A stretch of 64,000 nt of DNA, from contig NZ_JOHR01000008.1 of NCBI RefSeq assembly GCF_000719775.1, positions 1-64,000 on the forward strand, in the 5' to 3' direction. Origin of the DNA: Streptomyces sp. NRRL F-5135. GTDB lineage: Bacteria; Actinomycetota; Actinomycetes; Streptomycetales; Streptomycetaceae. Position numbers and translations under genes: made by a program. Shown piece by piece: positions 1 to 64,000 of the stretch. Numbering within the stretch: the stretch's first letter is position 1; each line of letters starts with the position of its first letter. Under the pieces are notes generated by a model. That model did not search any database, was not told the origin of the DNA, and worked only from the letters and a program-made list of their open reading frames with translations.

Positions 1-201
1 CCAAGGTCTCGGCTTCGCTCGACCAGGGGAGGCCCCTTCCGCTCCTGCGTCGCCTCCCTCCTCCGCCTTGCCGGACTTGCCCCTCGCCCCGCTCCTTCCC
101 CCGCCCCACCCATCCGCGCGACCTCTGAGCGTCGCGTGAGGAAATGGTGCGAAGAAGAGGCCGGTCGAACTCCGGTCCCCCTATGGGACAGAATGGCCTC
201 C
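1..201. other. Upstream region of afsQ1
   Basis: There is no convincing coding sequence here. In S. coelicolor the sigma factor gene sigQ lies upstream of afsQ1 and is transcribed divergently, so this is probably the shared promoter region or its edge. I looked for the GTnAC direct repeats reported for AfsQ1 binding and did not find a clear pair. Confidence 0.4.
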
Positions 202-879
202 GTGCCTTTCCTGTTGCTGATCGAGGACGACGATTCCATCCGCACGGCCCTCGAACTCTCGTTGTCCCGCCAGGGCCACCGCGTGGCCACCGCGGCGACG
301 GGAGAGGACGGCCTGAAACTGCTCCGTGAGCAGCGGCCCGACCTGATCGTGCTGGACGTGATGCTGCCCGGCATCGACGGCTTCGAGGTGTGCCGGCGCA
401 TCCGGCGCACCGATCAGCTGCCGATCATCCTGCTGACCGCGCGCAGCGACGACATCGACGTGGTGGTCGGCCTGGAGTCCGGTGCCGACGACTACGTGGT
501 CAAACCCGTGCAGGGACGGGTGCTGGACGCCCGGATCCGCGCGGTGCTGCGGCGCGGCGAGCGGGAGTCCACGGACTCGGCGACGTACGGCAGCCTCGTG
601 ATCGACCGGTCCGCGATGACGGTCACCAAGAACGGCGAGGACCTTCAGCTCACGCCGACGGAGCTGCGGCTGCTGCTGGAGCTGAGCCGCCGCCCCGGGC
701 AGGCACTGTCCCGGCAGCAGTTGCTGCGGCTGGTGTGGGAGCACGACTACCTGGGCGACTCTCGCCTGGTGGACGCGTGTGTGCAGCGGCTGCGGGCGAA
801 GGTGGAGGACGTACCGTCCTCGCCGACCCTGATCCGTACGGTACGGGGTGTGGGCTACCGGCTGGACGCGCCTTCGTGA
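202..879 (+). CDS. afsQ1: AfsQ1 response regulator (OmpR family)
   Basis: Cytoplasmic response regulator of the AfsQ1/AfsQ2 two-component system, known in Streptomyces to affect antibiotic production and nutrient-stress responses. The receiver domain is residues 1-120, with an acidic pocket near residues 8-11, phosphoacceptor Asp52 in LIVLDVMLPG and a conserved Lys in DYVVKPV. A winged-helix OmpR domain follows (about 130-222, ending TVRGVGYRL). Starting at GTG 202 gives MPFLLLIEDDD and 225 residues, the length I recall for AfsQ1. The in-frame ATG at 193 and GTG at 136 would only add an unconserved leader. The stop overlaps the kinase start by 4 bases (GTGA), so translation is probably coupled. 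Confidence 0.92.
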   Translation: MPFLLLIEDDDSIRTALELSLSRQGHRVATAATGEDGLKLLREQRPDLIVLDVMLPGIDGFEVCRRIRRTDQLPIILLTARSDDIDVVVGLESGADDYVVKPVQGRVLDARIRAVLRRGERESTDSATYGSLVIDRSAMTVTKNGEDLQLTPTELRLLLELSRRPGQALSRQQLLRLVWEHDYLGDSRLVDACVQRLRAKVEDVPSSPTLIRTVRGVGYRLDAPS

Positions 880-2579
880 GCCACAGCGAACACCCCGGGG
901 CGGCGGACGGCCGGCACGGCGCCTCCACCGACGACCTGCCCTCGAACGACCGGTCCGCGAACGACCGGTCCTCGAACGGACAGCACACGGACGAGCAGCA
1001 TACGGACGAGCGGCACGCGGACGAGCGGCACGCCGCCGGACTGCGCACGGCCGGCCGTGGCGGCGCGCGCCGGTTCATCCTCGCCGGGCTGCGCCTGACC
1101 AGCCTGCGCCTGCGGCTCGTGGCCGTCTTCGGGGCCGTCGCCCTGACCGCCGCCGTCTCCGCCTCCGGCATCGCGTACTGGCTCAACCGCGAGGCGGTAC
1201 TGACGCGTACGCAGGACTCGGCCCTCAACGACTTCCGCCAGGAGATGCAGAACCGCGCCGCGCAACTGCCCGTGCGGGCCGGCCAGAGCGACCTCCAGAC
1301 CACCGCGGAGCAGATCGCGGGCGACAACTCCGGTTACAGCGTGCTGCTGATCGGCGAGCGGGACGCGGGCAAGCCCGTCGTCGGCGTCTCCGACCCGGAC
1401 GCCTTCACGCTGGACGACGTACCGGCCGCGCTGCGCAAGGCCGTCAACGACAAGCAGAAGGTCACGTCCGGCAACCCGCACCCGTACCACCTCTTCTGGC
1501 AGCGCACCGAGCGCGACGGCACGCCCTACCTCGTCGGCGGCACCCGGATCACCGGCGGCGGGCCGATCGGATACATGTCGAAGTCGCTCTCCCAGGAGCG
1601 CGCCGACCTCAACTCGCTCGCCTGGTCGCTCGCCATCGCCGCGGCCCTCGCGCTCGTGGGGTCCGCGCTGCTCGCGCAGGCCGCGGCCACGACCGTGCTG
1701 CGCCCCGTCCAGCGGCTCGGCGACGCCTCGCGCCGGCTGGGCGAGGGCAAGCTGGACACCCGGCTCAGGGTGACGGGGACGGACGAACTGGCCGATCTCT
1801 CCCGCACGTTCAACAACACCGCCGAGTCCTTGCAGAAGAAGGTCGCGGACATGAGCGCGCGGGAGGAGTCCAGCCGCCGCTTCGTCGCCGACATGTCGCA
1901 CGAGCTGCGCACGCCGCTGACCGCGCTCACCGCCGTGACGGAGGTGCTGGAGGAGGAGGCCGACAACCTCGATCCGATGATCGCGCCGGCCGTGACCCTG
2001 GTGGTGAGCGAGACCCGCAGGCTCAATGTGCTGGTCGAGAACCTGATGGAGGTCACCCGGTTCGACGCGGGTACGGCCCGGCTCGTCCTGGACGACGTCG
2101 ACGTGGCCGACCAGGTCACGGCCTGCGTCGACGCGCGTGCCTGGCTGGACGCGGTGGAGCTGGACGCCGAGCGCGGCATCATGGCGCGGCTCGATCCGCG
2201 CCGGCTCGACGTGATCCTGGCGAACCTGATCGGCAACGCGCTCAAACACGGCGGTTCGCCCGTCCGGGTCGCGGTGCGCACGGCGGACGACGAGCTGGTC
2301 ATCGAGGTGCGGGACCACGGCCCCGGCATCCCCGAGGAGGTCCTGCCGCACGTCTTCGACCGCTTCTACAAGGCGAGCGCTTCCCGGCCGCGCTCGGAGG
2401 GCAGCGGCCTCGGTCTGTCGATCGCGATGGAGAACGCGCACATCCACGGCGGCGACATCACGGCCGAAAACGTGCCGGACGGCGGCGCGATGTTCGTGCT
2501 GCGACTGCCCCGGGAAGGGCGCGCCCCGGATCAGGAGCGGGCGGAACGGGAACCGGGAGAGGAAGGCGACACACCGTGA
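876..2579 (+). CDS. afsQ2: AfsQ2 sensor histidine kinase
   Basis: Membrane sensor kinase partner of AfsQ1. The 567 residues begin with a hydrophilic, repetitive N-terminal tail of about 65 residues rich in Ser, Asn, Asp and His. Then come TM1 (around residues 82-102), an extracytoplasmic sensor loop, TM2 (around 245-270), HAMP, HisKA with SHELRTP (His342) and an HATPase domain with NLIGNALKHG, DHGPGIP and GSGLGLS boxes. The start is GTG 876, overlapping the afsQ1 stop. The end overlaps the following lipoprotein start, again as GTGA. The N-terminal repeats make it longer than the roughly 535 residues I recall for the S. coelicolor protein. Confidence 0.9.
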   Translation: MSHSEHPGAADGRHGASTDDLPSNDRSANDRSSNGQHTDEQHTDERHADERHAAGLRTAGRGGARRFILAGLRLTSLRLRLVAVFGAVALTAAVSASGIAYWLNREAVLTRTQDSALNDFRQEMQNRAAQLPVRAGQSDLQTTAEQIAGDNSGYSVLLIGERDAGKPVVGVSDPDAFTLDDVPAALRKAVNDKQKVTSGNPHPYHLFWQRTERDGTPYLVGGTRITGGGPIGYMSKSLSQERADLNSLAWSLAIAAALALVGSALLAQAAATTVLRPVQRLGDASRRLGEGKLDTRLRVTGTDELADLSRTFNNTAESLQKKVADMSAREESSRRFVADMSHELRTPLTALTAVTEVLEEEADNLDPMIAPAVTLVVSETRRLNVLVENLMEVTRFDAGTARLVLDDVDVADQVTACVDARAWLDAVELDAERGIMARLDPRRLDVILANLIGNALKHGGSPVRVAVRTADDELVIEVRDHGPGIPEEVLPHVFDRFYKASASRPRSEGSGLGLSIAMENAHIHGGDITAENVPDGGAMFVLRLPREGRAPDQERAEREPGEEGDTP

Positions 2580-3379
2580 CGGCCAGCGGGGGGAACCATA
2601 CGTTGCGGGCCGCCGGCCGTATCGCGGCCGGGACGGGAACCGGGACCGGGGCCCGGTGCGGGGCTGAGGCCGGAGCGGGGGCCGGGGCCGGACGGCCACG
2701 CGGCACCGGGCGCGCCCGCGTGCGGCTCGCCGCGACCGCCGGGGCCGTCGTCGCGCTCGTCGCCCTCACCGCGACCGGCTGCGGGATCAGGACGACATCG
2801 GTGCCCGTGGACGCCGGGCCCGCGCCGTCGCGGCTGCCCTGCGAGGTCTCCGGCGACGGCCCGGGCAGCCAGGACCCGGCGGGCGTGCCCGCTCAGGTGT
2901 ATCTGCTGTGCGCCTCCGGACTGGTGCCGGTGGAGCGCGCCGTGCGGATACCGGACGGGGCGACGCGCGACAGCGGGCCGCGGGCCGCCCAGGCACTCCT
3001 CGACGAGTTGCAGACGCGGCCGGCCGCCGCCGAGCGCGCGGCGGGCTTCACCACGTCCGTCCGGGGGCCACTGACCGTCTCCGGGCCCCGGAAGGGCGAT
3101 CCGTCGGACGCGCTGCGGCTGAGTGTCCAGCCGGAGGACCTGCCGACGACCGCGCTCGCGCAGATCGTGTGCACCCTCGCGGCGAGCGGGACGGTCACGT
3201 CGCCGGACGCCGATGTGGTGCTGGGCGGGCCCGGCGACTATCCGGTCCGTGGCTACCCCTGCGACCAGCGGACGAAGTCCCGCCCGGACACGGCGGCACA
3301 GCCCCGCACACCGGGGGCCGCCCCCTCGAGTCCGGCCGCCACTCCCTCGGGGCCGTCCGATTCGACCGGCTCCCCGTAG
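2576..3379 (+). CDS. Lipoprotein of the afsQ operon
   Basis: Third gene of the afsQ operon, translationally coupled to afsQ2 by a GTGA overlap. The 267-residue product has a long Gly/Ala/Thr-rich N-terminal stretch, a hydrophobic signal segment (LAATAGAVVALVALTATGC) and a lipobox Cys, so it should be anchored on the outer face of the membrane. The mature part has a few Cys residues and a Ser/Pro/Thr-rich tail. I recognise no catalytic motif. Its operon position suggests it helps AfsQ2 sense an extracellular signal, by analogy with lipoproteins such as CseA that modulate partner kinases; this is inference. The GTG start is fixed by the overlap, though the lipoprotein signal begins about 45 residues in, so a later start is possible. 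Confidence 0.75.
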   Translation: MTASGGNHTLRAAGRIAAGTGTGTGARCGAEAGAGAGAGRPRGTGRARVRLAATAGAVVALVALTATGCGIRTTSVPVDAGPAPSRLPCEVSGDGPGSQDPAGVPAQVYLLCASGLVPVERAVRIPDGATRDSGPRAAQALLDELQTRPAAAERAAGFTTSVRGPLTVSGPRKGDPSDALRLSVQPEDLPTTALAQIVCTLAASGTVTSPDADVVLGGPGDYPVRGYPCDQRTKSRPDTAAQPRTPGAAPSSPAATPSGPSDSTGSP

Positions 3380-3561
3380 CACCCGTGAGCAGGAAGCCGC
3401 CGTAGGCCCCGGTCACGGGCCCGCGCGTGCCCGTCTGCACCGGGGTCCCGTGCGCCACGCACACGTCACGACGGACCGCCCCGGGCGTGACGCCTGTCTC
3501 ATGACGCCGTTCTTCCGGGGGCGGCGGAACCGATGCCGCCGGACACCGCGTCTACGGGTGC

Positions 3562-4203
3562 GTGCCTCAAGGTCCGGGCGGCGGTGCCGCCATCCGTTTG
3601 CGTACGGCGGGGCTCGCCCTCCTCTTCGCGCACCTGCTGCTGGTGGCGTGGCTGACGCTGCGCCCGCTGGACGTCCTGTGGGTGAACGCGGCCAATCTGA
3701 CGCCGTTCGCCGGGATCAGGGCGGATCTCGCGCTGGGCCCCGTGGAGGCCGCCCGGCGGATCGGCTCGGGGCTGGTGCTGCTGGCCCCGCTCGGTGTGCT
3801 GCTGCCCATGGCGGGCGGGCGGCTCGCCGCGTCCTTCTGGGCCTCCCTGGCCCGTACGGTCACCGCGGGCGCGCTGATCTCGCTGGGCATCGAGCTGCTG
3901 CAGACGGGCGTGCCCGGCCGGGTGGTCGACGTGGACTCGCTGCTGCTCAACACGGCCGGGGTGGCCCTGGCCCACCTGGCGGTGGTGCCCGCGGGCCGGG
4001 CCAGGCTGCGTCGTGGGCGGCATGCCCGTACCGCGCGGAGTCGTACGGCCCGGTCACGTACGGCCCGGGACCAGGCGGCGCGGGACCGGGCCGTACGGTG
4101 CGCGTCCGAGGTCGGCCACGAGGACCGGCCGGGGCCCGTCCCCCAGGAGGACCCGTCCCCGGGCGCGACCCCGACGATTCCCAGGGTCGGCGTCGCCCCG
4201 TAG
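3562..4203 (+). CDS. VanZ-family membrane protein
   Basis: Polytopic membrane protein of 213 residues with about four membrane segments in the first 140 residues. It carries VanZ-like features: TLRPLD after the first helix, NLTPF, and a D-rich loop before the last helix (VVDVDSLLLNTAG). VanZ relatives contribute to teicoplanin resistance in enterococci; in Streptomyces the role is unknown. The C-terminal 60 residues are hydrophilic with tandem ARTARSR-type repeats and look non-conserved. The GTG start directly precedes the first hydrophobic segment. It is separated from the afsQ operon by about 180 bp that contains no obvious gene. Confidence 0.75.
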   Translation: MPQGPGGGAAIRLRTAGLALLFAHLLLVAWLTLRPLDVLWVNAANLTPFAGIRADLALGPVEAARRIGSGLVLLAPLGVLLPMAGGRLAASFWASLARTVTAGALISLGIELLQTGVPGRVVDVDSLLLNTAGVALAHLAVVPAGRARLRRGRHARTARSRTARSRTARDQAARDRAVRCASEVGHEDRPGPVPQEDPSPGATPTIPRVGVAP

Positions 4204-4382
4204 AGCGACGCGGCCGAGGCGGGTCCGGGAGCACCATGGAGATATCGAACGGAACGGTGACGAAACACCTCGGCCGCCGGCCGTCGAACCGCCGGAGCGG
4301 GTGGCACCACCCGTCCGGCCCGACCGGACCACCTCTCCCGGCCGGTCCTCACGGACCGCCGGCCATTCTCCAAGGAGCCCTC

Positions 4383-4583
4383 ATGGCCGCACTCGTACGC
4401 CCTCGCGACGGACGCCTGATCGGCGGCGTATGCGCGGGGCTGGCACGACGCTTCGGCATGTCCGCCAACACGGTACGGCTGATCTTCGTGGTCTCGTGCC
4501 TGCTGCCGGGCCCGCAGTTCCTGCTCTACCTGGCGCTGTGGATCCTGCTGCCCGGCGAGAAGACACCGTCGACCGCCTGGTGA
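4383..4583 (+). CDS. PspC-domain small membrane protein
   Basis: A 66-residue PspC-domain protein. The first 25 residues carry the signature RPRDGRLIGGVCAGLARRFG, followed by one or two membrane helices ending in LWILLPGE. PspC proteins are envelope-stress or membrane-associated regulators. ATG 4383 is preceded by AAGGAG (4372-4377) at good spacing. An in-frame ATG at 4236 also has a reasonable GGGAG ahead and would add 49 Pro-rich residues, but the family begins where the 4383 start places it. Confidence 0.8.
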   Translation: MAALVRPRDGRLIGGVCAGLARRFGMSANTVRLIFVVSCLLPGPQFLLYLALWILLPGEKTPSTAW

Positions 4584-4629
4584 CCGCGTGACCGCGCACG
4601 GACCACACGTACGCGCTCCCACACACGAA

Positions 4630-4677
4630 ACGGGGCGCGCGTCGGAGTCCGTGTCCGGGTTCCGACGCACGCCCCGT
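4630..4677. terminator. Bidirectional hairpin terminator
   Basis: A 17-bp stem with one mismatch (4630-4646 with 4661-4677, arms beginning ACGGGGCG) closes a 14-base loop. It sits between the convergent PspC gene and the small secreted protein gene, so it probably terminates both transcripts. Confidence 0.8.
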
Positions 4678-4780
4678 CGCTGCCGTACGGGGACGGGGAT
4701 ACCCGTACGGGCGGAGCCCCGTGAGATGTCCGGGGCCCTGGTCGTGCTCCAGCCCTGCTGCCGGCCGCCGAGGGCGGCCG

Positions 4781-5155
4781 TCAGCCGCCGAGGTTGGCGC
4801 CGTTGACGCCGACGCCCTTCGTCAGCTGGCCCAGCTGACCGACCGGCAGGCCGCCGAGCAGCCTCATGAGGGGGTTGTTGGCCTGGAGGGTCTGGAGCGT
4901 CTTCAGCATCTCGGGCGTGGCCGAGCCGACCGAACCGAGCGCGCTCGTGCCCGTCTCGACCGCCTCGGGGACGGGCGCCGGGAGCTGCTTGGCGACCCCG
5001 TTCACGGTCGCCGGGACAGCCGTGGTGACGGAGTCCAGCGCCGAGCCGGCCCGGGACCCGGCGGAAGAGGCGGCGGAGGCGGTGCCGGCGGCGGTGACGG
5101 CGATGGCGGCGCCGAGGGCGGCGACACCGAGGGTCTGCACAGCGGACTTCTTCAT
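4781..5155 (-). CDS. Small secreted Ala/Gly-rich protein
   Basis: Encodes 124 residues. The start ATG at 5155 gives MKKSAVQT, followed by a classic Sec signal peptide (hydrophobic core LGVAALGAAIAVTAAG, cleavage after TASA, about residue 27). The longer open frame upstream is not needed. The mature part of about 97 residues is Ala/Thr/Val/Pro-rich without Cys. It ends in LMRLLGGLPVGQLGQLTKG, a pattern seen in small conserved secreted proteins of streptomycetes. Its function is unknown; a structural or surface role is possible. An AAGGAC ribosome site lies a few bases upstream. Confidence 0.7.
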   Translation of the reverse strand: MKKSAVQTLGVAALGAAIAVTAAGTASAASSAGSRAGSALDSVTTAVPATVNGVAKQLPAPVPEAVETGTSALGSVGSATPEMLKTLQTLQANNPLMRLLGGLPVGQLGQLTKGVGVNGANLGG

Positions 5156-5306
5156 CTGGAATTGCGTCCTTGGGTCCTTGGAAGGAATGCGGGCGGCTCC
5201 GCAAGTTAGCCAGCGACGGCCGCCGCCGCAAACATCCGGGCATGGCCGGGATTTCGTGTTCCCGACCGCGCCCCGACCCGCGCCTCCCCTGCGCCGGCCC
5301 ACCGAA

Positions 5307-6464
5307 CTAGCTGGTCACAGCGGTCTGCCTGAACAGCCATTCGGATTTCAACTCGGCGTATCCGGGCTTGATCACGTCATTGATCATGGCCAGTCGTTCA
5401 TCGAAAGGAATGAATGCTGATTTCATCGCATTGACGGTGAACCACTGCATGTCGTCGAGCGTGTAGCCGAACGCGTCGACCAGCAGCTCGAATTCCCCGC
5501 TCATGCTCGTTCCGCTCATCAGACGGTTGTCGGTGTTCACCGTCGTACGGAAGTGGAGCCGGCGCAGCAGCCCGATGGGGTGCTCGCCGATCGAGGGCGC
5601 CGCGCCGGTCTGGAGGTTGGAACTGGGACACATCTCCAGCGGAATGCGCTTGTCCCGCACGTACGCGGCGAGCCGGCCCAGCGACACCGAGCCGTCTCCG
5701 GCGACCTCGATGTCGTCGATGATGCGTACGCCGTGGCCCAGCCGGTCGGCGCCGCACCACTGGAGCGCCTGCCAGATCGAGGGCAGGCCGAACGCCTCGC
5801 CCGCGTGGATCGTGAAGTGGTTGTTCTCCCGCTTCAGGTACTCGAAGGCGTCGAGGTGGCGGGTGGGCGGGTAACCGGCCTCGGCGCCCGCGATGTCGAA
5901 GCCCACGACGCCCGAGTCGCGGTAGGCGTTGGCGAGTTCGGCGATCTCCAGGGCGCGGGCGGCGTGCCGCATCGCGGTGAGCAGGGCGCCGACGCGGATG
6001 CGGTGCCCGGCGGCCTGAGCCCGCCGTTCGCCTTCGCGGAAGCCCTCGTTGACCGCCTCCACCACTTCTTCGAGAGTGAGTCCGCGCTCCAGGTGCTGCT
6101 CGGGCGCGTAGCGGACCTCCGCGTAGACGACACCGTCGGCGGCGAGGTCCTCGGCGCACTCGGCGGCGACGCGGACGAGCGCGTCCCTGGTCTGCATGAC
6201 GGCACAGGTGTGCGCGAACGTCTCCAGGTAGCGCTCCAGCGAACCGGAGTCGGCGGCCTCGCGGAACCAGCGCCCGAGCCGCTCGGGCTCCCGCTCGGGC
6301 AGCGCGTCGTAGCCGGTCTCACGGGCGAGGTCGGCGATCGTGGCGGGGCGGAGCCCGCCGTCCAGGTGGTCGTGGAGGAGGACCTTGGGCGCGCGGCGGA
6401 TCTGGTCGGGGCTGGGCGGTCGTTCGGCCTGGCTCGTCGTCTGGCCGGTCAGCTGGCTCGTCAT
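5307..6464 (-). CDS. add: Adenosine deaminase
   Basis: Zinc enzyme converting adenosine or deoxyadenosine to inosine in purine salvage. The 385-residue length is normal. Visible motifs are the N-terminal metal ligands in LLHDHLDGG, the catalytic HAGE box (TIHAGEAFG), the LGHGVRI His and the C-terminal NTDNRLMSG Asp pair. The ATG at 6464 sits directly after GGAG with almost no spacer, which is unusual, but no better start is present. Upstream, on the minus strand, a TACATA -10-like element (6512-6507) is followed by the palindrome CTACGCGCGTAG. Related palindromes precede the nucleoside transport genes, so co-regulation is likely. Confidence 0.93.
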
Positions 6465-6480
6465 CTCCGCACTCTAACTC

Positions 6481-6492
6481 CTACGCGCGTAG
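6481..6492. promoter_or_regulatory. Palindromic operator CTACGCGCGTAG (add)
   Basis: A perfect 12-bp palindrome 17 bases upstream of the add start and about 15 bases downstream of a -10-like hexamer, placing it near or just after the expected transcription start, as for a repressor site. Near-identical copies occur at 35551-35562 and 37058-37069 before nucleoside transport genes. Confidence 0.65.
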
Positions 6493-6566
6493 ATCACCGT
6501 GGCCGATATGTAACAGTGACCGGGCGGACGGGTGGCGTACACCTGTCCTTCTGAGACTGTTCTGCC

Positions 6567-7611
6567 ATGGGACAGCAGGCGGTTCCCGGCCCGGAGGACA
6601 GATCGGCGGCCCGGGGGAACGGCACGACACGCACGACACGCACGACACGCACGGGACGCGCGGGACGCGCGGGACGCGCGGCTCAGGCCCCGGCGGCGGG
6701 GGCGGCCTCGGGGACGGGGGCACCCTCGGAGCGGGAGGCGGCTCCGGCGGGGGCGGCTCCGCCGTCGGAAGCAGCCCCGGGGACGTCCCGGACATCGGCG
6801 ACGGCGTCGGCGTCGGGGCAAGCCCGTTCCTGGCGGGGCACCTGGCCCGTCGCGTGGCTCAGGCCCGGCGGCGGGGCGTGGCTGGGGCGGGCGGTCTCGG
6901 GGCTCGACGCGGGGACGGCGGTCGCGGGCGCGATCCTCGTCCTCCCCACGGGTGACCCCGGCTCCACCCGGCGTCCCTCCCCCGTGGCGTACGCCCGGAT
7001 GCTGCCGCTCGCGCGCTCGCTGGCCCGCGCGGGCGCGCGCGAGGGGCTGGTCGTGCACCTGGTGCACTACGGCGGGCGCGGCCGGAACGGCGAGGACGCG
7101 CCTCTCGCGGCCGACGCCGAGTGGGGGGGCGGACGAGGCCGCACGGCGGTACGGCGACGTCCCGGTCTGCCTCGTCGGGCACGGCACGGGCGGCCGGGCC
7201 GCGCTCCGCGCCGCAGGCCACCCGGCGGTCGGCGCGGTCCTCGCGATGTCCCCGTCCCTGCCGGCCGCCGACCGGGCGGCGGACCCGGAACCCGTACGTC
7301 AGTTGACTGGGCGTCAGGTCATGATCGTGCACGGCACGAACGACGCGCGGGCCGACCCGGACCTCTCCTACCGTCTCGCCGAGCGCGCCAAGAAGGTCAA
7401 CCGGGACATCTGCCGCTTCGAGGTCCACTCGGACGGCCACGCGCTGCGCCAGCACCACGCCGAAGTCCTGGCACTGGCATCGGACTTCGTGATCGGCGCA
7501 CTGCTGCCGCGGGCGTACTCCCGCCCGGTCGCCGACGCCCTGGCGGCGCCGCCGCCCCTGGGCCTGAGGATGCCCCTCGCGGCGGGTTTCGGCCGATCCT
7601 TGCGGCCGTAG
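6567..7611 (+). pseudogene. Alpha/beta-hydrolase-like gene with frameshift
   Basis: Two overlapping frames together encode one protein. The frame starting at ATG 6567 carries the N-terminal half through an LVVHLVHYGG beta strand and a DAEWG stretch near 7120. The continuation (DEAARRYGDVPVCLVGHGTGG to the end) is one frame away and stops at 7611. The switch lies at a run of seven G (7124-7130); removing one G restores a product of about 348 residues. The result is either a genuine recent frameshift or a base error. The nucleophile elbow reads GHGTG instead of GxSxG, so even the repaired protein lacks the usual serine, while a D (NDARADPD) and H (SDGHAL) are kept. The N-terminus contains 9-bp tandem repeats (TRT/GRA). 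Confidence 0.7.
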
Positions 7612-7853
7612 TGCTCTGACCGGAAAGGTTCGCCGGGGTAGCGGTTGGACCGGTTGGACGGGCGGTGACGTCCATGGCGGCGCGTGTGAGTGGTCGCGGC
7701 GGCCGCCCCGGGCACCTCGATGCCCTGGAGACGGTCCGCGAAACCGGCCTGGGCCGGCCGAGCTGGAGCCGCGGCATCAGCGGGCCCGCGCCGAGCGGGC
7801 ATTCCGGGACCGGATCGCTTCATGACCCGCAGCCGCCGGCTGATCGTGCCCGG

Positions 7854-8453
7854 TCACGCCCGCAAGCCGTTGATCGCGGCGTCGACCGCCGCCAGGGCAG
7901 CGCCCCTGTCGAGACCTGCCCTCGACACGAGCGAGAGACCTTGGACGACGTACAGCAGGAGCTGGGCCTGGGCCTCGGGGCCGGCACTGTCGGTGACTTC
8001 CCCGGCGGCCTGTGCGCGGCGCAGTGCGTCGGTGACGATGTCGGTGAACCGGCGATATGAGCGGGCGACGATTTCCGTGGCCTCGTTGTCGTACGGCACG
8101 AGTTCGGCGGTCGTGTTGCCGACGAGGCAGCCGTTCGGCACCCCCACGTCGGAGACCAGTTCGTCCAGGCGCGTCGGGTGGGTCAGGATCTCACGAAGCG
8201 CCGGCAGGAGCGGGGCGGTGTCGAGCGCGACGGTCAGGCGCCGCTCGTACACGTCCCAGTAGAGCCTGACAGCTTCGAGGTAGAAACGGCGCTTGTCCCC
8301 GAACGTTCCGTACAGGCTGCCGCGCTCGACAGCCAGCGCGTCGACCAGGTCCTGGATCGACGTAGCCCGGTACCCCCGGGACCAGAACAGTTCAAGCGCG
8401 CGCTCCAGCGTCTTGTCCTTGTCGAACTCGCGAGGGCGTCCAGTTCGTGCCAC
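7854..8453 (-). CDS. TetR-family repressor
   Basis: TetR/AcrR-type regulator of 199 residues from GTG 8453 (VARTGRPREFD). The N-terminal helix-turn-helix is clear: TLERALELFWSRGYRATSIQDLV followed by RGSLYGTFGDKRRFY. The C-terminal ligand domain resembles the group that controls adjacent reductases. It is divergent from an SDR gene 118 bp away. The shared region contains a 26-bp inverted repeat over a promoter, a likely operator for self-repression and SDR repression. Confidence 0.85.
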   Translation of the reverse strand: MARTGRPREFDKDKTLERALELFWSRGYRATSIQDLVDALAVERGSLYGTFGDKRRFYLEAVRLYWDVYERRLTVALDTAPLLPALREILTHPTRLDELVSDVGVPNGCLVGNTTAELVPYDNEATEIVARSYRRFTDIVTDALRRAQAAGEVTDSAGPEAQAQLLLYVVQGLSLVSRAGLDRGAALAAVDAAINGLRA

Positions 8454-8468
8454 GTTCCCGACCCTACA

Positions 8469-8494
8469 ACTTCTTGACAGCCCGTTCAAGAAGT
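8469..8494. promoter_or_regulatory. TetR operator, inverted repeat
   Basis: Perfect 9-bp arms ACTTCTTGA / TCAAGAAGT are separated by 8 bases. A second, partly degenerate copy beginning ACTTCTTGAACGG lies at 8513-8525. Both are between the divergent TetR and SDR genes, the arrangement expected for a local TetR repressor. Confidence 0.7.
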
Positions 8495-8502
8495 CGTAGC
8501 TT
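8474..8502 (+). promoter_or_regulatory. Sigma-70-like promoter of the SDR gene
   Basis: A -35 TTGACA (8474-8479) and -10 TAGCTT (8497-8502) are separated by 17 bases, close to the housekeeping HrdB consensus, and point toward the SDR at 8572. The operator overlaps the -35, so bound TetR would block the polymerase. Confidence 0.6.
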
Positions 8503-8571
8503 CGCCCACATTACTTCTTGAACGGCTGCACATAAGTCGGCGGAACGCTCGTCGGCACGAAGGGTGAAGCA

Positions 8572-9324
8572 ATGGAATTGGCAGGCAGGACGGCCCTCAT
8601 CACCGGATCCGGCGCGGTCGGCGGACTCGGGCATGCGACGGCCAGGGTCCTGGCCGCACAGGGAGCCGACGTGGTCATCACCGGCACCGATCCGGAACGC
8701 GGCGCCGAGGCCGTGGATGACCTTCGGGCGGCCGGTGGCGGGTCCACCGCCGGGACGGTGCGCTTCGTCGCAGCCGATCTGGTCGACGCGGAGGCCGTGC
8801 GTCATCTGGTCGAGGACGCCGGAGCAGTGGACATATTGATCAACAATGCGAGCGTCATGACGTTCAGCCCGACCACCGAGCAGGACATTGCGAGCTATGA
8901 CGCCGCCTTCGCGGTCAATGTACGTGCTGCGTTCCTGCTCACCGCGCTCGTCGCACCGAAGATGGCCGCCAAGGGCGGCGGCAGCATCGTCAGCGTCAGC
9001 TCCACCGCGGCCGGCCTCGGCATGCCGGGCATGGCCGTCTACGGCGCCACCAAGGCGGCCATCGAATCGTTGACCCGCACCTGGGCGGCGGAGTTCGCCC
9101 CGGCGAACGTGCGGGTCAACGCCGTCGCTCCGGGCCCGATGCGCACCTCGAAGGTGGTCGCGGCGATGGGCCCGGACATGGGGGGCATGGGCCTGACCAC
9201 CGCGCTCAAGCGCACCTCCGATCCGGCCGAAGTGGCACATGTGATCGCTTTTCTCGCCGGCGACCGAGCCAGTTACGTGACCGGGACGACCGTGGCCGCC
9301 GACGGTGGCCGAACCGCGATCTGA
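8572..9324 (+). CDS. Short-chain dehydrogenase/reductase (TetR-controlled)
   Basis: Classical SDR of 250 residues, a cytoplasmic NAD(P)-dependent oxidoreductase. The cofactor motif is TGSGAVGGLG (11-20), slightly expanded relative to TGxxxGIG. NNAS is at 91-94, catalytic Ser about 143, and YGATK gives Tyr157 and Lys161. The substrate cannot be read from sequence. The gene starts after GAAGGGTG and is divergent from the TetR repressor. A second SDR follows 107 bp downstream, suggesting a two-gene transcript ended by the 10232-10271 hairpin. Confidence 0.85.
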   Translation: MELAGRTALITGSGAVGGLGHATARVLAAQGADVVITGTDPERGAEAVDDLRAAGGGSTAGTVRFVAADLVDAEAVRHLVEDAGAVDILINNASVMTFSPTTEQDIASYDAAFAVNVRAAFLLTALVAPKMAAKGGGSIVSVSSTAAGLGMPGMAVYGATKAAIESLTRTWAAEFAPANVRVNAVAPGPMRTSKVVAAMGPDMGGMGLTTALKRTSDPAEVAHVIAFLAGDRASYVTGTTVAADGGRTAI

Positions 9325-9431
9325 GTCGAGACCGGCTGCCCGCCGAACAGTGCGCCGTACCGACGGGGACAGCCCGTCAGCGTTTTTGAACCACGCGCGC
9401 CTCGTTGGCGCCACACAAGGAGACGAATTCC

Positions 9432-10181
9432 ATGGGCCGTCTTGACGGAAAGCACGCACTCATCACAGGGGGAACGAGCGGCATCGGCCTCGAAACAGCC
9501 CGCGAGTTCCTCGCCGAGGGAGCGTCTGTCGCGATCACCGGCCGCTCGCGCGAAAGACTGGACGAGGCCGCCCGACAACTGGAGGGTCCGCTGCTGACCA
9601 TCGTCAGCGACGCCGGCGACGTACCCGGCCAAGCGGCGCTCGCATCGCGGCTGCGAGCGGAATGGCCAAAGCTCGACATCCTGATGGGCAACGCCGCCGA
9701 CGTCACCCATCTCCCGTTCGAGGAATGGACCGAGGAGGCATTCGACAGACTCGTCGCCACTAACCTCAAGTCGCCGTTCTTCCTGATCAGAGATCTGCTG
9801 CCGCTCTTCTCGCAGCAATCCTCGGTCATCCTCGTCGGTTCGGTCTCCGCTTTCATCGGACACGAGAACGCGACGGTCTACGGTGCGGCCAAGGCGGGCC
9901 TGCTGTCCTATGCCCGGGGGCTGACCTATGAGCTGAAGGGCCGCGGTGTCCGCGTCAACGGACTGAGCCCGGGGCCGACTGTCACCAACGCGTTCGCGCC
10001 GCTTGGCCCCGAGCGCCAAGCCGCCCTCTACGAGGAACTCCGCCGGACCGTACCCCTCCACCGCCTGGGAACGGCCACCGAGCTGGCGAAGGCAGCCGTC
10101 TATCTCGCCTCGGACGAGTCCGCCTACACCGCCGGCACCGTGCTGCGCGTCGATGGCGGCATCGGAGAGCTCGCCTACTAG
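9432..10181 (+). CDS. Short-chain dehydrogenase/reductase
   Basis: A 249-residue SDR with TGGTSGIG (12-19), a GNAA replacing the usual NNAG at 87-90, Ser near 137, Tyr150 and Lys154 (YGAAK), and the DGG end motif. The replaced first Asn of NNAG is a moderate deviation. ATG 9432 has AAGGAG 9 bases upstream and is clearly preferred over an upstream TTG. It follows the first SDR on the same strand and ends shortly before a strong terminator. The substrate is unknown. Confidence 0.85.
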   Translation: MGRLDGKHALITGGTSGIGLETAREFLAEGASVAITGRSRERLDEAARQLEGPLLTIVSDAGDVPGQAALASRLRAEWPKLDILMGNAADVTHLPFEEWTEEAFDRLVATNLKSPFFLIRDLLPLFSQQSSVILVGSVSAFIGHENATVYGAAKAGLLSYARGLTYELKGRGVRVNGLSPGPTVTNAFAPLGPERQAALYEELRRTVPLHRLGTATELAKAAVYLASDESAYTAGTVLRVDGGIGELAY

Positions 10182-10231
10182 TGCCGAAACCTTGCCGGAC
10201 GCCGATCATCTTCGCGTCGCGAAAGGCGGCC

Positions 10232-10271
10232 AGGGCGGGGCGGCGGATCCAGGGATCCGCCGCCCCGCCCT
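10232..10271. terminator. Strong hairpin terminator
   Basis: A perfect 18-bp stem (10232-10249 with 10254-10271) closes a four-base loop. It lies between convergent SDR and crotonase genes and can serve both directions. Confidence 0.85.
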
Positions 10272-10403
10272 GATCGAACAGATGTTTCACCAGCGCTCGC
10301 CTGGGACTGACTCACCACCCGACAGCACCCCGATGAGATCAGTGGGCACGTGTCGGCCGCCGTCCGTGACGGCGGCCGACGACCTGCCTCGTCCCTCAGG
10401 TTC

Positions 10404-11258
10404 TCACCACACTTTGCGTGAGCGCGCCTCGACGACCAGGTCGGGGTCGGGAATCTGCCGCTTGGCGGCGACGGTGGCGAGCATCTGCTGCGAGAAGTGG
10501 AAACCGAAGTCTTCGGCAACGAGCTTGCGCCAGGGGCGGGACACGATGTTGTGGGTTGCCCAGCGGGCGAACCGCGGGCGCTTCATGATGTCGCCCGCGA
10601 TCGCCCACGCCTTCGGCAGGAGCTCCTCACGCGGAAGTACGTCGCTGACGAGTCCGTAGTCGAGTGCTTTCCGCGCGGGGATGGAGCGACCACTGTAGAT
10701 GTCGTAGGCCGCCCGCTTCGTGCCCATGAGGTGCTGCAGGGCGAGCGAGAGCCCGTCTCCCGGCGCGGTGCCCGCCATGAAGTGCGGATCCATGAAGTCC
10801 GCGTCTTCCGCGGCCAGAGTGATGTCGCACAGGAGCGCGAACTCGGTGTGGATCCCGGGACCGTTGACCGCCGCGATCGTCGGGATGTCGAGGTTGTTGA
10901 CGAAGTTCTCGATCAGCTTCCACGCATCGATGGTCTGCTGGAAAATGTAGTCGGGCTCCTCCTCCACGACGGGCCGCGGCCACGACTCCTCCGGGTCGCC
11001 CCGGAACCAGGTCTCGCCGGTGCCGGTCAGGATGAGGACATGGTTGTCGGGGTCGTTGCCCACGTCCTGCCACACCCGGTTCCACGCGTTGTGGGCGGGC
11101 CAGTTGTGGATGTACGGACCGCCGTCAGTGTGGAGCCGGAGCTCGATGATCCCGTTCTCCCTGCGCATCTTGAAGAAGGCGGCGTACTTCTCGGAGTACT
11201 CCTCGAATGCGGTCGGTGGAACGTGGCCTTCCCACCGGGGGTCTGACATGGTCGTCAA
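10404..11258 (-). CDS. Crotonase-family enzyme, 6-oxocamphor-hydrolase-like
   Basis: Crotonase-fold protein of 284 residues. Oxyanion-hole regions are recognisable (HVLILTGTG and AAVNGPG). The residues GIHTEFAL (His137), DPHFMAGT (His159) and PGDG (Asp168) match what I remember of the catalytic His/His/Asp set of 6-oxocamphor hydrolase, which cleaves cyclic beta-diketones by retro-Claisen reaction. Typical enoyl-CoA hydratase glutamates are not obvious. A C-C bond hydrolase is therefore more likely than a CoA hydratase; this is inference from family knowledge. AAGGAGG lies 6 bases before TTG 11258 and 15 before ATG 11249, so the TTG may be the true start. Confidence 0.75.
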   Translation of the reverse strand: MTTMSDPRWEGHVPPTAFEEYSEKYAAFFKMRRENGIIELRLHTDGGPYIHNWPAHNAWNRVWQDVGNDPDNHVLILTGTGETWFRGDPEESWPRPVVEEEPDYIFQQTIDAWKLIENFVNNLDIPTIAAVNGPGIHTEFALLCDITLAAEDADFMDPHFMAGTAPGDGLSLALQHLMGTKRAAYDIYSGRSIPARKALDYGLVSDVLPREELLPKAWAIAGDIMKRPRFARWATHNIVSRPWRKLVAEDFGFHFSQQMLATVAAKRQIPDPDLVVEARSRKVW

Positions 11259-11580
11259 GGTCGTCCTCCTTCGTCAGCGCCGGGATACCGACGCTCTCGC
11301 CAACGTGGAGATCATTACTCCGCGAGGAGCGGCATGACCGGTGACGCAGGAAAAATCCCCAGAAGCCGACCTCGCTGAAGGTTGACGACAGGCAGGCGCG
11401 CTCTTCTGCCGCGATTCGGCCGGCGTCGCGAGCTCCACGCCGGCACGCAAAGGGAATCGCGAGTCGCGGCGCCTGGAATCACCGCTCGGAGCCACGCCAG
11501 GACGTTTCCGTACATTGCACTCGAACAACCGCATGCCCGCCGAAGCATCGGCCTTTTCCCGTAACCTAGAGTCACGTCTT
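11259..11580. other. Divergent intergenic region, crotonase / Lrp
   Basis: 322 bp without a supported gene. It holds the promoter and ribosome site of the crotonase (AAGGAGG on the minus strand at about 11265-11271). Toward the Lrp gene it holds a TAGAGT hexamer (11566-11571) only 10 bases before ATG 11581, which would give a nearly leaderless transcript. I saw no long inverted repeat. Confidence 0.4.
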
Positions 11581-12636
11581 ATGAGTCATTTGGACGAGAG
11601 TCGGCAGGACTACGACCTCGATGAGCTCGATCGGCGGCTCATCCATGCCCTCCAGATCAACCCGCGAGCACGCTGGGCCGCGCTGGCGCCGGTTATCGGG
11701 GTCGACGCGGTCACCCTCGCCCGGCGCTGGGAACGCATCGTCGAGGCCGGCATCGCATGGGTGTCCGGCCATCCCGGCCCGGAGCTGAGAGGGCCGTCGG
11801 CAATACTGGAGATCGAAGCCCACCCCGCCGCCACGCTCGGTCTCGCACAGGAGATCGCGGCGGACCGGGAAGCGTTCACGGTGGACCTCACGGCCGGGGG
11901 ACGCGAGATGCTCGTGCTGGTGGCCACATCCGGCATGGATGCGCTGACGGAGTACCTGATGATGCGGGTACCGGCACTTGACGGGATCCGGGCCACCCGG
12001 GCCCACTTGTTCTCGTCGCCGTTCGTGGACGGAGGTCAGTGGCGCCTTCGCTCCCTGTCGGCCGGGGAGATCGCCGCGGTGGAGCGGAGCGTCGAGGTCT
12101 CGCGATCCCCGAGCAGCCGCGTCGACTCACAGCTGGAGGACCAACTCCTTCGCCTGCTGGGAACGGATGGCAGGGCGACAGTGGCTTTCCTGGCGAGGAC
12201 CGTCGGCGTGGGCCAGCGTCGGGTGCGGGACGCGGTTGCCGCCATGACCGCGCAAGGCCGACTGGACACCCGCCTGGACATGGCAAAGGCGCAATCGGGC
12301 CGGCCGGTTCATGCGTGGTACTTCCTCCGGGTCCCTGCCGCGCTCGTGCAGCGCGTCGGGTCCGTGCTCACGCGTATCGGCGAGATCCGCCTCGCGGCCT
12401 CAACTGTCGGACAGTACAACCTCATCCTCGCCGTGTGGTTGCCGACGCTGGCTGATGTGCAGCGGCTCGAGGCCGTCCTGGAGGAGAAACTTCCCGGCGT
12501 CAGCATCGCCGACCGTTCCGTCGTGCTGCGCACGGTCAAGAAGGAAGGACACCGTCTCGATGCCCGTGGGCGCGCCACTGGCGAATTCAGCCCTCTGCTG
12601 ACCAATATGCCTCAGCCAGAAGCGCATTTCGAGTGA
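11581..12636 (+). CDS. Lrp/AsnC-family regulator with two HTH domains
   Basis: A 351-residue regulator made of two AsnC-type units. HTH 1 (about residues 11-60) begins DLDELDRRLIHALQINPRAR. HTH 2 (about 183-235) begins SQLEDQLLRLLGTDGRATV. Each is followed by an alpha/beta ligand-binding-like segment. Single-unit Lrp proteins are about 150-165 residues, so this is the duplicated form seen in actinomycetes. Such regulators often sense amino acids, and the next gene is L-serine dehydratase, so control of serine breakdown is plausible. ATG 11581 is chosen because upstream residues are unrelated to the family; in-frame ATGs at 11515 and 11533 also exist. Confidence 0.8.
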   Translation: MSHLDESRQDYDLDELDRRLIHALQINPRARWAALAPVIGVDAVTLARRWERIVEAGIAWVSGHPGPELRGPSAILEIEAHPAATLGLAQEIAADREAFTVDLTAGGREMLVLVATSGMDALTEYLMMRVPALDGIRATRAHLFSSPFVDGGQWRLRSLSAGEIAAVERSVEVSRSPSSRVDSQLEDQLLRLLGTDGRATVAFLARTVGVGQRRVRDAVAAMTAQGRLDTRLDMAKAQSGRPVHAWYFLRVPAALVQRVGSVLTRIGEIRLAASTVGQYNLILAVWLPTLADVQRLEAVLEEKLPGVSIADRSVVLRTVKKEGHRLDARGRATGEFSPLLTNMPQPEAHFE

Positions 12637-12687
12637 AATCCTGCAACAGGCCGGAACCATTACGTGTGCGGACTACCGTCCTGCTCC

Positions 12688-14091
12688 ATGACCACTTCGA
12701 CAGCTCCTGTCGGTGTCTTCGACCTGTTCACCATCGGGATCGGGCCCTCGAGTTCGCACACCGTCGGGCCGATGAAGGCGGCCGCCGCCTTCGCGAAAGA
12801 CCTGCGACGAGCGGGCACGGCGGACAGTGTCGAATCAGTGCGCGTGGAGATATTCGGCTCGCTCGCCGCGACCGGACACGGGCACGGCACGTTCACCGCG
12901 GTGCTTCTCGGCTTGGACGGTGCGCAATCGGCGAGGATCGACTCCGGCGAAGTTGAGCGAAGGCTGGCGGACATCACGGCATCCGGCACGGTGAGCCTGG
13001 GCGCGGGGCGACGAATCCCCTGCCGGATCGAGGACTTCGTGCTGCGACCGTTGACCGTCCGTCCGCGCCACACGAACGCGTTGACGTTCACGGCATACGG
13101 CCATGCCGGCGTTGTTGTCCGATCAGATACGTACTACTCCGTCGGGGGCGGGTTCGTTGTCCGCCACGGCGACGAGGAGCACCCCTCCGGCGTGCGATCG
13201 ACGTCGGTTCCACACCCGTTCCGCACGGCGGCGGAGCTGCTCGCCGTCTGCGACCGGACAGGTTCCCGCATCTGCGACGTGATACGCGACAACGAACTCG
13301 CGGGGCGCTCGCACACCGACCTCAGCCAGGGGTTGCGCGAACTGTGGGACACGATGCAAACATGCGTCACGTCGGCGGTATCGCGGACAGGGGTGCTCCC
13401 CGGCGGCCTCGGTGTCCGTCGGCGAGCCGGGGCATGGGCGTCGCGACTGGAACGCGAGGACCCCGAGCACAGTGAGCGGTACTGGCAAGAGCGTGTCAAC
13501 TTCATCGCGTTGGCGGTGAATGAGGAGAACGCCGGCGGTGGTCGCGTGGTGACCGCACCGACCAACGGTGCGGCCGGCATCATCCCCGCCGTACTCTTCT
13601 ACGCGTTGCACTACACGGCTGCCGGCAAGGGCGCCGACGAGGACTCACGCAACGACATCGTCGAGAGGTTTCTGCTCACCGCCACGGCGGTGGGCAGCCT
13701 CTGCAAGACCAACGCCTCGATCTCCGGTGCCGAGGTGGGTTGTCAAGGCGAGGTCGGCTCCGCGTCGGCGATGGCCGCGGCCGGACTGGCCGAGATCCTC
13801 GGCGGTACACCGCGCCAGGTGGAGAACGCCGCCGAGATCGCGCTGGAGCACAATCTCGGCCTGACCTGTGATCCTGTCGCCGGCCTCGTACAGGTGCCCT
13901 GCATCGAACGCAACGCGATCGCCGCGGTGAAAGCGATCAACGCCGCGCGCATGGCGCTCTGGGGCGACGGCAACCATCACGTCTCGCTGGACCAGGTCAT
14001 CGCCACCATGCGGGAGACCGGCGCGGACATGAGCCACAAGTACAAGGAGACGGCCCTGGGCGGGCTGGCCGTCAACCTCGTCGAGTGCTGA
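12688..14091 (+). CDS. sdaA: L-serine dehydratase, iron-sulfur type
   Basis: Single-chain bacterial L-serine ammonia-lyase converting serine to pyruvate and ammonia. The 467 residues show the N-terminal beta domain ([14 protein letters not shown], near residue 20) and the alpha domain with [16 protein letters not shown]. Cys352, Cys394 and Cys405 have the 42 and 11 spacing of the three ligands of the oxygen-sensitive [4Fe-4S] cluster in this family. ATG 12688 gives the usual N-terminus; the in-frame GTG 12664 would add eight residues and has a weak AGG upstream. It lies 51 bp after the Lrp-type regulator on the same strand. Confidence 0.92.
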
Positions 14092-14154
14092 AGCCGCGTC
14101 AGGCACCCCCCCGCACCCAACCTGCGCGGTCGAACCATCAGGAAATGAGGAGCA

Positions 14155-15366
14155 ATGGCAATCCGCACGGTCTTCAAGAACGGGACCGTCTTCGACGGAA
14201 CCTCAGCAGGCATGGGCGACCTCGTCATCGAAGGCCGCCACGTCGTCGATGTCGGAACCGATCTGGACGGTGATCACGTTGTGGACTGCTCAGGGAAGTC
14301 GGTCGTCCCCGGGCTGTTCGACTGCCACGTGCACGTGATGACCCGAGACTTCGACCTCGCACGCGCCGAACAACAAGCCTTCTCCCTGCAGTATTACGAA
14401 GCACAGCGCAACCTGTCGCTCCTGCTCGACCAAGGCATCACCTCTGCCCGGGATGCCGCAGGCGCGGACCTGGGGGTGAAGCAAGCGATCGCACAAGAAC
14501 TCATCGAGGGACCACGACTGCAGATCGCGATCTCGATGCTGTCCCAAACGGGCGGGCACGGCGATGTCCATCTCCCCTCGGGAGGTCATCGATCGATCCC
14601 GATGATGACGGCACACCCCGGACGGCCCAACCCGATCGTCGACGGCCCGGACGGAGTGCGGCGAGGAGTCCGTGAAGTCCTGCGCGCGGGAGCCGACGCA
14701 ATCAAGATCGCCACCACCGGCGGAGTCATGTCTCCAGGCGACAATCCCCGCCACGCCCACTTTCGCCCCGACGAGCTGGCGGTGATCGTCGCCGAAGCCG
14801 CCGCGGCCGACACCTACGTATTCGCCCACGCGCAGGGGACCGAGGGAATCAAGGCGGCCTTGCGGGCCGGCGTCCGTTCCATCGAACACGGCTACTACCT
14901 GGACGACGAAGCAGTCGACCTCATGCTCGAGCGTGGCGCCTGGCTCGTTCCCACGCTGTCAGCGACGCGCGCCATCGTTGACGCCGCTGACAGCGGCGTA
15001 CCGATTCCGGAGGAGAACGCCAACCTTGCCCGTGAGGCCCTCGAAGCCCATCAGGCGAGCTTCGCACTCGCCGTCCAAGCGGGAGTGAAGATCGCCATGG
15101 GGACCGACAGCCCGCCCTACTGGAGCCCGGCGGCGAGCAACCTCAGAGAACTCGCTCTGATGGTGAACTCCTCGTCGATGTCCGCGCTGGATGCCTGGCG
15201 CGCCACGACGTCGAGCCCGGCCGAACTCCTCCGATTCGACACCGCCGGAAAGTTGGCACCCGGCAAGCTCGCGGATGTGGTCGTCATCGCGGGCAGTCTG
15301 TCCGATCTCGACGACCTTCGCGGCCGGGTCCGTCAGGTGTGGCTCGACGGCACGCGGGTACGGTGA
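14155..15366 (+). CDS. Metal-dependent amidohydrolase
   Basis: Amidohydrolase-superfamily enzyme of 403 residues, closest by eye to the prolidase / imidazolonepropionase-like group. Metal ligands are visible: HVH (58-60) in CHVHVM, a probable carboxylated Lys in ADAIKIATTGG, His in VFAHAQG, His in SIEHGYY and Asp in MGTDSPP. The C-terminal composite beta domain ends KLADVVVIAG. Likely substrates are cyclic amides or dipeptides, not determinable here. ATG follows GAGGAG closely. It is 63 bp after sdaA and 3 bp before the next gene, so sdaA, this gene and the CMD-like gene look like one operon. Confidence 0.85.
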   Translation: MAIRTVFKNGTVFDGTSAGMGDLVIEGRHVVDVGTDLDGDHVVDCSGKSVVPGLFDCHVHVMTRDFDLARAEQQAFSLQYYEAQRNLSLLLDQGITSARDAAGADLGVKQAIAQELIEGPRLQIAISMLSQTGGHGDVHLPSGGHRSIPMMTAHPGRPNPIVDGPDGVRRGVREVLRAGADAIKIATTGGVMSPGDNPRHAHFRPDELAVIVAEAAAADTYVFAHAQGTEGIKAALRAGVRSIEHGYYLDDEAVDLMLERGAWLVPTLSATRAIVDAADSGVPIPEENANLAREALEAHQASFALAVQAGVKIAMGTDSPPYWSPAASNLRELALMVNSSSMSALDAWRATTSSPAELLRFDTAGKLAPGKLADVVVIAGSLSDLDDLRGRVRQVWLDGTRVR

Positions 15367-15369
15367 CGC

Positions 15370-15942
15370 GTGGTGCGCATGCCCTCGATCAAGCCCAGCG
15401 AACTGACAGCCGAGCAGCGCTCGCTCGACGGTCACGTCCGACAGCTCATGGCCGGGTTGCCCGCGCCGTTCACCTCGACTGATCCCGACGGCGCGCTGAT
15501 CGGCCCGTTCCCGGTGATGCTCCGCTACCCCGGGCTCGCCCGCCCGCTGCTGGAGTGGTTCACGGCCGGCACCGGCGCCTCCGTCCTGCCCGCACGGGTG
15601 CGCGAGGTCGCGATTCTCACCACGGGCTCGCGGTATGCCGCGGCCTACGAGCTGTACTCACACTCCCGGGTCGCGCTGGCCGTCGGTCTGCCGGAGGACA
15701 TCATCGAGGGCCTGGTCGCGGGGCAGCGCCCGGCAGGCATGACCGCCGAGGAAACGGTCGCTCACGATGTGGCAGCCCGGCTGCACAGCGGCGCGCCTTT
15801 GCCGGGCGCGCTCTACCGAGCCGGGGTCCGCGCCTTCGGCGACGCCGGTATGGCTGAACTCGTCTTCCTCGTCGCGCAGTATGCCGCCATCTCGGCGGTC
15901 CTCAATGCGTACGACGTGCCACTGCCGCCCGACGGCGACTGA
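15370..15942 (+). CDS. Carboxymuconolactone decarboxylase-like protein
   Basis: 190-residue protein of the AhpD/CMD fold. The core segment RVREVAILTTGSRYAAAYELYSHSRVA corresponds to the active-site helix. The Cys-x2-Cys pair of AhpD-type peroxidases is absent (positions filled by Tyr/Ser), while a Glu and a His are kept, so a non-redox function such as decarboxylase is more likely. Possible starts are GTG 15370, GTG 15373 and ATG 15379. It follows the amidohydrolase immediately and is probably translated from the same mRNA. Confidence 0.78.
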   Translation: MVRMPSIKPSELTAEQRSLDGHVRQLMAGLPAPFTSTDPDGALIGPFPVMLRYPGLARPLLEWFTAGTGASVLPARVREVAILTTGSRYAAAYELYSHSRVALAVGLPEDIIEGLVAGQRPAGMTAEETVAHDVAARLHSGAPLPGALYRAGVRAFGDAGMAELVFLVAQYAAISAVLNAYDVPLPPDGD

Positions 15943-16114
15943 CTCCGCGCCAGCGAGACCCGGGACGGCAGACGGGTGTCCGCCGCTTCCCTGGCCCGGT
16001 GCGGCCGGCACACTCCGGCGCCATTGCCAGCGGCCAGGCAGACCAGTCGCGAGTCCGACGGCAGCGGCGGACGTGTGCACCGGCGGAACCCCGGCCACGG
16101 CTACGGCGTCTGCG

Positions 16115-17080
16115 TCAGGGACTTGTCCGCTGGTCGCCGCCGCTGTCCATAAGCGCCGGGGCCATCTGCCGGAGGTAGGTACGAGAGCGGGCGGCATCGG
16201 TGGCGGGCGGCGTGCCGTACACGGCGCGGTAGTCGCGTGAGAAGTGCGACGCGCTGCGATAGCCGACGGTACGGGCGGCCTGAGCCGCTGACTCCCCGAG
16301 AATCACCATGCGGTGCCGGGCCTCGCCAAGCCGCATCCGCTTGAGGTACTGCATCGGAGTCATCGAGGTTGCCTGCTTGAATCGTCCGAAGAGCGTCGAT
16401 TCGCTGGTGTGGAGGGCTGCCGCGAGCATGGGCATCGTCCATGGTTCGCTCATCTTGTCGGTCAGGTACGCGACTGCCTGGACAACCACTGATCGCTCCT
16501 CCCCGTTCGTCGCGGCGAGAATGCGGGGCGCCTGTTCCGTCTGCAGGAGTCGGAGAATGACTTCACGCGCGATGGCTGGACCCAGAATCGGGATCGTCTC
16601 GGGCTCATCGAGCAGCCCGACGAGCCTGGCGAACGCGTCCGCGAGGCCTGGGGTCCACGTGCCGAGTCGTTCCAGCGATCCGGTGGACGGGTGGGAGTGG
16701 TGAGGAAGGGCAACGGCGACCTCCCGCACGAGCACAGGATCGAACTCCCAGGTCGCCGACAGGAAACCGTCGGCCGTGTCGGTCTCGACCACACCCGCCA
16801 CGACCGGAAGATCGACGGGAGTCACCAGGAAGCGGTCACTGCCCCAGACGTCGTCGTCCGCGCCGATGACGGAGCGCTTCCTTCCGGCGAGAACCACGGC
16901 AAGCGAGGGCGCATAGCGCTGGAAGAGGAGGGGCGTGGTGCCACGAACATGCGACAGCCGCAGGCCGAGCCTCGCTGCGCGCGCCTTGTCATCGGCGTGC
17001 CGGGCGACGATGCCGGCCGAACGCCCAAGGCTCGCGCTGACTGCAGGCGCCGTGCTCGCACTCCCATCCACCGAAGTCAT
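16115..17080 (-). CDS. AraC-family activator
   Basis: 321-residue AraC/XylS regulator of the type with an N-terminal AraC_N domain (about 25-190, including TTPLLFQRYAPSLAVVLAG) and a C-terminal double HTH (about 205-300). The second HTH contains AARTVGYRSASHFSRDYRAVYGTPP. It is divergent from the SDR at 17168 with only 87 bp between, so that SDR is the likely target; in related systems these activators control neighbouring aldehyde or alcohol reductases. No Shine-Dalgarno is visible before ATG 17080, so a leaderless mRNA is possible. Confidence 0.85.
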   Translation of the reverse strand: MTSVDGSASTAPAVSASLGRSAGIVARHADDKARAARLGLRLSHVRGTTPLLFQRYAPSLAVVLAGRKRSVIGADDDVWGSDRFLVTPVDLPVVAGVVETDTADGFLSATWEFDPVLVREVAVALPHHSHPSTGSLERLGTWTPGLADAFARLVGLLDEPETIPILGPAIAREVILRLLQTEQAPRILAATNGEERSVVVQAVAYLTDKMSEPWTMPMLAAALHTSESTLFGRFKQATSMTPMQYLKRMRLGEARHRMVILGESAAQAARTVGYRSASHFSRDYRAVYGTPPATDAARSRTYLRQMAPALMDSGGDQRTSP

Positions 17081-17167
17081 TTTACGCGGTCAGGCCTTAC
17101 GGGATCAGGCAATAATGCCGTGGATTTCGGCAAGCCCGCGGTCGGCTCGATCGCCCAGCATTAACGC

Positions 17168-17974
17168 ATGCAACAGAATCAAGCACTCCACGAGCTCCTC
17201 GAAGCCCTGCCCGCCGATGAGCGGCTGCGCGGGAGGACGGCTCTGATCACCGGATCGTCCAGCGGCATCGGGGAGGCGATCGCGAAAGTCCTCGCCGCTT
17301 CCGGCGCCGAGGTCGTCGTGTCCGGCCGGAACCCCGACCGCGCCGGAGCAGTCGCGGACGCGATTCGCGCGAAGGGCGGTACGGCGCACGTCGTGACCGC
17401 GGCTCTCGACGCGGAGCCTTCGGAGATTCGCGAGTTCGCCGCGCGAGCCGAGGCCGCCCTCGGGGGGAGCATCGACATCCTCGTGAACAACGCCGGCATC
17501 TACCCCGGCGGCAGCACGGCGGGCGTCACGGACGAGGAGATGCAGGCCCTGTGGGCGACGAACATCCGCGCACCGCATGTGCTCGTCGCCACCCTCGCTC
17601 CTCGTATGGCCGAGCGCGGCCATGGATCCATCATCAACATCGGCTCCTGGATGGCACGAGTGGGTGTGCCGTACATGGCGCTGTATCCAGCCACGAAGGC
17701 AGCGATCGAGCAGCTCACGCGCGCCTGGGCGGCGGAGTACGGACCGAGCGGCGTGCACGTCAACACAGTCGCGCCGGGAGCGACGGCCACGCCTGGCAAC
17801 GGAGCCTCCGTCGATGTGCTCGCGGCGATGACGAAGGGCACCCCCGCGGGGGCGCCTGTGCGCCCGATCGACATCGCCTACGCAGTTCGCTGGCTGGTCG
17901 GCGACGAAGCGGCGTTCGTCCACGGCGCGACCTTCGACATCGACGGCGGAATCTACGCCACCCGCATGAGGTAG
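17168..17974 (+). CDS. Short-chain dehydrogenase/reductase (AraC-linked)
   Basis: 268-residue SDR with all classical motifs: TGSSSGIG (28-35), NNAG (107-110), Ser160, Tyr173 and Lys177 (YPATK), and a DGG near the end. It has about 25 residues ahead of the Rossmann fold. It is divergent from the AraC regulator. The 87-bp gap contains a repeated GCCTGA on the minus strand that could be an AraC half-site, and no clear ribosome site precedes the ATG. It is the last gene of the putative catabolic island. Confidence 0.85.
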   Translation: MQQNQALHELLEALPADERLRGRTALITGSSSGIGEAIAKVLAASGAEVVVSGRNPDRAGAVADAIRAKGGTAHVVTAALDAEPSEIREFAARAEAALGGSIDILVNNAGIYPGGSTAGVTDEEMQALWATNIRAPHVLVATLAPRMAERGHGSIINIGSWMARVGVPYMALYPATKAAIEQLTRAWAAEYGPSGVHVNTVAPGATATPGNGASVDVLAAMTKGTPAGAPVRPIDIAYAVRWLVGDEAAFVHGATFDIDGGIYATRMR

Positions 17975-18055
17975 GGCACGCCCTGAGGCCGTTTCCCGGC
18001 GACGGCGGTCCGGGCCGGGCCCCGGTCGGAAGTCGTCGACGCCCCGCCGTCTCCC

Positions 18056-19042
18056 TCAGTCCGGGAGCAGTTGGCCCCGGCGGGAGAGCAGGAAGCGCTT
18101 GAAGGCCGCCACCGGCGGGGTGTCCTGGTGGCCGGCGAGCCAGGCGACGCCGATCTCGCGGGCCGCGCGCGGGGCCGTGACCGTCAGTTCCACGACTCCC
18201 GGGCGGGGCACGGCCGGTGGTGGCAGCAGTGCGACGCCCAGCCCGGCCGCGACCAGGCCCCGCAGGGTCTCCGCCTCCTCCCCCTCGAAGGCGACGCGCG
18301 GCCGGAAGCCCGCCTCGGCGCAGAGGTCGTCGGTGATCCGGCGCAGCCCGTAGCCCGGTTCGAGCGTGACGAAGGTTTCGTCGGCGGCCTCGGCGAGCCG
18401 GACCCGCCTGCGGCCCGCGAGCCGGTGGTCGTCGGGGACGACCAGCAGCAGCCGCTGCTCGTCCAGCCTGCGGGCGACCAGGTCGGGCGCGTCCGGCACC
18501 GGCGAGGTGAGGCACAGGTCCAGCTCGCCCGCGCGCAGCCGCTCGATCATCGCCTCGCCGTAGTTCTGCACGAGCTGGAAGCGCACCCTCGGATGGCCGG
18601 CGCGGAAGGCCCTGATCAGCGCCGGTACGGTCTCCGAGCCCATCGTGTGCAGAAAGCCGAAGGCGACCTTGCCGGAGGCCGGGTCCGCGTCGGCCCGTAC
18701 GGACTCGGCGGCCCGCTCCACCTCCGCGAGGGCGCGCTCCACGGAGGCCAGGAACGTACGGCCCGCGTGGGTGAGGGTGACCGTACGGCCCCTGCGGGCG
18801 AACAGCGCGATCCCCAGGTCCTCCTCCAGCCGCACCATCGCCCGGGACAGCGTGGACTGCGGTACGCCCATCTCCTGCGCGGCGCGGGTCACATGCTCGT
18901 GCCGCGCCACGCCCGCGAAGTACGCGAGGCGCGGCGCGAGGACGGCCGGCCAGGACTCCGCGTCGAGATGGGAGATCGCCTGGATGTTGTTTTCGTAACC
19001 GTTCCATGACAGCCGCGGCCCTGAGCTGCGTTCATGCACCAT
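18056..19042 (-). CDS. LysR-family regulator
   Basis: LysR-type regulator of 328 residues from ATG 19042. The HTH (about residues 38-95) reads YFAGVARHEHVTRAAQEMG then PQSTLSRAMVRLEEDLGIALF. The effector domain follows, with FGFLHTMGSETVPALI. It is divergently arranged with the MFS transporter, 63 bp apart, the classic LysR/target arrangement. An ATGC-N7-GCAT repeat fitting T-N11-A lies between them. Confidence 0.88.
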   Translation of the reverse strand: MVHERSSGPRLSWNGYENNIQAISHLDAESWPAVLAPRLAYFAGVARHEHVTRAAQEMGVPQSTLSRAMVRLEEDLGIALFARRGRTVTLTHAGRTFLASVERALAEVERAAESVRADADPASGKVAFGFLHTMGSETVPALIRAFRAGHPRVRFQLVQNYGEAMIERLRAGELDLCLTSPVPDAPDLVARRLDEQRLLLVVPDDHRLAGRRRVRLAEAADETFVTLEPGYGLRRITDDLCAEAGFRPRVAFEGEEAETLRGLVAAGLGVALLPPPAVPRPGVVELTVTAPRAAREIGVAWLAGHQDTPPVAAFKRFLLSRRGQLLPD

Positions 19043-19063
19043 GGGAACGATTATCGCCATTCC

Positions 19064-19078
19064 ATGCATTGGACGCAT
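19064..19078. promoter_or_regulatory. Possible LysR binding site (T-N11-A)
   Basis: The sequence ATGCATTGGACGCAT has ATGC/GCAT arms and the T-N11-A spacing typical of LysR sites. It lies in the 63-bp region between the LysR and MFS start codons. Confidence 0.45.
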
Positions 19079-19105
19079 GAAGATGCCGTGTCTAGCTTCG
19101 GAGAC

Positions 19106-20407
19106 ATGCCTTCCGCCAGTACCGAGGCACCCGCCACCACGCCGGGTGCCTCCGCCGCGCCGTCCGCGTCCACCGACGCTCCCGCTACCGCTGCCCCCGA
19201 ACTGCTCGCCCCCGGCCGTCCCGGTTACCGCCGGATGAGCTTCGCGCTCTTCGCCGCCGGAGTCGCGACGTTCGCGCTCCTGTACTCGACACAGGCCCTG
19301 CTGCCCGCCATCTCCGCCGGACTCGGCGTGAGTGCCGGCCAGGCCAGTTGGACGGTGTCGGCGGCGACGGGCGCGCTGGCGCTGTGCGTACTGCCGCTGA
19401 GCGCGCTGTCCGAGCGGTTCGGGCGGCGCTCGATGATGACCGCGTCGCTGGCGGTCGCGGTGGCGGTCGGGCTGCTGGTGCCGTTCGCGCCGAACATCGA
19501 GACGCTGATCGCGCTGCGCGCCGTCCAGGGTGCCGCGCTGGCCGGGCTGCCGGCCTCGGCGATGGCGTTCCTCGCGGAGGAGGTACGGCCGAAGGCGCTG
19601 GTCACGGCGGTCGGCCTGTTCGTCGCGGGCAACAGCGTCGGCGGCATGAGCGGCCGTATCGTCACCGGCTGGGCCGCCCAGCTGTGGGGCTGGCGCGTGG
19701 CGCTCGGCGCGGTCGGGCTGATGGCCGTGGCCTGCGCGGTGGCCTTCCGCCTGCTGGTCCCCCGGGCACGCAACTTCACCGCCCGTTCGCTCAGCCCGCG
19801 CGCACTGGCGCGGACGGTCGGCGGGCATCTGTCGGACCCGCTGCTGCTGCGCCTGTACGCGATCGGCGCGCTGTTCATGACCGTCTTCGGCGGTGTGTAC
19901 ACCGTGATCGGCTACCGGCTGGTGGCGGAGCCCTTCGGCCTCCCGCAGGGCCTCATCGGCTCCGTCTTCCTGGTCTATCTGGTGGGCACGGTCTCGTCCT
20001 CATCGTCCGGCAAGCTGGTCGGGCGCGTGGGCCGGCGCGGCGCGCTGTACCTGGCGGTGAGCACGACGGCGGCCGGTCTGCTGCTGTCCCTGGCGGACAC
20101 GATGGTGGCGGTGGTGCTGGGGCTCGTCCTGATCACGGCCGGCTTCTTCGCGGGCCACGCGGTCGCCTCGTCGGCGGTGAGCGGTACGGCGAAGACCGGC
20201 CGCGCGCAGGCGTCCGCGCTCTACCAGTCGGCCTACTACCTGGGCTCCAGCGCGGGCGGCACGCTCGGCGCGGTGGCCTTCCACGCGGGCGGCTGGGCGG
20301 CGACGGTGGGCCTCGGCCTGCTGGCGGTGCTCGGGGTCGTGTCGATCACGCTGTACGGGACGAGGGCGGCCCGGATCGAACGCCGCGGGGCAGCGCTCGC
20401 GCGCTGA
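19106..20407 (+). CDS. MFS efflux transporter
   Basis: Major-facilitator transporter of 433 residues with 12 predicted helices and the loop 2-3 motif (SERFGRRSMM). It resembles the YnfM-like group. A Ser/Thr/Ala/Pro-rich cytoplasmic N-tail of about 35 residues precedes helix 1. ATG 19106 follows CGGAG; upstream in-frame ATGs fall in the promoter region. Substrate unknown; export regulated by the adjacent LysR is likely. Its stop is followed by GC-rich DNA before the convergent WYL gene. Confidence 0.87.
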   Translation: MPSASTEAPATTPGASAAPSASTDAPATAAPELLAPGRPGYRRMSFALFAAGVATFALLYSTQALLPAISAGLGVSAGQASWTVSAATGALALCVLPLSALSERFGRRSMMTASLAVAVAVGLLVPFAPNIETLIALRAVQGAALAGLPASAMAFLAEEVRPKALVTAVGLFVAGNSVGGMSGRIVTGWAAQLWGWRVALGAVGLMAVACAVAFRLLVPRARNFTARSLSPRALARTVGGHLSDPLLLRLYAIGALFMTVFGGVYTVIGYRLVAEPFGLPQGLIGSVFLVYLVGTVSSSSSGKLVGRVGRRGALYLAVSTTAAGLLLSLADTMVAVVLGLVLITAGFFAGHAVASSAVSGTAKTGRAQASALYQSAYYLGSSAGGTLGAVAFHAGGWAATVGLGLLAVLGVVSITLYGTRAARIERRGAALAR

Positions 20408-20504
20408 CGCGCGCTGATGCCGGGGGGCGCGCTGACGCGGCGGCGGGGCGGGCCCGGTCGGCGCGGGCGCCCGGTTCGTGCCCGGCCCGGTTCGGACGGG
20501 CACG

Positions 20505-21608
20505 TCATCCGGGCGGCGGGGCACCGTCGGTCGTGGGCGGCGCGTCGGTGGCGGGCGGGACCCCGGTCGCGGTCGGGACCTCGGTCGGGACCTCGGTCGG
20601 GAGCGGTCCGTCCGGCGTCGGCGGAGCGTCGCCCTCCGGCGCGGCGTCCGGCGTCGAAGAGGCATTGGCGGCCAGCAGCTCGCGCGTGTGGCGCAGCAGC
20701 GCCTCCCGTACCTCGTCGGGCGCCAGCACCCGTAGCGGCGTGGCCAGGCCCAGCAGGTAGCGCGCCAGGCCGTCCGCGTCCGGGCCGCCCACCTCGGTGA
20801 TCGTCGCGTCCGGGCCGTCCGGGCGGTGGGTGCCGACCGTCGCCGGTATCAGCCGCAGCGCGCGGTCCATCGGCATCGGCAGGCGGACCGTAACTGACAT
20901 CGGGTACGCGCTCGCCGCGATGCCGTGGGCGACGAGCAGTGCCGGATCGGGCGGCTCCGAGATGTCCACCGGTTCCCCGGTCGGCCGCGCCTCCACCACC
21001 CGGTCGGCACGGAACGTCCGCCACTCGTCCCGGGCCACGTCCCGCGCCACCAGGTACCAGCGGCGCCGTGCGCGCACGAGCCGGTACGGGTCGGCCTCCC
21101 GTACCGTGCTCCTGCCCTCACGGTCGCGGTACGAGAGCCGGACGCGCTCGCCCGCACGGCACACGGTGGCCAGGTTCAGCAGCACGCCGGGCCGTATCTG
21201 CCACACCCCGGGCCAGGGCGCGGTGACGAACGCCGCGTCCAGATCACCGAGCCGGTCCGCGACCCGCCCCGGCAGCACCTGGCGCAGCTTGAGCAGCGCG
21301 GACAGCGCGGCCTGGTCGCTGCCGAGCACCCCGCTCAGCGCTGCCTCGCGCAGCCCGACGGCCACCGCCAGCGCCTCCTCGTCGTCCAGGATCAGCGGGG
21401 GCACCCGCGTCCCCCGGCCCATGCGGTAGCCGCCCCACGGCCCCGGGTCGGACTCGACGCCGTAGCCCAGTTCGCGCAGCCGGGCGACGTCGCGACGGAC
21501 CGTGCGGTCGGTGACGCCCATGCGCTCGGCGAGTTCGTCACAGGTCCAGGACGGACGTGAGGACAGCAGGGAGACCAGGCGCAGCAGCCGGGCGGAGGTA
21601 CTGATCAC
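20505..21608 (-). CDS. WYL-domain transcriptional regulator (YafY type)
   Basis: 367 residues. The N-terminal HTH (residues 1-60, SARLLRLVSLLSSRPSWTCDELAERMGV) is followed by a WYL domain (about 135-200, with YRLVRARRRWYLVARD) and a WCX-type C-terminal part. The last 50 residues are a Pro/Thr/Ala-rich tail with a tandem PTEV repeat. The GTG start at 21608 gives the standard HTH start. It is divergent from a VOC-family protein gene, with a perfect inverted repeat between them, a common arrangement for this family. Confidence 0.87.
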   Translation of the reverse strand: MISTSARLLRLVSLLSSRPSWTCDELAERMGVTDRTVRRDVARLRELGYGVESDPGPWGGYRMGRGTRVPPLILDDEEALAVAVGLREAALSGVLGSDQAALSALLKLRQVLPGRVADRLGDLDAAFVTAPWPGVWQIRPGVLLNLATVCRAGERVRLSYRDREGRSTVREADPYRLVRARRRWYLVARDVARDEWRTFRADRVVEARPTGEPVDISEPPDPALLVAHGIAASAYPMSVTVRLPMPMDRALRLIPATVGTHRPDGPDATITEVGGPDADGLARYLLGLATPLRVLAPDEVREALLRHTRELLAANASSTPDAAPEGDAPPTPDGPLPTEVPTEVPTATGVPPATDAPPTTDGAPPPG

Positions 21609-21627
21609 ACCCGGAAGTGTGCGGCAC

Positions 21628-21652
21628 GACCAGGACCGAAGCTGTCCTGGTC
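21628..21652. promoter_or_regulatory. Inverted-repeat operator of the WYL / VOC pair
   Basis: Perfect 9-bp arms GACCAGGAC / GTCCTGGTC spaced by 7 bases, centred in the 63-bp divergent region. This is the obvious candidate binding site of the WYL regulator, overlapping both promoters. Confidence 0.65.
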
Positions 21653-21671
21653 CGGTTCTAACGTCGTCCGC

Positions 21672-22088
21672 ATGAACGCAGAAACCACGGAAACCACGGG
21701 AACCCCGGCGGCCGCCGCGCCCGCCATCCGCTACGTCGCCGTCACCTTCGACTGCGCGGACCCCGCCGAACTGGCCCGCTTCTACGGCGAGGCCCTCGCC
21801 CTGCCCACGGTGTACGCCGGCGACGACTTCATCATGCTCGGCCAGGAGGGGGCCCCGGGGCTGGGCTTCCACCGGCTGCCCGACTACCGCCCGCCGGCCT
21901 GGCCGGACCCCACGGGGGAGCGGGGAAAGCAGGCGCACCTGGAGCTGGGGGTGGCGGACCTGGACGAGGCCGAGGCCCGGCTGGTGTCGCTGGGTGCCGT
22001 CAAGGCGCAGGAGCAGCCGAACCCGGACCGGTGGCGGGTACTGCTGGATCCTGCCGGTCACCCCTTCTGCGTCACGAACCTGGCCTGA
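21672..22088 (+). CDS. VOC (glyoxalase-like) superfamily protein
   Basis: 138-residue single-chain VOC protein with two beta-alpha-beta units: the first from AIRYVAVTFDCADPAELARFYG, the second from KQAHLELGVADLDEAEARLVSLGA to LLDPAGHPFCV. Members include glyoxalases, dioxygenases and resistance proteins; the exact reaction cannot be told. Transcription probably depends on the divergent WYL regulator. Confidence 0.85.
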   Translation: MNAETTETTGTPAAAAPAIRYVAVTFDCADPAELARFYGEALALPTVYAGDDFIMLGQEGAPGLGFHRLPDYRPPAWPDPTGERGKQAHLELGVADLDEAEARLVSLGAVKAQEQPNPDRWRVLLDPAGHPFCVTNLA

Positions 22089-22196
22089 CCGCGACGTGCA
22101 CGGGGCGGGCCGGCGGGCCGGCCCGCCCGTCGGCGGACAGGAGGAACTCTGACGCCTGTCCGCCCGCTCGCCTCTCCGCCCGCTCACCCGCTCCGA

Positions 22197-23270
22197 TCAG
22201 GCGGTGTACTGGTACGCCGGGTAGGTGAGATAGCCCGCGTCGCCGCCCTGGTAGTACGTGGCCGTGTCGACGGGCGCGACCGGCAGGCCGGTGCGGAGCC
22301 GTTCCACCAGGTCGGGGTTTGCGATGAAGGCGCGGCCGAAGCTGATCAGGTCCGCGCCCAGACCGAGCCAGTGGTCGGCGGCGGTCCGGTCGGCCTGCTT
22401 CGGGCCCATCGGGAGTGCCGGGTTCATGATCAGGCTGCCGGGCCACGCGCGGCGCAGCCCGACCAGCACCTCCTCCTCGGCGGTCGCCTCCAGGTGCACG
22501 TAGGCGAGGTCGAAGCGGGCGAGTTCGGCGAGCAGGGCCGCGTACAGCTCCGGCACCTCGGTCTCCTCGACGCCCCAGAAGGTGCCGCCGGGCGAGAGCC
22601 TGATGGCGGTGCGGGCCGCGCCCACCGCGTCCACCGTGGCGGCGACCGCCTCGACGGCGAAGCGGATGCGGTGGGCGATGGGCCCGCCGTAGGAGTCGGT
22701 GCGCAGGTTGGCGTTGGAGGAGAGGAACTGCGAGATCAAGTAGCCGTTCGCGCCGTGCAGTTCGACGCCGTCGAACCCGGCGTCGACAGCGCGCCGGGCG
22801 GCCTCGGCGTACGAACGGGCCTGCTCGGGCACCTCGGAGGTGTCCAGGGCGCGCGGGACCGGCGCGGGCTGCGGCCCGGTCGGGGAGAACACGTCGCCCA
22901 CGGCGGCGACGGCCGAGGGCCCGACCGGCTGGAGACCGGTGGTGTCGGGGTGCGAGACCCGGCCGCCGTGCATGATCTGGGCGAAGATGCGCCCGCCGTT
23001 GGCGTGCACCGCGTCGGTGACGGGCCGCCACGCCGCCACCTGCTCGTCGGTGTGCAGGCCCGGGGTGCCCGGGTTGGACTGCCCGACCAGGCTGGGCTGC
23101 ACCCCCTCGCTGATGATCAGCCCGGCGGTGGCCCGCTGGGCGTAGTAGGCCGCCATGGACGGGGTCGCCAGGCCCCCGGCCGCGGCCCGGACCCGGGTCA
23201 TCGGGGCCATGACGACACGGTTGGGCAGCTCCAGACCGCCGAGGCGGTGGCGGTCGAACAGCGTGGTCAT
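22197..23270 (-). CDS. Old yellow enzyme family alkene reductase
   Basis: FMN-dependent NADH:flavin oxidoreductase of 357 residues, the normal OYE length. Signature segments are LPNRVVMAPMTR near the N-terminus, GRIFAQIMHGGR, and FDGVELHGANGYLISQFL for the TIM-barrel substrate/FMN pocket, with SFGRAFIANPDL near the end. Such enzymes reduce activated alkenes, quinones and nitro compounds. Upstream, on the minus strand, a TGACGTCA palindrome (23335-23342) lies in an AT-richer promoter segment. Confidence 0.92.
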   Translation of the reverse strand: MTTLFDRHRLGGLELPNRVVMAPMTRVRAAAGGLATPSMAAYYAQRATAGLIISEGVQPSLVGQSNPGTPGLHTDEQVAAWRPVTDAVHANGGRIFAQIMHGGRVSHPDTTGLQPVGPSAVAAVGDVFSPTGPQPAPVPRALDTSEVPEQARSYAEAARRAVDAGFDGVELHGANGYLISQFLSSNANLRTDSYGGPIAHRIRFAVEAVAATVDAVGAARTAIRLSPGGTFWGVEETEVPELYAALLAELARFDLAYVHLEATAEEEVLVGLRRAWPGSLIMNPALPMGPKQADRTAADHWLGLGADLISFGRAFIANPDLVERLRTGLPVAPVDTATYYQGGDAGYLTYPAYQYTA

Positions 23271-23334
23271 CCCGGAACTCCTTCGTACGCGTCAGAGGCC
23301 CTGGAACGGCGGGCCCGACAAGCACGCTAAAACC

Positions 23335-23342
23335 TGACGTCA
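23335..23342. promoter_or_regulatory. TGACGTCA palindrome upstream of OYE
   Basis: An 8-bp palindrome about 65 bp upstream of the old yellow enzyme start, overlapping a TTGACG -35-like hexamer on the minus strand. It could be part of a MerR- or HxlR-type operator, but no local regulator of that type is seen. Confidence 0.35.
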
Positions 23343-23421
23343 ATGTGAGAGGCAAGCCATGTGGCGGGAGTCACAGCCCGGGCCCACCACGACGCCCGCC
23401 CCGCCGCCGCTTGACGGCGTC

Positions 23422-23538
23422 CTACCGGAAGCCGTCAACGGCAAGACCGATGATCAGGAAGCACAGCGCGGCCGAGCACACCAACACCGTGGCGCCGGAG
23501 GCGAGCAGCCACCATCCGACATGCTTGACGGACTTCAT
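23422..23538 (-). CDS. 38-residue membrane protein
   Basis: Tiny protein from ATG 23538: a short basic start (MKSVKHVGWW) and one hydrophobic helix of about 22 residues (LLASGATVLVCSAALCFLII). A good GGAGG ribosome site lies about 8 bases upstream. The start overlaps the previous stop by ATGA, so it is translated as the last gene of the three-gene DUF7848 operon. Function unknown. Confidence 0.6.
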   Translation of the reverse strand: MKSVKHVGWWLLASGATVLVCSAALCFLIIGLAVDGFR

Positions 23539-23828
23539 GTCCCGGCCTCCTCCTGCCCGGAGTCGAGCACACGGAGGTGTGTGTGCGACCGGGCGTGGCT
23601 CTGTACGCGGCGGTGCATGCGCCGGACACAGGAGCCGCAGTAGTAGAGATCCGCGACCTGACCGCCGGGAATGGTCGTGGTCCCGACCCACAGCACGCGA
23701 AGCCATGGCCGCTCGCACCAGCCCCAACACGCTCCCCAGGTCCAGTCGTTGCCGTCCTCTGTCCGGGCGGGCGCGGGAGTGCTGGGCCGGCCGACGCGCG
23801 GTGCGCCGTACCGGGCGACCGGGCTCAC
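23535..23828 (-). CDS. Small Cys-rich protein of the DUF7848 operon
   Basis: 97 residues from GTG 23828, which overlaps the stop of the upstream DUF7848 gene by 4 bases. It contains WGACWGWCERP and YYCGSCVRRMH, two Cys pairs plus His residues that could make a small zinc site. I do not recognise a named family. The two overlaps fix both its start and its place in the operon. Confidence 0.6.
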   Translation of the reverse strand: MSPVARYGAPRVGRPSTPAPARTEDGNDWTWGACWGWCERPWLRVLWVGTTTIPGGQVADLYYCGSCVRRMHRRVQSHARSHTHLRVLDSGQEEAGT

Positions 23829-24397
23829 GACGAAGCCTCCGTGCGCAGCAGCAGCCACGGGCGCTGGATCACTTCCGTGAAGTCCGTGTGCTGCGGGTGG
23901 TCTCTCACGTGGGAGAACGTCCAGCCTCTCGCGGTCTCGAACAGCTCGGAGGTGGGGGACTCCGCGCCGCACCGCTTCCCGTCGTCACTCTCGGCCGCGC
24001 ACCGGAAGGTGTGAAGGGTGGGCGGGTCGCCCGTGCGGTTCGGCGTGATGGTCCAGTCGACGAATCCGTGGCGCCGCCCCATGGCCGCGCTCCGTTCGCG
24101 CGTGAGGATCGAGGCGAGGGCGGCGGTGAAGACGGCCGAGTGCGCGTCGCCCCGACTCCGGGCGTTCTGCCGCGCGTTCTCGATACGCAGCCGTTCGGCG
24201 ACGGTCGGCGGCCGGACGTACCGGGGCTCGGCCTCCCACTCGTGCCCGCCGCCGACGGGACGCAGGGACCAGTACGGGCCGGCGAGCCCTCGGAACTCTC
24301 CGACTCGGTCACCACGACTGGTGTCCACCATGAGCGCGCCTTGGGCGGGGACGGGCGGGGGATTCTGCCCAGTCGACGGGACGTTCTCTCCGAACAC
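23825..24397 (-). CDS. DUF7848-domain protein
   Basis: 190 residues from GTG 24397, preceded by AGAGGAG at good spacing. The C-terminal half carries the pattern I associate with DUF7848: HTFRCAAES-DDGKRCGAES, ending WTFSHVRDHPQHTDFTEVIQRPW with conserved Cys, His and Trp. These small proteins often sit beside XRE/DUF397 pairs in Streptomyces; their function is not known. The N-terminal half (YVRPPTVAERLRIENARQNA) looks less conserved. It is divergent from the XRE gene with about 100 bp between. Confidence 0.75.
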   Translation of the reverse strand: MFGENVPSTGQNPPPVPAQGALMVDTSRGDRVGEFRGLAGPYWSLRPVGGGHEWEAEPRYVRPPTVAERLRIENARQNARSRGDAHSAVFTAALASILTRERSAAMGRRHGFVDWTITPNRTGDPPTLHTFRCAAESDDGKRCGAESPTSELFETARGWTFSHVRDHPQHTDFTEVIQRPWLLLRTEASS

Positions 24398-24501
24398 GAC
24401 AACTCCTCTCCGTAACGACTTGACTACCGAGATGGTTCAGCGTGGCCTAGAGTCGGGAACCGTTCAACGTGGCAGGCGCGGCAGGAAAGTTAGGTGGCAA
24501 G

Positions 24502-25338
24502 TTGGTCAACCGAAAGGAACTCAACCCGGAGCGGAGCCCTCAGGCAGCCTACGGAGCACAACTGCGCAGCTCCAGGGAACAGAGGGGGTGGAAGCAAGAG
24601 GATCTAGCCGTGCGGATGGAATATTCCAGTACGCATATTTCATCCGTTGAAACCGGTCGCAAGATGCCAACTTTGCGCTTTGCGCGCAGCGCTGACCTCG
24701 CGCTCGACACCGGCGGCATGTTCGAGCGCAAGTACCGCGAGATCAGGCATGGCGCCTTGCTGGAAGGGTTCTCCGAGTACGTCGGCTACGAGAGCCGAGC
24801 TACGGAGGTCAGGCTGTACGAAATCGGCATCATCCCTGGCTTGCTTCAGACACCGGATTACGCCCGCGTGTTGGCGGATAGCGCCGTACGACGGGGCACC
24901 ATCACACCCGAACAAGCAGAAGAACGAATCTCGTTCCTCGCCGAGCGTCAAGCAGCACTGATGCGGCCCCGACCCCGGTCACCGATGGTGTTCGTGACCA
25001 TGGATGAAAGCTGTGTCCGTCGGCCCGTCGGTGGAAGTGCCGTCATGGACGCTCAGTTGGCGCGTCTGGTCGAGTTCGCCACGCTGCCGAACACAGTGCT
25101 GCAGATCGCACCGTTCGAGATCGGCGAGCGCCGTACGTTCGACCTGCCCGTCAACCTTCTGACGCTGCCGGATCGGTCCGTGCTCTGCTATGCAGAGTCG
25201 CAGACGCAAGGACACCTTGACCGAGAGAGCACGTCTGTGATGCCCGTGCTCACGGCCTACCATCAACTACAGGCAGAAGCGCTCTCCCAAGCGGCATCCG
25301 TGGCCGTGATCGAGCAGGTACGAAAGGGCATCCTGTGA
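24502..25338 (+). CDS. XRE-family regulator with DUF5753
   Basis: 278 residues. An N-terminal HTH_31 domain (about 15-70, GAQLRSSREQRGWKQEDLAVRM, then SSTHISSVETGRKMPT) is followed by a DUF5753 effector domain (about 90-270, with GLLQTPDYARVL and QTQGHLDRES). This is the WhiJ-like regulator class that pairs with DUF397 proteins in streptomycetes. TTG 24502 is chosen because it yields the family N-terminus MVNRKELNP and has AGGTGG upstream; GTG 24469 would add 11 residues. The stop overlaps the DUF397 start. Confidence 0.85.
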   Translation: MVNRKELNPERSPQAAYGAQLRSSREQRGWKQEDLAVRMEYSSTHISSVETGRKMPTLRFARSADLALDTGGMFERKYREIRHGALLEGFSEYVGYESRATEVRLYEIGIIPGLLQTPDYARVLADSAVRRGTITPEQAEERISFLAERQAALMRPRPRSPMVFVTMDESCVRRPVGGSAVMDAQLARLVEFATLPNTVLQIAPFEIGERRTFDLPVNLLTLPDRSVLCYAESQTQGHLDRESTSVMPVLTAYHQLQAEALSQAASVAVIEQVRKGIL

Positions 25339-25544
25339 CGACCGATACTCCCCGCTGGTTCACCTCCTCCTACAGCAACAACGGCGGTAACTGCGTGGAG
25401 GTCGCCGCCAACCTCGCCGCCGGGCGCGGCATCGTCCCCGTCCGTGACTCCAAGAACCCCGGCGGTCCGGTCCTGGCCTTCCCCGCCGACGCGTTCGCCT
25501 CGTTCGTGGCGGGCGTCAAGGTCGCGGGGTTCGGGGCGGCCTGA
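25335..25544 (+). CDS. DUF397-domain protein
   Basis: 69-residue DUF397 protein with the standard pattern WFTSSYSNNGGNCVEVA, VRDSKNPGGPVLAF and a C-terminal FVAGVK. It overlaps the XRE stop by GTGA. By analogy with characterised WhiJ/DUF397 pairs it is probably a small partner that binds and modulates the XRE regulator. Confidence 0.9.
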   Translation: MTTDTPRWFTSSYSNNGGNCVEVAANLAAGRGIVPVRDSKNPGGPVLAFPADAFASFVAGVKVAGFGAA

Positions 25545-25584
25545 CCTTTCCGCACCCGGCTCGCTCCGTACGCGCCACCACAGG

Positions 25585-25630
25585 AACGGCCCCGTCACGC
25601 CTCCGAGTCGGAGGCACGGCGGGGCCGTTT
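25585..25630 (+). terminator. Hairpin terminator after DUF397
   Basis: Outer arms AACGGCCCCG / CGGGGCCGTT enclose an inner GCCTCCGA / TCGGAGGC stem, followed by a short T run. It terminates the XRE-DUF397 transcript. Confidence 0.75.
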
Positions 25631-25682
25631 CCGTGCGTGCTCGCGCAACCATGCGTGCCCCTGGCGTGTCCAACCCTTCAGG

Positions 25683-25708
25683 ACGCGTCAACGCGTAAAG
25701 GCACGCGT
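25683..25708. promoter_or_regulatory. Three ACGCGT repeats upstream of L,D-transpeptidase
   Basis: ACGCGT occurs at 25683-25688, 25691-25696 and 25703-25708, 30-55 bp before the start codon. The clustering suggests a regulator site, but no known motif is assigned. Confidence 0.35.
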
Positions 25709-25737
25709 CGAGTTGAAGGTTGAAGGGGGCCGGGCAC

Positions 25738-26469
25738 ATGGAACATCGCAGACGGCAGCATTCCGAACGACTGACGCGCGCTCGTCGCGCGGGGATCGCC
25801 ACGGCCGGGATCGCCGGCCTCGTGGTCCCGCTGGCCGTATCGCTGGCCACGGCCGCGCCCGCGCAGGCGGCCTCGTGCACCACCAGTACCGGCCCGTACC
25901 AGAAGAAGGTCGAGAAGTTCCTGGGCAGGCCGGTGGACGGCAAGCAGTCCGCCGCCGACTGCAAGGCCACCCGCGCGTTCCAGGCCAAGCACGGCATCAC
26001 CCCGACGATCGGCTACGCGGGACCCGTCACCTGGGGCGTGATGGACCTGATGAACAAGCAGAAGGCAGCGGGCAAGACGCCCAACAAGGCGAAGAAGTGC
26101 CCGACGAACAAGGGCCGTATCGCCTGCGTCGATCTCACGCGGCAGCTGAGCTGGATCCAGGACGGCAAGAAGCTGGTGTACGGGCCGGTGCCGGTGCGCA
26201 CCGGGCGCGACGGCTACGAGACCAGGACCGGGCTCAAGAAGATCTACTGGAAGCACAAGAACCACGTCTCCACGATCTACGACGTGCCCATGCCCTACAG
26301 CCAGTTCTTCGACGGCGGCCAGGCCTTCCACTCGGCGAACCTGAGCATGTGGAACCCGCCCGGTTCGCACGGATGCGTGAACATGACGTCGAAGGACGCG
26401 GCGGCGTACTGGTCGCGGCTGAAGACGGGCGACGATGTCTACGTTTACGGCCGTAAGCCGGGAACCTGA
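25738..26469 (+). CDS. Secreted L,D-transpeptidase
   Basis: 243-residue exported enzyme making 3-3 peptidoglycan cross-links. A basic N-terminus and long signal segment end in ATAAPAQA (about residue 44). A peptidoglycan-binding-like region follows (about 52-105), then a YkuD domain (about 130-240) with His198 and the catalytic SHGCVNM (Cys213). ATG 25738 has AAGGGGG upstream. Upstream lie three ACGCGT hexamers (25683-25708). Ends just before the ECF sigma factor. Confidence 0.88.
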   Translation: MEHRRRQHSERLTRARRAGIATAGIAGLVVPLAVSLATAAPAQAASCTTSTGPYQKKVEKFLGRPVDGKQSAADCKATRAFQAKHGITPTIGYAGPVTWGVMDLMNKQKAAGKTPNKAKKCPTNKGRIACVDLTRQLSWIQDGKKLVYGPVPVRTGRDGYETRTGLKKIYWKHKNHVSTIYDVPMPYSQFFDGGQAFHSANLSMWNPPGSHGCVNMTSKDAAAYWSRLKTGDDVYVYGRKPGT

Positions 26470-26547
26470 GCGGTTTGTCAGTGCCCTGCGGTAGCTTCCG
26501 GGGTGTGGGGGTCTTTGGGGCGACCTCCGGGGCGAGTGGGGTGACCG

Positions 26548-27537
26548 ATGAGTGATCTTGTTGCGGCACAGGAACCGGATTCCCGGCTGGAGCGGTACCG
26601 GACGGAGCTGACCGGTTACTGCTACCGGATGCTGGGGTCGTCCTTCGAGGCCGAGGACGCCGTGCAGGACACGCTGGTGCGCGCGTGGCGGAGCTTCGAG
26701 AAGTTCGAGGGGCGGTCGTCGCTCAGATCCTGGCTCTACCGGATCGCGACGAACGTCTGCGTGGACATGCTGAACGCGGGCAATCGCCGGGCGCGTCCCA
26801 TGGACCTGACCGCCGCCACACCGGTGGCTCAGGCCCAGCTCACCGCCCGCCCGGAGACCACCTGGCTCGAGCCGGTGCCGGACGGCCGGGTGCTGCCCTC
26901 GGTGGCGGACCCGGCCGAGGCGGCGGTGGAGCGGGAGACGATCCGGCTGGCCTTCGTCGCCGCGCTCCAGCACCTGCCGCCCAAGCAGCGCGCCGTACTG
27001 ATCCTGCGGGAGGTGCTGGCGTGGAAGGCGAGCGAGGTGGCCGAGCTGCTGGACACGTCGGTCGCCTCGGTCAACAGCGCGCTCCAGCGGGCGCGCGCCA
27101 CGCTCGCCGACTCGCCCCCTGCCGCCTCCGATCCGGCGAACCCGCTGGACGAGGAGCAGAAGGCCCTGCTGGAGCGGTACGTGGCGGCGTTCGAGGACTA
27201 CGACATGAAGGCGCTGACCACCCTTCTGCACGACGACGCGAAGTTCACGATGCCGCCGTTCGACCTGTGGCTCCAGGGCCACGACGACATCACCGGCTTC
27301 ATGCTCACCATCGGCGCGGGCTGCCGGGGCTCGCGTCTGGTGCCGACGGTGGCCAACGGCACGCCGGCCTTCGCGCACTACAAGCCGGCGGAGTCGGGCG
27401 ACGGGTTCGTGCCGTGGGCGCTCCAGGTCCTGGAGATCGAGGACGGCAGGATCGCCGGGCTGCACTGCTTCCTGGACACGGATCGCTGGTTCCCGCTGTT
27501 CGACCTGCCACCTCGGCTGGAGAAGGCGGACGGCTGA
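26548..27537 (+). CDS. ECF sigma factor with SnoaL-like C-terminal domain
   Basis: 329 residues. Region 2 (about 15-80) includes [24 protein letters not shown]. Region 4 (about 125-180) includes [28 protein letters not shown]-terminal NTF2/SnoaL-like domain follows (about 195-315, [25 protein letters not shown]). This architecture matches the SigX5/SigG-like ECF group (TIGR02960), in which the tail replaces an anti-sigma factor as regulator. No anti-sigma gene is adjacent; a STAS protein lies convergent downstream. Target promoters cannot be deduced. Confidence 0.87.
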
Positions 27538-27563
27538 CGGTCACAGGGACGGGCGGCTGACCG

Positions 27564-28022
27564 TCACAGGGGCGGACGGTGCGGTCGAGGCGGGTCCCCG
27601 GACGGCTCGAACGGCTGCGCCTCCGCCACCTCCGCCAGACCCACGAGGTCCAGCAGCAGCCGCAGTTCCCGTCCGGCCCCCACCAGCCGCAGTCGGCGTC
27701 CGTGGCGGAGCGCGGCGAGCCGCAGCCGGGCCAGGGCGTCGACGGCGGCGAGGTTGGCGCGGTCGAGCCGGGTGACGTCGCAGACCACGTCGTGGACCAC
27801 CTCGGGGGCCGCGTCGTCCCGGGGTCGTCCGACGTCCCCGGGTGGGCCGGTGTCCCCGCGTGGTCCGGCGTCTCCAGGGGCTCGGGGTGTGTCGCGGAGC
27901 TTGAGGCTCAGCTCCGCGCACAGCCTCGGCACGTCGGCCGGGGTGAGCGTGCCGACGAGGGCGAGCAAGATCGGTTCCGTGGCATCCACACGGAAGAGAC
28001 CGGCCACACACCCGGAACTCAT
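27564..28022 (-). CDS. STAS-domain protein with collagen-like insert
   Basis: 152 residues from ATG 28022. The halves flanking the middle fit a STAS fold: ATEPILLALVGTLTPADVPRLCAEL, then VCDVTRLDRANLAAVDALARLRLAALRHG. Between them (about residues 50-67) are six Gly-X-Y triplets resembling collagen. The Ser phosphorylated in classical anti-anti-sigma factors is not visible at the expected position (RANLAAVDAL), so phospho-switching is doubtful. It is divergent from the HAD gene with 36 bp between starts and convergent with the ECF gene. Confidence 0.7.
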   Translation of the reverse strand: MSSGCVAGLFRVDATEPILLALVGTLTPADVPRLCAELSLKLRDTPRAPGDAGPRGDTGPPGDVGRPRDDAAPEVVHDVVCDVTRLDRANLAAVDALARLRLAALRHGRRLRLVGAGRELRLLLDLVGLAEVAEAQPFEPSGDPPRPHRPPL

Positions 28023-28058
28023 CGCGACACCCTCGGCACGGCCCGTACGCTGCCGGGC

Positions 28059-28754
28059 ATGACCTTCGATCCCGCACCTGCCGAGGACCAGCCGATCGAA
28101 CTGGTGATCTTCGACTGCGACGGCGTACTCGTGGACAGCGAGCGCATCGCCGTACGGGTGGACGCGCGGGTCTTCGCCGCGCTGGGCTGCGATTTCACGG
28201 AAGAGGAGATCATCGAGCGCTTCGTCGGCTCGTCGTCCGAGATCTACGAGGCCGCCGTCGAGGAGCGGCTGGGGCGTCCGCTGGAGCCGGGCTGGCACCT
28301 GCCGTACAAGCATCTCTACGAGGAGGCGTTCGCCACGGAGCTGACGGCGGTCGACGGCATCGCCGAGGTGCTGGAGAGCTTCGGGCTCCCGTTCTGCCTC
28401 GCCTCGAACGGCGGGCACAAGGGCATCCGCCGAAATCTTCGGACGACGGGGCTGTACGGCCACTTCGAGGGCCGGATCTTCAGCGCCGAGGACGTCGCCC
28501 GGGGCAAGCCCGCCCCGGACCTGTTCCTCCACGCGGCCCGCACGCTCGGGGCGGACCCGGCGCGCTGCGCGGTGGTGGAGGACAGCCCGTACGGCGTCCA
28601 GGCGGCTCGGGCGGCCGGCATGCGGTCGTTCGGCTACGCGGGCGGCCTGACGGCGGCGCACCGCCTGGAGGGCCCCGGCACGGTCGTCTTCGAGGACATG
28701 CGCGCGTTGCCTGGGCTGCTGGCGGCCGGGCTCCCGTCGGCTGACGTCTGTTAG
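28059..28754 (+). CDS. HAD-superfamily phosphatase
   Basis: 231-residue HAD subfamily IA hydrolase like beta-phosphoglucomutase or sugar phosphatases. Motif I is FDCDGVLVDSE (Asp nucleophile pair), motif II ASNGG (Ser/Thr replaced by the SNG type), motif III Lys in GKPAPDLF and motif IV VVEDSPYG. It overlaps the 3' end of the convergent Uma2 gene by 4 bases. Substrate unknown. Confidence 0.87.
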   Translation: MTFDPAPAEDQPIELVIFDCDGVLVDSERIAVRVDARVFAALGCDFTEEEIIERFVGSSSEIYEAAVEERLGRPLEPGWHLPYKHLYEEAFATELTAVDGIAEVLESFGLPFCLASNGGHKGIRRNLRTTGLYGHFEGRIFSAEDVARGKPAPDLFLHAARTLGADPARCAVVEDSPYGVQAARAAGMRSFGYAGGLTAAHRLEGPGTVVFEDMRALPGLLAAGLPSADVC

Positions 28755-29335
28755 CTGACGGGGAAGGTGGCGGTGTCCAGGGTCAGGTCGAAGGGGGCGG
28801 GGAGGGTGAGCTTGTCGCCGTACTCGACCGACTCCAGGACGCGGTACGTGCCGCCCTGGGGGTCCCCGTAGAGCGTCGCCGTCGGCCGGCCCGAGTGCCA
28901 GGGATCGAGCAGCAGGTAGAGCGGGACCCCGGCCTGGGCGTAACCGTGCGCCTTGGCGATGCGATCGTGGTTGGCGTTGCCGGACGAAGTGATCTCGACG
29001 ACGAGCTTCGCCCGGCTGGCGGGAAACAGATCCCCGGGCGCGGGCCTGTCTTCCTCCGCCACCACCATCAAGTCCGGGATGAACAACCCGCTACGACTTG
29101 GAACGGCCGCCTCCTGCATCTGGAACACATGCCAATCCTCCGGAATCACGGCGAGCAGGCGGCGATTTACCCGGGAGGCGGCAAGGCTGTGGTCGCAGGA
29201 CGGCGGCGGTGAGACCGTGACGATCCCCTCGATGATCTCCACCTTGCAGCCCTTGGGTGCGTCCGTCTCCGTCCAGATACGGACGAGGTCGTCCCAGCCG
29301 AAACCCGGCTCGTGGTCGACGGCGAGTGCGCTCAC
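28751..29335 (-). CDS. Uma2-family putative nuclease
   Basis: 194-residue Uma2 protein, PD-(D/E)XK fold. The core signatures are IEGIVTVSPPPSCDH, LFIPDLMVV (metal-binding Asp), KLVVEITSSGN (Glu) and HGYAQAGVPLYLLLDP. These are very abundant in actinobacteria and cyanobacteria; the biological role is unsettled. It starts 47 bases downstream of the deoA terminator and lies on the minus strand. Confidence 0.85.
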   Translation of the reverse strand: MSALAVDHEPGFGWDDLVRIWTETDAPKGCKVEIIEGIVTVSPPPSCDHSLAASRVNRRLLAVIPEDWHVFQMQEAAVPSRSGLFIPDLMVVAEEDRPAPGDLFPASRAKLVVEITSSGNANHDRIAKAHGYAQAGVPLYLLLDPWHSGRPTATLYGDPQGGTYRVLESVEYGDKLTLPAPFDLTLDTATFPVS

Positions 29336-29381
29336 GGCGGTCTCCGTTTCGTTTGCGTAGCGCCACCGATCTCAGCACGCA

Positions 29382-29415
29382 GAACGGGACCGGTGGACGG
29401 CCACCGGTCCCGTTC
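29382..29415. terminator. Terminator of the nucleoside transport operon
   Basis: A perfect 15-bp stem (29382-29396 with 29401-29415, arms GAACGGGACC / GGTCCCGTTC) with a four-base loop lies just beyond the deoA stop on the minus strand. Confidence 0.85.
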
Positions 29416-29438
29416 ATCCGAATGGGTGTCCTCGCTGA

Positions 29439-30716
29439 TCAGGCGATACGTTCCCGCACCACCGGCGTCGCCTCGTACGCCGTTCCCGCCGGGGCGAGGT
29501 CGTACGTGTCCGCCAGCGCCTGGAGCGCGTAGTCGAACTTCTCCGGCGTGTCCGTGTGCAGGGTCAGCAGCGGCTGCCCCGCCGTGACCGCGTCGCCCGG
29601 CTTGGCGTGGAGCTCGACGCCCGCGCCCGCCTGGACCGGGTCCTCCTTGCGGGCGCGGCCCGCGCCGAGGCGCCAGGCCGCGACGCCGACCCCGTACGCG
29701 TCGAGGCGCGTCAGGACACCGGACGCGGGAGCCGTGACCACGTGCTGTTCGCGGGCCACCGGGAGCTTCGCGTCCGGGTCGCCGCCCTGGGCGCTGATCA
29801 TCCGGCGCCAGACGTCCATCGCCGAGCCGTCGGCCAGGGCCTTCGCCGGGTCCGCGTCCGTCAGGCCCGCCGCGTCGAGCATCTCGCGCGCCAGGGCCAG
29901 GGTCAGCTCCACCACGTCCGCCGGGCCGCCGCCCGCGAGGACCTCGACGGACTCGCGGACCTCCAGCGCGTTGCCCGCCGTACGGCCGAGCGGGGTGGAC
30001 ATGTCGGTGAGCAGGGCCACCGTCCGTACCCCGTGGTCGGTGCCCAGGCCCACCATCGTGGCGGCCAGCTCACGGGCGTCCTCGACGGTCTTCATGAAAG
30101 CGCCGGAGCCGACCTTGACGTCCAGGACCAGCGAGCCGGTGCCCTCGGCGATCTTCTTGGACATGATCGAGGAGGCGATCAGCGGAATCGCCTCCACCGT
30201 GCCCGTGACATCGCGCAGCGCGTAGAGCTTCCGGTCCGCCGGGGCCAGCCCGTCGCCCGCCGCGCAGATGACGGCGCCGGTGGAGTCCAGGACGTCCAGC
30301 ATCTCGGCGTTCGACAACAGCGCCCGCCAGCCGGGGATGGCCTCCAGCTTGTCCAGGGTGCCGCCGGTGTGGCCGAGGCCGCGCCCGCTGAGCTGCGGGA
30401 CGGCCGCGCCGCACGCCGCCACCAGCGGGGCCAGCGGCAACGTGATCTTGTCGCCGACGCCGCCCGTCGAGTGCTTGTCGGCCGTGGGCCGGGACAGCGC
30501 GGAGAAGTCCATGCGCTCGCCGGAGGCGATCATGGCGGCGGTCCAGCGGGCGATCTCGGCGCGATTCATGCCGTTGAGCAGGATCGCCATCGCGAGCGCC
30601 GACATCTGCTCGTCGGCGACCTCGCCCCGCGTGTAGGCGTCGATCACCCAGTCGATCTGCTCCGGGCTCAGCTCGCCCCGGTCACGCTTGGTGCGGATGA
30701 CGGAGATGACGTCCAT
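29439..30716 (-). CDS. deoA: Thymidine phosphorylase
   Basis: Pyrimidine-nucleoside phosphorylase of 425 residues converting thymidine or uridine plus phosphate to base and (deoxy)ribose-1-phosphate. The family signature KHSTGGVGDKITL and SGRGLGHTGGTLDKLE phosphate-binding loop are present, and the C-terminal domain contains ELHAKPGD. ATG 30716 follows AAAGGAACGCC. It lies 139 bp after the shortened cdd, and presumably belongs to the same salvage transcript, though repeats in the gap may affect read-through. Confidence 0.92.
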   Translation of the reverse strand: MDVISVIRTKRDRGELSPEQIDWVIDAYTRGEVADEQMSALAMAILLNGMNRAEIARWTAAMIASGERMDFSALSRPTADKHSTGGVGDKITLPLAPLVAACGAAVPQLSGRGLGHTGGTLDKLEAIPGWRALLSNAEMLDVLDSTGAVICAAGDGLAPADRKLYALRDVTGTVEAIPLIASSIMSKKIAEGTGSLVLDVKVGSGAFMKTVEDARELAATMVGLGTDHGVRTVALLTDMSTPLGRTAGNALEVRESVEVLAGGGPADVVELTLALAREMLDAAGLTDADPAKALADGSAMDVWRRMISAQGGDPDAKLPVAREQHVVTAPASGVLTRLDAYGVGVAAWRLGAGRARKEDPVQAGAGVELHAKPGDAVTAGQPLLTLHTDTPEKFDYALQALADTYDLAPAGTAYEATPVVRERIA

Positions 30717-30827
30717 GGCGCGTTCCTTTCTTTTTTGGGCTCGGTTCGCCTCCGGGGCGCTCGCTGTACCCATCAGCGGCCTCCGGCCGCGGGCCCTGTC
30801 GACGGTCGACCGTGCTCGGTTTGCCTG

Positions 30828-30903
30828 CGCGGCGGAGCCGCACATCGACACTGCCTCACAAACCTCCGCCCACGCGGCGGAGCCGCATATCGAGCACAGC
30901 CTC
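30828..30903. repeat. Two-copy 45-bp-spaced palindromic repeat
   Basis: Two copies of a unit of about 30 bp start at 30828 and 30873. Each contains the hairpin-forming GCGGCGGAGCCGC and continues with ATCGA. The second copy overlaps the end of cdd. It looks like a REP-type element of the kind scattered in Streptomyces intergenic regions. Confidence 0.6.
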
Positions 30904-31260
30904 CCTTTCGACAGCGGCGCGCCCCAGCTGCCGGCAGCGGCCGCACGGCACCAGCACCTGGCCCGTACCGTCCACGCAGGTGAAGTGGGTGAGCCGGCCG
31001 CCGCCGCTCAGGCGGAGGGCCGAGACCAGGCCGCACTCGGCGCACAGGCCGATGCCGTACGAGGCGTTCTCGACGTTGCAGCCGGTGACCGTGCGGCCGT
31101 CGTCGACCAGGGCCGCCGCGCCGACCGGGAAGTGCGAGTACGGGGCGTACGCGCGGGACATGGCCTCCCGCGCGGCGGTCCGCAGGGCCTCCCAGTCGAC
31201 CCCGTCCCCACCGCTCCCGGAGCCGGAGCCGGGGTCCGGAGCGGGCGGCGGGGCCGTCAT
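30856..31260 (-). CDS. cdd: Cytidine deaminase, C-terminally altered
   Basis: 134 residues from ATG 31260, which overlaps the stop of the upstream permease (ATGA). A Ser/Gly/Pro-rich N-tail of about 22 residues is followed by the deaminase core: APYSHFPVGAAAL, GCNVENASYG, the zinc ligand CAE (LCAECG) and PCGRCRQ with the other two Cys. After CRQL the normal C-terminal segment of about 35 residues is missing and replaced by RAAVEREAVLDMRLRRVGGGL, encoded partly by the repeat element. All zinc ligands remain, but the subunit contact tail is lost, so activity is uncertain. Confidence 0.78.
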   Translation of the reverse strand: MTAPPPAPDPGSGSGSGGDGVDWEALRTAAREAMSRAYAPYSHFPVGAAALVDDGRTVTGCNVENASYGIGLCAECGLVSALRLSGGGRLTHFTCVDGTGQVLVPCGRCRQLGRAAVEREAVLDMRLRRVGGGL

Positions 31261-32570
31261 GTGCCCTGGCCCTTCCGGTACGGCAGACCGTCCGCCTTCG
31301 GCATCCGCAGCCGCTGCGCCGAGAGCGCCAGGACCAGCAGTGTCGTCACGTACGGAGCGGCGTCCACGAACTGGCTGGGCACCTGGTCCGTCAGCGCGTA
31401 CCAGAGGAACAGCAGCGCCGCGACGGCCGCCGAGACCACGGCCGCGACGTACTTCTTCTTGTACAGCTGCCAGGCCACGACCAGCACGAGCAGGATGCCG
31501 AGGAGCAGCAGCATGGCGTGCACGTTCTCGGCGCCGCCGCGCAGCTTGAGGCTGTCGGTGAAGCCGAAGAGCCCGGCGCCGAGGGCGAGTCCGCCCGGCA
31601 TCCAGTTGCCGAAGATCATCGCGGCGAGGCCGATGTAGCCGCGGCCGCCGGTCTGGCCCTCCTGGTAGATACCGGTGGCCACGATCGCGAGGAAGGCGCC
31701 GCCGAGACCGGCGAGGCCGCCGGAGACGGTCACGGCGATGTACTTGTACCGGTAGACGTTGACGCCGAGCGACTCCGCGGCGACCGGGTTCTCGCCGCAC
31801 GAGCGCAGCCGCAGGCCGAACGCCGTGCGCCACAGCACCCACCAGGTGCCGGGCACGAGCAGCAGCGCGACCACGGTCAGCAGCGACAGGTCGGTCACCA
31901 GGCCGCCTATGACGCCCGCGAGGTCCGAGACCAGGAACCAGTGTCTGGCCTGGAGGTCCTGCATCCAGTCGGCCAGGCCGGGGACGGTGATCTCGGTGAT
32001 CGCGTCGATGCGCGGGGACTGCTTGGAGGAGCCGCCCTCGACGCCGTCGAAGGCGAAGTTCGACAGGTAGCGGGTGGCGCCGACGGCGAGGATGTTGATG
32101 GCCACACCGGAGACGATGTGGTTCACGCCGAAGGTGACGGTGACGACGGCGTGCAGCAGGCCGCCGAGCGCGCCGCCGAGGATGCCGAGGACGACGCCGG
32201 CCCAGGGGCCCCATTGGAAGCCGGCCCAGGCCCCGAACCAGGTGCCGAGGACCATCATGCCTTCGAGGCCGATGTTGACGACGCCCGCGCGCTCCGCCCA
32301 CAGGCCGCCGAGTCCGGCGAGGCCGATGGGGATGGCGAGTTCGAGGGCGCCGGAGACCTGGCCGACCGAGGTGATGTCGTCCGCGCCGCTGATCAGCCGG
32401 ACCAGCGAGACGAGGGCCAGCGCGCCCGCGATGATCAGCAGGACGACGGGGAGGGTGAGGGGGCGGCGGCCGCCCTTCTTGGGAGCGGAGCCGCGGGCGG
32501 AGCCGGCGCCGGCGCGCGTCGTACTCGTACTCGTCGTGCCCGTACTACTGGTGCTCGAACTCGTGCTCAC
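31257..32570 (-). CDS. Nucleoside ABC transporter permease
   Basis: 437-residue polytopic permease of the BPD_transp_2 family, about 9-10 helices, like NupQ-type guanosine/nucleoside permeases. Typical core: SGALELAIPIGLAGLGGLWAERAGVVNIGLEGMM. The N-terminal 35 residues are a Ser/Thr-rich hydrophilic tail. It overlaps the preceding permease and the following cdd by 4 bases each, so all are in one translationally coupled operon with the ATPase. Confidence 0.88.
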   Translation of the reverse strand: MSTSSSTSSTGTTSTSTTRAGAGSARGSAPKKGGRRPLTLPVVLLIIAGALALVSLVRLISGADDITSVGQVSGALELAIPIGLAGLGGLWAERAGVVNIGLEGMMVLGTWFGAWAGFQWGPWAGVVLGILGGALGGLLHAVVTVTFGVNHIVSGVAINILAVGATRYLSNFAFDGVEGGSSKQSPRIDAITEITVPGLADWMQDLQARHWFLVSDLAGVIGGLVTDLSLLTVVALLLVPGTWWVLWRTAFGLRLRSCGENPVAAESLGVNVYRYKYIAVTVSGGLAGLGGAFLAIVATGIYQEGQTGGRGYIGLAAMIFGNWMPGGLALGAGLFGFTDSLKLRGGAENVHAMLLLLGILLVLVVAWQLYKKKYVAAVVSAAVAALLFLWYALTDQVPSQFVDAAPYVTTLLVLALSAQRLRMPKADGLPYRKGQGT

Positions 32571-33757
32571 AGCGCGGCCCCCTCCTTCTGGTTCTTGCCG
32601 TTGTTGTTCTCGTCGCCCCGGTCGTCGCCGTCCGCGTCGGACCGGCCGGCGGTGTGCGCGGTCGCGAGGGCGCCTCCGGCGGCGAGTTCCTCGCCGACCT
32701 TCTGCTGCTGGCGGCGCAGCCCGTAGCGGCGGACGAGTTCGTAGGAGACCACGACGGAGATCACGATCAGGCCCTGCATGATCGTGGCGATCTCCTTCTC
32801 GTACCCGTACTGGTCGAGGGAGGCCGACGTCTTGTCGAGGAAGGCGATCAGCAGCGCGCTGAAGGCGATGCCGAGCGGGTTGTTGCGGCCGAGGAGCGCG
32901 ATGGTGATGCCGGTGAAGCCGATGCCGGTGGGGAAGTCGAGGCTGTAGGTGTGGGTGTCGCCGAGCAGCGTGGGCATACCGGCGAGCCCGGCGACCCCGC
33001 CGGAGATCAGCATCGAGGTGAGGATCATCTTCTTGGCGTCGACGCCGGACGCCTGGGCCGCGCTCTCGCTGGCGCCCGTGGCGCGCAGGTCGAAGCCGAA
33101 GCGGGTGCGGCCGAGGACGAACCAGTAGAGGATGCCGCAGGCGGCGGCCACGAAGGTGAAGCCGTAGATCTCGCCGGCCTCGGCGCCCATGGACAGCCCG
33201 GGGAACCAGCCGGACTCGGGGATGTCACCGGTCGTCAGGTTGTTGGAGCCGGCGGGCTGGACGCCGAAGTTCTTGGGCAGGATCAGCCAGGCCACGAGGC
33301 TGGTGGCGATCGAGTTGAGCATGATCGTGGAGACGACCTCGCTCACCCCGCGGGTGGTCTTCAGGATGCCCGCGATCCCGGACCAGAAGGCGCCGACCAG
33401 CATCGCGACGATCACGATGAGCGCGATCTGGAGGGGTCCCGGCAGGTCGACGCTGGCGCCGACGAGCGCGGCCATCATCGCCGCGAGCCGGTACTGGCCG
33501 TCGACCCCGATGTTGAACAGGTTCATCCGGAAGCCGATGGCGACCGCGAGGGCGGCCAGGTAGTACGTGCCGGCCTGATTGACGATCAGGACCTGGATGT
33601 CGACGTAGGTCGCCGACTCGAACATGATCCGGTACGGCTCGACGGGGTCACTGCCGGAGACGTACAGCACCACGGTGGTGAGGGCGATGGCGACGACCAG
33701 CGCGAGCACCGGGCCGGCGAAGCCCAGGATCAGCCGGTCCTTGTCGAGTTTCTTCAT
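32567..33757 (-). CDS. Nucleoside ABC transporter permease
   Basis: 396-residue permease of the same family as its neighbour (NupP-like), with YLAALAVAIGFRMNLFNIGVDGQYRLAA as the conserved signature loop and about ten helices. The C-terminal 40 residues are hydrophilic and Asp/Asn-rich. It overlaps the ATPase stop and next permease start (ATGA). It forms the channel with the other permease, energised by the duplicated ATPase. Confidence 0.88.
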   Translation of the reverse strand: MKKLDKDRLILGFAGPVLALVVAIALTTVVLYVSGSDPVEPYRIMFESATYVDIQVLIVNQAGTYYLAALAVAIGFRMNLFNIGVDGQYRLAAMMAALVGASVDLPGPLQIALIVIVAMLVGAFWSGIAGILKTTRGVSEVVSTIMLNSIATSLVAWLILPKNFGVQPAGSNNLTTGDIPESGWFPGLSMGAEAGEIYGFTFVAAACGILYWFVLGRTRFGFDLRATGASESAAQASGVDAKKMILTSMLISGGVAGLAGMPTLLGDTHTYSLDFPTGIGFTGITIALLGRNNPLGIAFSALLIAFLDKTSASLDQYGYEKEIATIMQGLIVISVVVSYELVRRYGLRRQQQKVGEELAAGGALATAHTAGRSDADGDDRGDENNNGKNQKEGAAL

Positions 33758-35406
33758 CGGGCATCGTCCTTCGGGGGTGCTGCCTTCGGCGCCGGTTCCG
33801 GAACCTCGGTGGTCTCGGTGGTCTCTGCGGCCTCGGGAGCCCCGGGGGCCGGGGCGGCGGCATCGTCGGCGCCGTCGGACCCTTCCGTCCCGTGTGCCTC
33901 CAGGTGCCCCGTGGCCGCGCCCGTCATCGCCGAGCCCAGTTCCTCCGGGGTGATGGTGGCGGGGTCGGCGTCGGCCACGAGCCGGCCCCGGTACATCACC
34001 CTCAGGGTGTCGGACAGCCCGATCAGCTCGTCCAGGTCGGCGGAGACCAGCAGCACGGCGAGGCCCTCGCGGCGCGCCTCGCGGATCTGGTCCCAGATCT
34101 GCGCCTGCGCGCCGACGTCCACCCCGCGCGTGGGGTGGGCGGCGATCAGCAGCTTGGGGGCGTGGCTCATCTCGCGGCCGACGATCAGCTTCTGCTGGTT
34201 GCCGCCGGACAGGGAGGCCGCGGTGACCTCGATCCCGGGCGTGCGGACGTCGTACTCGCGCACGATGCGTGTCGTGTCCTCGCGCGCGGCCCGCGGACTG
34301 AGGAGCCCGCCCCGGCTGTTGGGCCGCTCGGTCACATGGCCGAGGATGCGGTTCTCCCAGAGCGGTGCCTCCAGCAGCAGCCCGTGCCGGTGCCGGTCCT
34401 CCGGTACGTAGCCGATCCCGCGCTCGCGGCGCTTGCGGGTGGGCGCGTGCGAGATGTCGGCGCCGTCGAGGGTGATCGCGCCGCCGTCGGGGTCGCGCAG
34501 CCCCATCAGGGCCTCGATCAGCTCGGTCTGGCCGTTTCCCTCGACGCCGGCGATGCCGAGGACCTCACCCTGGTGGATGGTGAAGGTGATGTCGTCGAGG
34601 ACGTCGCGTATGGCTCCGTCCGGGTCCGTCGCGGTCAGCCGCAGCCCGGCGACGTCCAGCATCGGACGGTCCGTCACCGTCGAGTCGCGGGTCTCGGGCG
34701 AGGGCAGCTCGCTGCCGACCATCAGCTCGGCGAGCTGCTTGGAGGTGGTGGCCGCCGGGTCGGCGGTGCCCACGGTCGTACCGCGCCGGATGACGGTGAT
34801 CTCGTCCGCGACCGACAGCACCTCCCCCAGCTTGTGCGAGATGAAGATGACCGTCAGGCCCTCGGCCTTGAGCTCGCGCAGGTTCTCGAAGAGGGCGTCG
34901 ACCTCCTGCGGGACCAGGACGGCGGTGGGCTCGTCCAGGATGAGGATGCGGGCGCCCCGGTAGAGGACCTTGAGGATCTCCACGCGCTGCCGGTCGGCGA
35001 CGCCGAGGTCCTCGACGAGCACGTCGGGGCGGACGCCGAGACCGTACGCCTCGGAGATTTCCACGATCTTCTTGCGGGCCTTGGAGCCGATGCCGTACAG
35101 GTTCTCCGCGCCGAGGACGACGTTCTCCAGCACGGTGAAGTTGTCGGCGAGCATGAAGTGCTGGTGCACCATGCCGATGCCGCGCGCGATGGCGTCGGCG
35201 GGGCCGGCGAAGGCGGCCTGGACTCCGTCGACGGTGATGGTTCCCTCGTCGGGCTTCTGCATCCCGTAGAGGATCTTCATCAGGGTGGACTTGCCGGCGC
35301 CGTTCTCCCCGCAGAGGGCGTGCACGGTGCCCTTGTGGACGGTGATGTGTATGTCGCTGTTGGCGACCACGCCGGGGAAGCGTTTGGTGATGCCGTGCAG
35401 CTCCAC
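33754..35406 (-). CDS. Nucleoside ABC transporter ATPase (two domains)
   Basis: 550-residue duplicated ABC ATPase (NupO-like). The first domain has Walker A GENGAGKST, a degenerate signature (VADRQRVEI) and Walker B ILILDEPTAVL. The second has a degenerate Walker A (GVEGNGQTE), signature LSGGNQQK and LLIAAHPTRGVD. This asymmetry is normal for the family. The first usable start is GTG 35406, which lacks a ribosome site. An AAGGAG lies 8 bases ahead of an in-frame ATC at 35463, which hints at a start further upstream. The C-terminus is an Ala/Pro/Glu/Thr-rich tail. Confidence 0.88.
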   Translation of the reverse strand: MELHGITKRFPGVVANSDIHITVHKGTVHALCGENGAGKSTLMKILYGMQKPDEGTITVDGVQAAFAGPADAIARGIGMVHQHFMLADNFTVLENVVLGAENLYGIGSKARKKIVEISEAYGLGVRPDVLVEDLGVADRQRVEILKVLYRGARILILDEPTAVLVPQEVDALFENLRELKAEGLTVIFISHKLGEVLSVADEITVIRRGTTVGTADPAATTSKQLAELMVGSELPSPETRDSTVTDRPMLDVAGLRLTATDPDGAIRDVLDDITFTIHQGEVLGIAGVEGNGQTELIEALMGLRDPDGGAITLDGADISHAPTRKRRERGIGYVPEDRHRHGLLLEAPLWENRILGHVTERPNSRGGLLSPRAAREDTTRIVREYDVRTPGIEVTAASLSGGNQQKLIVGREMSHAPKLLIAAHPTRGVDVGAQAQIWDQIREARREGLAVLLVSADLDELIGLSDTLRVMYRGRLVADADPATITPEELGSAMTGAATGHLEAHGTEGSDGADDAAAPAPGAPEAAETTETTEVPEPAPKAAPPKDDAR

Positions 35407-35463
35407 CGCGGGGGGAGCCGCCGTGGAGGGGGCGGAGGCGGGGGCTGTGCTGGACGCGTTGAT

Positions 35464-35946
35464 GACGGACTCTCCTTGGCCGAAAAGGAGTGGAGGGGCG
35501 GGTGAGACAGGTGAGGCAGGCGGGGTGAAGCTATCGCGCCGGAGGTACGTCTACACGCGTAGCGCAGCCGAATCGTAAGGCGAGGGTGTGCGGCCCGCCG
35601 AGTGATCGGCCAGGACGCGGAGCGGGTGTGCGAGGAGGCGGGGGCCGGGAGGCCGGAACGGGCGGAGGCTGGAAGGCCCGGAGCCCGGGGTCCGGAGCCC
35701 GGGCTCCGGTGCCCCGCGGCGGTGGCCGCGGGTGGCGGCTTCGATGGTCGCGGTGGCCGCGGCGGCCGCGCCGAGGTCCGGGGCGCCGGCTGTCGCCCTC
35801 GCCCCGGACCCGGCCCGTACTCGCTGCCGTCCCTCACCGTCGTCCCCCGCCCCTCGGTGGACCGGGCCGCGCAGGTCGTACGCGCTCGTTCGCGCGTCCG
35901 TCCGTACATGGTCGTGCCCGGCCCCCGGGGAGTCACGGCGCGGGGG
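35464..35946. other. Intergenic region between bmp and the ABC operon
   Basis: Nearly 500 bp with no supported gene. Near the ABC operon it holds a TACGAT -10-like element (35577-35572, minus strand) and the operator-like palindrome at 35551-35562. Further up is very GC-rich DNA with a CCGGAGCCCGGGCTCCGG palindrome (35692-35709) that may help end the bmp transcript. Long open frames here have unlikely composition. Confidence 0.5.
35551..35562. promoter_or_regulatory. Operator-like palindrome (ABC operon)
   Basis: CTACACGCGTAG matches the add palindrome at 11 of 12 positions and lies just downstream of a TACGAT -10-like hexamer on the minus strand, about 90 bp before the ABC operon. Confidence 0.6.
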
Positions 35947-36996
35947 TCACGGGGTGGTCTTGACCGTGATCTTGCCGTCCACGATCTCCTTCTTGGCCTT
36001 TTCCACGGCGGCGACGACATCCGTCAGCTTCGTGTACGCCGGGTTGGAGTCGGCCAGGCCGACGCCGTCCTTGTCCAGGCCGTAGCGGATCTCGCCGGTC
36101 TGCGGCTTGCCGTCCTGGACCGACTTGATCAGGTTGTAGACGGAGTCCGAGACGTCCTTGGTGACCGAGGTCAGGATCTGGTCCTTGTACGCGGCCAGGC
36201 CCTTCTGGGCGTACTGGTCGGAGTCGACGCCGATGGCCCACTTGCCGGCCTTCGAGGTGGCCTCGATCGAGCCGGAACCGGCCAGCCCGGCGGCCGCGTA
36301 GACGACGTCGGCCTTCTTGTCGAGCTGCCCCTGCGCGGCGGCCTTGCCGAGATCCGGCTTGGAGAAGCCGTCGAAGTTCGGCGGCTGGGTCAGGTACTGC
36401 GAGAGGACCTTGACCGAGGGGTCCGTCTCCTTGACGCCCTGCTCGAAGCCCGCCTGGAACTTCTTGATCAGCGGGGTCTCGACACCGCCGACGAAGCCGA
36501 CGGTCTTGGTCTTGGTGACCTTGGCGGCGGCGACACCCGCGAGGTAGGAGCCCTGCTCCTCGTTGAACACCAGGTTGGCGATGTTCTTGCCGGTCACCGA
36601 GGCGTCGTCGATGATGCCGAAGGTGGTCTTCGGGAACTTCTCGGCCACCTTCTTGATCGCGGGCGCGTAGGCGAAGCCGACGCCTATCACCGGGTTGTTG
36701 CCGGCGCGCGCGAGCTCGGTCAGGCGCTGGACCTTGTCGGCGTCGGACTCCCCGTCGGAGGGCTCGGCGTCGTTGCCCTTGATCTTGAGGTCCTTCTCGG
36801 CCTTGGCCAGGCCCACGTAGGCGGCGTCGTTGAACGACTGGTCGCCCCGGCCGCCGACGTCGTACGCGATGGCGGCGCGGGACTCACCGGAGTCCGAAGC
36901 GGCGTCCGAGGACGACTTGTTGCCACACGCGGTGGCGGTGAGCGCGAGTGCCGCTGACGCGACGCCCACGGTCGCGATCCTGGTGATCCGGCGCAA
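35947..36996 (-). CDS. BMP-family nucleoside-binding lipoprotein
   Basis: 349-residue lipoprotein with a signal and lipobox LTATAC (Cys24) followed by the BMP/PnrA-type periplasmic-binding fold: AYDVGGRGDQSFNDAAYVGL, NNPVIGVGFAYAPAI, VGFVGGVETPLIKKFQAGF and VVYAAAGLAGSG. This family binds purine nucleosides and delivers them to NupOPQ-type ABC transporters, encoded next on the same strand. Translation starts at ATG 36996. The promoter carries a copy of the add-like palindrome over a TACGAT element. Confidence 0.9.
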   Translation of the reverse strand: MRRITRIATVGVASAALALTATACGNKSSSDAASDSGESRAAIAYDVGGRGDQSFNDAAYVGLAKAEKDLKIKGNDAEPSDGESDADKVQRLTELARAGNNPVIGVGFAYAPAIKKVAEKFPKTTFGIIDDASVTGKNIANLVFNEEQGSYLAGVAAAKVTKTKTVGFVGGVETPLIKKFQAGFEQGVKETDPSVKVLSQYLTQPPNFDGFSKPDLGKAAAQGQLDKKADVVYAAAGLAGSGSIEATSKAGKWAIGVDSDQYAQKGLAAYKDQILTSVTKDVSDSVYNLIKSVQDGKPQTGEIRYGLDKDGVGLADSNPAYTKLTDVVAAVEKAKKEIVDGKITVKTTP

Positions 36997-37021
36997 GGGA
37001 GGCTCCTTCGACCTGGCCTAA

Positions 37022-37416
37022 GCGCCTCTTCTCGGCGCTGGTTACCGCGGCAGATCGTAACGCGCGTAGATGTCAGACAAAGCCCCCTACGGAAGCTGTT
37101 ATCGGATCGTCGCGAACGGCGGGTGTCGTGGCGCCTTCCCGCTGATGACGAAGGCTATACGGAACGTTGCCGAGGGTGTCGTGTGTGCGACGGTGGCGTC
37201 GGGGCGGAGGGGCGATCGGGCGCGGCGGGACGGCGGCGGCACGGCCGCCCGGGGGCGGTCCGGGACGGTCGGGGCGGTCCGGCCCGGCCCCCGGGAGCCG
37301 GGCCGCCGGTGCGGACGGTGCCGGTGGCGGCGAGGGGCGGTGGCGGGTCGAGGCGACCGCGTACCGCCGCGGGCGGCTCGTCCCGGCCGGGTACCGCCCG
37401 CAGGGGGGTCGCCGAG
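37022..37416. other. Intergenic region upstream of bmp
   Basis: About 395 bp. The bmp-proximal part contains the promoter (TACGAT at 37059-37054) and operator. The distal part is extremely GC-rich, with a GGCCCGG / CCGGGCC hairpin (37281-37287 with 37298-37304) that may terminate the M20 gene. No gene is supported. Confidence 0.5.
37058..37069. promoter_or_regulatory. Operator-like palindrome (bmp)
   Basis: TAACGCGCGTAG matches the add palindrome at 10 of 12 positions and touches a TACGAT -10-like element on the minus strand, a position that would allow repression of bmp. Confidence 0.55.
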
Positions 37417-38655
37417 CTACGCCGACGGGGTCGTGGCTCCGCCGTCCAGCAGCGCCGTGGCGGTGAACAGCTCCACGCCCACCTGGATCGCCCGTTCGTC
37501 CACGTCGAAGTCGCCCCGGTGCAGGTCGTAGCGGGCCCCGCTGCCGGGGGTGCGGACGCCGAGGCGTGCCATCGCGCCGGGCACCTGCTCCAGGTACCAG
37601 GAGAAGTCCTCGCCGCCGAGGCTCTGTTCGGTGTCCTCGACCGCGTACGAGCCGCGTCGGGCGGTCTGCGCGGCCCGGAGCAGCTCCGTGATCACCGGGT
37701 CGTTGACGACCGGCGGCACGCCGCGCACGTAGTTGATCTGCGTCTTCGCCTGGTACAGCGCGGCGACCTCGTCGATCGCGGCATGGACCAGGTCGGGGGC
37801 GTCGCGCCAGGCGGGCAGGTCCAGGCAGCGGACGGTGCCGGAGAGTTCGGCGTGCTGCGGGATGACGTTGCAGGCATGGCCGGATTCGATCCGTCCCCAG
37901 GTGACCGCGAGCCCGGAGCGCGCGTCGACGCGGCGGGCCAGCAGCGCGGGCACCTCGACGGCGACCTTCGCGGCGGCGGTGACCATGTCGGTGGTCAGAT
38001 GCGGGCGCGCGGTGTGCCCGCCGGGGCCGTCGAGGGTGATTTCCAGCCGGTCGCAGGCGGAGGTGATCGGCCCCGGGCGCAGCCCGATCAGGCCCGCGTC
38101 CACGCGGGGGTCGCAGTGCACGGCGACGATCCGCCCCACCCCGTCCAGCACCCCGTCGGCGATCGCGTCGGGGGCGCCGCCGGGCAGAACCTCCTCGGCG
38201 GGCTGGAAGATGAGCCGGACGGCGTTCGGCAGCAGGCCCTGCCGGTCGAGCCCGGCGAGCACCAGCCCGGCGCCCAGAACGGCGGTGGTGTGGACGTCGT
38301 GCCCGCAGGCATGCGCCCGGTCGGGCACGGTGGAGCGGTACGGCACGCCCGTCTTGGTGTCCGGAATGGGCAGCGCGTCGATGTCGGCGCGGAGAGCCAG
38401 CATGGGCCGTACGCGGTCCCATTCCCCGATGTCACAGACGAGCCCGGTGCCGGTCCCGAGCACCCGCGGCCGGAGCCCGGCCTTCTCCAGCCGGTTCTTG
38501 AGGGCGGCGGTGACGCGGAACTCCTGGTTTCCGAGCTCCGGGTGCATGTGCATGTCCCGGCGAAAGGCGATCAGCTCCTCCCGCAGCGCGTCGGGCAGCA
38601 CACCGGGCAGGGCGGCGGCTTCGCCGGAAAGGCGGTTTTCGGACTCTCGGGACAT
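37417..38655 (-). CDS. M20-family amidohydrolase
   Basis: 412-residue zinc amidohydrolase of the peptidase M20D group (hippurate/IAA-amino-acid hydrolase-like). Motifs: DMHMHPELGNQEF, the metal ligands in AHACGHDVHTTAVLG, catalytic Glu pair in FQPAEEVLPGG, a dimerisation domain in the middle and GGEDFSWYLEQVPG at the end. ATG 38655 has AGGTGAG upstream and is preferred to TTG 38691. A perfect TTGAAGGG/CCCTTCAA repeat lies just upstream. It is on the same strand as bmp, about 400 bp ahead. Confidence 0.88.
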   Translation of the reverse strand: MSRESENRLSGEAAALPGVLPDALREELIAFRRDMHMHPELGNQEFRVTAALKNRLEKAGLRPRVLGTGTGLVCDIGEWDRVRPMLALRADIDALPIPDTKTGVPYRSTVPDRAHACGHDVHTTAVLGAGLVLAGLDRQGLLPNAVRLIFQPAEEVLPGGAPDAIADGVLDGVGRIVAVHCDPRVDAGLIGLRPGPITSACDRLEITLDGPGGHTARPHLTTDMVTAAAKVAVEVPALLARRVDARSGLAVTWGRIESGHACNVIPQHAELSGTVRCLDLPAWRDAPDLVHAAIDEVAALYQAKTQINYVRGVPPVVNDPVITELLRAAQTARRGSYAVEDTEQSLGGEDFSWYLEQVPGAMARLGVRTPGSGARYDLHRGDFDVDERAIQVGVELFTATALLDGGATTPSA

Positions 38656-38670
38656 CAACTGGCTCACCTG

Positions 38671-38691
38671 TTGAAGGGTAGGCCCCTTCAA
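38671..38691. promoter_or_regulatory. Inverted repeat upstream of M20 gene
   Basis: Perfect 8-bp arms TTGAAGGG / CCCTTCAA separated by five bases, ending 16 bases before the M20 start codon. A candidate operator, or a hairpin covering the ribosome site. Confidence 0.5.
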
Positions 38692-38891
38692 TGATCAACC
38701 GCCTGTCGATCAACAAAATTTCAGCCACACAGGCGAAGAAACCTGCCCGCAACATGCATGACGCTCATTTCCAGCGGGTATAAAGGCCCAATTTTTCGGG
38801 GCGCACGCCCGCGCGCTCGGCCGGGCCTCGTGAACCGCTCCACGTCGTGAACCACCGCACCGTGCGGACCGTTCACGCGCGTGCGGACCGG

Positions 38892-39329
38892 TCAGAGATC
38901 GTCGGGCAGGATCCGGAAGTGCGTGTGCCTGCCACCCAGCGGCCTGACGGCCCGGAAGTCGCGGATGTCGCGGGTCAGGACGGCATCCGTGGCGTACTCG
39001 GCGGCCAGGGCCACGTTCACCGCGTCCACCAGGTCGAGATCGAGCGAGGCGTACCGGGTCCGCACGGACAGCGCGGCGTCCAGGATTGCCGGCGTGGGCG
39101 GGGCGAGAACCAGTCGCATCTGCCGTACGCGGGCCGTCAGCGAACGGACGATCCCGTCGGCGGCGAAACGCCCGGCTCTGCTGGTGGCGACCTGGTGCAC
39201 CTCCGTCAGCGCGAGGGGTGCCGCGACCAGGAGGCCACAGGTGTCCGCGGCCTTTCTGGCACCGTCGTGCGCGGGGTCGGAACGGTTGAAGAGCGCGAGC
39301 AGGCCGGAGGTGTCGGCGATGACGATCAC
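38892..39329 (-). CDS. VapC-type PIN-domain toxin
   Basis: 145-residue PIN-domain ribonuclease toxin. Acidic active-site residues are visible: Asp in IADTSGLLAL, Glu in LALTEVHQV, Asp in DLDLVDAVNVALA and Asp in VLTRDIRDF. GTG 39329 overlaps the antitoxin stop (GTGA), the standard coupled arrangement. The PIN proteins of this set cleave RNA when released from the antitoxin. Confidence 0.88.
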   Translation of the reverse strand: MIVIADTSGLLALFNRSDPAHDGARKAADTCGLLVAAPLALTEVHQVATSRAGRFAADGIVRSLTARVRQMRLVLAPPTPAILDAALSVRTRYASLDLDLVDAVNVALAAEYATDAVLTRDIRDFRAVRPLGGRHTHFRILPDDL

Positions 39330-39625
39330 GCCGCGTGCCCACCGTGCCCGTCGCGTCCACCGTCAGGCGCCTTGTTCCGCCGCTGCCGCGCCTCGTAGCC
39401 CTCCGTGACCGCCGTACGGACGTCCTCCCCGGCGACGGGACCGCCGAGGTCGAACGTCTCCTCGTCCGCGACGAAGGGCTCGTCCCACACCCGATGCGCG
39501 AGAGCGATGCGGTGGATGCCCTCACGGATTATCTCGGCCTCCGGCACACCGAGACGGGCCGCGGCCTCCTTGATCAGGGCGAGGTCGTGGTCGTCGGCGT
39601 AGACATTGGTGCGCTTCAGGACCAT
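39326..39625 (-). CDS. VapB-type antitoxin (ribbon-helix-helix)
   Basis: 99 residues from ATG 39625. The N-terminus MVLKRTNVYADDHDLALIKEAAARLGVPEAEIIREGI fits an RHH_1/CopG-type DNA-binding domain; the C-terminal half is disordered-looking and should wrap VapC. A TACCAT -10-like element about 10 bases upstream suggests a near-leaderless message. A GGTAC-N7-GTACC repeat lies at the promoter, as expected for autorepression by the VapBC complex. Confidence 0.8.
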   Translation of the reverse strand: MVLKRTNVYADDHDLALIKEAAARLGVPEAEIIREGIHRIALAHRVWDEPFVADEETFDLGGPVAGEDVRTAVTEGYEARQRRNKAPDGGRDGHGGHAA

Positions 39626-39634
39626 GTATGGGAT

Positions 39635-39651
39635 GGTACAGGACATGTACC
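39635..39651. promoter_or_regulatory. Inverted repeat at vapBC promoter
   Basis: GGTAC and GTACC arms with a 7-base spacer, 10-26 bases upstream of the vapB start and covering its probable -10. Confidence 0.55.
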
Positions 39652-39738
39652 ACCCGGGTCGGCGCGAGCCCTCCGGGCCTGGAGCGCGCGGACGTGGGGC
39701 AGCGCTCGGGCGGGGCGGCGGGCGGGGGCGTCGGGCCG

Positions 39739-39756
39739 CTACATCCTTCGATGTAG
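39739..39756. promoter_or_regulatory. 18-bp palindrome upstream of DUF418 gene
   Basis: CTACATC-CTTC-GATGTAG, perfect 7-bp arms with a 4-base spacer, 68 bp before the DUF418 start. This looks like a dimeric response-regulator or repressor site. Confidence 0.55.
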
Positions 39757-39823
39757 GGGGACGGAGCGGGATCTCGTCTGCGCTCATGACGTACGCGGCC
39801 GGACGCGCCCGGACGATGAACGT

Positions 39824-41026
39824 ATGACCGAGACTCTGTCCCCACCGGCTGCCGCGCCCGGCCGGGCCGGCCGGCTTCCCCTCCTCGACGTGGTGCGCGG
39901 CGTCGCGATCCTGGGCACGTTGATGACCAACGTCTGGATCTTCACCAGCCCCGGATCGGAAGGGTGGGTGCTGAACGGCGGCACGGAACCGGCGTCCTTC
40001 GCCTCGTTCCCGGAAGCGGCCGAAAGCATCATGCGCCTGCTGGCCAACGGGAAGTTCCTGTCGCTGCTGACGGTCCTGTTCGGCGTGGGACTCGCCATCC
40101 AGTACGCCTCGGCCGCCCGGCGCGGTGCCCCCTGGCCGGGCCGGTACCGGTGGCGGGCCCTGTTCCTGTTCGCCGAGGGGACGGCGCACTTCCTCCTCGT
40201 CTTCGCCTGGGACGTGCTGATGGGGTACGCGGTCACCGCGCTGGTGGTGGCCTGGCTGCTGACCCGGTCCGTGGCGGCCCAGCGTCGGGTGATGTGGTGC
40301 GCGGCGAGTCTCCACCTGACGCTGATCGCGCTGCTGACGGTCGCCCTGGCAGCCGCCCCGGCGCGGACCGGCGGGGACGGCGGGACCGCCGGGACCGCCG
40401 GGACCGTCCCGGACGAGTTGGCCGACCTGTACGCGCACGGCGGCTACCTGGAGCAGGTCGCGTTCCGGCTCGACAACGCGGTGGCCTTCCGCGTGGAGCC
40501 GGTGCTGACCTTCTTCCTGCTCGTCTTCCTGTTCCTGCTGGGCGTACGGCTCTTCCGGGCGGGCGCGTTCGGCGACGACGCCACCGGGCGCCGCATCCGC
40601 TCCCGGCTGCTGGTCCGGGGCCTGGGCCTCGGGCTCCCCCTCAGCGTCGCGGCTGCCCTGGGCGGTCCCGACCTGTTCCTCCTGGACCGTTACGTCGTCG
40701 GACCGCTGACCGCGCTCGGCTACCTCGGCCTGGTCGGCGCGCTGGTGGACCGGGTGCGCCGTCCGGGACCGGTGATGAACGGCCTGACGGCCGTCGGCAG
40801 GACCGCCCTGTCGGGCTACGTCCTGCAGAACGTGCTGTGCGTGTTCGTCGCGTACGGAATCGGCCTCGGCCTGGCCCACCGGCTCGGTGAGACCTGGCAC
40901 CCGTGGTGGGTGATGGGCCTGTGGGCGGCGGTGAGCGCCGTGCTCATGGCCGGGGCGACGCTGTGGCTGCGCCGCTTCGGCACCGGCCCGCTGGAGTCGG
41001 TCCAGAAGTGGGCCCTACGGCGCTGA
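39824..41026 (+). CDS. DUF418 membrane protein
   Basis: 400-residue polytopic membrane protein with about ten helices. The N-terminal RLPLLDVVRGVAILGTLMTNVW and the C-terminal DUF418 region (GRTALSGYVLQNVLCVFVAYGIGLG) are typical. DUF418 proteins resemble acyltransferase-like membrane proteins; the function is unknown. Start ATG 39824 gives a natural N-terminus. It is preceded by the palindrome at 39739 and is convergent with the nonulosonate operon. Confidence 0.87.
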   Translation: MTETLSPPAAAPGRAGRLPLLDVVRGVAILGTLMTNVWIFTSPGSEGWVLNGGTEPASFASFPEAAESIMRLLANGKFLSLLTVLFGVGLAIQYASAARRGAPWPGRYRWRALFLFAEGTAHFLLVFAWDVLMGYAVTALVVAWLLTRSVAAQRRVMWCAASLHLTLIALLTVALAAAPARTGGDGGTAGTAGTVPDELADLYAHGGYLEQVAFRLDNAVAFRVEPVLTFFLLVFLFLLGVRLFRAGAFGDDATGRRIRSRLLVRGLGLGLPLSVAAALGGPDLFLLDRYVVGPLTALGYLGLVGALVDRVRRPGPVMNGLTAVGRTALSGYVLQNVLCVFVAYGIGLGLAHRLGETWHPWWVMGLWAAVSAVLMAGATLWLRRFGTGPLESVQKWALRR

Positions 41027-41105
41027 GACCGGGCCCGGGGCGCCGGGTGGATCCGGGACGCCGGGCGGATCACACCACCCGGACCGCCCGGACCGCTCGC
41101 GTCGT

Positions 41106-42248
41106 TCAGGCCGGTGACGGCAGCCGGGGCAGCCGGTGTACGTCGCGGGCCGTGCCCGTGACGCCGGAAAGGAAGCCCTGGGCCCGGGGAGAGGCCGTGT
41201 CCTTCAGCCACTCGGGGGCGATGTCGCAGACCGCGACCCGTACGCCCGTTCCCGCCAGGGCGAGCGGCAGGGTGTGGACCACCGTGGAGGGGAAGCTGAC
41301 GATCGTGGAGCCGATCGGGCCCCGGCGAGCGATCACTTCCAGCGGGAGGTCCGGGCGGACGATCTCCAGGCCCGTCTCCGTGTGCAGCCGGTGCAGTTTG
41401 TCCACGTGCTCGCGGCGGTGCGCGAAGTAGCGCGTCGCGCCGTGCGCGCGGGCCAGGGTGGCGACCGCCTCCATGTACCGGTCCGCGTCGACCACGCCCG
41501 TCTCGACCAGCGAGGTGCCGACCAGGTCCGCGCCCTCCGTGATCCGGGGCGGCCCGAACGTGGCCCTCGTCCAGGCGAACCGGTTGGCCGTCACCTCGAT
41601 GCCGGCCGGGACCTCCTCGACGGGCATCGAGGTGAACACCTCGACCGTGCGGGCCTCGGAGGGGACGAGCCGGCGCCGGGCCGCGGCGGTGACCGGGGCG
41701 AGGACCAGCTCTCTCGGGCCACGGCCCGCGGCCCGCCGGTGCCAGCGCACCAGCGGCTCGCCGCGGGCCACCTGCCCGATGAACTCCAGCGTCGCGGTGC
41801 CGTCGTCCACGACCGTCAGCTCCTTGCCGCTGACCAGGGTCAGCAGGAGCTGTACGTAGCGGGAGAACGGGTCGCCTATGACGATCCGGCCGGCCCCGCG
41901 CAACAGTGGCGCGAGTTCGCGCACCGTCCGCAGGGGCGCCCCCGCACCACCGCGCGCCTCCTGCCAGCGCACGGTGAAACCCTCGTCACGGGCCAGCTCC
42001 GCCATCCGCCGGAGCTGACCGCGCGACATGGGATCGGTGGGCGACAGCACGACGACGGTGAGGTCGTCGGCCGCCGTACGGCCGTCGGCCGCGGCGGGGC
42101 CGCCGGCCGCGGTGCCGGCCTCACCCGGCGCGGCGGCACCGGGTGCCGCCGACCGCGTCCACTCCAGCACGTTGAGCAGCTGGACCGGACTCTCCACGAA
42201 AGCGATCGCACGAGGGTGCGGGGAACGGTCCCCGCCGGCACCGGTCAT
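41106..42248 (-). CDS. Nonulosonate-locus glycosyltransferase-like protein
   Basis: 380-residue cytoplasmic protein. The start AIAFVESPVQLLNVLEW and later IVIGDPFSRYVQLLL, RYFAHRREHVDKLHRL and IVSFPSTVVHTLPLALAG resemble sialyltransferase / polysialyltransferase folds (GT52-like), with a phosphate-binding HRREH-type stretch. It begins 4 bases after neuB and is the last gene of the minus-strand operon. A role in transferring CMP-activated nonulosonic acid is inferred from context. A central Ala/Gly/Pro-rich insert (residues 33-60) is probably unstructured. Confidence 0.65.
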   Translation of the reverse strand: MTGAGGDRSPHPRAIAFVESPVQLLNVLEWTRSAAPGAAAPGEAGTAAGGPAAADGRTAADDLTVVVLSPTDPMSRGQLRRMAELARDEGFTVRWQEARGGAGAPLRTVRELAPLLRGAGRIVIGDPFSRYVQLLLTLVSGKELTVVDDGTATLEFIGQVARGEPLVRWHRRAAGRGPRELVLAPVTAAARRRLVPSEARTVEVFTSMPVEEVPAGIEVTANRFAWTRATFGPPRITEGADLVGTSLVETGVVDADRYMEAVATLARAHGATRYFAHRREHVDKLHRLHTETGLEIVRPDLPLEVIARRGPIGSTIVSFPSTVVHTLPLALAGTGVRVAVCDIAPEWLKDTASPRAQGFLSGVTGTARDVHRLPRLPSPA

Positions 42249-42252
42249 GGCG

Positions 42253-43188
42253 TCAGACCGCCGCCGGCTCGGTGGACTGGGCGGCCTCGGCGACGACGCC
42301 CGGGACCCGGCGCAGCTTCTTCATCGGGCCCAGCTCCGACTCGTACACCTTCTTGACGCCGTCACCGAGGGACGCCTCGATGGTGCGGATGTCGCGGACG
42401 AGCCGCGCCAGGCCCTGCGGCTCGACCGAGGCGGCCTGGTCGGAGCCCCACATGGCGCGGTCGAGGGTGATGTGGCGCTCGACGAACGTGGCGCCGAGGG
42501 CGACCGCCGCGAGGGTGGTCTGGAGGCCGGTCTCGTGGCCGCTGTAGCCGATCGGCACGTTCGGGTACTCGGCCTGGAGCGTGTTGATCACGCGCAGGTT
42601 GAGCTCCTCGGCCTTGGCCGGGTAGGTGGACGTGGCGTGGCAGAGCAGGATGTTGTCGCTGCCGAGGACCTCGACCGCGTGCCGGATCTGCTTCGGCGTC
42701 GACATGCCGGTGGAGAGGATGACCGTCCGGCCCGTGGCGCGCAGCGCGCGCAGCAGGTCGTCGTCCGTGAGGGAGGCGGAGGCCACCTTGTGGGCCGGGA
42801 CGTCGAACTTCTCCAGGAAGGCGACGGCCTCGGTGTCCCACGGGGAGGCGAACCAGTCGATGCCGCGCTTGCGGCAGTGCTCGTCGATGGAGCGGTACTC
42901 GTCCTCGCCGAACTCGACGCGGTGCCGGTAGTCGATGTACGTCATCCGGCCCCAGGGGGTGTCCCGCTCGATGTCCCACTGGTCGCGCGGGGTGCAGATC
43001 TCCGGCGTGCGCTTCTGGAACTTGACCGCGTCGCAGCCGGCGTCGGCGGCCACGTCGATGAGGGCCAGAGCGTTCTCCAGCTCACCGTTGTGGTTGATGC
43101 CGATCTCGCCCGTGACGTAGACGGGGCGGTTGGGGCCCGCGGTGCGGGTGCCGAGCGTACGCAGGCGAGAGGTGGCGTCGGTGCTCAT
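42253..43188 (-). CDS. neuB: NeuB-type nonulosonic acid synthase, no SAF domain
   Basis: 311-residue TIM-barrel synthase condensing phosphoenolpyruvate with a six-carbon sugar or its 6-phosphate. Signatures: EIGINHNGELENAL, DAVKFQKRTPEICT, FASPWDTEAV, HKVASASLTD, STGMSTPKQI, CHATSTYP and GYSGHE. The typical C-terminal SAF (antifreeze-like) domain of NeuB (about 60 residues) is absent, as in the phosphate-using NANS-like or Kdn-9-phosphate synthase types only in part. With the fused phosphatase next door, a Kdn-9-phosphate synthase is the best guess. ATG 43188; the next gene starts 4 bases after its stop. Confidence 0.88.
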   Translation of the reverse strand: MSTDATSRLRTLGTRTAGPNRPVYVTGEIGINHNGELENALALIDVAADAGCDAVKFQKRTPEICTPRDQWDIERDTPWGRMTYIDYRHRVEFGEDEYRSIDEHCRKRGIDWFASPWDTEAVAFLEKFDVPAHKVASASLTDDDLLRALRATGRTVILSTGMSTPKQIRHAVEVLGSDNILLCHATSTYPAKAEELNLRVINTLQAEYPNVPIGYSGHETGLQTTLAAVALGATFVERHITLDRAMWGSDQAASVEPQGLARLVRDIRTIEASLGDGVKKVYESELGPMKKLRRVPGVVAEAAQSTEPAAV

Positions 43189-43232
43189 GGAGCGTCCTTA
43201 CGTGTTGAGGGTGGTGATTTGGGGGGTGATGA

Positions 43233-43400
43233 GGGTTGTGGGGTGGTGCGCTGTGGTGCGTGCGGTGCATGTGGTGCGTGCGGTGCGCGTCGTGCGCTGT
43301 GGTGCGTGCCGTGCGCGTGGTGCGTGTCGTACGCGTGGTGCGTGCCGTGCGCCTTGTCGCTATCGGGTGTGGTGCGCGTCGTGCGTGTGGTCCGCCGTGC
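43233..43400. repeat. Degenerate GTGCGTGCG tandem repeat
   Basis: A minisatellite-like array of 9-11-bp units related to GTGGTGCGTGC covers the neuB/neuA-phosphatase gap and the last codons of the phosphatase fusion, encoding its His-rich end HTHDAHHTR. Similar short tandem repeats occur at 6625-6680. Confidence 0.7.
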
Positions 43401-44589
43401 GCGCGGGGGTGTGGTCGAGCCCGGGGCCCAGCAGCCAGCCGGCGATCTCGCGGATCGCCCCCTCGCCGCCCCGGGCTCCGGTGACGGCACGCGCCTGGGC
43501 GCGTACGGCGTCGTGGGCGCTCGCGACGGCCACGGGCCAGCCGACGAGGCCGAAGCAGGGGAGGTCGTTGACGTCGTTGCCCGCGTAGAGCACCCGCTCG
43601 GGGGCGATCCCGTGCTCGTCGCACCACTGCTTGAGCGCCAGGTCCTTGCGGTCGATGCCGTGCAGCACCGGCACCCGGAGCTTGCGGGCGCGGGCGGCGA
43701 CGACGGGGTTCTGCTCGGTGGAGAGGATGAGCAGCTTCAGCCCGGAGCGGCGCAGCGCGGCGATGCCGAGGCCGTCGCCCCGGTGCACGGCGACCGTCTC
43801 CCGGCCGTCCGAGTCGACCATGACCCGGTCGTCCGTCTGGGTGCCGTCGAAGTCCAGGACGACGGCGTCGACGTCCTCGTACGAGGGCAGCACGGCGGGC
43901 TCCAGCAGCGGCGCCAGCGCGCGGGCGCGCGCCAGGTCGTGCGGGTCGTCGATCTCCAGGACCCGCGCCGGGTCGGTCGGTACGAGCGCGGTCCGGCCGA
44001 AGAAGCGGTGGCCCGCCGCCCGGAAGCCGTCGACGCGCATCGCGTACGCGGCGCCCGTCTCCAGGAACTCCTGGGGGCGGTCCTGGCGGCGCGGGCGGTT
44101 GGACTTGTCGTGGTTGACGCCGTACGCGTCGGCCGTGTCCGCCGGGGCGTCCTCCCGGCGCCAGAGGAAGCCGTGCGTGGGGGCGACGGTGTGCGCCGAG
44201 TCCGCGCCGCCGTCCGTGACGGCGCCCGCGACGCCGTCCACGTCCTCGGCCGTGATGAACGGGCTGGTGCACTGCACGAGCAGGACGACCTCGGCCTCCA
44301 CCCCGCGCATCGCTTCGTACGCGTCCATGGCGTGCAGCACGGCGGCCTCGCTGGTCGCGGTGTCGCCCGCGATCGCGGCGGGGCGCAGGACGACCTCGGC
44401 ACCGGCGGACCGGGCGGCGTCCGCGATCGCCGCGTCGTCCGTCGAGACGACGACATCGGTGACGCGCCGGGCCGCCAGGCAGGCGCGTACGGCCCGGACG
44501 ACGAGCGGGACGCCGCCGACGGGGGCGAGGTTCTTGGCGGGGACGCCCTTGGATCCGCCGCGTGCGGGGATCACCGCGAGGACGGTCAT
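43360..44589 (-). CDS. CMP-nonulosonate cytidylyltransferase / HAD phosphatase fusion
   Basis: 409-residue two-domain protein. Residues 1-225 are a NeuA-type cytidylyltransferase (AVIPARGGSKGVPAKN, LVQCTSPF, and EIDDPHDL). Residues 240-390 are a KdsC/KdnP-type HAD phosphatase (VVLDFDGTQTDDRVMVDSDG, LILSTEQNPVVAARA, YAGNDVNDLPCF). Both steps after synthase are thus in one chain: remove the 9-phosphate, then activate with CMP. That fits Kdn. The C-terminus is an odd His/Thr/Arg stretch from tandem repeats. Confidence 0.87.
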   Translation of the reverse strand: MTVLAVIPARGGSKGVPAKNLAPVGGVPLVVRAVRACLAARRVTDVVVSTDDAAIADAARSAGAEVVLRPAAIAGDTATSEAAVLHAMDAYEAMRGVEAEVVLLVQCTSPFITAEDVDGVAGAVTDGGADSAHTVAPTHGFLWRREDAPADTADAYGVNHDKSNRPRRQDRPQEFLETGAAYAMRVDGFRAAGHRFFGRTALVPTDPARVLEIDDPHDLARARALAPLLEPAVLPSYEDVDAVVLDFDGTQTDDRVMVDSDGRETVAVHRGDGLGIAALRRSGLKLLILSTEQNPVVAARARKLRVPVLHGIDRKDLALKQWCDEHGIAPERVLYAGNDVNDLPCFGLVGWPVAVASAHDAVRAQARAVTGARGGEGAIREIAGWLLGPGLDHTPARTADHTHDAHHTR

Positions 44590-44707
44590 CGGAACTCCTT
44601 GATGGGCGGCTCGGACAGGTGTGCGGGACGGGAGGACGGCGCTCGGTCGGCGGACGGCGCGCGGTGCGCGAGCCCGGACGACGGCGCTCGGTGCGCGAGC
44701 GGCGCGT

Positions 44708-46042
44708 TCACAGCTCCCCCATCCGCCGGATCACCGGCGCCACGCGCTGCACGCCGTGCCGGTACGCGCCGCGCGCCGCGCCCCGTACCGCCTCGCGCAC
44801 CACCCGCCGGATCCCGCTCGGCTCGCTCTCCGCCGGCCGGGTCGTCAGCGGTGTTCCGTCCGCCGCCAGGTGGTAGCGGGCCAGCAGCCCCGGCAGGTAG
44901 CCGGGCGCGGTGGTGGCCGTGTAGTACGGGCTGACGGGCGGCGGTTCCGGCCCGTCGAGCAGCTTCGTCACCCGCTCGCGGGCCTGGTCGAACGCCGTGG
45001 CGTACGAGCCGTCCGGCGCGACGCCCTGCCGCGCGGCCCAGACCGGGTCCGGGCTCGGCATGCCCCCGCCGTCCAGCTCGTCCCACGAGGCCAGGCAGCC
45101 GGAGCCGAGGAAGTGGTGGTTGCCCAGCGGTTCGCGGATCCCGAAGTCGGTGAGGATCGCGGTCGGGATCCCCCGGTGCAGGGACTCCAGCGCGGCCGTC
45201 GAGGAGACGGTGACCAGCAGGTCGGTGCGGTCCAGGACCTCGCCCATGTTCCCGTACACCAGACGGAAGTTGGGCGGCGGTCCGCCGGGGACCTTCTCGA
45301 CCAGCCGCTGGTAGGGGAACTCCTCCACGTGGGTGGTGTGTTCGCCGACTTTGCTGCGCAGCTTCAGCAGCACCTCGCGGTGCGGGTGCAGCCGGGCGTG
45401 CTCGACCAGGCGGCGCACCAGGTACGTACGGTCCGCGCGGGTGACCGGCACGGACGGCTGGGCGGCGAAGACGACGGTCTCCCGGCCGGCCTCGGGAGCG
45501 TACGGCGCGCCGCCGAGGAACGGCAGCGCGGCCTCGGTCACCGAGGACGCGTCGGCGCCCACCCCCTCGTACACCGCGCGGAAACGCTCCGCGTCGTAAC
45601 GGGAGTTGGCGAGGACGACGTCCGCGCCGTGCCTCAGCAGCAGCCCGTCGGAGAGCTTCTCGTAGACCACCCCCACATACCCGGTGACGATGACGGGCCG
45701 GTGCTCCAGGCGCAGGGCGGCCGTCCCGTGCAGCATCGCCTGGACGGCGCCGCCGACGAGGGCGAGCACGACCAGGTCGTACGCCCGGTCGCTCTCCGCC
45801 TGATCGCTCAGTGTGCGCAGGAACGCCGTACCGGTCACCTCGCGCAGGGTGTCGGCCTCCGCGCCGACCTCCTCGAGCTGTCGTGCGGTGGGGGTGGCTC
45901 GTCCGCGCAGCAGGTATCCGCTGAGCTCTACGGGGCGGTCGTCCGGGGCGATCCGGCGCGCGGTGAGCGCGCCCCATTTCCACCGGGTGTCGGAGTCGGC
46001 GAGCACGGCGACCCGGACCGCTTGACGGTTGCGTGATGGCAC
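44708..46042 (-). CDS. Putative nonulosonate polymer glycosyltransferase (DUF6716-like)
   Basis: 444 residues from GTG 46042 (VPSRNRQAVRVAVLADSDTRWKWGALTA). A two-Rossmann GT-B-like layout is suggested by FAAQPSVPV, VLLKLRSKVGEHTTH, and LVTVSSTAALESLHRGIPTAI, which resembles capsule polysaccharide and CDP-glycerol-type transferases. First gene of the minus-strand operon. An in-frame TTG at 46081 is possible but has no better ribosome site. I place it as a wall-polymer glycosyltransferase by fold and context only. Confidence 0.7.
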   Translation of the reverse strand: MPSRNRQAVRVAVLADSDTRWKWGALTARRIAPDDRPVELSGYLLRGRATPTARQLEEVGAEADTLREVTGTAFLRTLSDQAESDRAYDLVVLALVGGAVQAMLHGTAALRLEHRPVIVTGYVGVVYEKLSDGLLLRHGADVVLANSRYDAERFRAVYEGVGADASSVTEAALPFLGGAPYAPEAGRETVVFAAQPSVPVTRADRTYLVRRLVEHARLHPHREVLLKLRSKVGEHTTHVEEFPYQRLVEKVPGGPPPNFRLVYGNMGEVLDRTDLLVTVSSTAALESLHRGIPTAILTDFGIREPLGNHHFLGSGCLASWDELDGGGMPSPDPVWAARQGVAPDGSYATAFDQARERVTKLLDGPEPPPVSPYYTATTAPGYLPGLLARYHLAADGTPLTTRPAESEPSGIRRVVREAVRGAARGAYRHGVQRVAPVIRRMGEL

Positions 46043-46328
46043 GTCCAGGACGCTAGAAAGCCATTTCGTTTTGCGGCCCAACTCAATGGCAATAAAGGGT
46101 TAACAGAATGCCTACGAATGGCGTCGCACCTCGGGAAACGGCTCCACGGCGCCCTCGGCTCGGCGTCCGGCACCCCTTCCCGGAGGCGCCTGGAGGGGCC
46201 TGGAGGAGGTGTGGAGAGGGCCGGCGGCACCGCCTCGCGGGCCGATTCACCGTCCCGCCATTCTTCGTTCACCTGTCATGCGCCCGGACGTCAGGGCGAA
46301 GGACTGGCCACCCCATAGCGTCACCCGT
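46043..46328. other. Divergent promoter region of the nonulosonate locus
   Basis: About 286 bp between the two divergent operons. The segment 46055-46115 is notably AT-rich for this genome (CAATAAAGGGTTAAC) and is the likely promoter area for both. No repeat strong enough to name an operator was seen. Confidence 0.45.
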
Positions 46329-47312
46329 GTGGTCAAGCTCTCCGTCGTCGTGCCGTTCTACAACGTGCAGACATACGCCCTAGAAACCCTGAGAAGTCTC
46401 CGCGCGAACAGCCGGAAGGACTTCGAGTTCCTGTTGGTCGACGACTGTTCGACCGACGGCACCCCGGAGATCCTGGAACGCGCGGCGCGTGACCTGCCGG
46501 GCGCGGTCGTGCTCAGACACGAGAAGAACGGCGGCCTGGCCACCGCGCGCAACACCGGCCTGGACGCGGCACGCGGGGAGTACCTCACCTTCCTCGACGG
46601 GGACGACTGGGTGGCACCCGGCTACTTCGCGGAACTGCTCGCCGCCATCGAGACGCTGGGCTGCGACTTCGTACGCACCGACCACGTCCAGTTCACGGAC
46701 AACGCGCGCACGGTCCAGCGCGTGCCGGTCGGCCGGCGCGGGCAGGTACTGCGGCCCCGGGACGCGATACTGCCGGTGGACCGCTCCACGTCCGTCGACT
46801 ACGCGTACGCCTGGGCCGGCGCCTACCACCGGCGCCTGGTCGACCGGGGGCTGCTGCACTTCAAGGACGGGCTGCGGACCGCCGAGGACCGCCCCTGGAT
46901 CTGGCGGCTGCACCGGGAGGCGGAGTCGTTCGCGGCGCTCGGGCTGCACGGTGTCTTCTACCGGCGCGGCGTGGTCTCCTCGCTCACCCAGATCGGTGAC
47001 GTACGGCAGCTCGACTTCATCCGGGCCTTCGACCAGGTGCTGGCGGAGACCGCGGCCGACCCCGAGGCCGACCGGCTGCTGCCCAAGGCGGTACGGACCT
47101 ACTGCGCGGTCATGGCTCATCACTTGGAATCCATCGAGAGGATGGAACCGGCAGTGGCACGGAAACTCCGCTCCCTGAGTTCGGCCGCGCTCAGGCGCAT
47201 GCCGTCGGACATCCTGGCGCAGACGCTCGACGGGCTGGGCACGCGCCGGGCCGGCCAGCTGCGCCGGGTGCGCCGCCGGCCCGCCGCCCGCTCGGCGGAG
47301 GTCCAGGTCTGA
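46329..47312 (+). CDS. GT2-family glycosyltransferase
   Basis: 327 residues. A clear GT-A family 2 domain: VVKLSVVVPFYNVQ, EFLLVDDCSTDGTPEIL, NGGLATARNTGLDAARGEYLTFLDGDDW (DxD-like Asp residues). The C-terminal part is helical and basic. GTG 46329 starts exactly at the fold; ATG 46278 would add 17 residues. Its stop overlaps the next start by TGATG. It probably adds a sugar to the wall glycopolymer. Confidence 0.87.
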   Translation: MVKLSVVVPFYNVQTYALETLRSLRANSRKDFEFLLVDDCSTDGTPEILERAARDLPGAVVLRHEKNGGLATARNTGLDAARGEYLTFLDGDDWVAPGYFAELLAAIETLGCDFVRTDHVQFTDNARTVQRVPVGRRGQVLRPRDAILPVDRSTSVDYAYAWAGAYHRRLVDRGLLHFKDGLRTAEDRPWIWRLHREAESFAALGLHGVFYRRGVVSSLTQIGDVRQLDFIRAFDQVLAETAADPEADRLLPKAVRTYCAVMAHHLESIERMEPAVARKLRSLSSAALRRMPSDILAQTLDGLGTRRAGQLRRVRRRPAARSAEVQV

Positions 47313-48748
47313 TGACGACGAACGATCTCTTCTCCGCGTCCTCCTCCGCCGTGTCCTCCCCGGCTTCCTCCTCCATCCAGCTGTTCTTCGCGTGCACGCA
47401 GTACGCCGCGGCCACCGTGACCGCGGCGCTCCGGGCCGGCCTGTTCGGCTCGCGGGCGGATCACCGGCGGATCCTGGTGGTCAGCGACGTCTCGGCCTCG
47501 CCCGAACTGGGCACGCCGCTCGACGCCCGGCCCGGGTGCGAGCGGCTGCTGCCGGACTTCGACGAGGTCCGCTCGTGGAACGACTTCATCCGGCCGTTCC
47601 ACCCGGCGGGCTGGTCCCCGCGCGAGCAGGACGCCCCCCTGTGGCAGCGGGCCGTGCGCGAGGCGTGGAACCTGGGCGACGGGCCGGTGGAGATCGCCTG
47701 CGAGTCCATCCAGGCCAATCCGTCCCAGGCCGTGGCGACGATCTTCAGCGAGAGCCCGATCCACATCTACGCGGACGGCCTGATGAGCTACGGCCCCACG
47801 CGGTCCAAGCTGCACCCGCTGATCGGCTCCCGCGTCGAGCGGCTGCTCCACCTGGACCTGGTGCCGGGCCTGGAGCCACTGCTGCTGACCGAGTTCGGCG
47901 TGGCACCGGAGATCATCCCGACGGACGTCTTCGTCAAGGTGCTCGCGGAACTCGCCGACGCGGCGGACGCGGCCGATGCGGCGGGTACGGCCGGGGGCTC
48001 GGCGGGCAGTACCGGTGGTACGGGCGCGGACGGCGAGCGGCCCGCCCTGCTGCTCGGCCAGTACCTCTCCCGGCTCGGCATCCTCACCCCGGCCGAGGAG
48101 GAGGAACTGCATGTGGAGATGGTCCGGGGCGCCGTCGCGCGCGGGCACCGGAACGTCGTGTTCAAGCCGCACCCGTCGGCACCCGACCAGTGGTCGCGCC
48201 GGCTGGAAGGGGAGGCCGAACAGCTCGGCGCCCGGCTGACCGTGCACGCGGAACCGTCCCTCGCCGAGGTGCTCTACCAGCGTCTGGACCCGGCCCTCGT
48301 CGTCGCCTGCTTCTCCACGGCCCTGCTCACGGCGTCGGCCTTCTACGACCTGCCGGTGGCCCGGGTCGGTACGGAACTGCTCCTGGAACGGCTCTCGCCG
48401 TACCAGAACAGCAACCGCGTGCCGGTGACGATCGTCGACGCGCTGCTGCCGCCGCTGGACCCCGAGGCGGCGACGGCGCACCGGCCGGACGAGCGGATCG
48501 CGGAACTGGTGGCGGCGGTGGGCTTCGCGATGCAGCCGCAGATCTACCCGGAGCTGCGGCCCACGGCGGAGAACTACCTGGCGCACCACCTGGACCGCCG
48601 TACCTGGCGCTACTTCAAGCGCCGCCGCCTCACCGCGCTCGCCCTCCCGGGCGCGGTGCCGGCACAGCTGGCGTTCATCCCGCGCAACGCGACGGTCCGC
48701 AGGGTCGCCCGGCGCGCGCGCTCGCTGAAGAAGGCGACGCTAGGCTGA
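47312..48748 (+). CDS. Polysialyltransferase-family protein
   Basis: 478-residue protein related to bacterial alpha-2,8-polysialyltransferases (PF07388-like): SIQLFFACTQYAAATVTAAL, HIYADGLMSYGPTRSKL, LLLGQYLSRLGILTPAEEEEL, VVFKPHPSAP (phosphate/CMP-binding His motif) and CFSTALLTASAFYDL. This would polymerise CMP-activated nonulosonic acid. It has an Ala/Gly-rich insert (about 213-242). Its start overlaps the GT2 stop and its last 74 bases overlap the convergent membrane protein gene. Confidence 0.83.
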   Translation: MTTNDLFSASSSAVSSPASSSIQLFFACTQYAAATVTAALRAGLFGSRADHRRILVVSDVSASPELGTPLDARPGCERLLPDFDEVRSWNDFIRPFHPAGWSPREQDAPLWQRAVREAWNLGDGPVEIACESIQANPSQAVATIFSESPIHIYADGLMSYGPTRSKLHPLIGSRVERLLHLDLVPGLEPLLLTEFGVAPEIIPTDVFVKVLAELADAADAADAAGTAGGSAGSTGGTGADGERPALLLGQYLSRLGILTPAEEEELHVEMVRGAVARGHRNVVFKPHPSAPDQWSRRLEGEAEQLGARLTVHAEPSLAEVLYQRLDPALVVACFSTALLTASAFYDLPVARVGTELLLERLSPYQNSNRVPVTIVDALLPPLDPEAATAHRPDERIAELVAAVGFAMQPQIYPELRPTAENYLAHHLDRRTWRYFKRRRLTALALPGAVPAQLAFIPRNATVRRVARRARSLKKATLG

Positions 48749-50465
48749 TCATCTGGACCTGGACGGTCGCCGAGGGCCGGTCGTCCGGCGGGACGGCCGG
48801 GGACAGGTAGGCGCGCACGTCGTCCCGGCCCGGGAGCCGGGGCAGCCGTACGGCCCGCCAGCCCCGGGCGTACGCCGGCGGCCGGTCGTCCCCCTCCACC
48901 ACGACGGCCACCGGCCGCTCGCGCGCGAGGGCGGCGATCCCGGCCGGGGTGATGCTGCCGTCGTGCCCGCCGACCTGCCGTGACGCGCAGCCCGCGCGGT
49001 GGGCGACCCGGACGGCCTCCTCACCGATCACGACGCACGGCGCGCGCACGCCCAGCCGGTTCAGCTCCGCCGCCGCCCGGCCGAACTCGGCCGCGCTGAC
49101 CCGGCCGCGCCTGACGGCGGAGTCGAGGACGGCGTACTGGACCGCCAGATGCGCGACCAGCGCCAGCGCGAGGGCGGACACGGCCAGGGCTTCCCGGACG
49201 GACCTCCGCGGGCCCGCCGTCCCCGCGAGCCGCTGTACGTGCCACTGGAGGAGCCGCCGGCCGCGTCGCTGTGCGAGGCCCCGCACGATCCAGGCCATGC
49301 ACAGCGCCACGGGCAGCGCGAGCAGCGCGTACATGGGCAGCAGGAAGCGCGGCGCGGCGTAGCCGATCAGCAGCAGGTACTGCACACCGAGCGAGAGCCC
49401 GACCAGGGCGGGCAACAGGACCACGGGCAACCGCCGCAGGCGGGCCGCGACCAGGATGCCGCCCAGGGTGAACAGCGGCAGGGCGAAGAACCACACGGCG
49501 GTGACGGGCCTGCGCCAGGGCACGTCACAGGGGCGGCACAGCAACCGGCCGTCGAGCGAGCGCACCTGGTCGTCGACCGCGAGGTTCCAGCCGAGGCCCC
49601 CCTGGATCTCTCCGGCCCGGCGCAGCCGGGCGACGGGACCGCCGTACTGCCCGTACGCCTCGGCCACCCACTGCGCCCAGCCCAGCGCGGCGCCCACCAC
49701 GAGGACGAGCAGCAGGGCCGGGCGCCGCCAGCGGCGGACGAACAGCGAGGCGGCGGTGAGCGGCAGGGCGAGCCAGAGCGCGTCGACGGGGCGCATGAGC
49801 CCGACGAAGGCCACCCCGGCGCCGAGCCCGAGGAGGGCGGCGGGCAGGCCGGACCGTCCGTGCGGGCCGGACCGCACGGACGGTCCGGCCTGTGCCGTGT
49901 TCGCGAGCATCGAGAGTTGTACGGCGCGCAGGAAACAGCCGACCGCGAAGAGCGAGCCGAAGGCGACCCACAGGTTCGGCATGACCTGCGGACCGTAGAG
50001 CAGCGTGATCCACAGCCCGGCGAACAGCGCGCTCGCCAGGGCGAGTACGGGCTCGGGACACAGCCGCCGCCATGCCCGGAACGCGAGGAAGAGCCCGAGG
50101 CCCGACAGCAGCGCGAGGTAGATCCGCAGGGCAATGACGGACGGGGTCAGGAGGGTCACCGGCGCGATGAGGTACGTGATGCCCCTGGCGCGCGGCGCAC
50201 TGAAGAAGGCGGGGTCGACGCCCGGGCTGACCTGGGTGACGTACACCGTCTCGTCCCAGCCGAGCCCGGTGCCGGGAACGACGAGGACGAGCTGGAGCAG
50301 CGTGTACGCACAGGCGACCGTGCCGAGCGGCCCGGGCAGGCGCCCGGGGCCGACTCCGAACGCGGGCCCCGGCCCGGTCCGGCGGCCGAGGCCACGGCGC
50401 GGGCCGGGCCGGGAGCGTATGCCCTGCGGACCGGACGACCCCGCGCCCGCCGAGGTCTGTGTCAT
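48675..50465 (-). CDS. GT-C type membrane glycosyltransferase-like protein
   Basis: 596 residues with about 10 or more helices. After the first helix the loop GTGLGWDETVYVTQV carries the Asp-Glu pair typical of GT-C enzymes such as ArnT or GT39, suggesting use of a polyprenyl-phosphate sugar. A soluble C-terminal part contains CVVIGEEAVRVAHRAGC. ATG 50465 is chosen over the upstream GTG codons. The final 25 codons run into the antisense of the polysialyltransferase gene, an unusual tail-to-tail overlap of 74 bp. Confidence 0.72.
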   Translation of the reverse strand: MTQTSAGAGSSGPQGIRSRPGPRRGLGRRTGPGPAFGVGPGRLPGPLGTVACAYTLLQLVLVVPGTGLGWDETVYVTQVSPGVDPAFFSAPRARGITYLIAPVTLLTPSVIALRIYLALLSGLGLFLAFRAWRRLCPEPVLALASALFAGLWITLLYGPQVMPNLWVAFGSLFAVGCFLRAVQLSMLANTAQAGPSVRSGPHGRSGLPAALLGLGAGVAFVGLMRPVDALWLALPLTAASLFVRRWRRPALLLVLVVGAALGWAQWVAEAYGQYGGPVARLRRAGEIQGGLGWNLAVDDQVRSLDGRLLCRPCDVPWRRPVTAVWFFALPLFTLGGILVAARLRRLPVVLLPALVGLSLGVQYLLLIGYAAPRFLLPMYALLALPVALCMAWIVRGLAQRRGRRLLQWHVQRLAGTAGPRRSVREALAVSALALALVAHLAVQYAVLDSAVRRGRVSAAEFGRAAAELNRLGVRAPCVVIGEEAVRVAHRAGCASRQVGGHDGSITPAGIAALARERPVAVVVEGDDRPPAYARGWRAVRLPRLPGRDDVRAYLSPAVPPDDRPSATVQVQMISLASPSSASARAGRPCGPSRCAG

Positions 50466-50663
50466 GTGCACCACGCTGCGTCCGGGGCGGCCGGGGGGCC
50501 ATCGGGGTACGGCAGTCGGGTGAACGGGCGGGGCGGGGCGGGGCGGGCCGGGGCGGGCCCGGAGGCCCTGGAGAACCCAGGGCCCCTGGAGCGTAGGAGC
50601 CCGCCGTACACCGTCAGGCGTATTCCGGTCGGACGTTCACCGGTCAGGAGTGCACCGGTCGGA

Positions 50664-51923
50664 TCACCAGGTGACCGGGAGCCGGGCGGGCGTGATCGCC
50701 ATCCGGTTGGGCTGCCAGGGCACCTCCTCCACCGGGACGGCGAGGCGAAGACCGGGCAGGCGGTCGAGGAGCACGCGGAAAGCGGTATCGGACTGCCGGC
50801 GGACCAGGTGGGCGCCGGGACAGTGGTGGCGGCCGTAGCCGAAGCGCAGGTGGGGATTGGGAGCGCGGCCGGGGTCGAAGGTGTCGGCGTCGGCGAACGC
50901 GGCGGGGTCGAAGTTGGCCGCGTCCAGGGAGAGCAGGATCAGGTCACCGGCCTCGACCGCGACGGAACCGAGCGTGGTGTCCTGGGTGACGAAGCGCGGG
51001 ATGGCGTTGCCCAGGACGACCCCGCACCGCAGCAGCTCTTCCACGCACTGCGGCATCGTCTCCGGGCGGGCGCGCAGCGACTCGACGGCCTCCGGGTGGC
51101 GCAGGAGGTTCAGCGCCGCCACTCCCAGGAAGCCCGCGAAGTCCTCGTAGCCGCTGACGAAGAGAACGGCGACGATGTTGGACAACTGACGTTCCGTCAG
51201 CGGCTCCCCGGTCGGACCCTGTTCCGTCAGTCCCTGCCGTTCGGCGTTGAGGTCGGCGAGACGGTCCACCAGACCGCGTGGCCGGCCGGGCCGGCGGGCG
51301 GCCAGGTAAGCCGCCATGTAGGCGCGGAGCTCTTCCCAGTTATGGGCGAGTTCCTCGTCCGAGTACGTCACCATGGTCAGGTCCACGTCGGCACGCGCGG
51401 CGAGCCACTCGCGGTCCTCGAAGGGCAGGCCGAGCGCCCGGCAGAGGCACTGGGCGGCGACCCACTCCGCGAAATGGTGTTGCAGGTCCCCCGGGGCCCC
51501 TTGCCGGACCATCGTGTCCAGGCCCTCCCGAGTGACCTCGGCGACCCAGTCGGCGGGCAGTTCGGGCTGGTTGCGGCCGAGGGCCCGGAGCACCTCGTCG
51601 CGGAGTCCGGCCCGCTGGAGGTGGTTCATGGCGTCCAGCAGTTCGGGGGCCAGGACGGGCGCGTCCTGTTGGGGGCTGTCGGTCTCGGCCAGCACGGAGC
51701 GCGCGAAGGAGCGGTCCCGGAGGACGTCCCGCGCCAGTTCGTAGCCAGTGACCAGCCATGCCTCGCCGCCGGAGTTGGTGCTGACCCGGGCCACGGGACA
51801 GCGGGTCCGCAGCTCGGTCAGCTCGGGGGCGAGGCGGTCGCCGTCGGTGCTGAAGGGGTAGTGGGGAAGCGGCGCGTCCCCGGCCGAGGTGTCGTCGGTC
51901 GGGTGCGGGTGCGGTGCGGTCAC
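50664..51923 (-). CDS. Cytochrome P450 with atypical I-helix
   Basis: 419-residue soluble bacterial P450. Heme loop FGYGRHHCPGAH with Cys368, ExxR in EELLR (Glu296-Arg299) and the usual end ITPARLPVTW. The I-helix reads VSGYEDFAGF (256-265): the conserved Thr that helps oxygen activation (AGxET) is replaced by Asp. Such changes occur in P450s with non-standard chemistry. GTG 51923 starts the gene and is fixed by a leader that does not resemble the family upstream. It is downstream of a second P450 on the same strand, 98 bp apart. Confidence 0.88.
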   Translation of the reverse strand: MTAPHPHPTDDTSAGDAPLPHYPFSTDGDRLAPELTELRTRCPVARVSTNSGGEAWLVTGYELARDVLRDRSFARSVLAETDSPQQDAPVLAPELLDAMNHLQRAGLRDEVLRALGRNQPELPADWVAEVTREGLDTMVRQGAPGDLQHHFAEWVAAQCLCRALGLPFEDREWLAARADVDLTMVTYSDEELAHNWEELRAYMAAYLAARRPGRPRGLVDRLADLNAERQGLTEQGPTGEPLTERQLSNIVAVLFVSGYEDFAGFLGVAALNLLRHPEAVESLRARPETMPQCVEELLRCGVVLGNAIPRFVTQDTTLGSVAVEAGDLILLSLDAANFDPAAFADADTFDPGRAPNPHLRFGYGRHHCPGAHLVRRQSDTAFRVLLDRLPGLRLAVPVEEVPWQPNRMAITPARLPVTW

Positions 51924-52021
51924 GGTGTGCGGATCTCTTTTTCCGAGGGTTGCTGAGGTGCTTCGCACTGCTTCTGCGTCGCTCAGTGCGAATGTGGACG
52001 TGTGGGCCGGCCGTACGGGAG

Positions 52022-53269
52022 TCACCAGCGCACCGGCAGCCGCGCCGGAGCGCGCAGCGGAGTGGACTCGTCCCAGGGAAGGGAGTCCGCCGGTTCCGCC
52101 AGCTCCAGCGCGGGCAGCCGTTCCAGCAGGACCTGGATCGCGGTGGCCAGTTGCAGGCGCGTCAGGTGTCCGCCGGTGCAGGCGTGCGGTCCGTGGCCGA
52201 ACGCGACGTGCGGGTTGGGGGCGCGGGTCAGGTCGAGACGGTCGGGGTCGGTGAACGCCTCGGAGTCGCGATTGGCGGACGCCGGTACGGGGACGACGGC
52301 GTCGCCGGCCCGGATGCGCTGTCCGTGGAGGGTGAAGTCCTCTTGGGCGACGAGGATGTTGATGGCGTTCATGAGCGGTACGTGGCGCAGCAGTTCGTCC
52401 ACGGCGGGACCGACGCGGTCCGGCGCGTCGCGCAGTCCGCGCATCTCTTCGGGGTGGGTGAGCAGGGTGAGCAGGGCGTTGCCGGTGTGCTGCATGTTCG
52501 TCTTGTAGCCGGCCATGAGCATGGTGACGACGAAACTGATGACGTCGTCCCGGGTCAGCTCGCTCCCCGGCCGTCCGCTCTCCGCCAGGAGCAGCCGTAC
52601 GTAGTCCCCCTCCCCCTCGCGTCCCTCCGCCTCGCCTCCCTCGTGAGGCCCGTCCTCCCGTTCCTTGCGGGAGATGAGCGCCGCCGCGTAGTCCTGCAGC
52701 GCGTACAAGGCCGCCAGTGCCTCCTCCATCGGCAGCGCGGCGGCGCTCAGCAGGGTGAGCGTGTGGGGCAGGTACACGTCGCGGTCCTCGTACGGCAGCC
52801 CGACGGCCTCGCACAACACGCGCAGCGGCAGGGGCTCCACGTACGCGGCGACCAGGTCCGCCGAGCGCCCCTCGGCCCCCGCCACCATCGAGTCGATCAG
52901 TTCCTCCGCCATGGCGCGGATACGGGGCACCATGAATCCCAGCCGCCGGCGGCCGAACAGCGGCAGCACGGCGCGGCGCACGCGCTCGTGGTGCCGTCCC
53001 GTCATCTCCAGGAACGTCGGCAGGCACGGGGGCGGCGCGTCGGCGCCCTCTCGGGGCGGCCACGCCGACAGCAGGGGCCGGATGAGCCGGGGGTCGGCGA
53101 AGGCCGCGCGTACGTCCTCGTAGCGGCTGAGGAGCCAGCCGGTCTCGCCGTTGGGCAACAGCGCCTTGGCGACGGGCTGTTCGTGCCGCAGCCGGGCATA
53201 GGCGCACGGGGGCCCGGCGGTGCCCGGCGGCACGGCCGGGACGGGGATGACGGTGTGCAGGTCGCTCAT
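52022..53269 (-). CDS. Cytochrome P450 with atypical I-helix
   Basis: 415 residues. Heme loop FGHGPHACTGGH (Cys364), ExxR in DELLRH (Glu292-Arg295), and end LRAPARLPVRW. The I-helix reads LMAGYKTNMQ (251-260): the Thr is kept but the acidic residue before it is Lys. Another unusual feature is a charged insert rich in Glu/Gly (203-222). It starts at ATG 53269, with repeated GTCA-type 9-bp units upstream. It is presumably in a transcript with the first P450. Confidence 0.87.
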   Translation of the reverse strand: MSDLHTVIPVPAVPPGTAGPPCAYARLRHEQPVAKALLPNGETGWLLSRYEDVRAAFADPRLIRPLLSAWPPREGADAPPPCLPTFLEMTGRHHERVRRAVLPLFGRRRLGFMVPRIRAMAEELIDSMVAGAEGRSADLVAAYVEPLPLRVLCEAVGLPYEDRDVYLPHTLTLLSAAALPMEEALAALYALQDYAAALISRKEREDGPHEGGEAEGREGEGDYVRLLLAESGRPGSELTRDDVISFVVTMLMAGYKTNMQHTGNALLTLLTHPEEMRGLRDAPDRVGPAVDELLRHVPLMNAINILVAQEDFTLHGQRIRAGDAVVPVPASANRDSEAFTDPDRLDLTRAPNPHVAFGHGPHACTGGHLTRLQLATAIQVLLERLPALELAEPADSLPWDESTPLRAPARLPVRW

Positions 53270-53605
53270 ACTGTGTTCTCGCTTGACGGGTGTAACCGGC
53301 GTGACGGGCATGACGATTCGGGGCGCGCGGCGGAGGGCCGCGCCCCGGCGGAACGGCGTCACGGCGGGCGCGGTGCGGCCCGGGGCGAATGAGTGTCCGG
53401 GGGTCCCGGGGATCAGCGGACCGGCGCGCTTCCCCGCCCCGTCCGGAAGTGTCCGGCTCCCCGTGTCCCGCCCCCATGCCCCGGCCAACGACCCACGGCG
53501 GCAAAGGAAACGACGCACGAGCCCACGCCGGAGAGCGAACGTCGGAGCCGGCGTCGGCGGATCGGCGCGATCGCCCGTACGGGCTACACGGGCGGCCCGA
53601 ACGGG
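53270..53605. other. Upstream region of the P450 pair
   Basis: 336 bp with no supported gene. Minus-strand direct repeats (GTCATGCCC, GTCACGCCG, GTTACACCC, GTCAAGCGA, period 9) lie at about 53280-53315, 10-45 bp before the P450 start, and could be a regulator site. The rest is GC-rich and contains the 3' flank of the next gene. Confidence 0.4.
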
Positions 53606-54142
53606 CTACGCGGGCGGTCCGTCGGAGTGGGCGTCCGGAAGGACGGAGGCGGCCCGGTCCAGCACCCGGGCGGTCACCCGGGGATCGTCGAACGTGAGCC
53701 TCCCGGTGTGCAGGCGGTCGTGCCCGTACCTGATCCTGCCCAGCTCGGTGGTGCGGTCGATCTCCAGCGCCCAGGAGACATCGGGGAGGTCGAGCGTTCC
53801 GGGCTTGGGCACGCTCCGGGCGCCCCACCCCACGCAGATGAGCCAGCAGGCCTCGGCGAACGGGTTGCTCTCGGCGCCGTCGCCGTCTTCTTCGCCGCTG
53901 TCGCCGCCGCTGTCGCCGTCGCTGCTGCCGCCGCCGTACAGCCGAGCCGGCTCGTGTCGCGCGGCCACGTCCATCAGCGAGAGATCCACCACCCCGGGGA
54001 CGGGGATCTGGCCGACGACGGCGGTGGTGCCGTACCACCCGGTGGCGGTGTACCCGAGCAGGGCGTAACGGTCGGGCCACCCGTACAGGAAGGGGAAGGC
54101 GGTCACCCTGCCCCGACCGGTCAGCGTGCGTGCCACGGCCAT
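53606..54142 (-). CDS. Unrecognised protein with acidic low-complexity segment
   Basis: 178 residues from ATG 54142, with AAAGGA just upstream. Segments such as FPFLYGWPDRYALLGYTATGWYGTTAVVGQIPVPGVVDLSLMD and EACWLICVGWGARS look like a folded beta-rich protein. A central Gly/Ser/Asp/Glu stretch (about 70-92) is low complexity. I do not recognise the family. It lies between the AraC gene and the P450s on the same strand, suggesting joint function. Confidence 0.6.
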   Translation of the reverse strand: MAVARTLTGRGRVTAFPFLYGWPDRYALLGYTATGWYGTTAVVGQIPVPGVVDLSLMDVAARHEPARLYGGGSSDGDSGGDSGEEDGDGAESNPFAEACWLICVGWGARSVPKPGTLDLPDVSWALEIDRTTELGRIRYGHDRLHTGRLTFDDPRVTARVLDRAASVLPDAHSDGPPA

Positions 54143-54339
54143 TCCTTTCGTCGCGACGCGGTCAGCCGGGTCGATCCGCGCTGTTAACGCAACCGGGGAC
54201 ACAAAAGACGCTCGACGCCCTCGCCCGGCGCCCTCGGTCGCCGCCGGGTCGCACTGAACCACGGCGCCGGGGCACGACAGCCCCGACGTCGCACTCGCGT
54301 GCCCAAGGTCACCGGCATGGCCCGGAAAGCCGACCGCTG

Positions 54340-55326
54340 TCAATCAACTCCGGCGCGTATCGCCGACGGACCGGGGCCGGCGTGCCGCATCTCGCGGGGG
54401 CACACCCCGAAGCGCTGTCGGAAGGCCGTGCTGAGCGCGCTCGAGGAGGCGAACCCCGACGTGTACGCCAGCTCCGTGATCGTCATATGCCGGTACGCGG
54501 GCACCCGCAGCCGGTCCCGTACCAACCGCAGCCGCTCCTCGCGGATCAGCTCGCGGGGGGTCGTCCCGGCATGCCGCAGGGCCAGCTGCACCTGGCGCAG
54601 CGACCAGCCCAGCGCCCGCGCCATGGTGGCGCCGGTCAGGTCGGGGTCGGCAGCGTGCTCGCGGGCGTACCGGCGGACCGCCCTCTCCACGTCGGCCAGA
54701 TGGCCCGGTGCGGTGGGGCGGTCGTCGCCCGCGGCGAGCATGCACAACAGCTCGACCAGCCGGTCCGCCACCGCGTCGAACTGGACGCGGGTGAGGATGT
54801 CGCGCTCCTCATGCAGGCCGGTCAGTATGGCGCCCACCACCCGGCCCAGGCCGGAGGTCAGGTCCAGGCCCATGGCGAGCGGCGACGCCCGGTTCAATCG
54901 CCCGTTCACCTCCTGAGCTGGGATCGACATGATGAACGCCCGCGTGAAGGCGTCCTGCAGGATCTCGAACGGTGCGGCGAACGTGAGCAGACACCCGGCA
55001 CCCGGCACCAGCCGTAACTCCTGGTCGTCCTGTCGCAGCACCAGCTCTCCGGCGACCGGTAACAGTAAGCGGTAGTCCTCGTCCGGGTCGTGCCGCACCT
55101 GGTCGGCGGTCCGGGTGTACGTGATCGTGTCCGACCACCACGTGACGAGCTGATAGGTGTCAGTGCGCTGGCGGACCGTGCCCGCATGAAAGTCGTCGGT
55201 GTGCGGGTAGCCGTAGTGCATCCGGCATTGATACGACGTCACGCGCTCGCTCCAGAAGTCGGCACGCTCACGCGATGGCACGTCCTGGGTTGTCACCGAA
55301 TCCACAACGTAGGTTCCCAAGGTCAT
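54340..55326 (-). CDS. AraC-family regulator of the P450 locus
   Basis: 328 residues. An N-terminal AraC_binding_2-type domain (about 10-200, DVPSRERADFWSERV) precedes a C-terminal HTH (about 215-315) containing TGATMARALGWSLRQVQLALRHAGTTPRELI and ELAYTSGFASSSALSTAFRQRFGVCP. ATG 55326 follows AAGGGGGG with ideal spacing. First in the minus-strand string with the unrecognised gene and the two P450s, so it is the likely activator. Confidence 0.86.
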   Translation of the reverse strand: MTLGTYVVDSVTTQDVPSRERADFWSERVTSYQCRMHYGYPHTDDFHAGTVRQRTDTYQLVTWWSDTITYTRTADQVRHDPDEDYRLLLPVAGELVLRQDDQELRLVPGAGCLLTFAAPFEILQDAFTRAFIMSIPAQEVNGRLNRASPLAMGLDLTSGLGRVVGAILTGLHEERDILTRVQFDAVADRLVELLCMLAAGDDRPTAPGHLADVERAVRRYAREHAADPDLTGATMARALGWSLRQVQLALRHAGTTPRELIREERLRLVRDRLRVPAYRHMTITELAYTSGFASSSALSTAFRQRFGVCPREMRHAGPGPSAIRAGVD

Positions 55327-55699
55327 CGAAGCCCCCCTTCACCGCGGCCTTCTCACAGCGTGCCTGTCCAGAGTCGGCTCCGCTGCTCACGGCATGAGGC
55401 CCTCCGGGCGGTGCCGCGAAGTTTAGTGGCTGGCGGCACGGTCTGGGTGGCTTGCGCCATATGCGATGCAATAGGCACCTGCGTGCCGTGACCTCACTGT
55501 TGCGCACTGCGACAACTTCCTTACGCGCGAGCGCAATTCCGGCGCGCGGTCCCGTCCTACGGTCGGTCACAGGATCCGCTGTCGCCACGGCGAGGCGGGT
55601 CCCCACCGACCGAGGTGGGCCGGGCCACGCGACCGACCCACCTGGGGGAGGAACCCGTGGGCCTCATCCAGAGGCCCGAGTACTTGACCGAGGATCAAG
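55327..55699. other. Divergent region, AraC / cell-wall protein
   Basis: 373 bp. It holds the AraC promoter on one side and the promoter of the DUF6801-like gene on the other, including a short leader reading frame at 55657. The region around 55450-55530 is AT-richer than average (ATATGCGATGCAATAGG) and is the probable promoter area. Confidence 0.45.
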
Positions 55700-55734
55700 A
55701 TGGCAAGCGAGAAACCGACCCAGGACCTGCGTGA
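55657..55734 (+). CDS. Possible 25-codon leader peptide
   Basis: GTG 55657 follows GGGGGAGG with a 5-base spacer, the strongest ribosome site nearby. The frame (MGLIQRPEYLTEDQ...) ends at 55734, overlapping the start of the next gene by 35 bases in another frame. It may couple or tune translation of the secreted protein. No homology recognised. Confidence 0.35.
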   Translation: MGLIQRPEYLTEDQDGKRETDPGPA

Positions 55735-56602
55735 GCGCCACCGGACATCCCGAGCCATCCTGAGCCGCCCGGTGGCCCGTAGGACCTGGGGGCTGACGGT
55801 GGCCGCAGGGGTCGCGGGAGCGAGCGTGGGAGTCTTCGGAGCCGGCCCCGCGGCCGCGGACCCGGCACCGCTCGAACTGCGTTACACGTGCTCGGTTCCG
55901 GGGGTCTTCGAGCGGTCAGGCACGGTAAGGATCGACGCGAACGTCCCGAAGTCGGCCGCGGTCGGCAAGCCCACCCCGACATTCGTCATCCGTGCGGCGG
56001 TGCCGGTGAACGCGGCTGACGCGAGAGGGCTGCGCGACGCCGGTATCAGGACCATCGAGGGCACCGTGAAGGCGAAGGTCCGCGTGACGGCGCAGGATGA
56101 GGTCATCAACCGCACAGTGCCGTTCCACGTGGTCAGCACCAACGTCCCGGCGTCCGGAGCGTTCTCGGTCAAGGCGACCGGCACCGCGCCGAGGCTCACC
56201 TTCAACCGGCCGGGCAGCGCGAAAGTCAGCGTCGGTGACCTCGTCCTGCGCGTCACCGCGAGGGGGGCCCTCACGGTCGAGCTCGACGTGCCGTGCAAGC
56301 TCAAAGCGGGGCAGAACAACGTCTTGGCGTCGTTCGACATCGCCAGGACGGGAACGAGGACCGTGCCGGCCCCGTCCGAGGCGACTGATACGGCCGCCTC
56401 CGGCACCGCTGGGTCGCGGAACCCGAGCGAAGGGGCAAAGGCCGGCGCGACCACGGAAGACTCGGCCGATCTCTCCGGCAGCATGGCCACGACTGGCAGC
56501 CAGGGCACCAGGAGTCTGATCCCGGCGGCCGCGGGATCCGTTGTCCTGGGCGCCATTGCCGTGGCCGCCGCCTTCCGCTTCCGCTCACGCCGCAGCAGGT
56601 GA
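55700..56602 (+). CDS. DUF6801-like secreted protein with sortase-like anchor
   Basis: 300 residues. Basic N-terminus and signal peptide to about residue 53 (GPAAADPAP). The mature domain begins LELRYTCSVPG and has two Cys (64, 199), likely a disulfide, in a beta-rich DUF6801-like pattern. A Thr/Ser/Ala-rich linker leads to MATTG (262-266), a hydrophobic helix (273-292) and a basic tail, which is the layout of a sortase sorting signal (class E motif LAxTG with Met for Leu). ATG 55700 is preceded by GAGG. The stop overlaps the NACHT gene by GTGA. Confidence 0.75.
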   Translation: MASEKPTQDLRERHRTSRAILSRPVARRTWGLTVAAGVAGASVGVFGAGPAAADPAPLELRYTCSVPGVFERSGTVRIDANVPKSAAVGKPTPTFVIRAAVPVNAADARGLRDAGIRTIEGTVKAKVRVTAQDEVINRTVPFHVVSTNVPASGAFSVKATGTAPRLTFNRPGSAKVSVGDLVLRVTARGALTVELDVPCKLKAGQNNVLASFDIARTGTRTVPAPSEATDTAASGTAGSRNPSEGAKAGATTEDSADLSGSMATTGSQGTRSLIPAAAGSVVLGAIAVAAAFRFRSRRSR

Positions 56603-58818
56603 CCGGGGCGAACCCTGCCACCGCACGTCACACGCGGTGGGGATGGTGGCCGCTGACGGTGCTGGCCGTGGGGGCGGCGGTCACCCTGGCGGTCCGGGCG
56701 GGAACCGGGGACGTGGACCCGGGCGGGCTGGTGGTCGGGCTGGCCGGCCTGTTGCTCGCGGCAGCGGGCCTCCATCAGGCGAGGCACCCGGCCGGGCAGG
56801 TCATCGACACCGTCGCACTGGCCGCCGACCTCGCCGACCGTGTCAGGAAACGCGAGGAGAAGGCACATCAGCAACTCCTCGGCGGCCGCGAAAGCACCAT
56901 CAGCGTCGAGTTCACCTTCGTACCCTCCCCCGCCCACCACGCCGCGGGTGCGGCCCCCCACGGCACGTTGGAAGACGTCGCCACCTACTACCACGCTCTC
57001 CGGCTCGGCCGCCTCGTCATCACCGGCGCACCCGGAGCCGGCAAAACCGTACTCGCGCTCCACCTCATGCTGCTTCTCCTCGCCGACCGGGCACCGGGCG
57101 GCCCCGTTCCCGTACGCCTGTCGTTGTCCACCTTCGACCCCAGCCGGAACGAGCTCGACGACTGGCTCACCGACCAGCTCATCCGCGCCCACCGGCTACA
57201 CCCCACCGAGGCGACCGCCCTTGTCACCGCCCGGCTGATCATCCCCGTGCTCGACGGGCTCGACGAGATGGACGCCGGCGAGACTCCCGGGTACGGCTCC
57301 CGCGCCGCGGACGCTCTGGAGGCCATGAACCGCTACGTCCACGGCACCGTCAAGGGCCGGCTCGTCCTCACCTGCCGCAGCGACCCCTACGTCGCACTCG
57401 AAGGCGCGAATGTGTGGGCAGAGGACGCCGCCCGTATCGAGATCGCATCCATCGGCCCGGCCGCCATCGAGGCGTTCGTCACCGCCCGCGCCCGCAACCC
57501 GGCGCGCTGGCAACCCGTCCTGAACACACTCCGCAACGACCCGGCCGGTCCGCTGGCCCAGGGCCTGTCCACACCGTGGCGGCTGACCATGGCCCTTGTC
57601 GTCTACGACGAACGCGACCCAGGCGCCGACGGGGCCCGTGATCCCGCGGAGCTCCTGGGGCCCACCCTGCGGACCCCCGAGCAGATCGGAGACCACCTGC
57701 TGAACCTGTTCATCCTCGCCGCTGTCCCGACGGATGGCACAGCGGCGCCCTACACCCAGCGGCAGGTACGCACCTGGCTGACCGTCCTCGCCCGCTACCT
57801 GCACGCCAACACCACCAGCGGCCGCGACGTGGCCGGACGGCGTCTGTCGGGCACCGACCTCGTCCTCCACGAACTGTGGCCGCTCACCGGCCCCCGCCGC
57901 GCCCGCACCGTCCACGCCCTGCTGACCGTCGCGGTCTGGGCCACCGCCGACCTCTCCGCCGGCCTGCTCGACGGCTGGGACGTGTACGCGATGAACGTGA
58001 CGCTCATGGTGGTGGCCGGTCTTCTCCTGGCGCTCCCTCCCTGGCCCGTGCCGTCTCGGCTGGAACGCGCAACCGCCGCGACCCGCGCCGGAAGACACCA
58101 GCTCGTGAACGGGCTGGTGGGTGGGCTCTTCTGGGGAGGGCTCGTCGTCATGGTCGACGTCGGGGATGTCATGGGACCGGTGACCGGGCTCGTCTACGGA
58201 TCGGTGCTCGGGCTCGCCGGTGGAGCGATGGTCGGAGTCGGGCTGGCGGGTGTGCTCTCGGACACGCCGGACGTTCGCAGGTCCCACGGGAACGCGTCGC
58301 CGCGCCGCATGGTGCGCGACGACCTCGTGACCGGGTTCGCGACCGGCCTCGTGGTCGGGCTCGGGTTCGTCCCCTACTACTGGTTCGCCCTGAGCCCCCT
58401 GCTCTCGCTCGGGGCAGTACTGATCTACATGCTTCTGTTCGGTCTCGGCGGCGGGCGTGCGCTCGCTCTCCTCTACAACCGCCTGTTCAGATGTGGTTAC
58501 CGGGGCGCGTTCGACACGCTGTTCAGGCCCTGGCGTGCCTTCGGCCCCCTGCTCAGGACCGGCGCCGGCCCAGGTCTCGGCGCCGCGGGTGTCCGCTACA
58601 TCGCTTTCCTGCTCTGCACCCGCCGCTGGTGGTCCAGCCAACCGCTGCCCTGGCGCCTCGGCCGTTTTCTCGACTGGTGCTGCGACGCGGGTCTGATGCG
58701 CACCGCCGGAATCGCCTACCAGTTCCGCCACCGCGAACTCCAGGACTTCCTCATCCGCGGCGACATCCACCACGATCCGCCGGACCACCCCGCGTCCGGT
58801 CAGACAACACGCCCCTGA
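56599..58818 (+). CDS. Membrane-embedded NACHT NTPase
   Basis: 739-residue STAND-type NTPase. Two N-terminal membrane segments (about 17-34 and 43-58), then a NACHT domain with Walker A GAPGAGKT (143-150), Walker B LIIPVLDGLDEMD (213-225) and a sensor Arg region (LVLTCRSDPY). The second half (about 435-640) has some six to eight hydrophobic helices and ends in a soluble tail. Such proteins are frequent in streptomycetes and of unknown role; relatives of STAND NTPases act in phage defence. GTG 56599 overlaps the stop of the preceding gene. Confidence 0.82.
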   Translation: MTGANPATARHTRWGWWPLTVLAVGAAVTLAVRAGTGDVDPGGLVVGLAGLLLAAAGLHQARHPAGQVIDTVALAADLADRVRKREEKAHQQLLGGRESTISVEFTFVPSPAHHAAGAAPHGTLEDVATYYHALRLGRLVITGAPGAGKTVLALHLMLLLLADRAPGGPVPVRLSLSTFDPSRNELDDWLTDQLIRAHRLHPTEATALVTARLIIPVLDGLDEMDAGETPGYGSRAADALEAMNRYVHGTVKGRLVLTCRSDPYVALEGANVWAEDAARIEIASIGPAAIEAFVTARARNPARWQPVLNTLRNDPAGPLAQGLSTPWRLTMALVVYDERDPGADGARDPAELLGPTLRTPEQIGDHLLNLFILAAVPTDGTAAPYTQRQVRTWLTVLARYLHANTTSGRDVAGRRLSGTDLVLHELWPLTGPRRARTVHALLTVAVWATADLSAGLLDGWDVYAMNVTLMVVAGLLLALPPWPVPSRLERATAATRAGRHQLVNGLVGGLFWGGLVVMVDVGDVMGPVTGLVYGSVLGLAGGAMVGVGLAGVLSDTPDVRRSHGNASPRRMVRDDLVTGFATGLVVGLGFVPYYWFALSPLLSLGAVLIYMLLFGLGGGRALALLYNRLFRCGYRGAFDTLFRPWRAFGPLLRTGAGPGLGAAGVRYIAFLLCTRRWWSSQPLPWRLGRFLDWCCDAGLMRTAGIAYQFRHRELQDFLIRGDIHHDPPDHPASGQTTRP

Positions 58819-58825
58819 GCGTGCG

Positions 58826-59548
58826 TCACGCGCTGCTGAGGGTCAGCTTCACCGCGAAGCCCAGGAACAGCGCGCCCGCCGCCGTCGTCGCACCCGCCGA
58901 GAGGCGCTTGCGGCGGCGGAAGGCGGCGGCGAGGCGGGTGCCGCCGAATATCAGGGCGGAGAGGTAGAGCGCGCTTGCGGCGTTGGCGAGGGCGCCCAGC
59001 AGGACGAAGGAGAGAGCCGGGTGGGCGTAGGCCGGATCGACGAACTGCACGAAGAAGGAAATGAAGAAGAGGATCGCCTTCGGGTTGAACAGGCTTATCA
59101 CCAGGGCGCGGCGGTACGGGCGCTCCGTGGTCGGCCGGCCTTCGGCAGCCCGGTGGGCATCGGTGCCGGCGGCTTCGGCGGCCGCCCCGGCGGTGATCGC
59201 GGCGGTACTTTCAGCGATGGGCGCGGTCTCCTTGCGGTCGTGCCGCTCGCGCCACAGTGCCCATGCCGCGCGCAGCATCCCGATCGCCAGCCAGGTCAGA
59301 TAGCCCGCGCCCGCGTACTTCACGATGCCGAACAGCAGCGGGTTGCCCTTGAGCAGGGACGCGACGCCGGCGGCCGAGCAGACCATCAGGACCGTGTCGC
59401 CGCACCAGACGCCGGCGGCGGCCCGGTACCCCGCCTTGACTCCCCCGCGGGCGGCGACCGAGAGCACGTAGAGGGAGTTCGGCCCCGGCAACAGAACGAT
59501 CAGCGCCAGACCGACCAGGTAGGTCGGAAGATCAGTGACACCCAACAT
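58826..59548 (-). CDS. LysE/LeuE-family amino-acid exporter
   Basis: 240-residue RhtB/LysE-type exporter with about six helices. Signature PGPNSLYVLSVAARGGVKAGYRAA near the N-terminus and SLFNPKAILFFISFFVQFVDP later. The spacing and PGPNS pattern resemble LeuE. A Thr/Ala-rich cytoplasmic loop lies in the middle. ATG 59548 gives MLGVTDLPTYLVG. It is convergent with the NACHT gene, only 7 bp apart. Confidence 0.87.
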   Translation of the reverse strand: MLGVTDLPTYLVGLALIVLLPGPNSLYVLSVAARGGVKAGYRAAAGVWCGDTVLMVCSAAGVASLLKGNPLLFGIVKYAGAGYLTWLAIGMLRAAWALWRERHDRKETAPIAESTAAITAGAAAEAAGTDAHRAAEGRPTTERPYRRALVISLFNPKAILFFISFFVQFVDPAYAHPALSFVLLGALANAASALYLSALIFGGTRLAAAFRRRKRLSAGATTAAGALFLGFAVKLTLSSA

Positions 59549-59703
59549 ATGGCGGAGTGTCGCACATGCGACCGACATCACCTTCCGGGTGTCCGACCGC
59601 CGGACGATCACCGGACGATCACGGGATTGGGGAACTCGGGGCACCGGGCACCGGGCTCCGGACTCGAAGCCCCGGACCCGGTCCCGGGGGCTCCGGGGGC
59701 GCT

Positions 59704-61302
<1,599 letters not shown>

Positions 61303-61601
61303 GTGTCGTCCGCCTCCTACCGCGCCGCCGTCACCTGCCATTACCGTATCGGCACGGACGGTTACCCGACGTTACGGCGTCAGTCGACGGGAGATGCGGA
61401 GTGCGCGGAGTGCGCGGAGCGCGCGTCAGAGGTGCGAGCCCATGCGGACATTTTCCACCATGCTCGAACGACGGGCCCCGCGATGGATTGCCCGAGGGGG
61501 CCCACAGGGAAAACACGTCATGGAGCACGGACGGACCGAGCTCCTCCGAGACCCTTCGAGACCTTCGAGAACGTCGAGATCGGAGAGACTGGAGGACGAC
61601 G

Positions 61602-62504
61602 ATGCGTACGTCATCCAAGGCATTCGGCCGCGGGCGCCGCGCCGGTTTATGGGCCGCCCTCGTCGTGGCCCTGAGCGCCGGCTGTACGGTCCAGCCCGGT
61701 ATGACGGGCCCGGGGGGCCCGGCGACCGACCAGAAGCCCGGCGAGCGCCCCGCCTGGTCGGCGCCCACCTACCGGGCCGCCACCCCCTCGCAGCGACAAC
61801 GGGCCGTGCCACCGTCGAAGGCGGTCCCCGTGGCCCCGCGTGCCCCACTGCCCCGGACGCTGATGGCGAGCGGGGCGAGCAGCGCGCAGGTGCGGGAACT
61901 GCAGGCCAGGCTGCGGCAGATCGGCCACTTCCACCGCACCCCCACCGGCTACTACGGCTCGGTCACCGCCGCCGCCGTGAGCTCCTTCCAGAACAAGCGG
62001 GGCCTGCCGCGGACCGGCAGGACGGACGTCGTCACCTGGGCGAGGCTCCTCGCCATGACCGAGGAACCGACCGGTGCCGAACTGCGCCCCCCGACCAGGA
62101 AACCGGCCGTCCGGCCCGCCGCCGGACCGAAGGCCTCGTCCGATCCCCGGTGCATGACGGGCCGGGTGATGTGCATCAGCAAGAGCAGCGGCACGCTGTC
62201 GTGGATGGTGGACGGTTCGGTGATGTCCACCATGGACGTCCGGTTCGGCTCCCAGTACACCCCGACCCGTGAAGGCACCTTCTCGGTCTACTGGAAGTCC
62301 CGGGACCACGTCTCGACGCTGTACGACACGGCCATGCCGTACGCGATGTTCTTCAGCGGCGGCCAGGCCGTGCACTACTCGGCGGACTTCGCGGCCCGCG
62401 GCTACACGGGAGCCTCGCACGGCTGTGTGAACGTCCGGGACAAACAGAAGATCGCCGCGCTCTTCTCGCAGGTCAGCAACGGCGACAAGGTCGTCATCTA
62501 CTAG
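61602..62504 (+). CDS. Lipoprotein L,D-transpeptidase with peptidoglycan-binding domain
   Basis: 300-residue lipoprotein. Lipobox LSAGC (Cys28), Pro/Ala-rich linker, PG_binding_1 domain (about 95-145, VRELQARLRQIGHFHRTPTG), then a YkuD domain (about 180-300) with the HxxxxxSHGCVN signature; catalytic Cys275. It makes 3-3 cross-links in peptidoglycan. ATG 61602 is preceded by GGAGG at 6 bases, and a clear terminator follows. Confidence 0.9.
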   Translation: MRTSSKAFGRGRRAGLWAALVVALSAGCTVQPGMTGPGGPATDQKPGERPAWSAPTYRAATPSQRQRAVPPSKAVPVAPRAPLPRTLMASGASSAQVRELQARLRQIGHFHRTPTGYYGSVTAAAVSSFQNKRGLPRTGRTDVVTWARLLAMTEEPTGAELRPPTRKPAVRPAAGPKASSDPRCMTGRVMCISKSSGTLSWMVDGSVMSTMDVRFGSQYTPTREGTFSVYWKSRDHVSTLYDTAMPYAMFFSGGQAVHYSADFAARGYTGASHGCVNVRDKQKIAALFSQVSNGDKVVIY

Positions 62505-62562
62505 CGGGCGAAAGAGAGGGCAGAAGGAGAAGAAGTAAGGACGAGGGGAAGAAGGAAAAGAG

Positions 62563-62601
62563 GGCGCGGGCGGGACCGGGGGAACGTGTCCCGCCCGCGC
62601 C
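62563..62601. terminator. Hairpin terminator after L,D-transpeptidase
   Basis: A perfect 14-bp stem (62563-62576 with 62588-62601, arms GGCGCGGGCGGGAC / GTCCCGCCCGCGCC) with an 11-base loop, placed after a purine-rich stretch between convergent genes. Confidence 0.85.
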
Positions 62602-62751
62602 AATGCGCCGAGCCGTAGGTACGGGGGGAACCTCCGGCTCTGTGCGCTGCCGATGACCAGTCGGCACTCAGTACTGCGCCGTGGCCGGAAAAAATGTCAC
62701 ACCTCGCCGGCCGGCAGGAGAAAACAGCAGGTCAGCGCCGCTCAGGTGCGG

Positions 62752-64000
62752 CTACGAGGACGATGTCAGGGACGGGGCCGGGACCGGGGCCAGGGCCGGG
62801 GACCCGTGCCGGTCGGCGTCGTCGCGCGCACTGTCGTCGCCCGCGCCGTCGTCACCGCCGGAGCGACTCTTGTCCGTGTCCCTGCCGCTGTCCGTGTCCT
62901 TGCCGCTGTCCGTGCCGTCGTTCTCGGGCCCGTCCCCCTGGCCGTTGTCGGTACCGGGCGACGTGGGGGAGGTCGTGGGCCCCGGCCCGCCGGACTCGTC
63001 CGGCCCCGGTTCGTACGGCAGGGACGGCGTGCCGGGGGTGGCCGGGCCGGGCGTGCCGCTCGGGTCGTTCTGCCGGCCGCCCTCGCCCCGCAAGGTGTGG
63101 CCGTCGGCGCCGTCCAGCAGCTTGTCGCAGAACCGCGCCGCACCGGCCGGGCCGTCGGCCGCCGACTCCAGTGCGCGCTCACGCTCCGCGTCGATGGCAC
63201 CGCTGACGTAGGCGCGGCAGGCCCGGACCGTCTGGCTGTACCACTGTCCGCTCGTGGGATCGGACGGCGAACCGCTCCAGTCGCTGTGCGGTCCGGCCGG
63301 TCCTATCGCCTCGTTCCCGTTCGCACCGTCCCGGGCGTCACGCCCGTCGTCGCCGTTCCCGTCCGGGGAAGCGGGGGAAGCGGACGAGGCGTCCGGCGAG
63401 GGGCCGGCGGACCGGCCGGGGGTGCCGTCCGGCGGCGCCGGCGATTCCGCGCCGAGCCCGGAGGACTCGGACACGTACGGTCCCGGGGAGGCCTTCGTCG
63501 ACACCGAGTTCCCGGGCAGCGGCGGCTGTTCGCCGCTGACCAGGGAGGGCAGCGCACCCGCGCCCGCCATCACCGCCATACCGCCCAGCGCGCAGCCGGC
63601 CACCGCCGCCGCGAGCCCCCTGCGCACCGGCCGGTCGGACGGCGCCGGCCGAACGGACGCCTCCCGGCCGGTCCGTGCGCGCCGTCCGGTCCCGGGCGCG
63701 AGGACGAGCCGGAGCGTGCCGAGCGGCTTTCCGCCGCCCCCGCCGCTCCCGGCGGCCGCCGCCCTGTCCGCGCATCCGTCCCCGGGCCCGGCCTCGGCCC
63801 CGGCCCCGGTGCGTCCGGCGCGAACCGCGTGTACCGCTTGGCCCGCGTGCCCCCCGTGCACCGCGGCCTCCGTACCGCGGACGCCCTCGGTGTCGGCGCC
63901 CTGCCCGACCGTGCCCACGGCACCGACCGCGCCGATCGCACCGGCCGCACCCGCGGGCAGACCCGGTGTCGTGCGCGCCCAGCGCTTCCTGTCCGCGCGC
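62752..64000 (-). CDS. Partial membrane protein, disordered exterior
   Basis: Open to the right edge of the window; no stop occurs between 63918 and 64000, so the N-terminus is outside. The visible part has a Gly/Ala-rich cytoplasmic region (RKRWARTTPG near the edge), one membrane helix (LAAAVAGCALGGMAVMAGAGALP) and a long Asp/Ser/Pro/Gly-rich exterior that includes a small domain with two Cys (VRACRAYVSG and ARFCDKLL). Function unknown. Confidence 0.7.
   Translation of the reverse strand, partial: RADRKRWARTTPGLPAGAAGAIGAVGAVGTVGQGADTEGVRGTEAAVHGGHAGQAVHAVRAGRTGAGAEAGPGDGCADRAAAAGSGGGGGKPLGTLRLVLAPGTGRRARTGREASVRPAPSDRPVRRGLAAAVAGCALGGMAVMAGAGALPSLVSGEQPPLPGNSVSTKASPGPYVSESSGLGAESPAPPDGTPGRSAGPSPDASSASPASPDGNGDDGRDARDGANGNEAIGPAGPHSDWSGSPSDPTSGQWYSQTVRACRAYVSGAIDAERERALESAADGPAGAARFCDKLLDGADGHTLRGEGGRQNDPSGTPGPATPGTPSLPYEPGPDESGGPGPTTSPTSPGTDNGQGDGPENDGTDSGKDTDSGRDTDKSRSGGDDGAGDDSARDDADRHGSPALAPVPAPSLTSSS

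Follow-up and report, generated by a model that had tools for sequence, protein, structure and literature searches.

The window analysed here is a stretch of 64,000 nucleotides from Streptomyces sp. NRRL F-5135, and it contains add, an operon of ABC transporter genes with cdd and deoA, and a bmp gene (Table 1). Each of these is preceded by a copy of CTACGCGCGTAG, a 12-bp perfect dyad, much as the original prediction had it: the copy before add has 0 mismatches, the one before the ABC operon has a single mismatch, and the one before bmp (TAACGCGCGTAG, which reads CTACGCGCGTTA on the sense strand of bmp) has two. Only the spacing at add needs correcting, as 16 bases (6465-6480) rather than 17 separate the palindrome from the start codon. 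The palindrome was also said to be absent from the other promoters inspected, and the window indeed holds only four sites with at most two mismatches, three of them at these promoters and the fourth, at 59878, inside a called gene (59704-61341). Matches with three mismatches show no enrichment in the window (35 found, 54 expected from shuffled sequence), and since they are no more frequent than in shuffles, information resides only in the near-exact copies.

Table 1. Features of the nucleoside genes and their palindrome copies in the window.
Feature	Position	Strand	Evidence or remark
Exact operator CTACGCGCGTAG of add	6481..6492	.	exact in 30/30 Streptomyces add loci, this genome being one of them
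Predicted -10 hexamer TAGAGT of add	6471..6476	-	4 bases past palindrome, 6 before ATG; leaderless layout
add, adenosine deaminase	5307..6464	-	NCBIfam NF006847, 639.8 bits versus cut-off 412
Operator copy CTACACGCGTAG before nucleoside ABC transporter / cdd / deoA operon	35551..35562	.	1 mismatch
ABC transporter ATP-binding protein; context suggests nucleoside uptake	33754..35406	-	ABC ATPase matches in NCBIfam
ABC permease 1	32567..33757	-	sequence reading, context, synteny
ABC permease 2	31257..32570	-	sequence reading, context, synteny
cdd, cytidine deaminase	30856..31260	-	named by sequence reading
deoA, thymidine/pyrimidine phosphorylase	29439..30716	-	passes the cut-offs of NCBIfam NF004490 and TIGR02644
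Operator copy CTACGCGCGTTA (sense strand) of bmp	37058..37069	-	same form in 30/30 loci
Predicted -10 hexamer TACGAT of bmp	37054..37059	-	by reading; shares the operator's last two bases
bmp, substrate-binding lipoprotein	35947..36996	-	one weak NCBIfam BMP-type match, 93 bits versus cut-off 400

The 25 NCBIfam models listed for the ABC ATP-binding protein are various ABC ATPases, headed by sugar and 'B6' types, and none of them scores above its cut-off. A further claim, that the regulator is encoded outside the window, agrees with the called genes as read by eye: the genes of regulator type comprise one resembling TetR, which adjoins SDR genes, one AraC-like, one for an ECF-type sigma factor and one that reads like a sensor kinase, and none is a likely pathway regulator.

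The search was extended to the whole genome (8.02 Mb in 116 contigs), with the reversed word as control. Exact CTACGCGCGTAG occurs three times, as against once for the control, and all three copies precede nucleoside genes, namely add, a purine nucleoside phosphorylase gene (PNP; PF01048, with TIGR01698 above its cut-off) and deoC (TIGR00126 above its cut-off). The PNP and deoC copies lie 7 kb apart on another contig than add. The form CTACGCGCGTWR, which covers bmp and a nucleotidase gene, is found at seven places (the reversed control at two forward and one reverse): at add, bmp, PNP, deoC and the nucleotidase, inside a sigma-factor-like ORF, and before cutC. Five of the seven are thus promoters of nucleotide or nucleoside genes. 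The nucleotidase gene, preceded by a near copy, encodes a CpdB-like 2',3'-cyclic-nucleotide phosphodiesterase/3'-nucleotidase with Metallophos and 5_nucleotid_C domains (the gene reading ended at the edge of the locus). Its CpdB-type NCBIfam matches fall below their equivalog cut-offs, and its TAT signal match is just below threshold (21 versus 22.7 bits); the protein is likely secreted.

When one mismatch is allowed the word loses its excess, with 20 places in this genome for the palindrome and 20 for the reversed control, so lone near copies mean little without conservation. The one-mismatch places number 17, of which two (L010, nup; L007, the nucleotidase) are members of the regulon and at least seven lie within called genes. 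Those inside called genes at L004, L008, L009, L011, L012, L015, L018 and L019 are probably chance occurrences, and those at rpoB (L006), cutC (L013), a polysaccharide deacetylase gene (L005) and a gene of GH25 type (L020) were not taken to be members. Background frequencies of this kind, at one mismatch in the genome as at three in the window, together with the placing of near copies inside genes, are what would be expected if a CpG-rich word were simply common in high-GC DNA. The signal resides instead in the exact copies and, above all, in their conservation.

Conservation upstream of orthologous genes had been proposed as a check, and it is complete for the exact copies. An add homologue was found in 59 of 61 Streptomyces genomes, and the palindrome is exact in all 30 loci examined, the present one included; at least four genomes (G033, G007, G026, G108) also have it at a second copy of add. 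It is likewise exact before PNP in 80/80 loci, these being the best 80 of at least 580 relatives and therefore biased towards close ones, and before deoC in all 60 of the PNP loci where deoC is present. Seven of the other 20 PNP loci, which gave no deoC match, are full length, and the remainder are cut or short. The near copies are also constant in form. Before bmp, CTACGCGCGTTA recurs in 30 of 30 loci (drawn from 33 genomes), 25 of which have a further site with at most one mismatch, always on the transporter side. Before the nucleotidase match, CTACGCGCGT occurs within 100 bp in 26 of 30 loci (drawn from 33 genomes), mostly as CTACGCGCGTTG or the TCG form; of the four others, L213 and L225 are cut or partial, L224 has CTACGCGGGTAG and L211 has no near copy. 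That gene-specific variants are themselves conserved suggests that the operators are tuned.

Equal frequency in random intergenic DNA had been named as another result that would overturn the prediction. Within the 1.41 Mb around PNP in the 80 Streptomyces loci there are 141 exact copies, and 138 of them are at PNP or deoC. More broadly, every one of 41 Streptomyces genomes sampled has exact copies, three to six in each, with a total of 157 against 28 for the reversed control. Conservation in every add, PNP and deoC locus tested, and the excess over the control word in both genus and family, rule out chance at the listed genes as far as near-exact copies go, and leave coincidence as a negligible explanation.

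The excess extends through the Streptomycetaceae, where exact copies turn up in 60 of 61 genomes (G184 is the sole sampled exception) and in 16 of 17 genera, and it stops there. Elsewhere in the class only 5 of 108 genomes have any, seven copies in all, and a similarity search of their neighbourhoods found none of the known regulon genes; these seven were set aside as chance, the control word being commoner in several of the same genomes. As far as sampled, then, the operator is a feature of the Streptomycetaceae. Within the family there is some variation, as CTACGCGCATAG is the PNP variant in one genus (two genomes) and the deoC variant in another (one genome), while the bmp form is kept in 6/6 loci of genus g72.

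One conserved site thus stands at the separate transcripts of add, nup-cdd-deoA, bmp, PNP and deoC, and these genes almost certainly form a nucleoside regulon with a single conserved operator. The idea that one regulator coordinates adenosine deamination with nucleoside uptake, pyrimidine salvage and the BMP binding protein is largely supported; a single protein would then bind all copies. The site also extends beyond the genes first named, to PNP, deoC and the CpdB-like nucleotidase and, in sister genera, to purN-purH.

The layout of the promoters was analysed by looking for a TANNNT hexamer after the palindrome, with a start codon 6-7 bases beyond, and by using shuffled downstream sequence as control. 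This layout was matched in 167 of 171 cases, the promoters being predicted ones. At add the hexamer begins 4 bases past the palindrome in 29 of 30 loci and 3 bases past it in one (0.2% in shuffles), at PNP 12 bases past it in 78 of 80 first copies (3.4%), and at deoC 1 base past it in 59 of 61 later copies, up to three of which do not belong to deoC (1.4%). The spacing from hexamer to start codon is apparently that of leaderless transcripts for all three genes. The operator fills the predicted -35/-10 spacer at add and deoC and lies on the -35 side at PNP, where it spans about -37 to -26 relative to the start codon. At bmp the predicted -10 hexamer begins within the operator, an overlap that would explain why TTA constantly replaces TAG, a two-base departure, in CTACGCGCGTTA. 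The called start of nup is 144 bp downstream of its operator, and no clear -10 was seen for the promoter of that operon; the purN sites are roughly 200 bp upstream.

These distances bear on the nature of the word. It is close to the predicted -10 and to the start codon in three genes, as would be expected of a translation signal or of a promoter element for an alternative sigma factor, but such a signal needs fixed spacing, whereas here the -10 lies 1, 3-4 or 12 bases away or overlaps, depending on the gene, and the starts of nup and purN are far off. The word is also a perfect palindrome, and a sigma element needs no dyad. I therefore regard a sigma or translation signal as very improbable. 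An operator located in the -35/-10 spacer or running into the -10 is in a typical position for a repressor. Since the palindrome abuts the predicted -10 of the apparently leaderless genes add, PNP and deoC and overlaps that of bmp, it is read as a repressor operator, and the factor very probably acts by repression. Activation is an unlikely alternative: the PNP copy would overlap the -35, where some activators sit, if that gene is leaderless, but the add and deoC copies occupy the predicted spacer, the bmp copy enters the predicted -10, and the varying distance to the -10 speaks against a spacer activator of MerR type.

What protein might bind this operator? Of the 80 Streptomyces loci, 78 have a gene of the DeoR family near PNP, at a median distance of about 2.4 kb from start to start, and the two that lack it are on contigs cut on that side. 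Outside Streptomyces the gene adjoins lpd and PNP in all ten loci that cover that side, which come from four genera (g70, g72, g79, g80). Its product has the architecture of the DeoR/GlpR family, with an N-terminal DeoR helix-turn-helix (HTH; PF08220, 53.4 bits) and a C-terminal DeoRC sensor (PF00455, 167 bits), both above the gathering cut-offs. Across the 78 Streptomyces loci residues 5-70 reach at least 95% conservation, and across genera the HTH is 97-100% identical to the protein of this genome while the rest is 77-93% identical; the HTH is usually a regulator's best-conserved part, so its identity alone is weak evidence. The only relative in the PDB with E below 1e-5 is 7l6l (E 2.3e-7), the sensor of the E. 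coli deoxyribose operon repressor DeoR. The candidate does not classify as an orthologue of that protein (NF007961, 74.1 bits versus a cut-off of 244), and its top score among NCBIfam models is for AgaR, with none of their cut-offs exceeded. The DeoR-family protein beside lpd and PNP is the best candidate for the regulator, with about an even chance, judging from synteny and HTH conservation, of being the predicted binding protein.

It is only somewhat less probable that the same operator and regulon are served by a factor of LacI, TetR or GntR type encoded elsewhere. A CpG forms the centre of the palindrome, as in many operators of the LacI family. In addition, in 78/78 loci the 250 bp preceding the DeoR gene contain no copy with two or fewer mismatches, which speaks against autoregulation by the same word and favours another regulator. 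LacI factors per genome are among the most numerous in Streptomycetaceae, at 32 on average, in the available part of PMC4052901. Against such a factor stand the synteny of the DeoR gene in the loci examined and its near-invariant HTH; moreover, by eye, the compared clusters contain no other conserved regulator beside the genes except a two-component pair near add. Near add, at 390-3405 of the window, a reading suggestive of a sensor kinase and a small gene of lipoprotein type form an arrangement that seems to resemble the AfsQ region of S. coelicolor. AfsQ1 was dropped as a regulator because its site is unlike this word. A MerR gene lies near deoC in the present genome and was not seen there in other genera.

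The DeoR-family candidate is presumably the counterpart of SCO4920 of S. coelicolor. SCO4920 is at the centre of a predicted network module in which sigma factors are over-represented (PMC3224704, in part) and is tabulated as a DeoR family regulator under carbon catabolite control (PMC4848846, in part).

Additional targets were seen in sister genera, although they were picked where the word occurs and are less independent than the orthologue tests. In Kitasatospora (as genus g79 is taken to be, a named protein of that genus being 100% identical) and genus g80, the exact palindrome precedes purN-purH in the seven genomes inspected (G188, G224, G218, G221, G212, G215 and G189, at L259, L264, L270, L272, L274, L275 and L186). 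In one Streptomyces genome (G174, L156:2193-2534) it is 51 bp upstream of purS, and purQ/purL-like genes come next. The purN-purH and purS cases place a catabolic operator on biosynthetic genes. The exact palindrome also precedes the gene of a secreted-looking protein in five genomes, four of them Kitasatospora (L262:799-2517, L269:2550-4304, L273:754-2484, L181:1557-3011 and L154:2429-4003, the last with a second near copy adjoining the first). This protein has a ThuA/DUF4350-like N-terminal domain, followed in some cases by Ig and carbohydrate-binding modules; public records call it 'hydrolase' or 'putative Ig domain-containing protein'. Its structure model is poor (pLDDT 52), which makes the ThuA-like fold matches (TM about 0.3) a hint at most, and it is possibly a new enzyme of nucleic-acid scavenging. 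Finally, a HAD-phosphatase gene is under the palindrome in two genomes (L155, L137), with proteins 87% identical.

The site, its conservation, its target genes and its position relative to the predicted promoters were observed directly, and the model that I infer from them adds a single factor, dimer binding, repression and an effector. One transcription factor would control nucleotide and nucleoside scavenging in Streptomycetaceae by binding as a dimer to the 12-bp word, which lies within or next to the core promoter, and so blocking RNA polymerase. During nucleoside breakdown a sugar phosphate of the pathway (deoxyribose- or ribose-phosphate) would free the promoters of the factor, and the nucleotidase, BMP/ABC uptake, the deaminases (add, cdd), the phosphorylases (PNP, deoA) and deoC would then be induced together. 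As a whole, a single repressor of scavenging that is released by a pathway sugar, with the palindrome as its predicted operator, is a likely account of the data.

A wider role is doubtful but worth stating: the near-invariant DeoR-family repressor might be a putative master switch of the family between purine synthesis and nucleic-acid scavenging. The switch would then span extracellular nucleotide and cyclic-nucleotide hydrolysis, the ThuA-like secreted protein, uptake, deamination, phosphorolysis and deoxyribose-phosphate cleavage, and in Kitasatospora and its sister genus the same operator would also control purN-purH of de novo purine synthesis. Developing Streptomyces recycle their own mycelium, and the scavenged nucleic acids may come, for example, from dying mycelium.

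Comparable regulons are familiar from E. coli, in which DeoR controls deoCABD and related genes, and CytR, working with CRP, controls cdd, udp, nup and deo. The present regulon resembles that of DeoR in coordinating deoC, nucleoside phosphorylases and uptake, and the candidate shares the sensor domain PF00455 and the weak match to the solved sensor. It differs in its operator word, in the score of the candidate, far below the DeoR equivalog cut-off of NCBIfam, and in having its targets in several transcripts, which include add, the CpdB-like nucleotidase and ABC uptake. It resembles the CytR regulon in being scattered and in joining uptake with deamination, but the candidate is not a LacI protein. 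The simplest account would be a mechanism like that of E. coli DeoR or CytR working through another operator and, should the candidate be correct, through another protein of the DeoR family.

Among previously described regulators, AdeR, HpxR and UriR, of LacI type in RegPrecise, are named as nucleoside utilization regulators, and UriR is placed in Corynebacteria (PMC4052901); no nucleoside regulon of Streptomyces was seen in the available part of that source. NupR of Bacillus thuringiensis (GntR/HutC) regulates nucleoside transport (PMC9430930, in part), but it belongs to another protein family and phylum than the DeoR candidate of Streptomycetaceae. Titles and opening lines of abstracts, mostly from open-access papers, yielded no nucleoside operator and no nucleoside-recycling regulator for Streptomyces. 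A text search for the 12-mer, which sequences printed in figures or with spaces would escape, returned only its use as an oligonucleotide in crystallography: it was crystallised as an A-DNA duplex (PDB 5MVK; PMC8063756, PMC8510090), with no link to a nucleoside regulon in the available parts of those papers. Six other papers contain the 10-mer, and by their titles they deal with unrelated subjects.

So constant a 12-bp operator provides a direct handle, since it defines a testable regulon and comes with a candidate repressor ready for assay. It also brings in added members, the CpdB-like nucleotidase and the secreted ThuA-like protein. If the model is true, nucleic-acid scavenging would be linked to purine supply, and the regulon may offer a natural set of inducible promoters for Streptomyces.

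Some smaller observations concern the surroundings of these genes. Beside the nucleoside cluster of the window, 41106-44589 contains N-acetylneuraminate synthase-like and CMP-sialic acid cytidylyltransferase-like genes and a possible glycosyltransferase gene, all named by sequence reading. Elsewhere in the genome, three genes with one-mismatch copies are candidates for membership: an NCS2 permease gene (Xan_ur_permease), with the copy before it at L014:1501-1512; a second Metallophos gene, with a copy near its start at L021:1548-1559; and a nitrilase-type gene (PF00795), with CTACGTGCGTAG about 34 bp before it at L017:1496-1507. The last resembles beta-ureidopropionase or carbamoylputrescine amidase, the finer name being given by reading, and is a possible member for pyrimidine breakdown.
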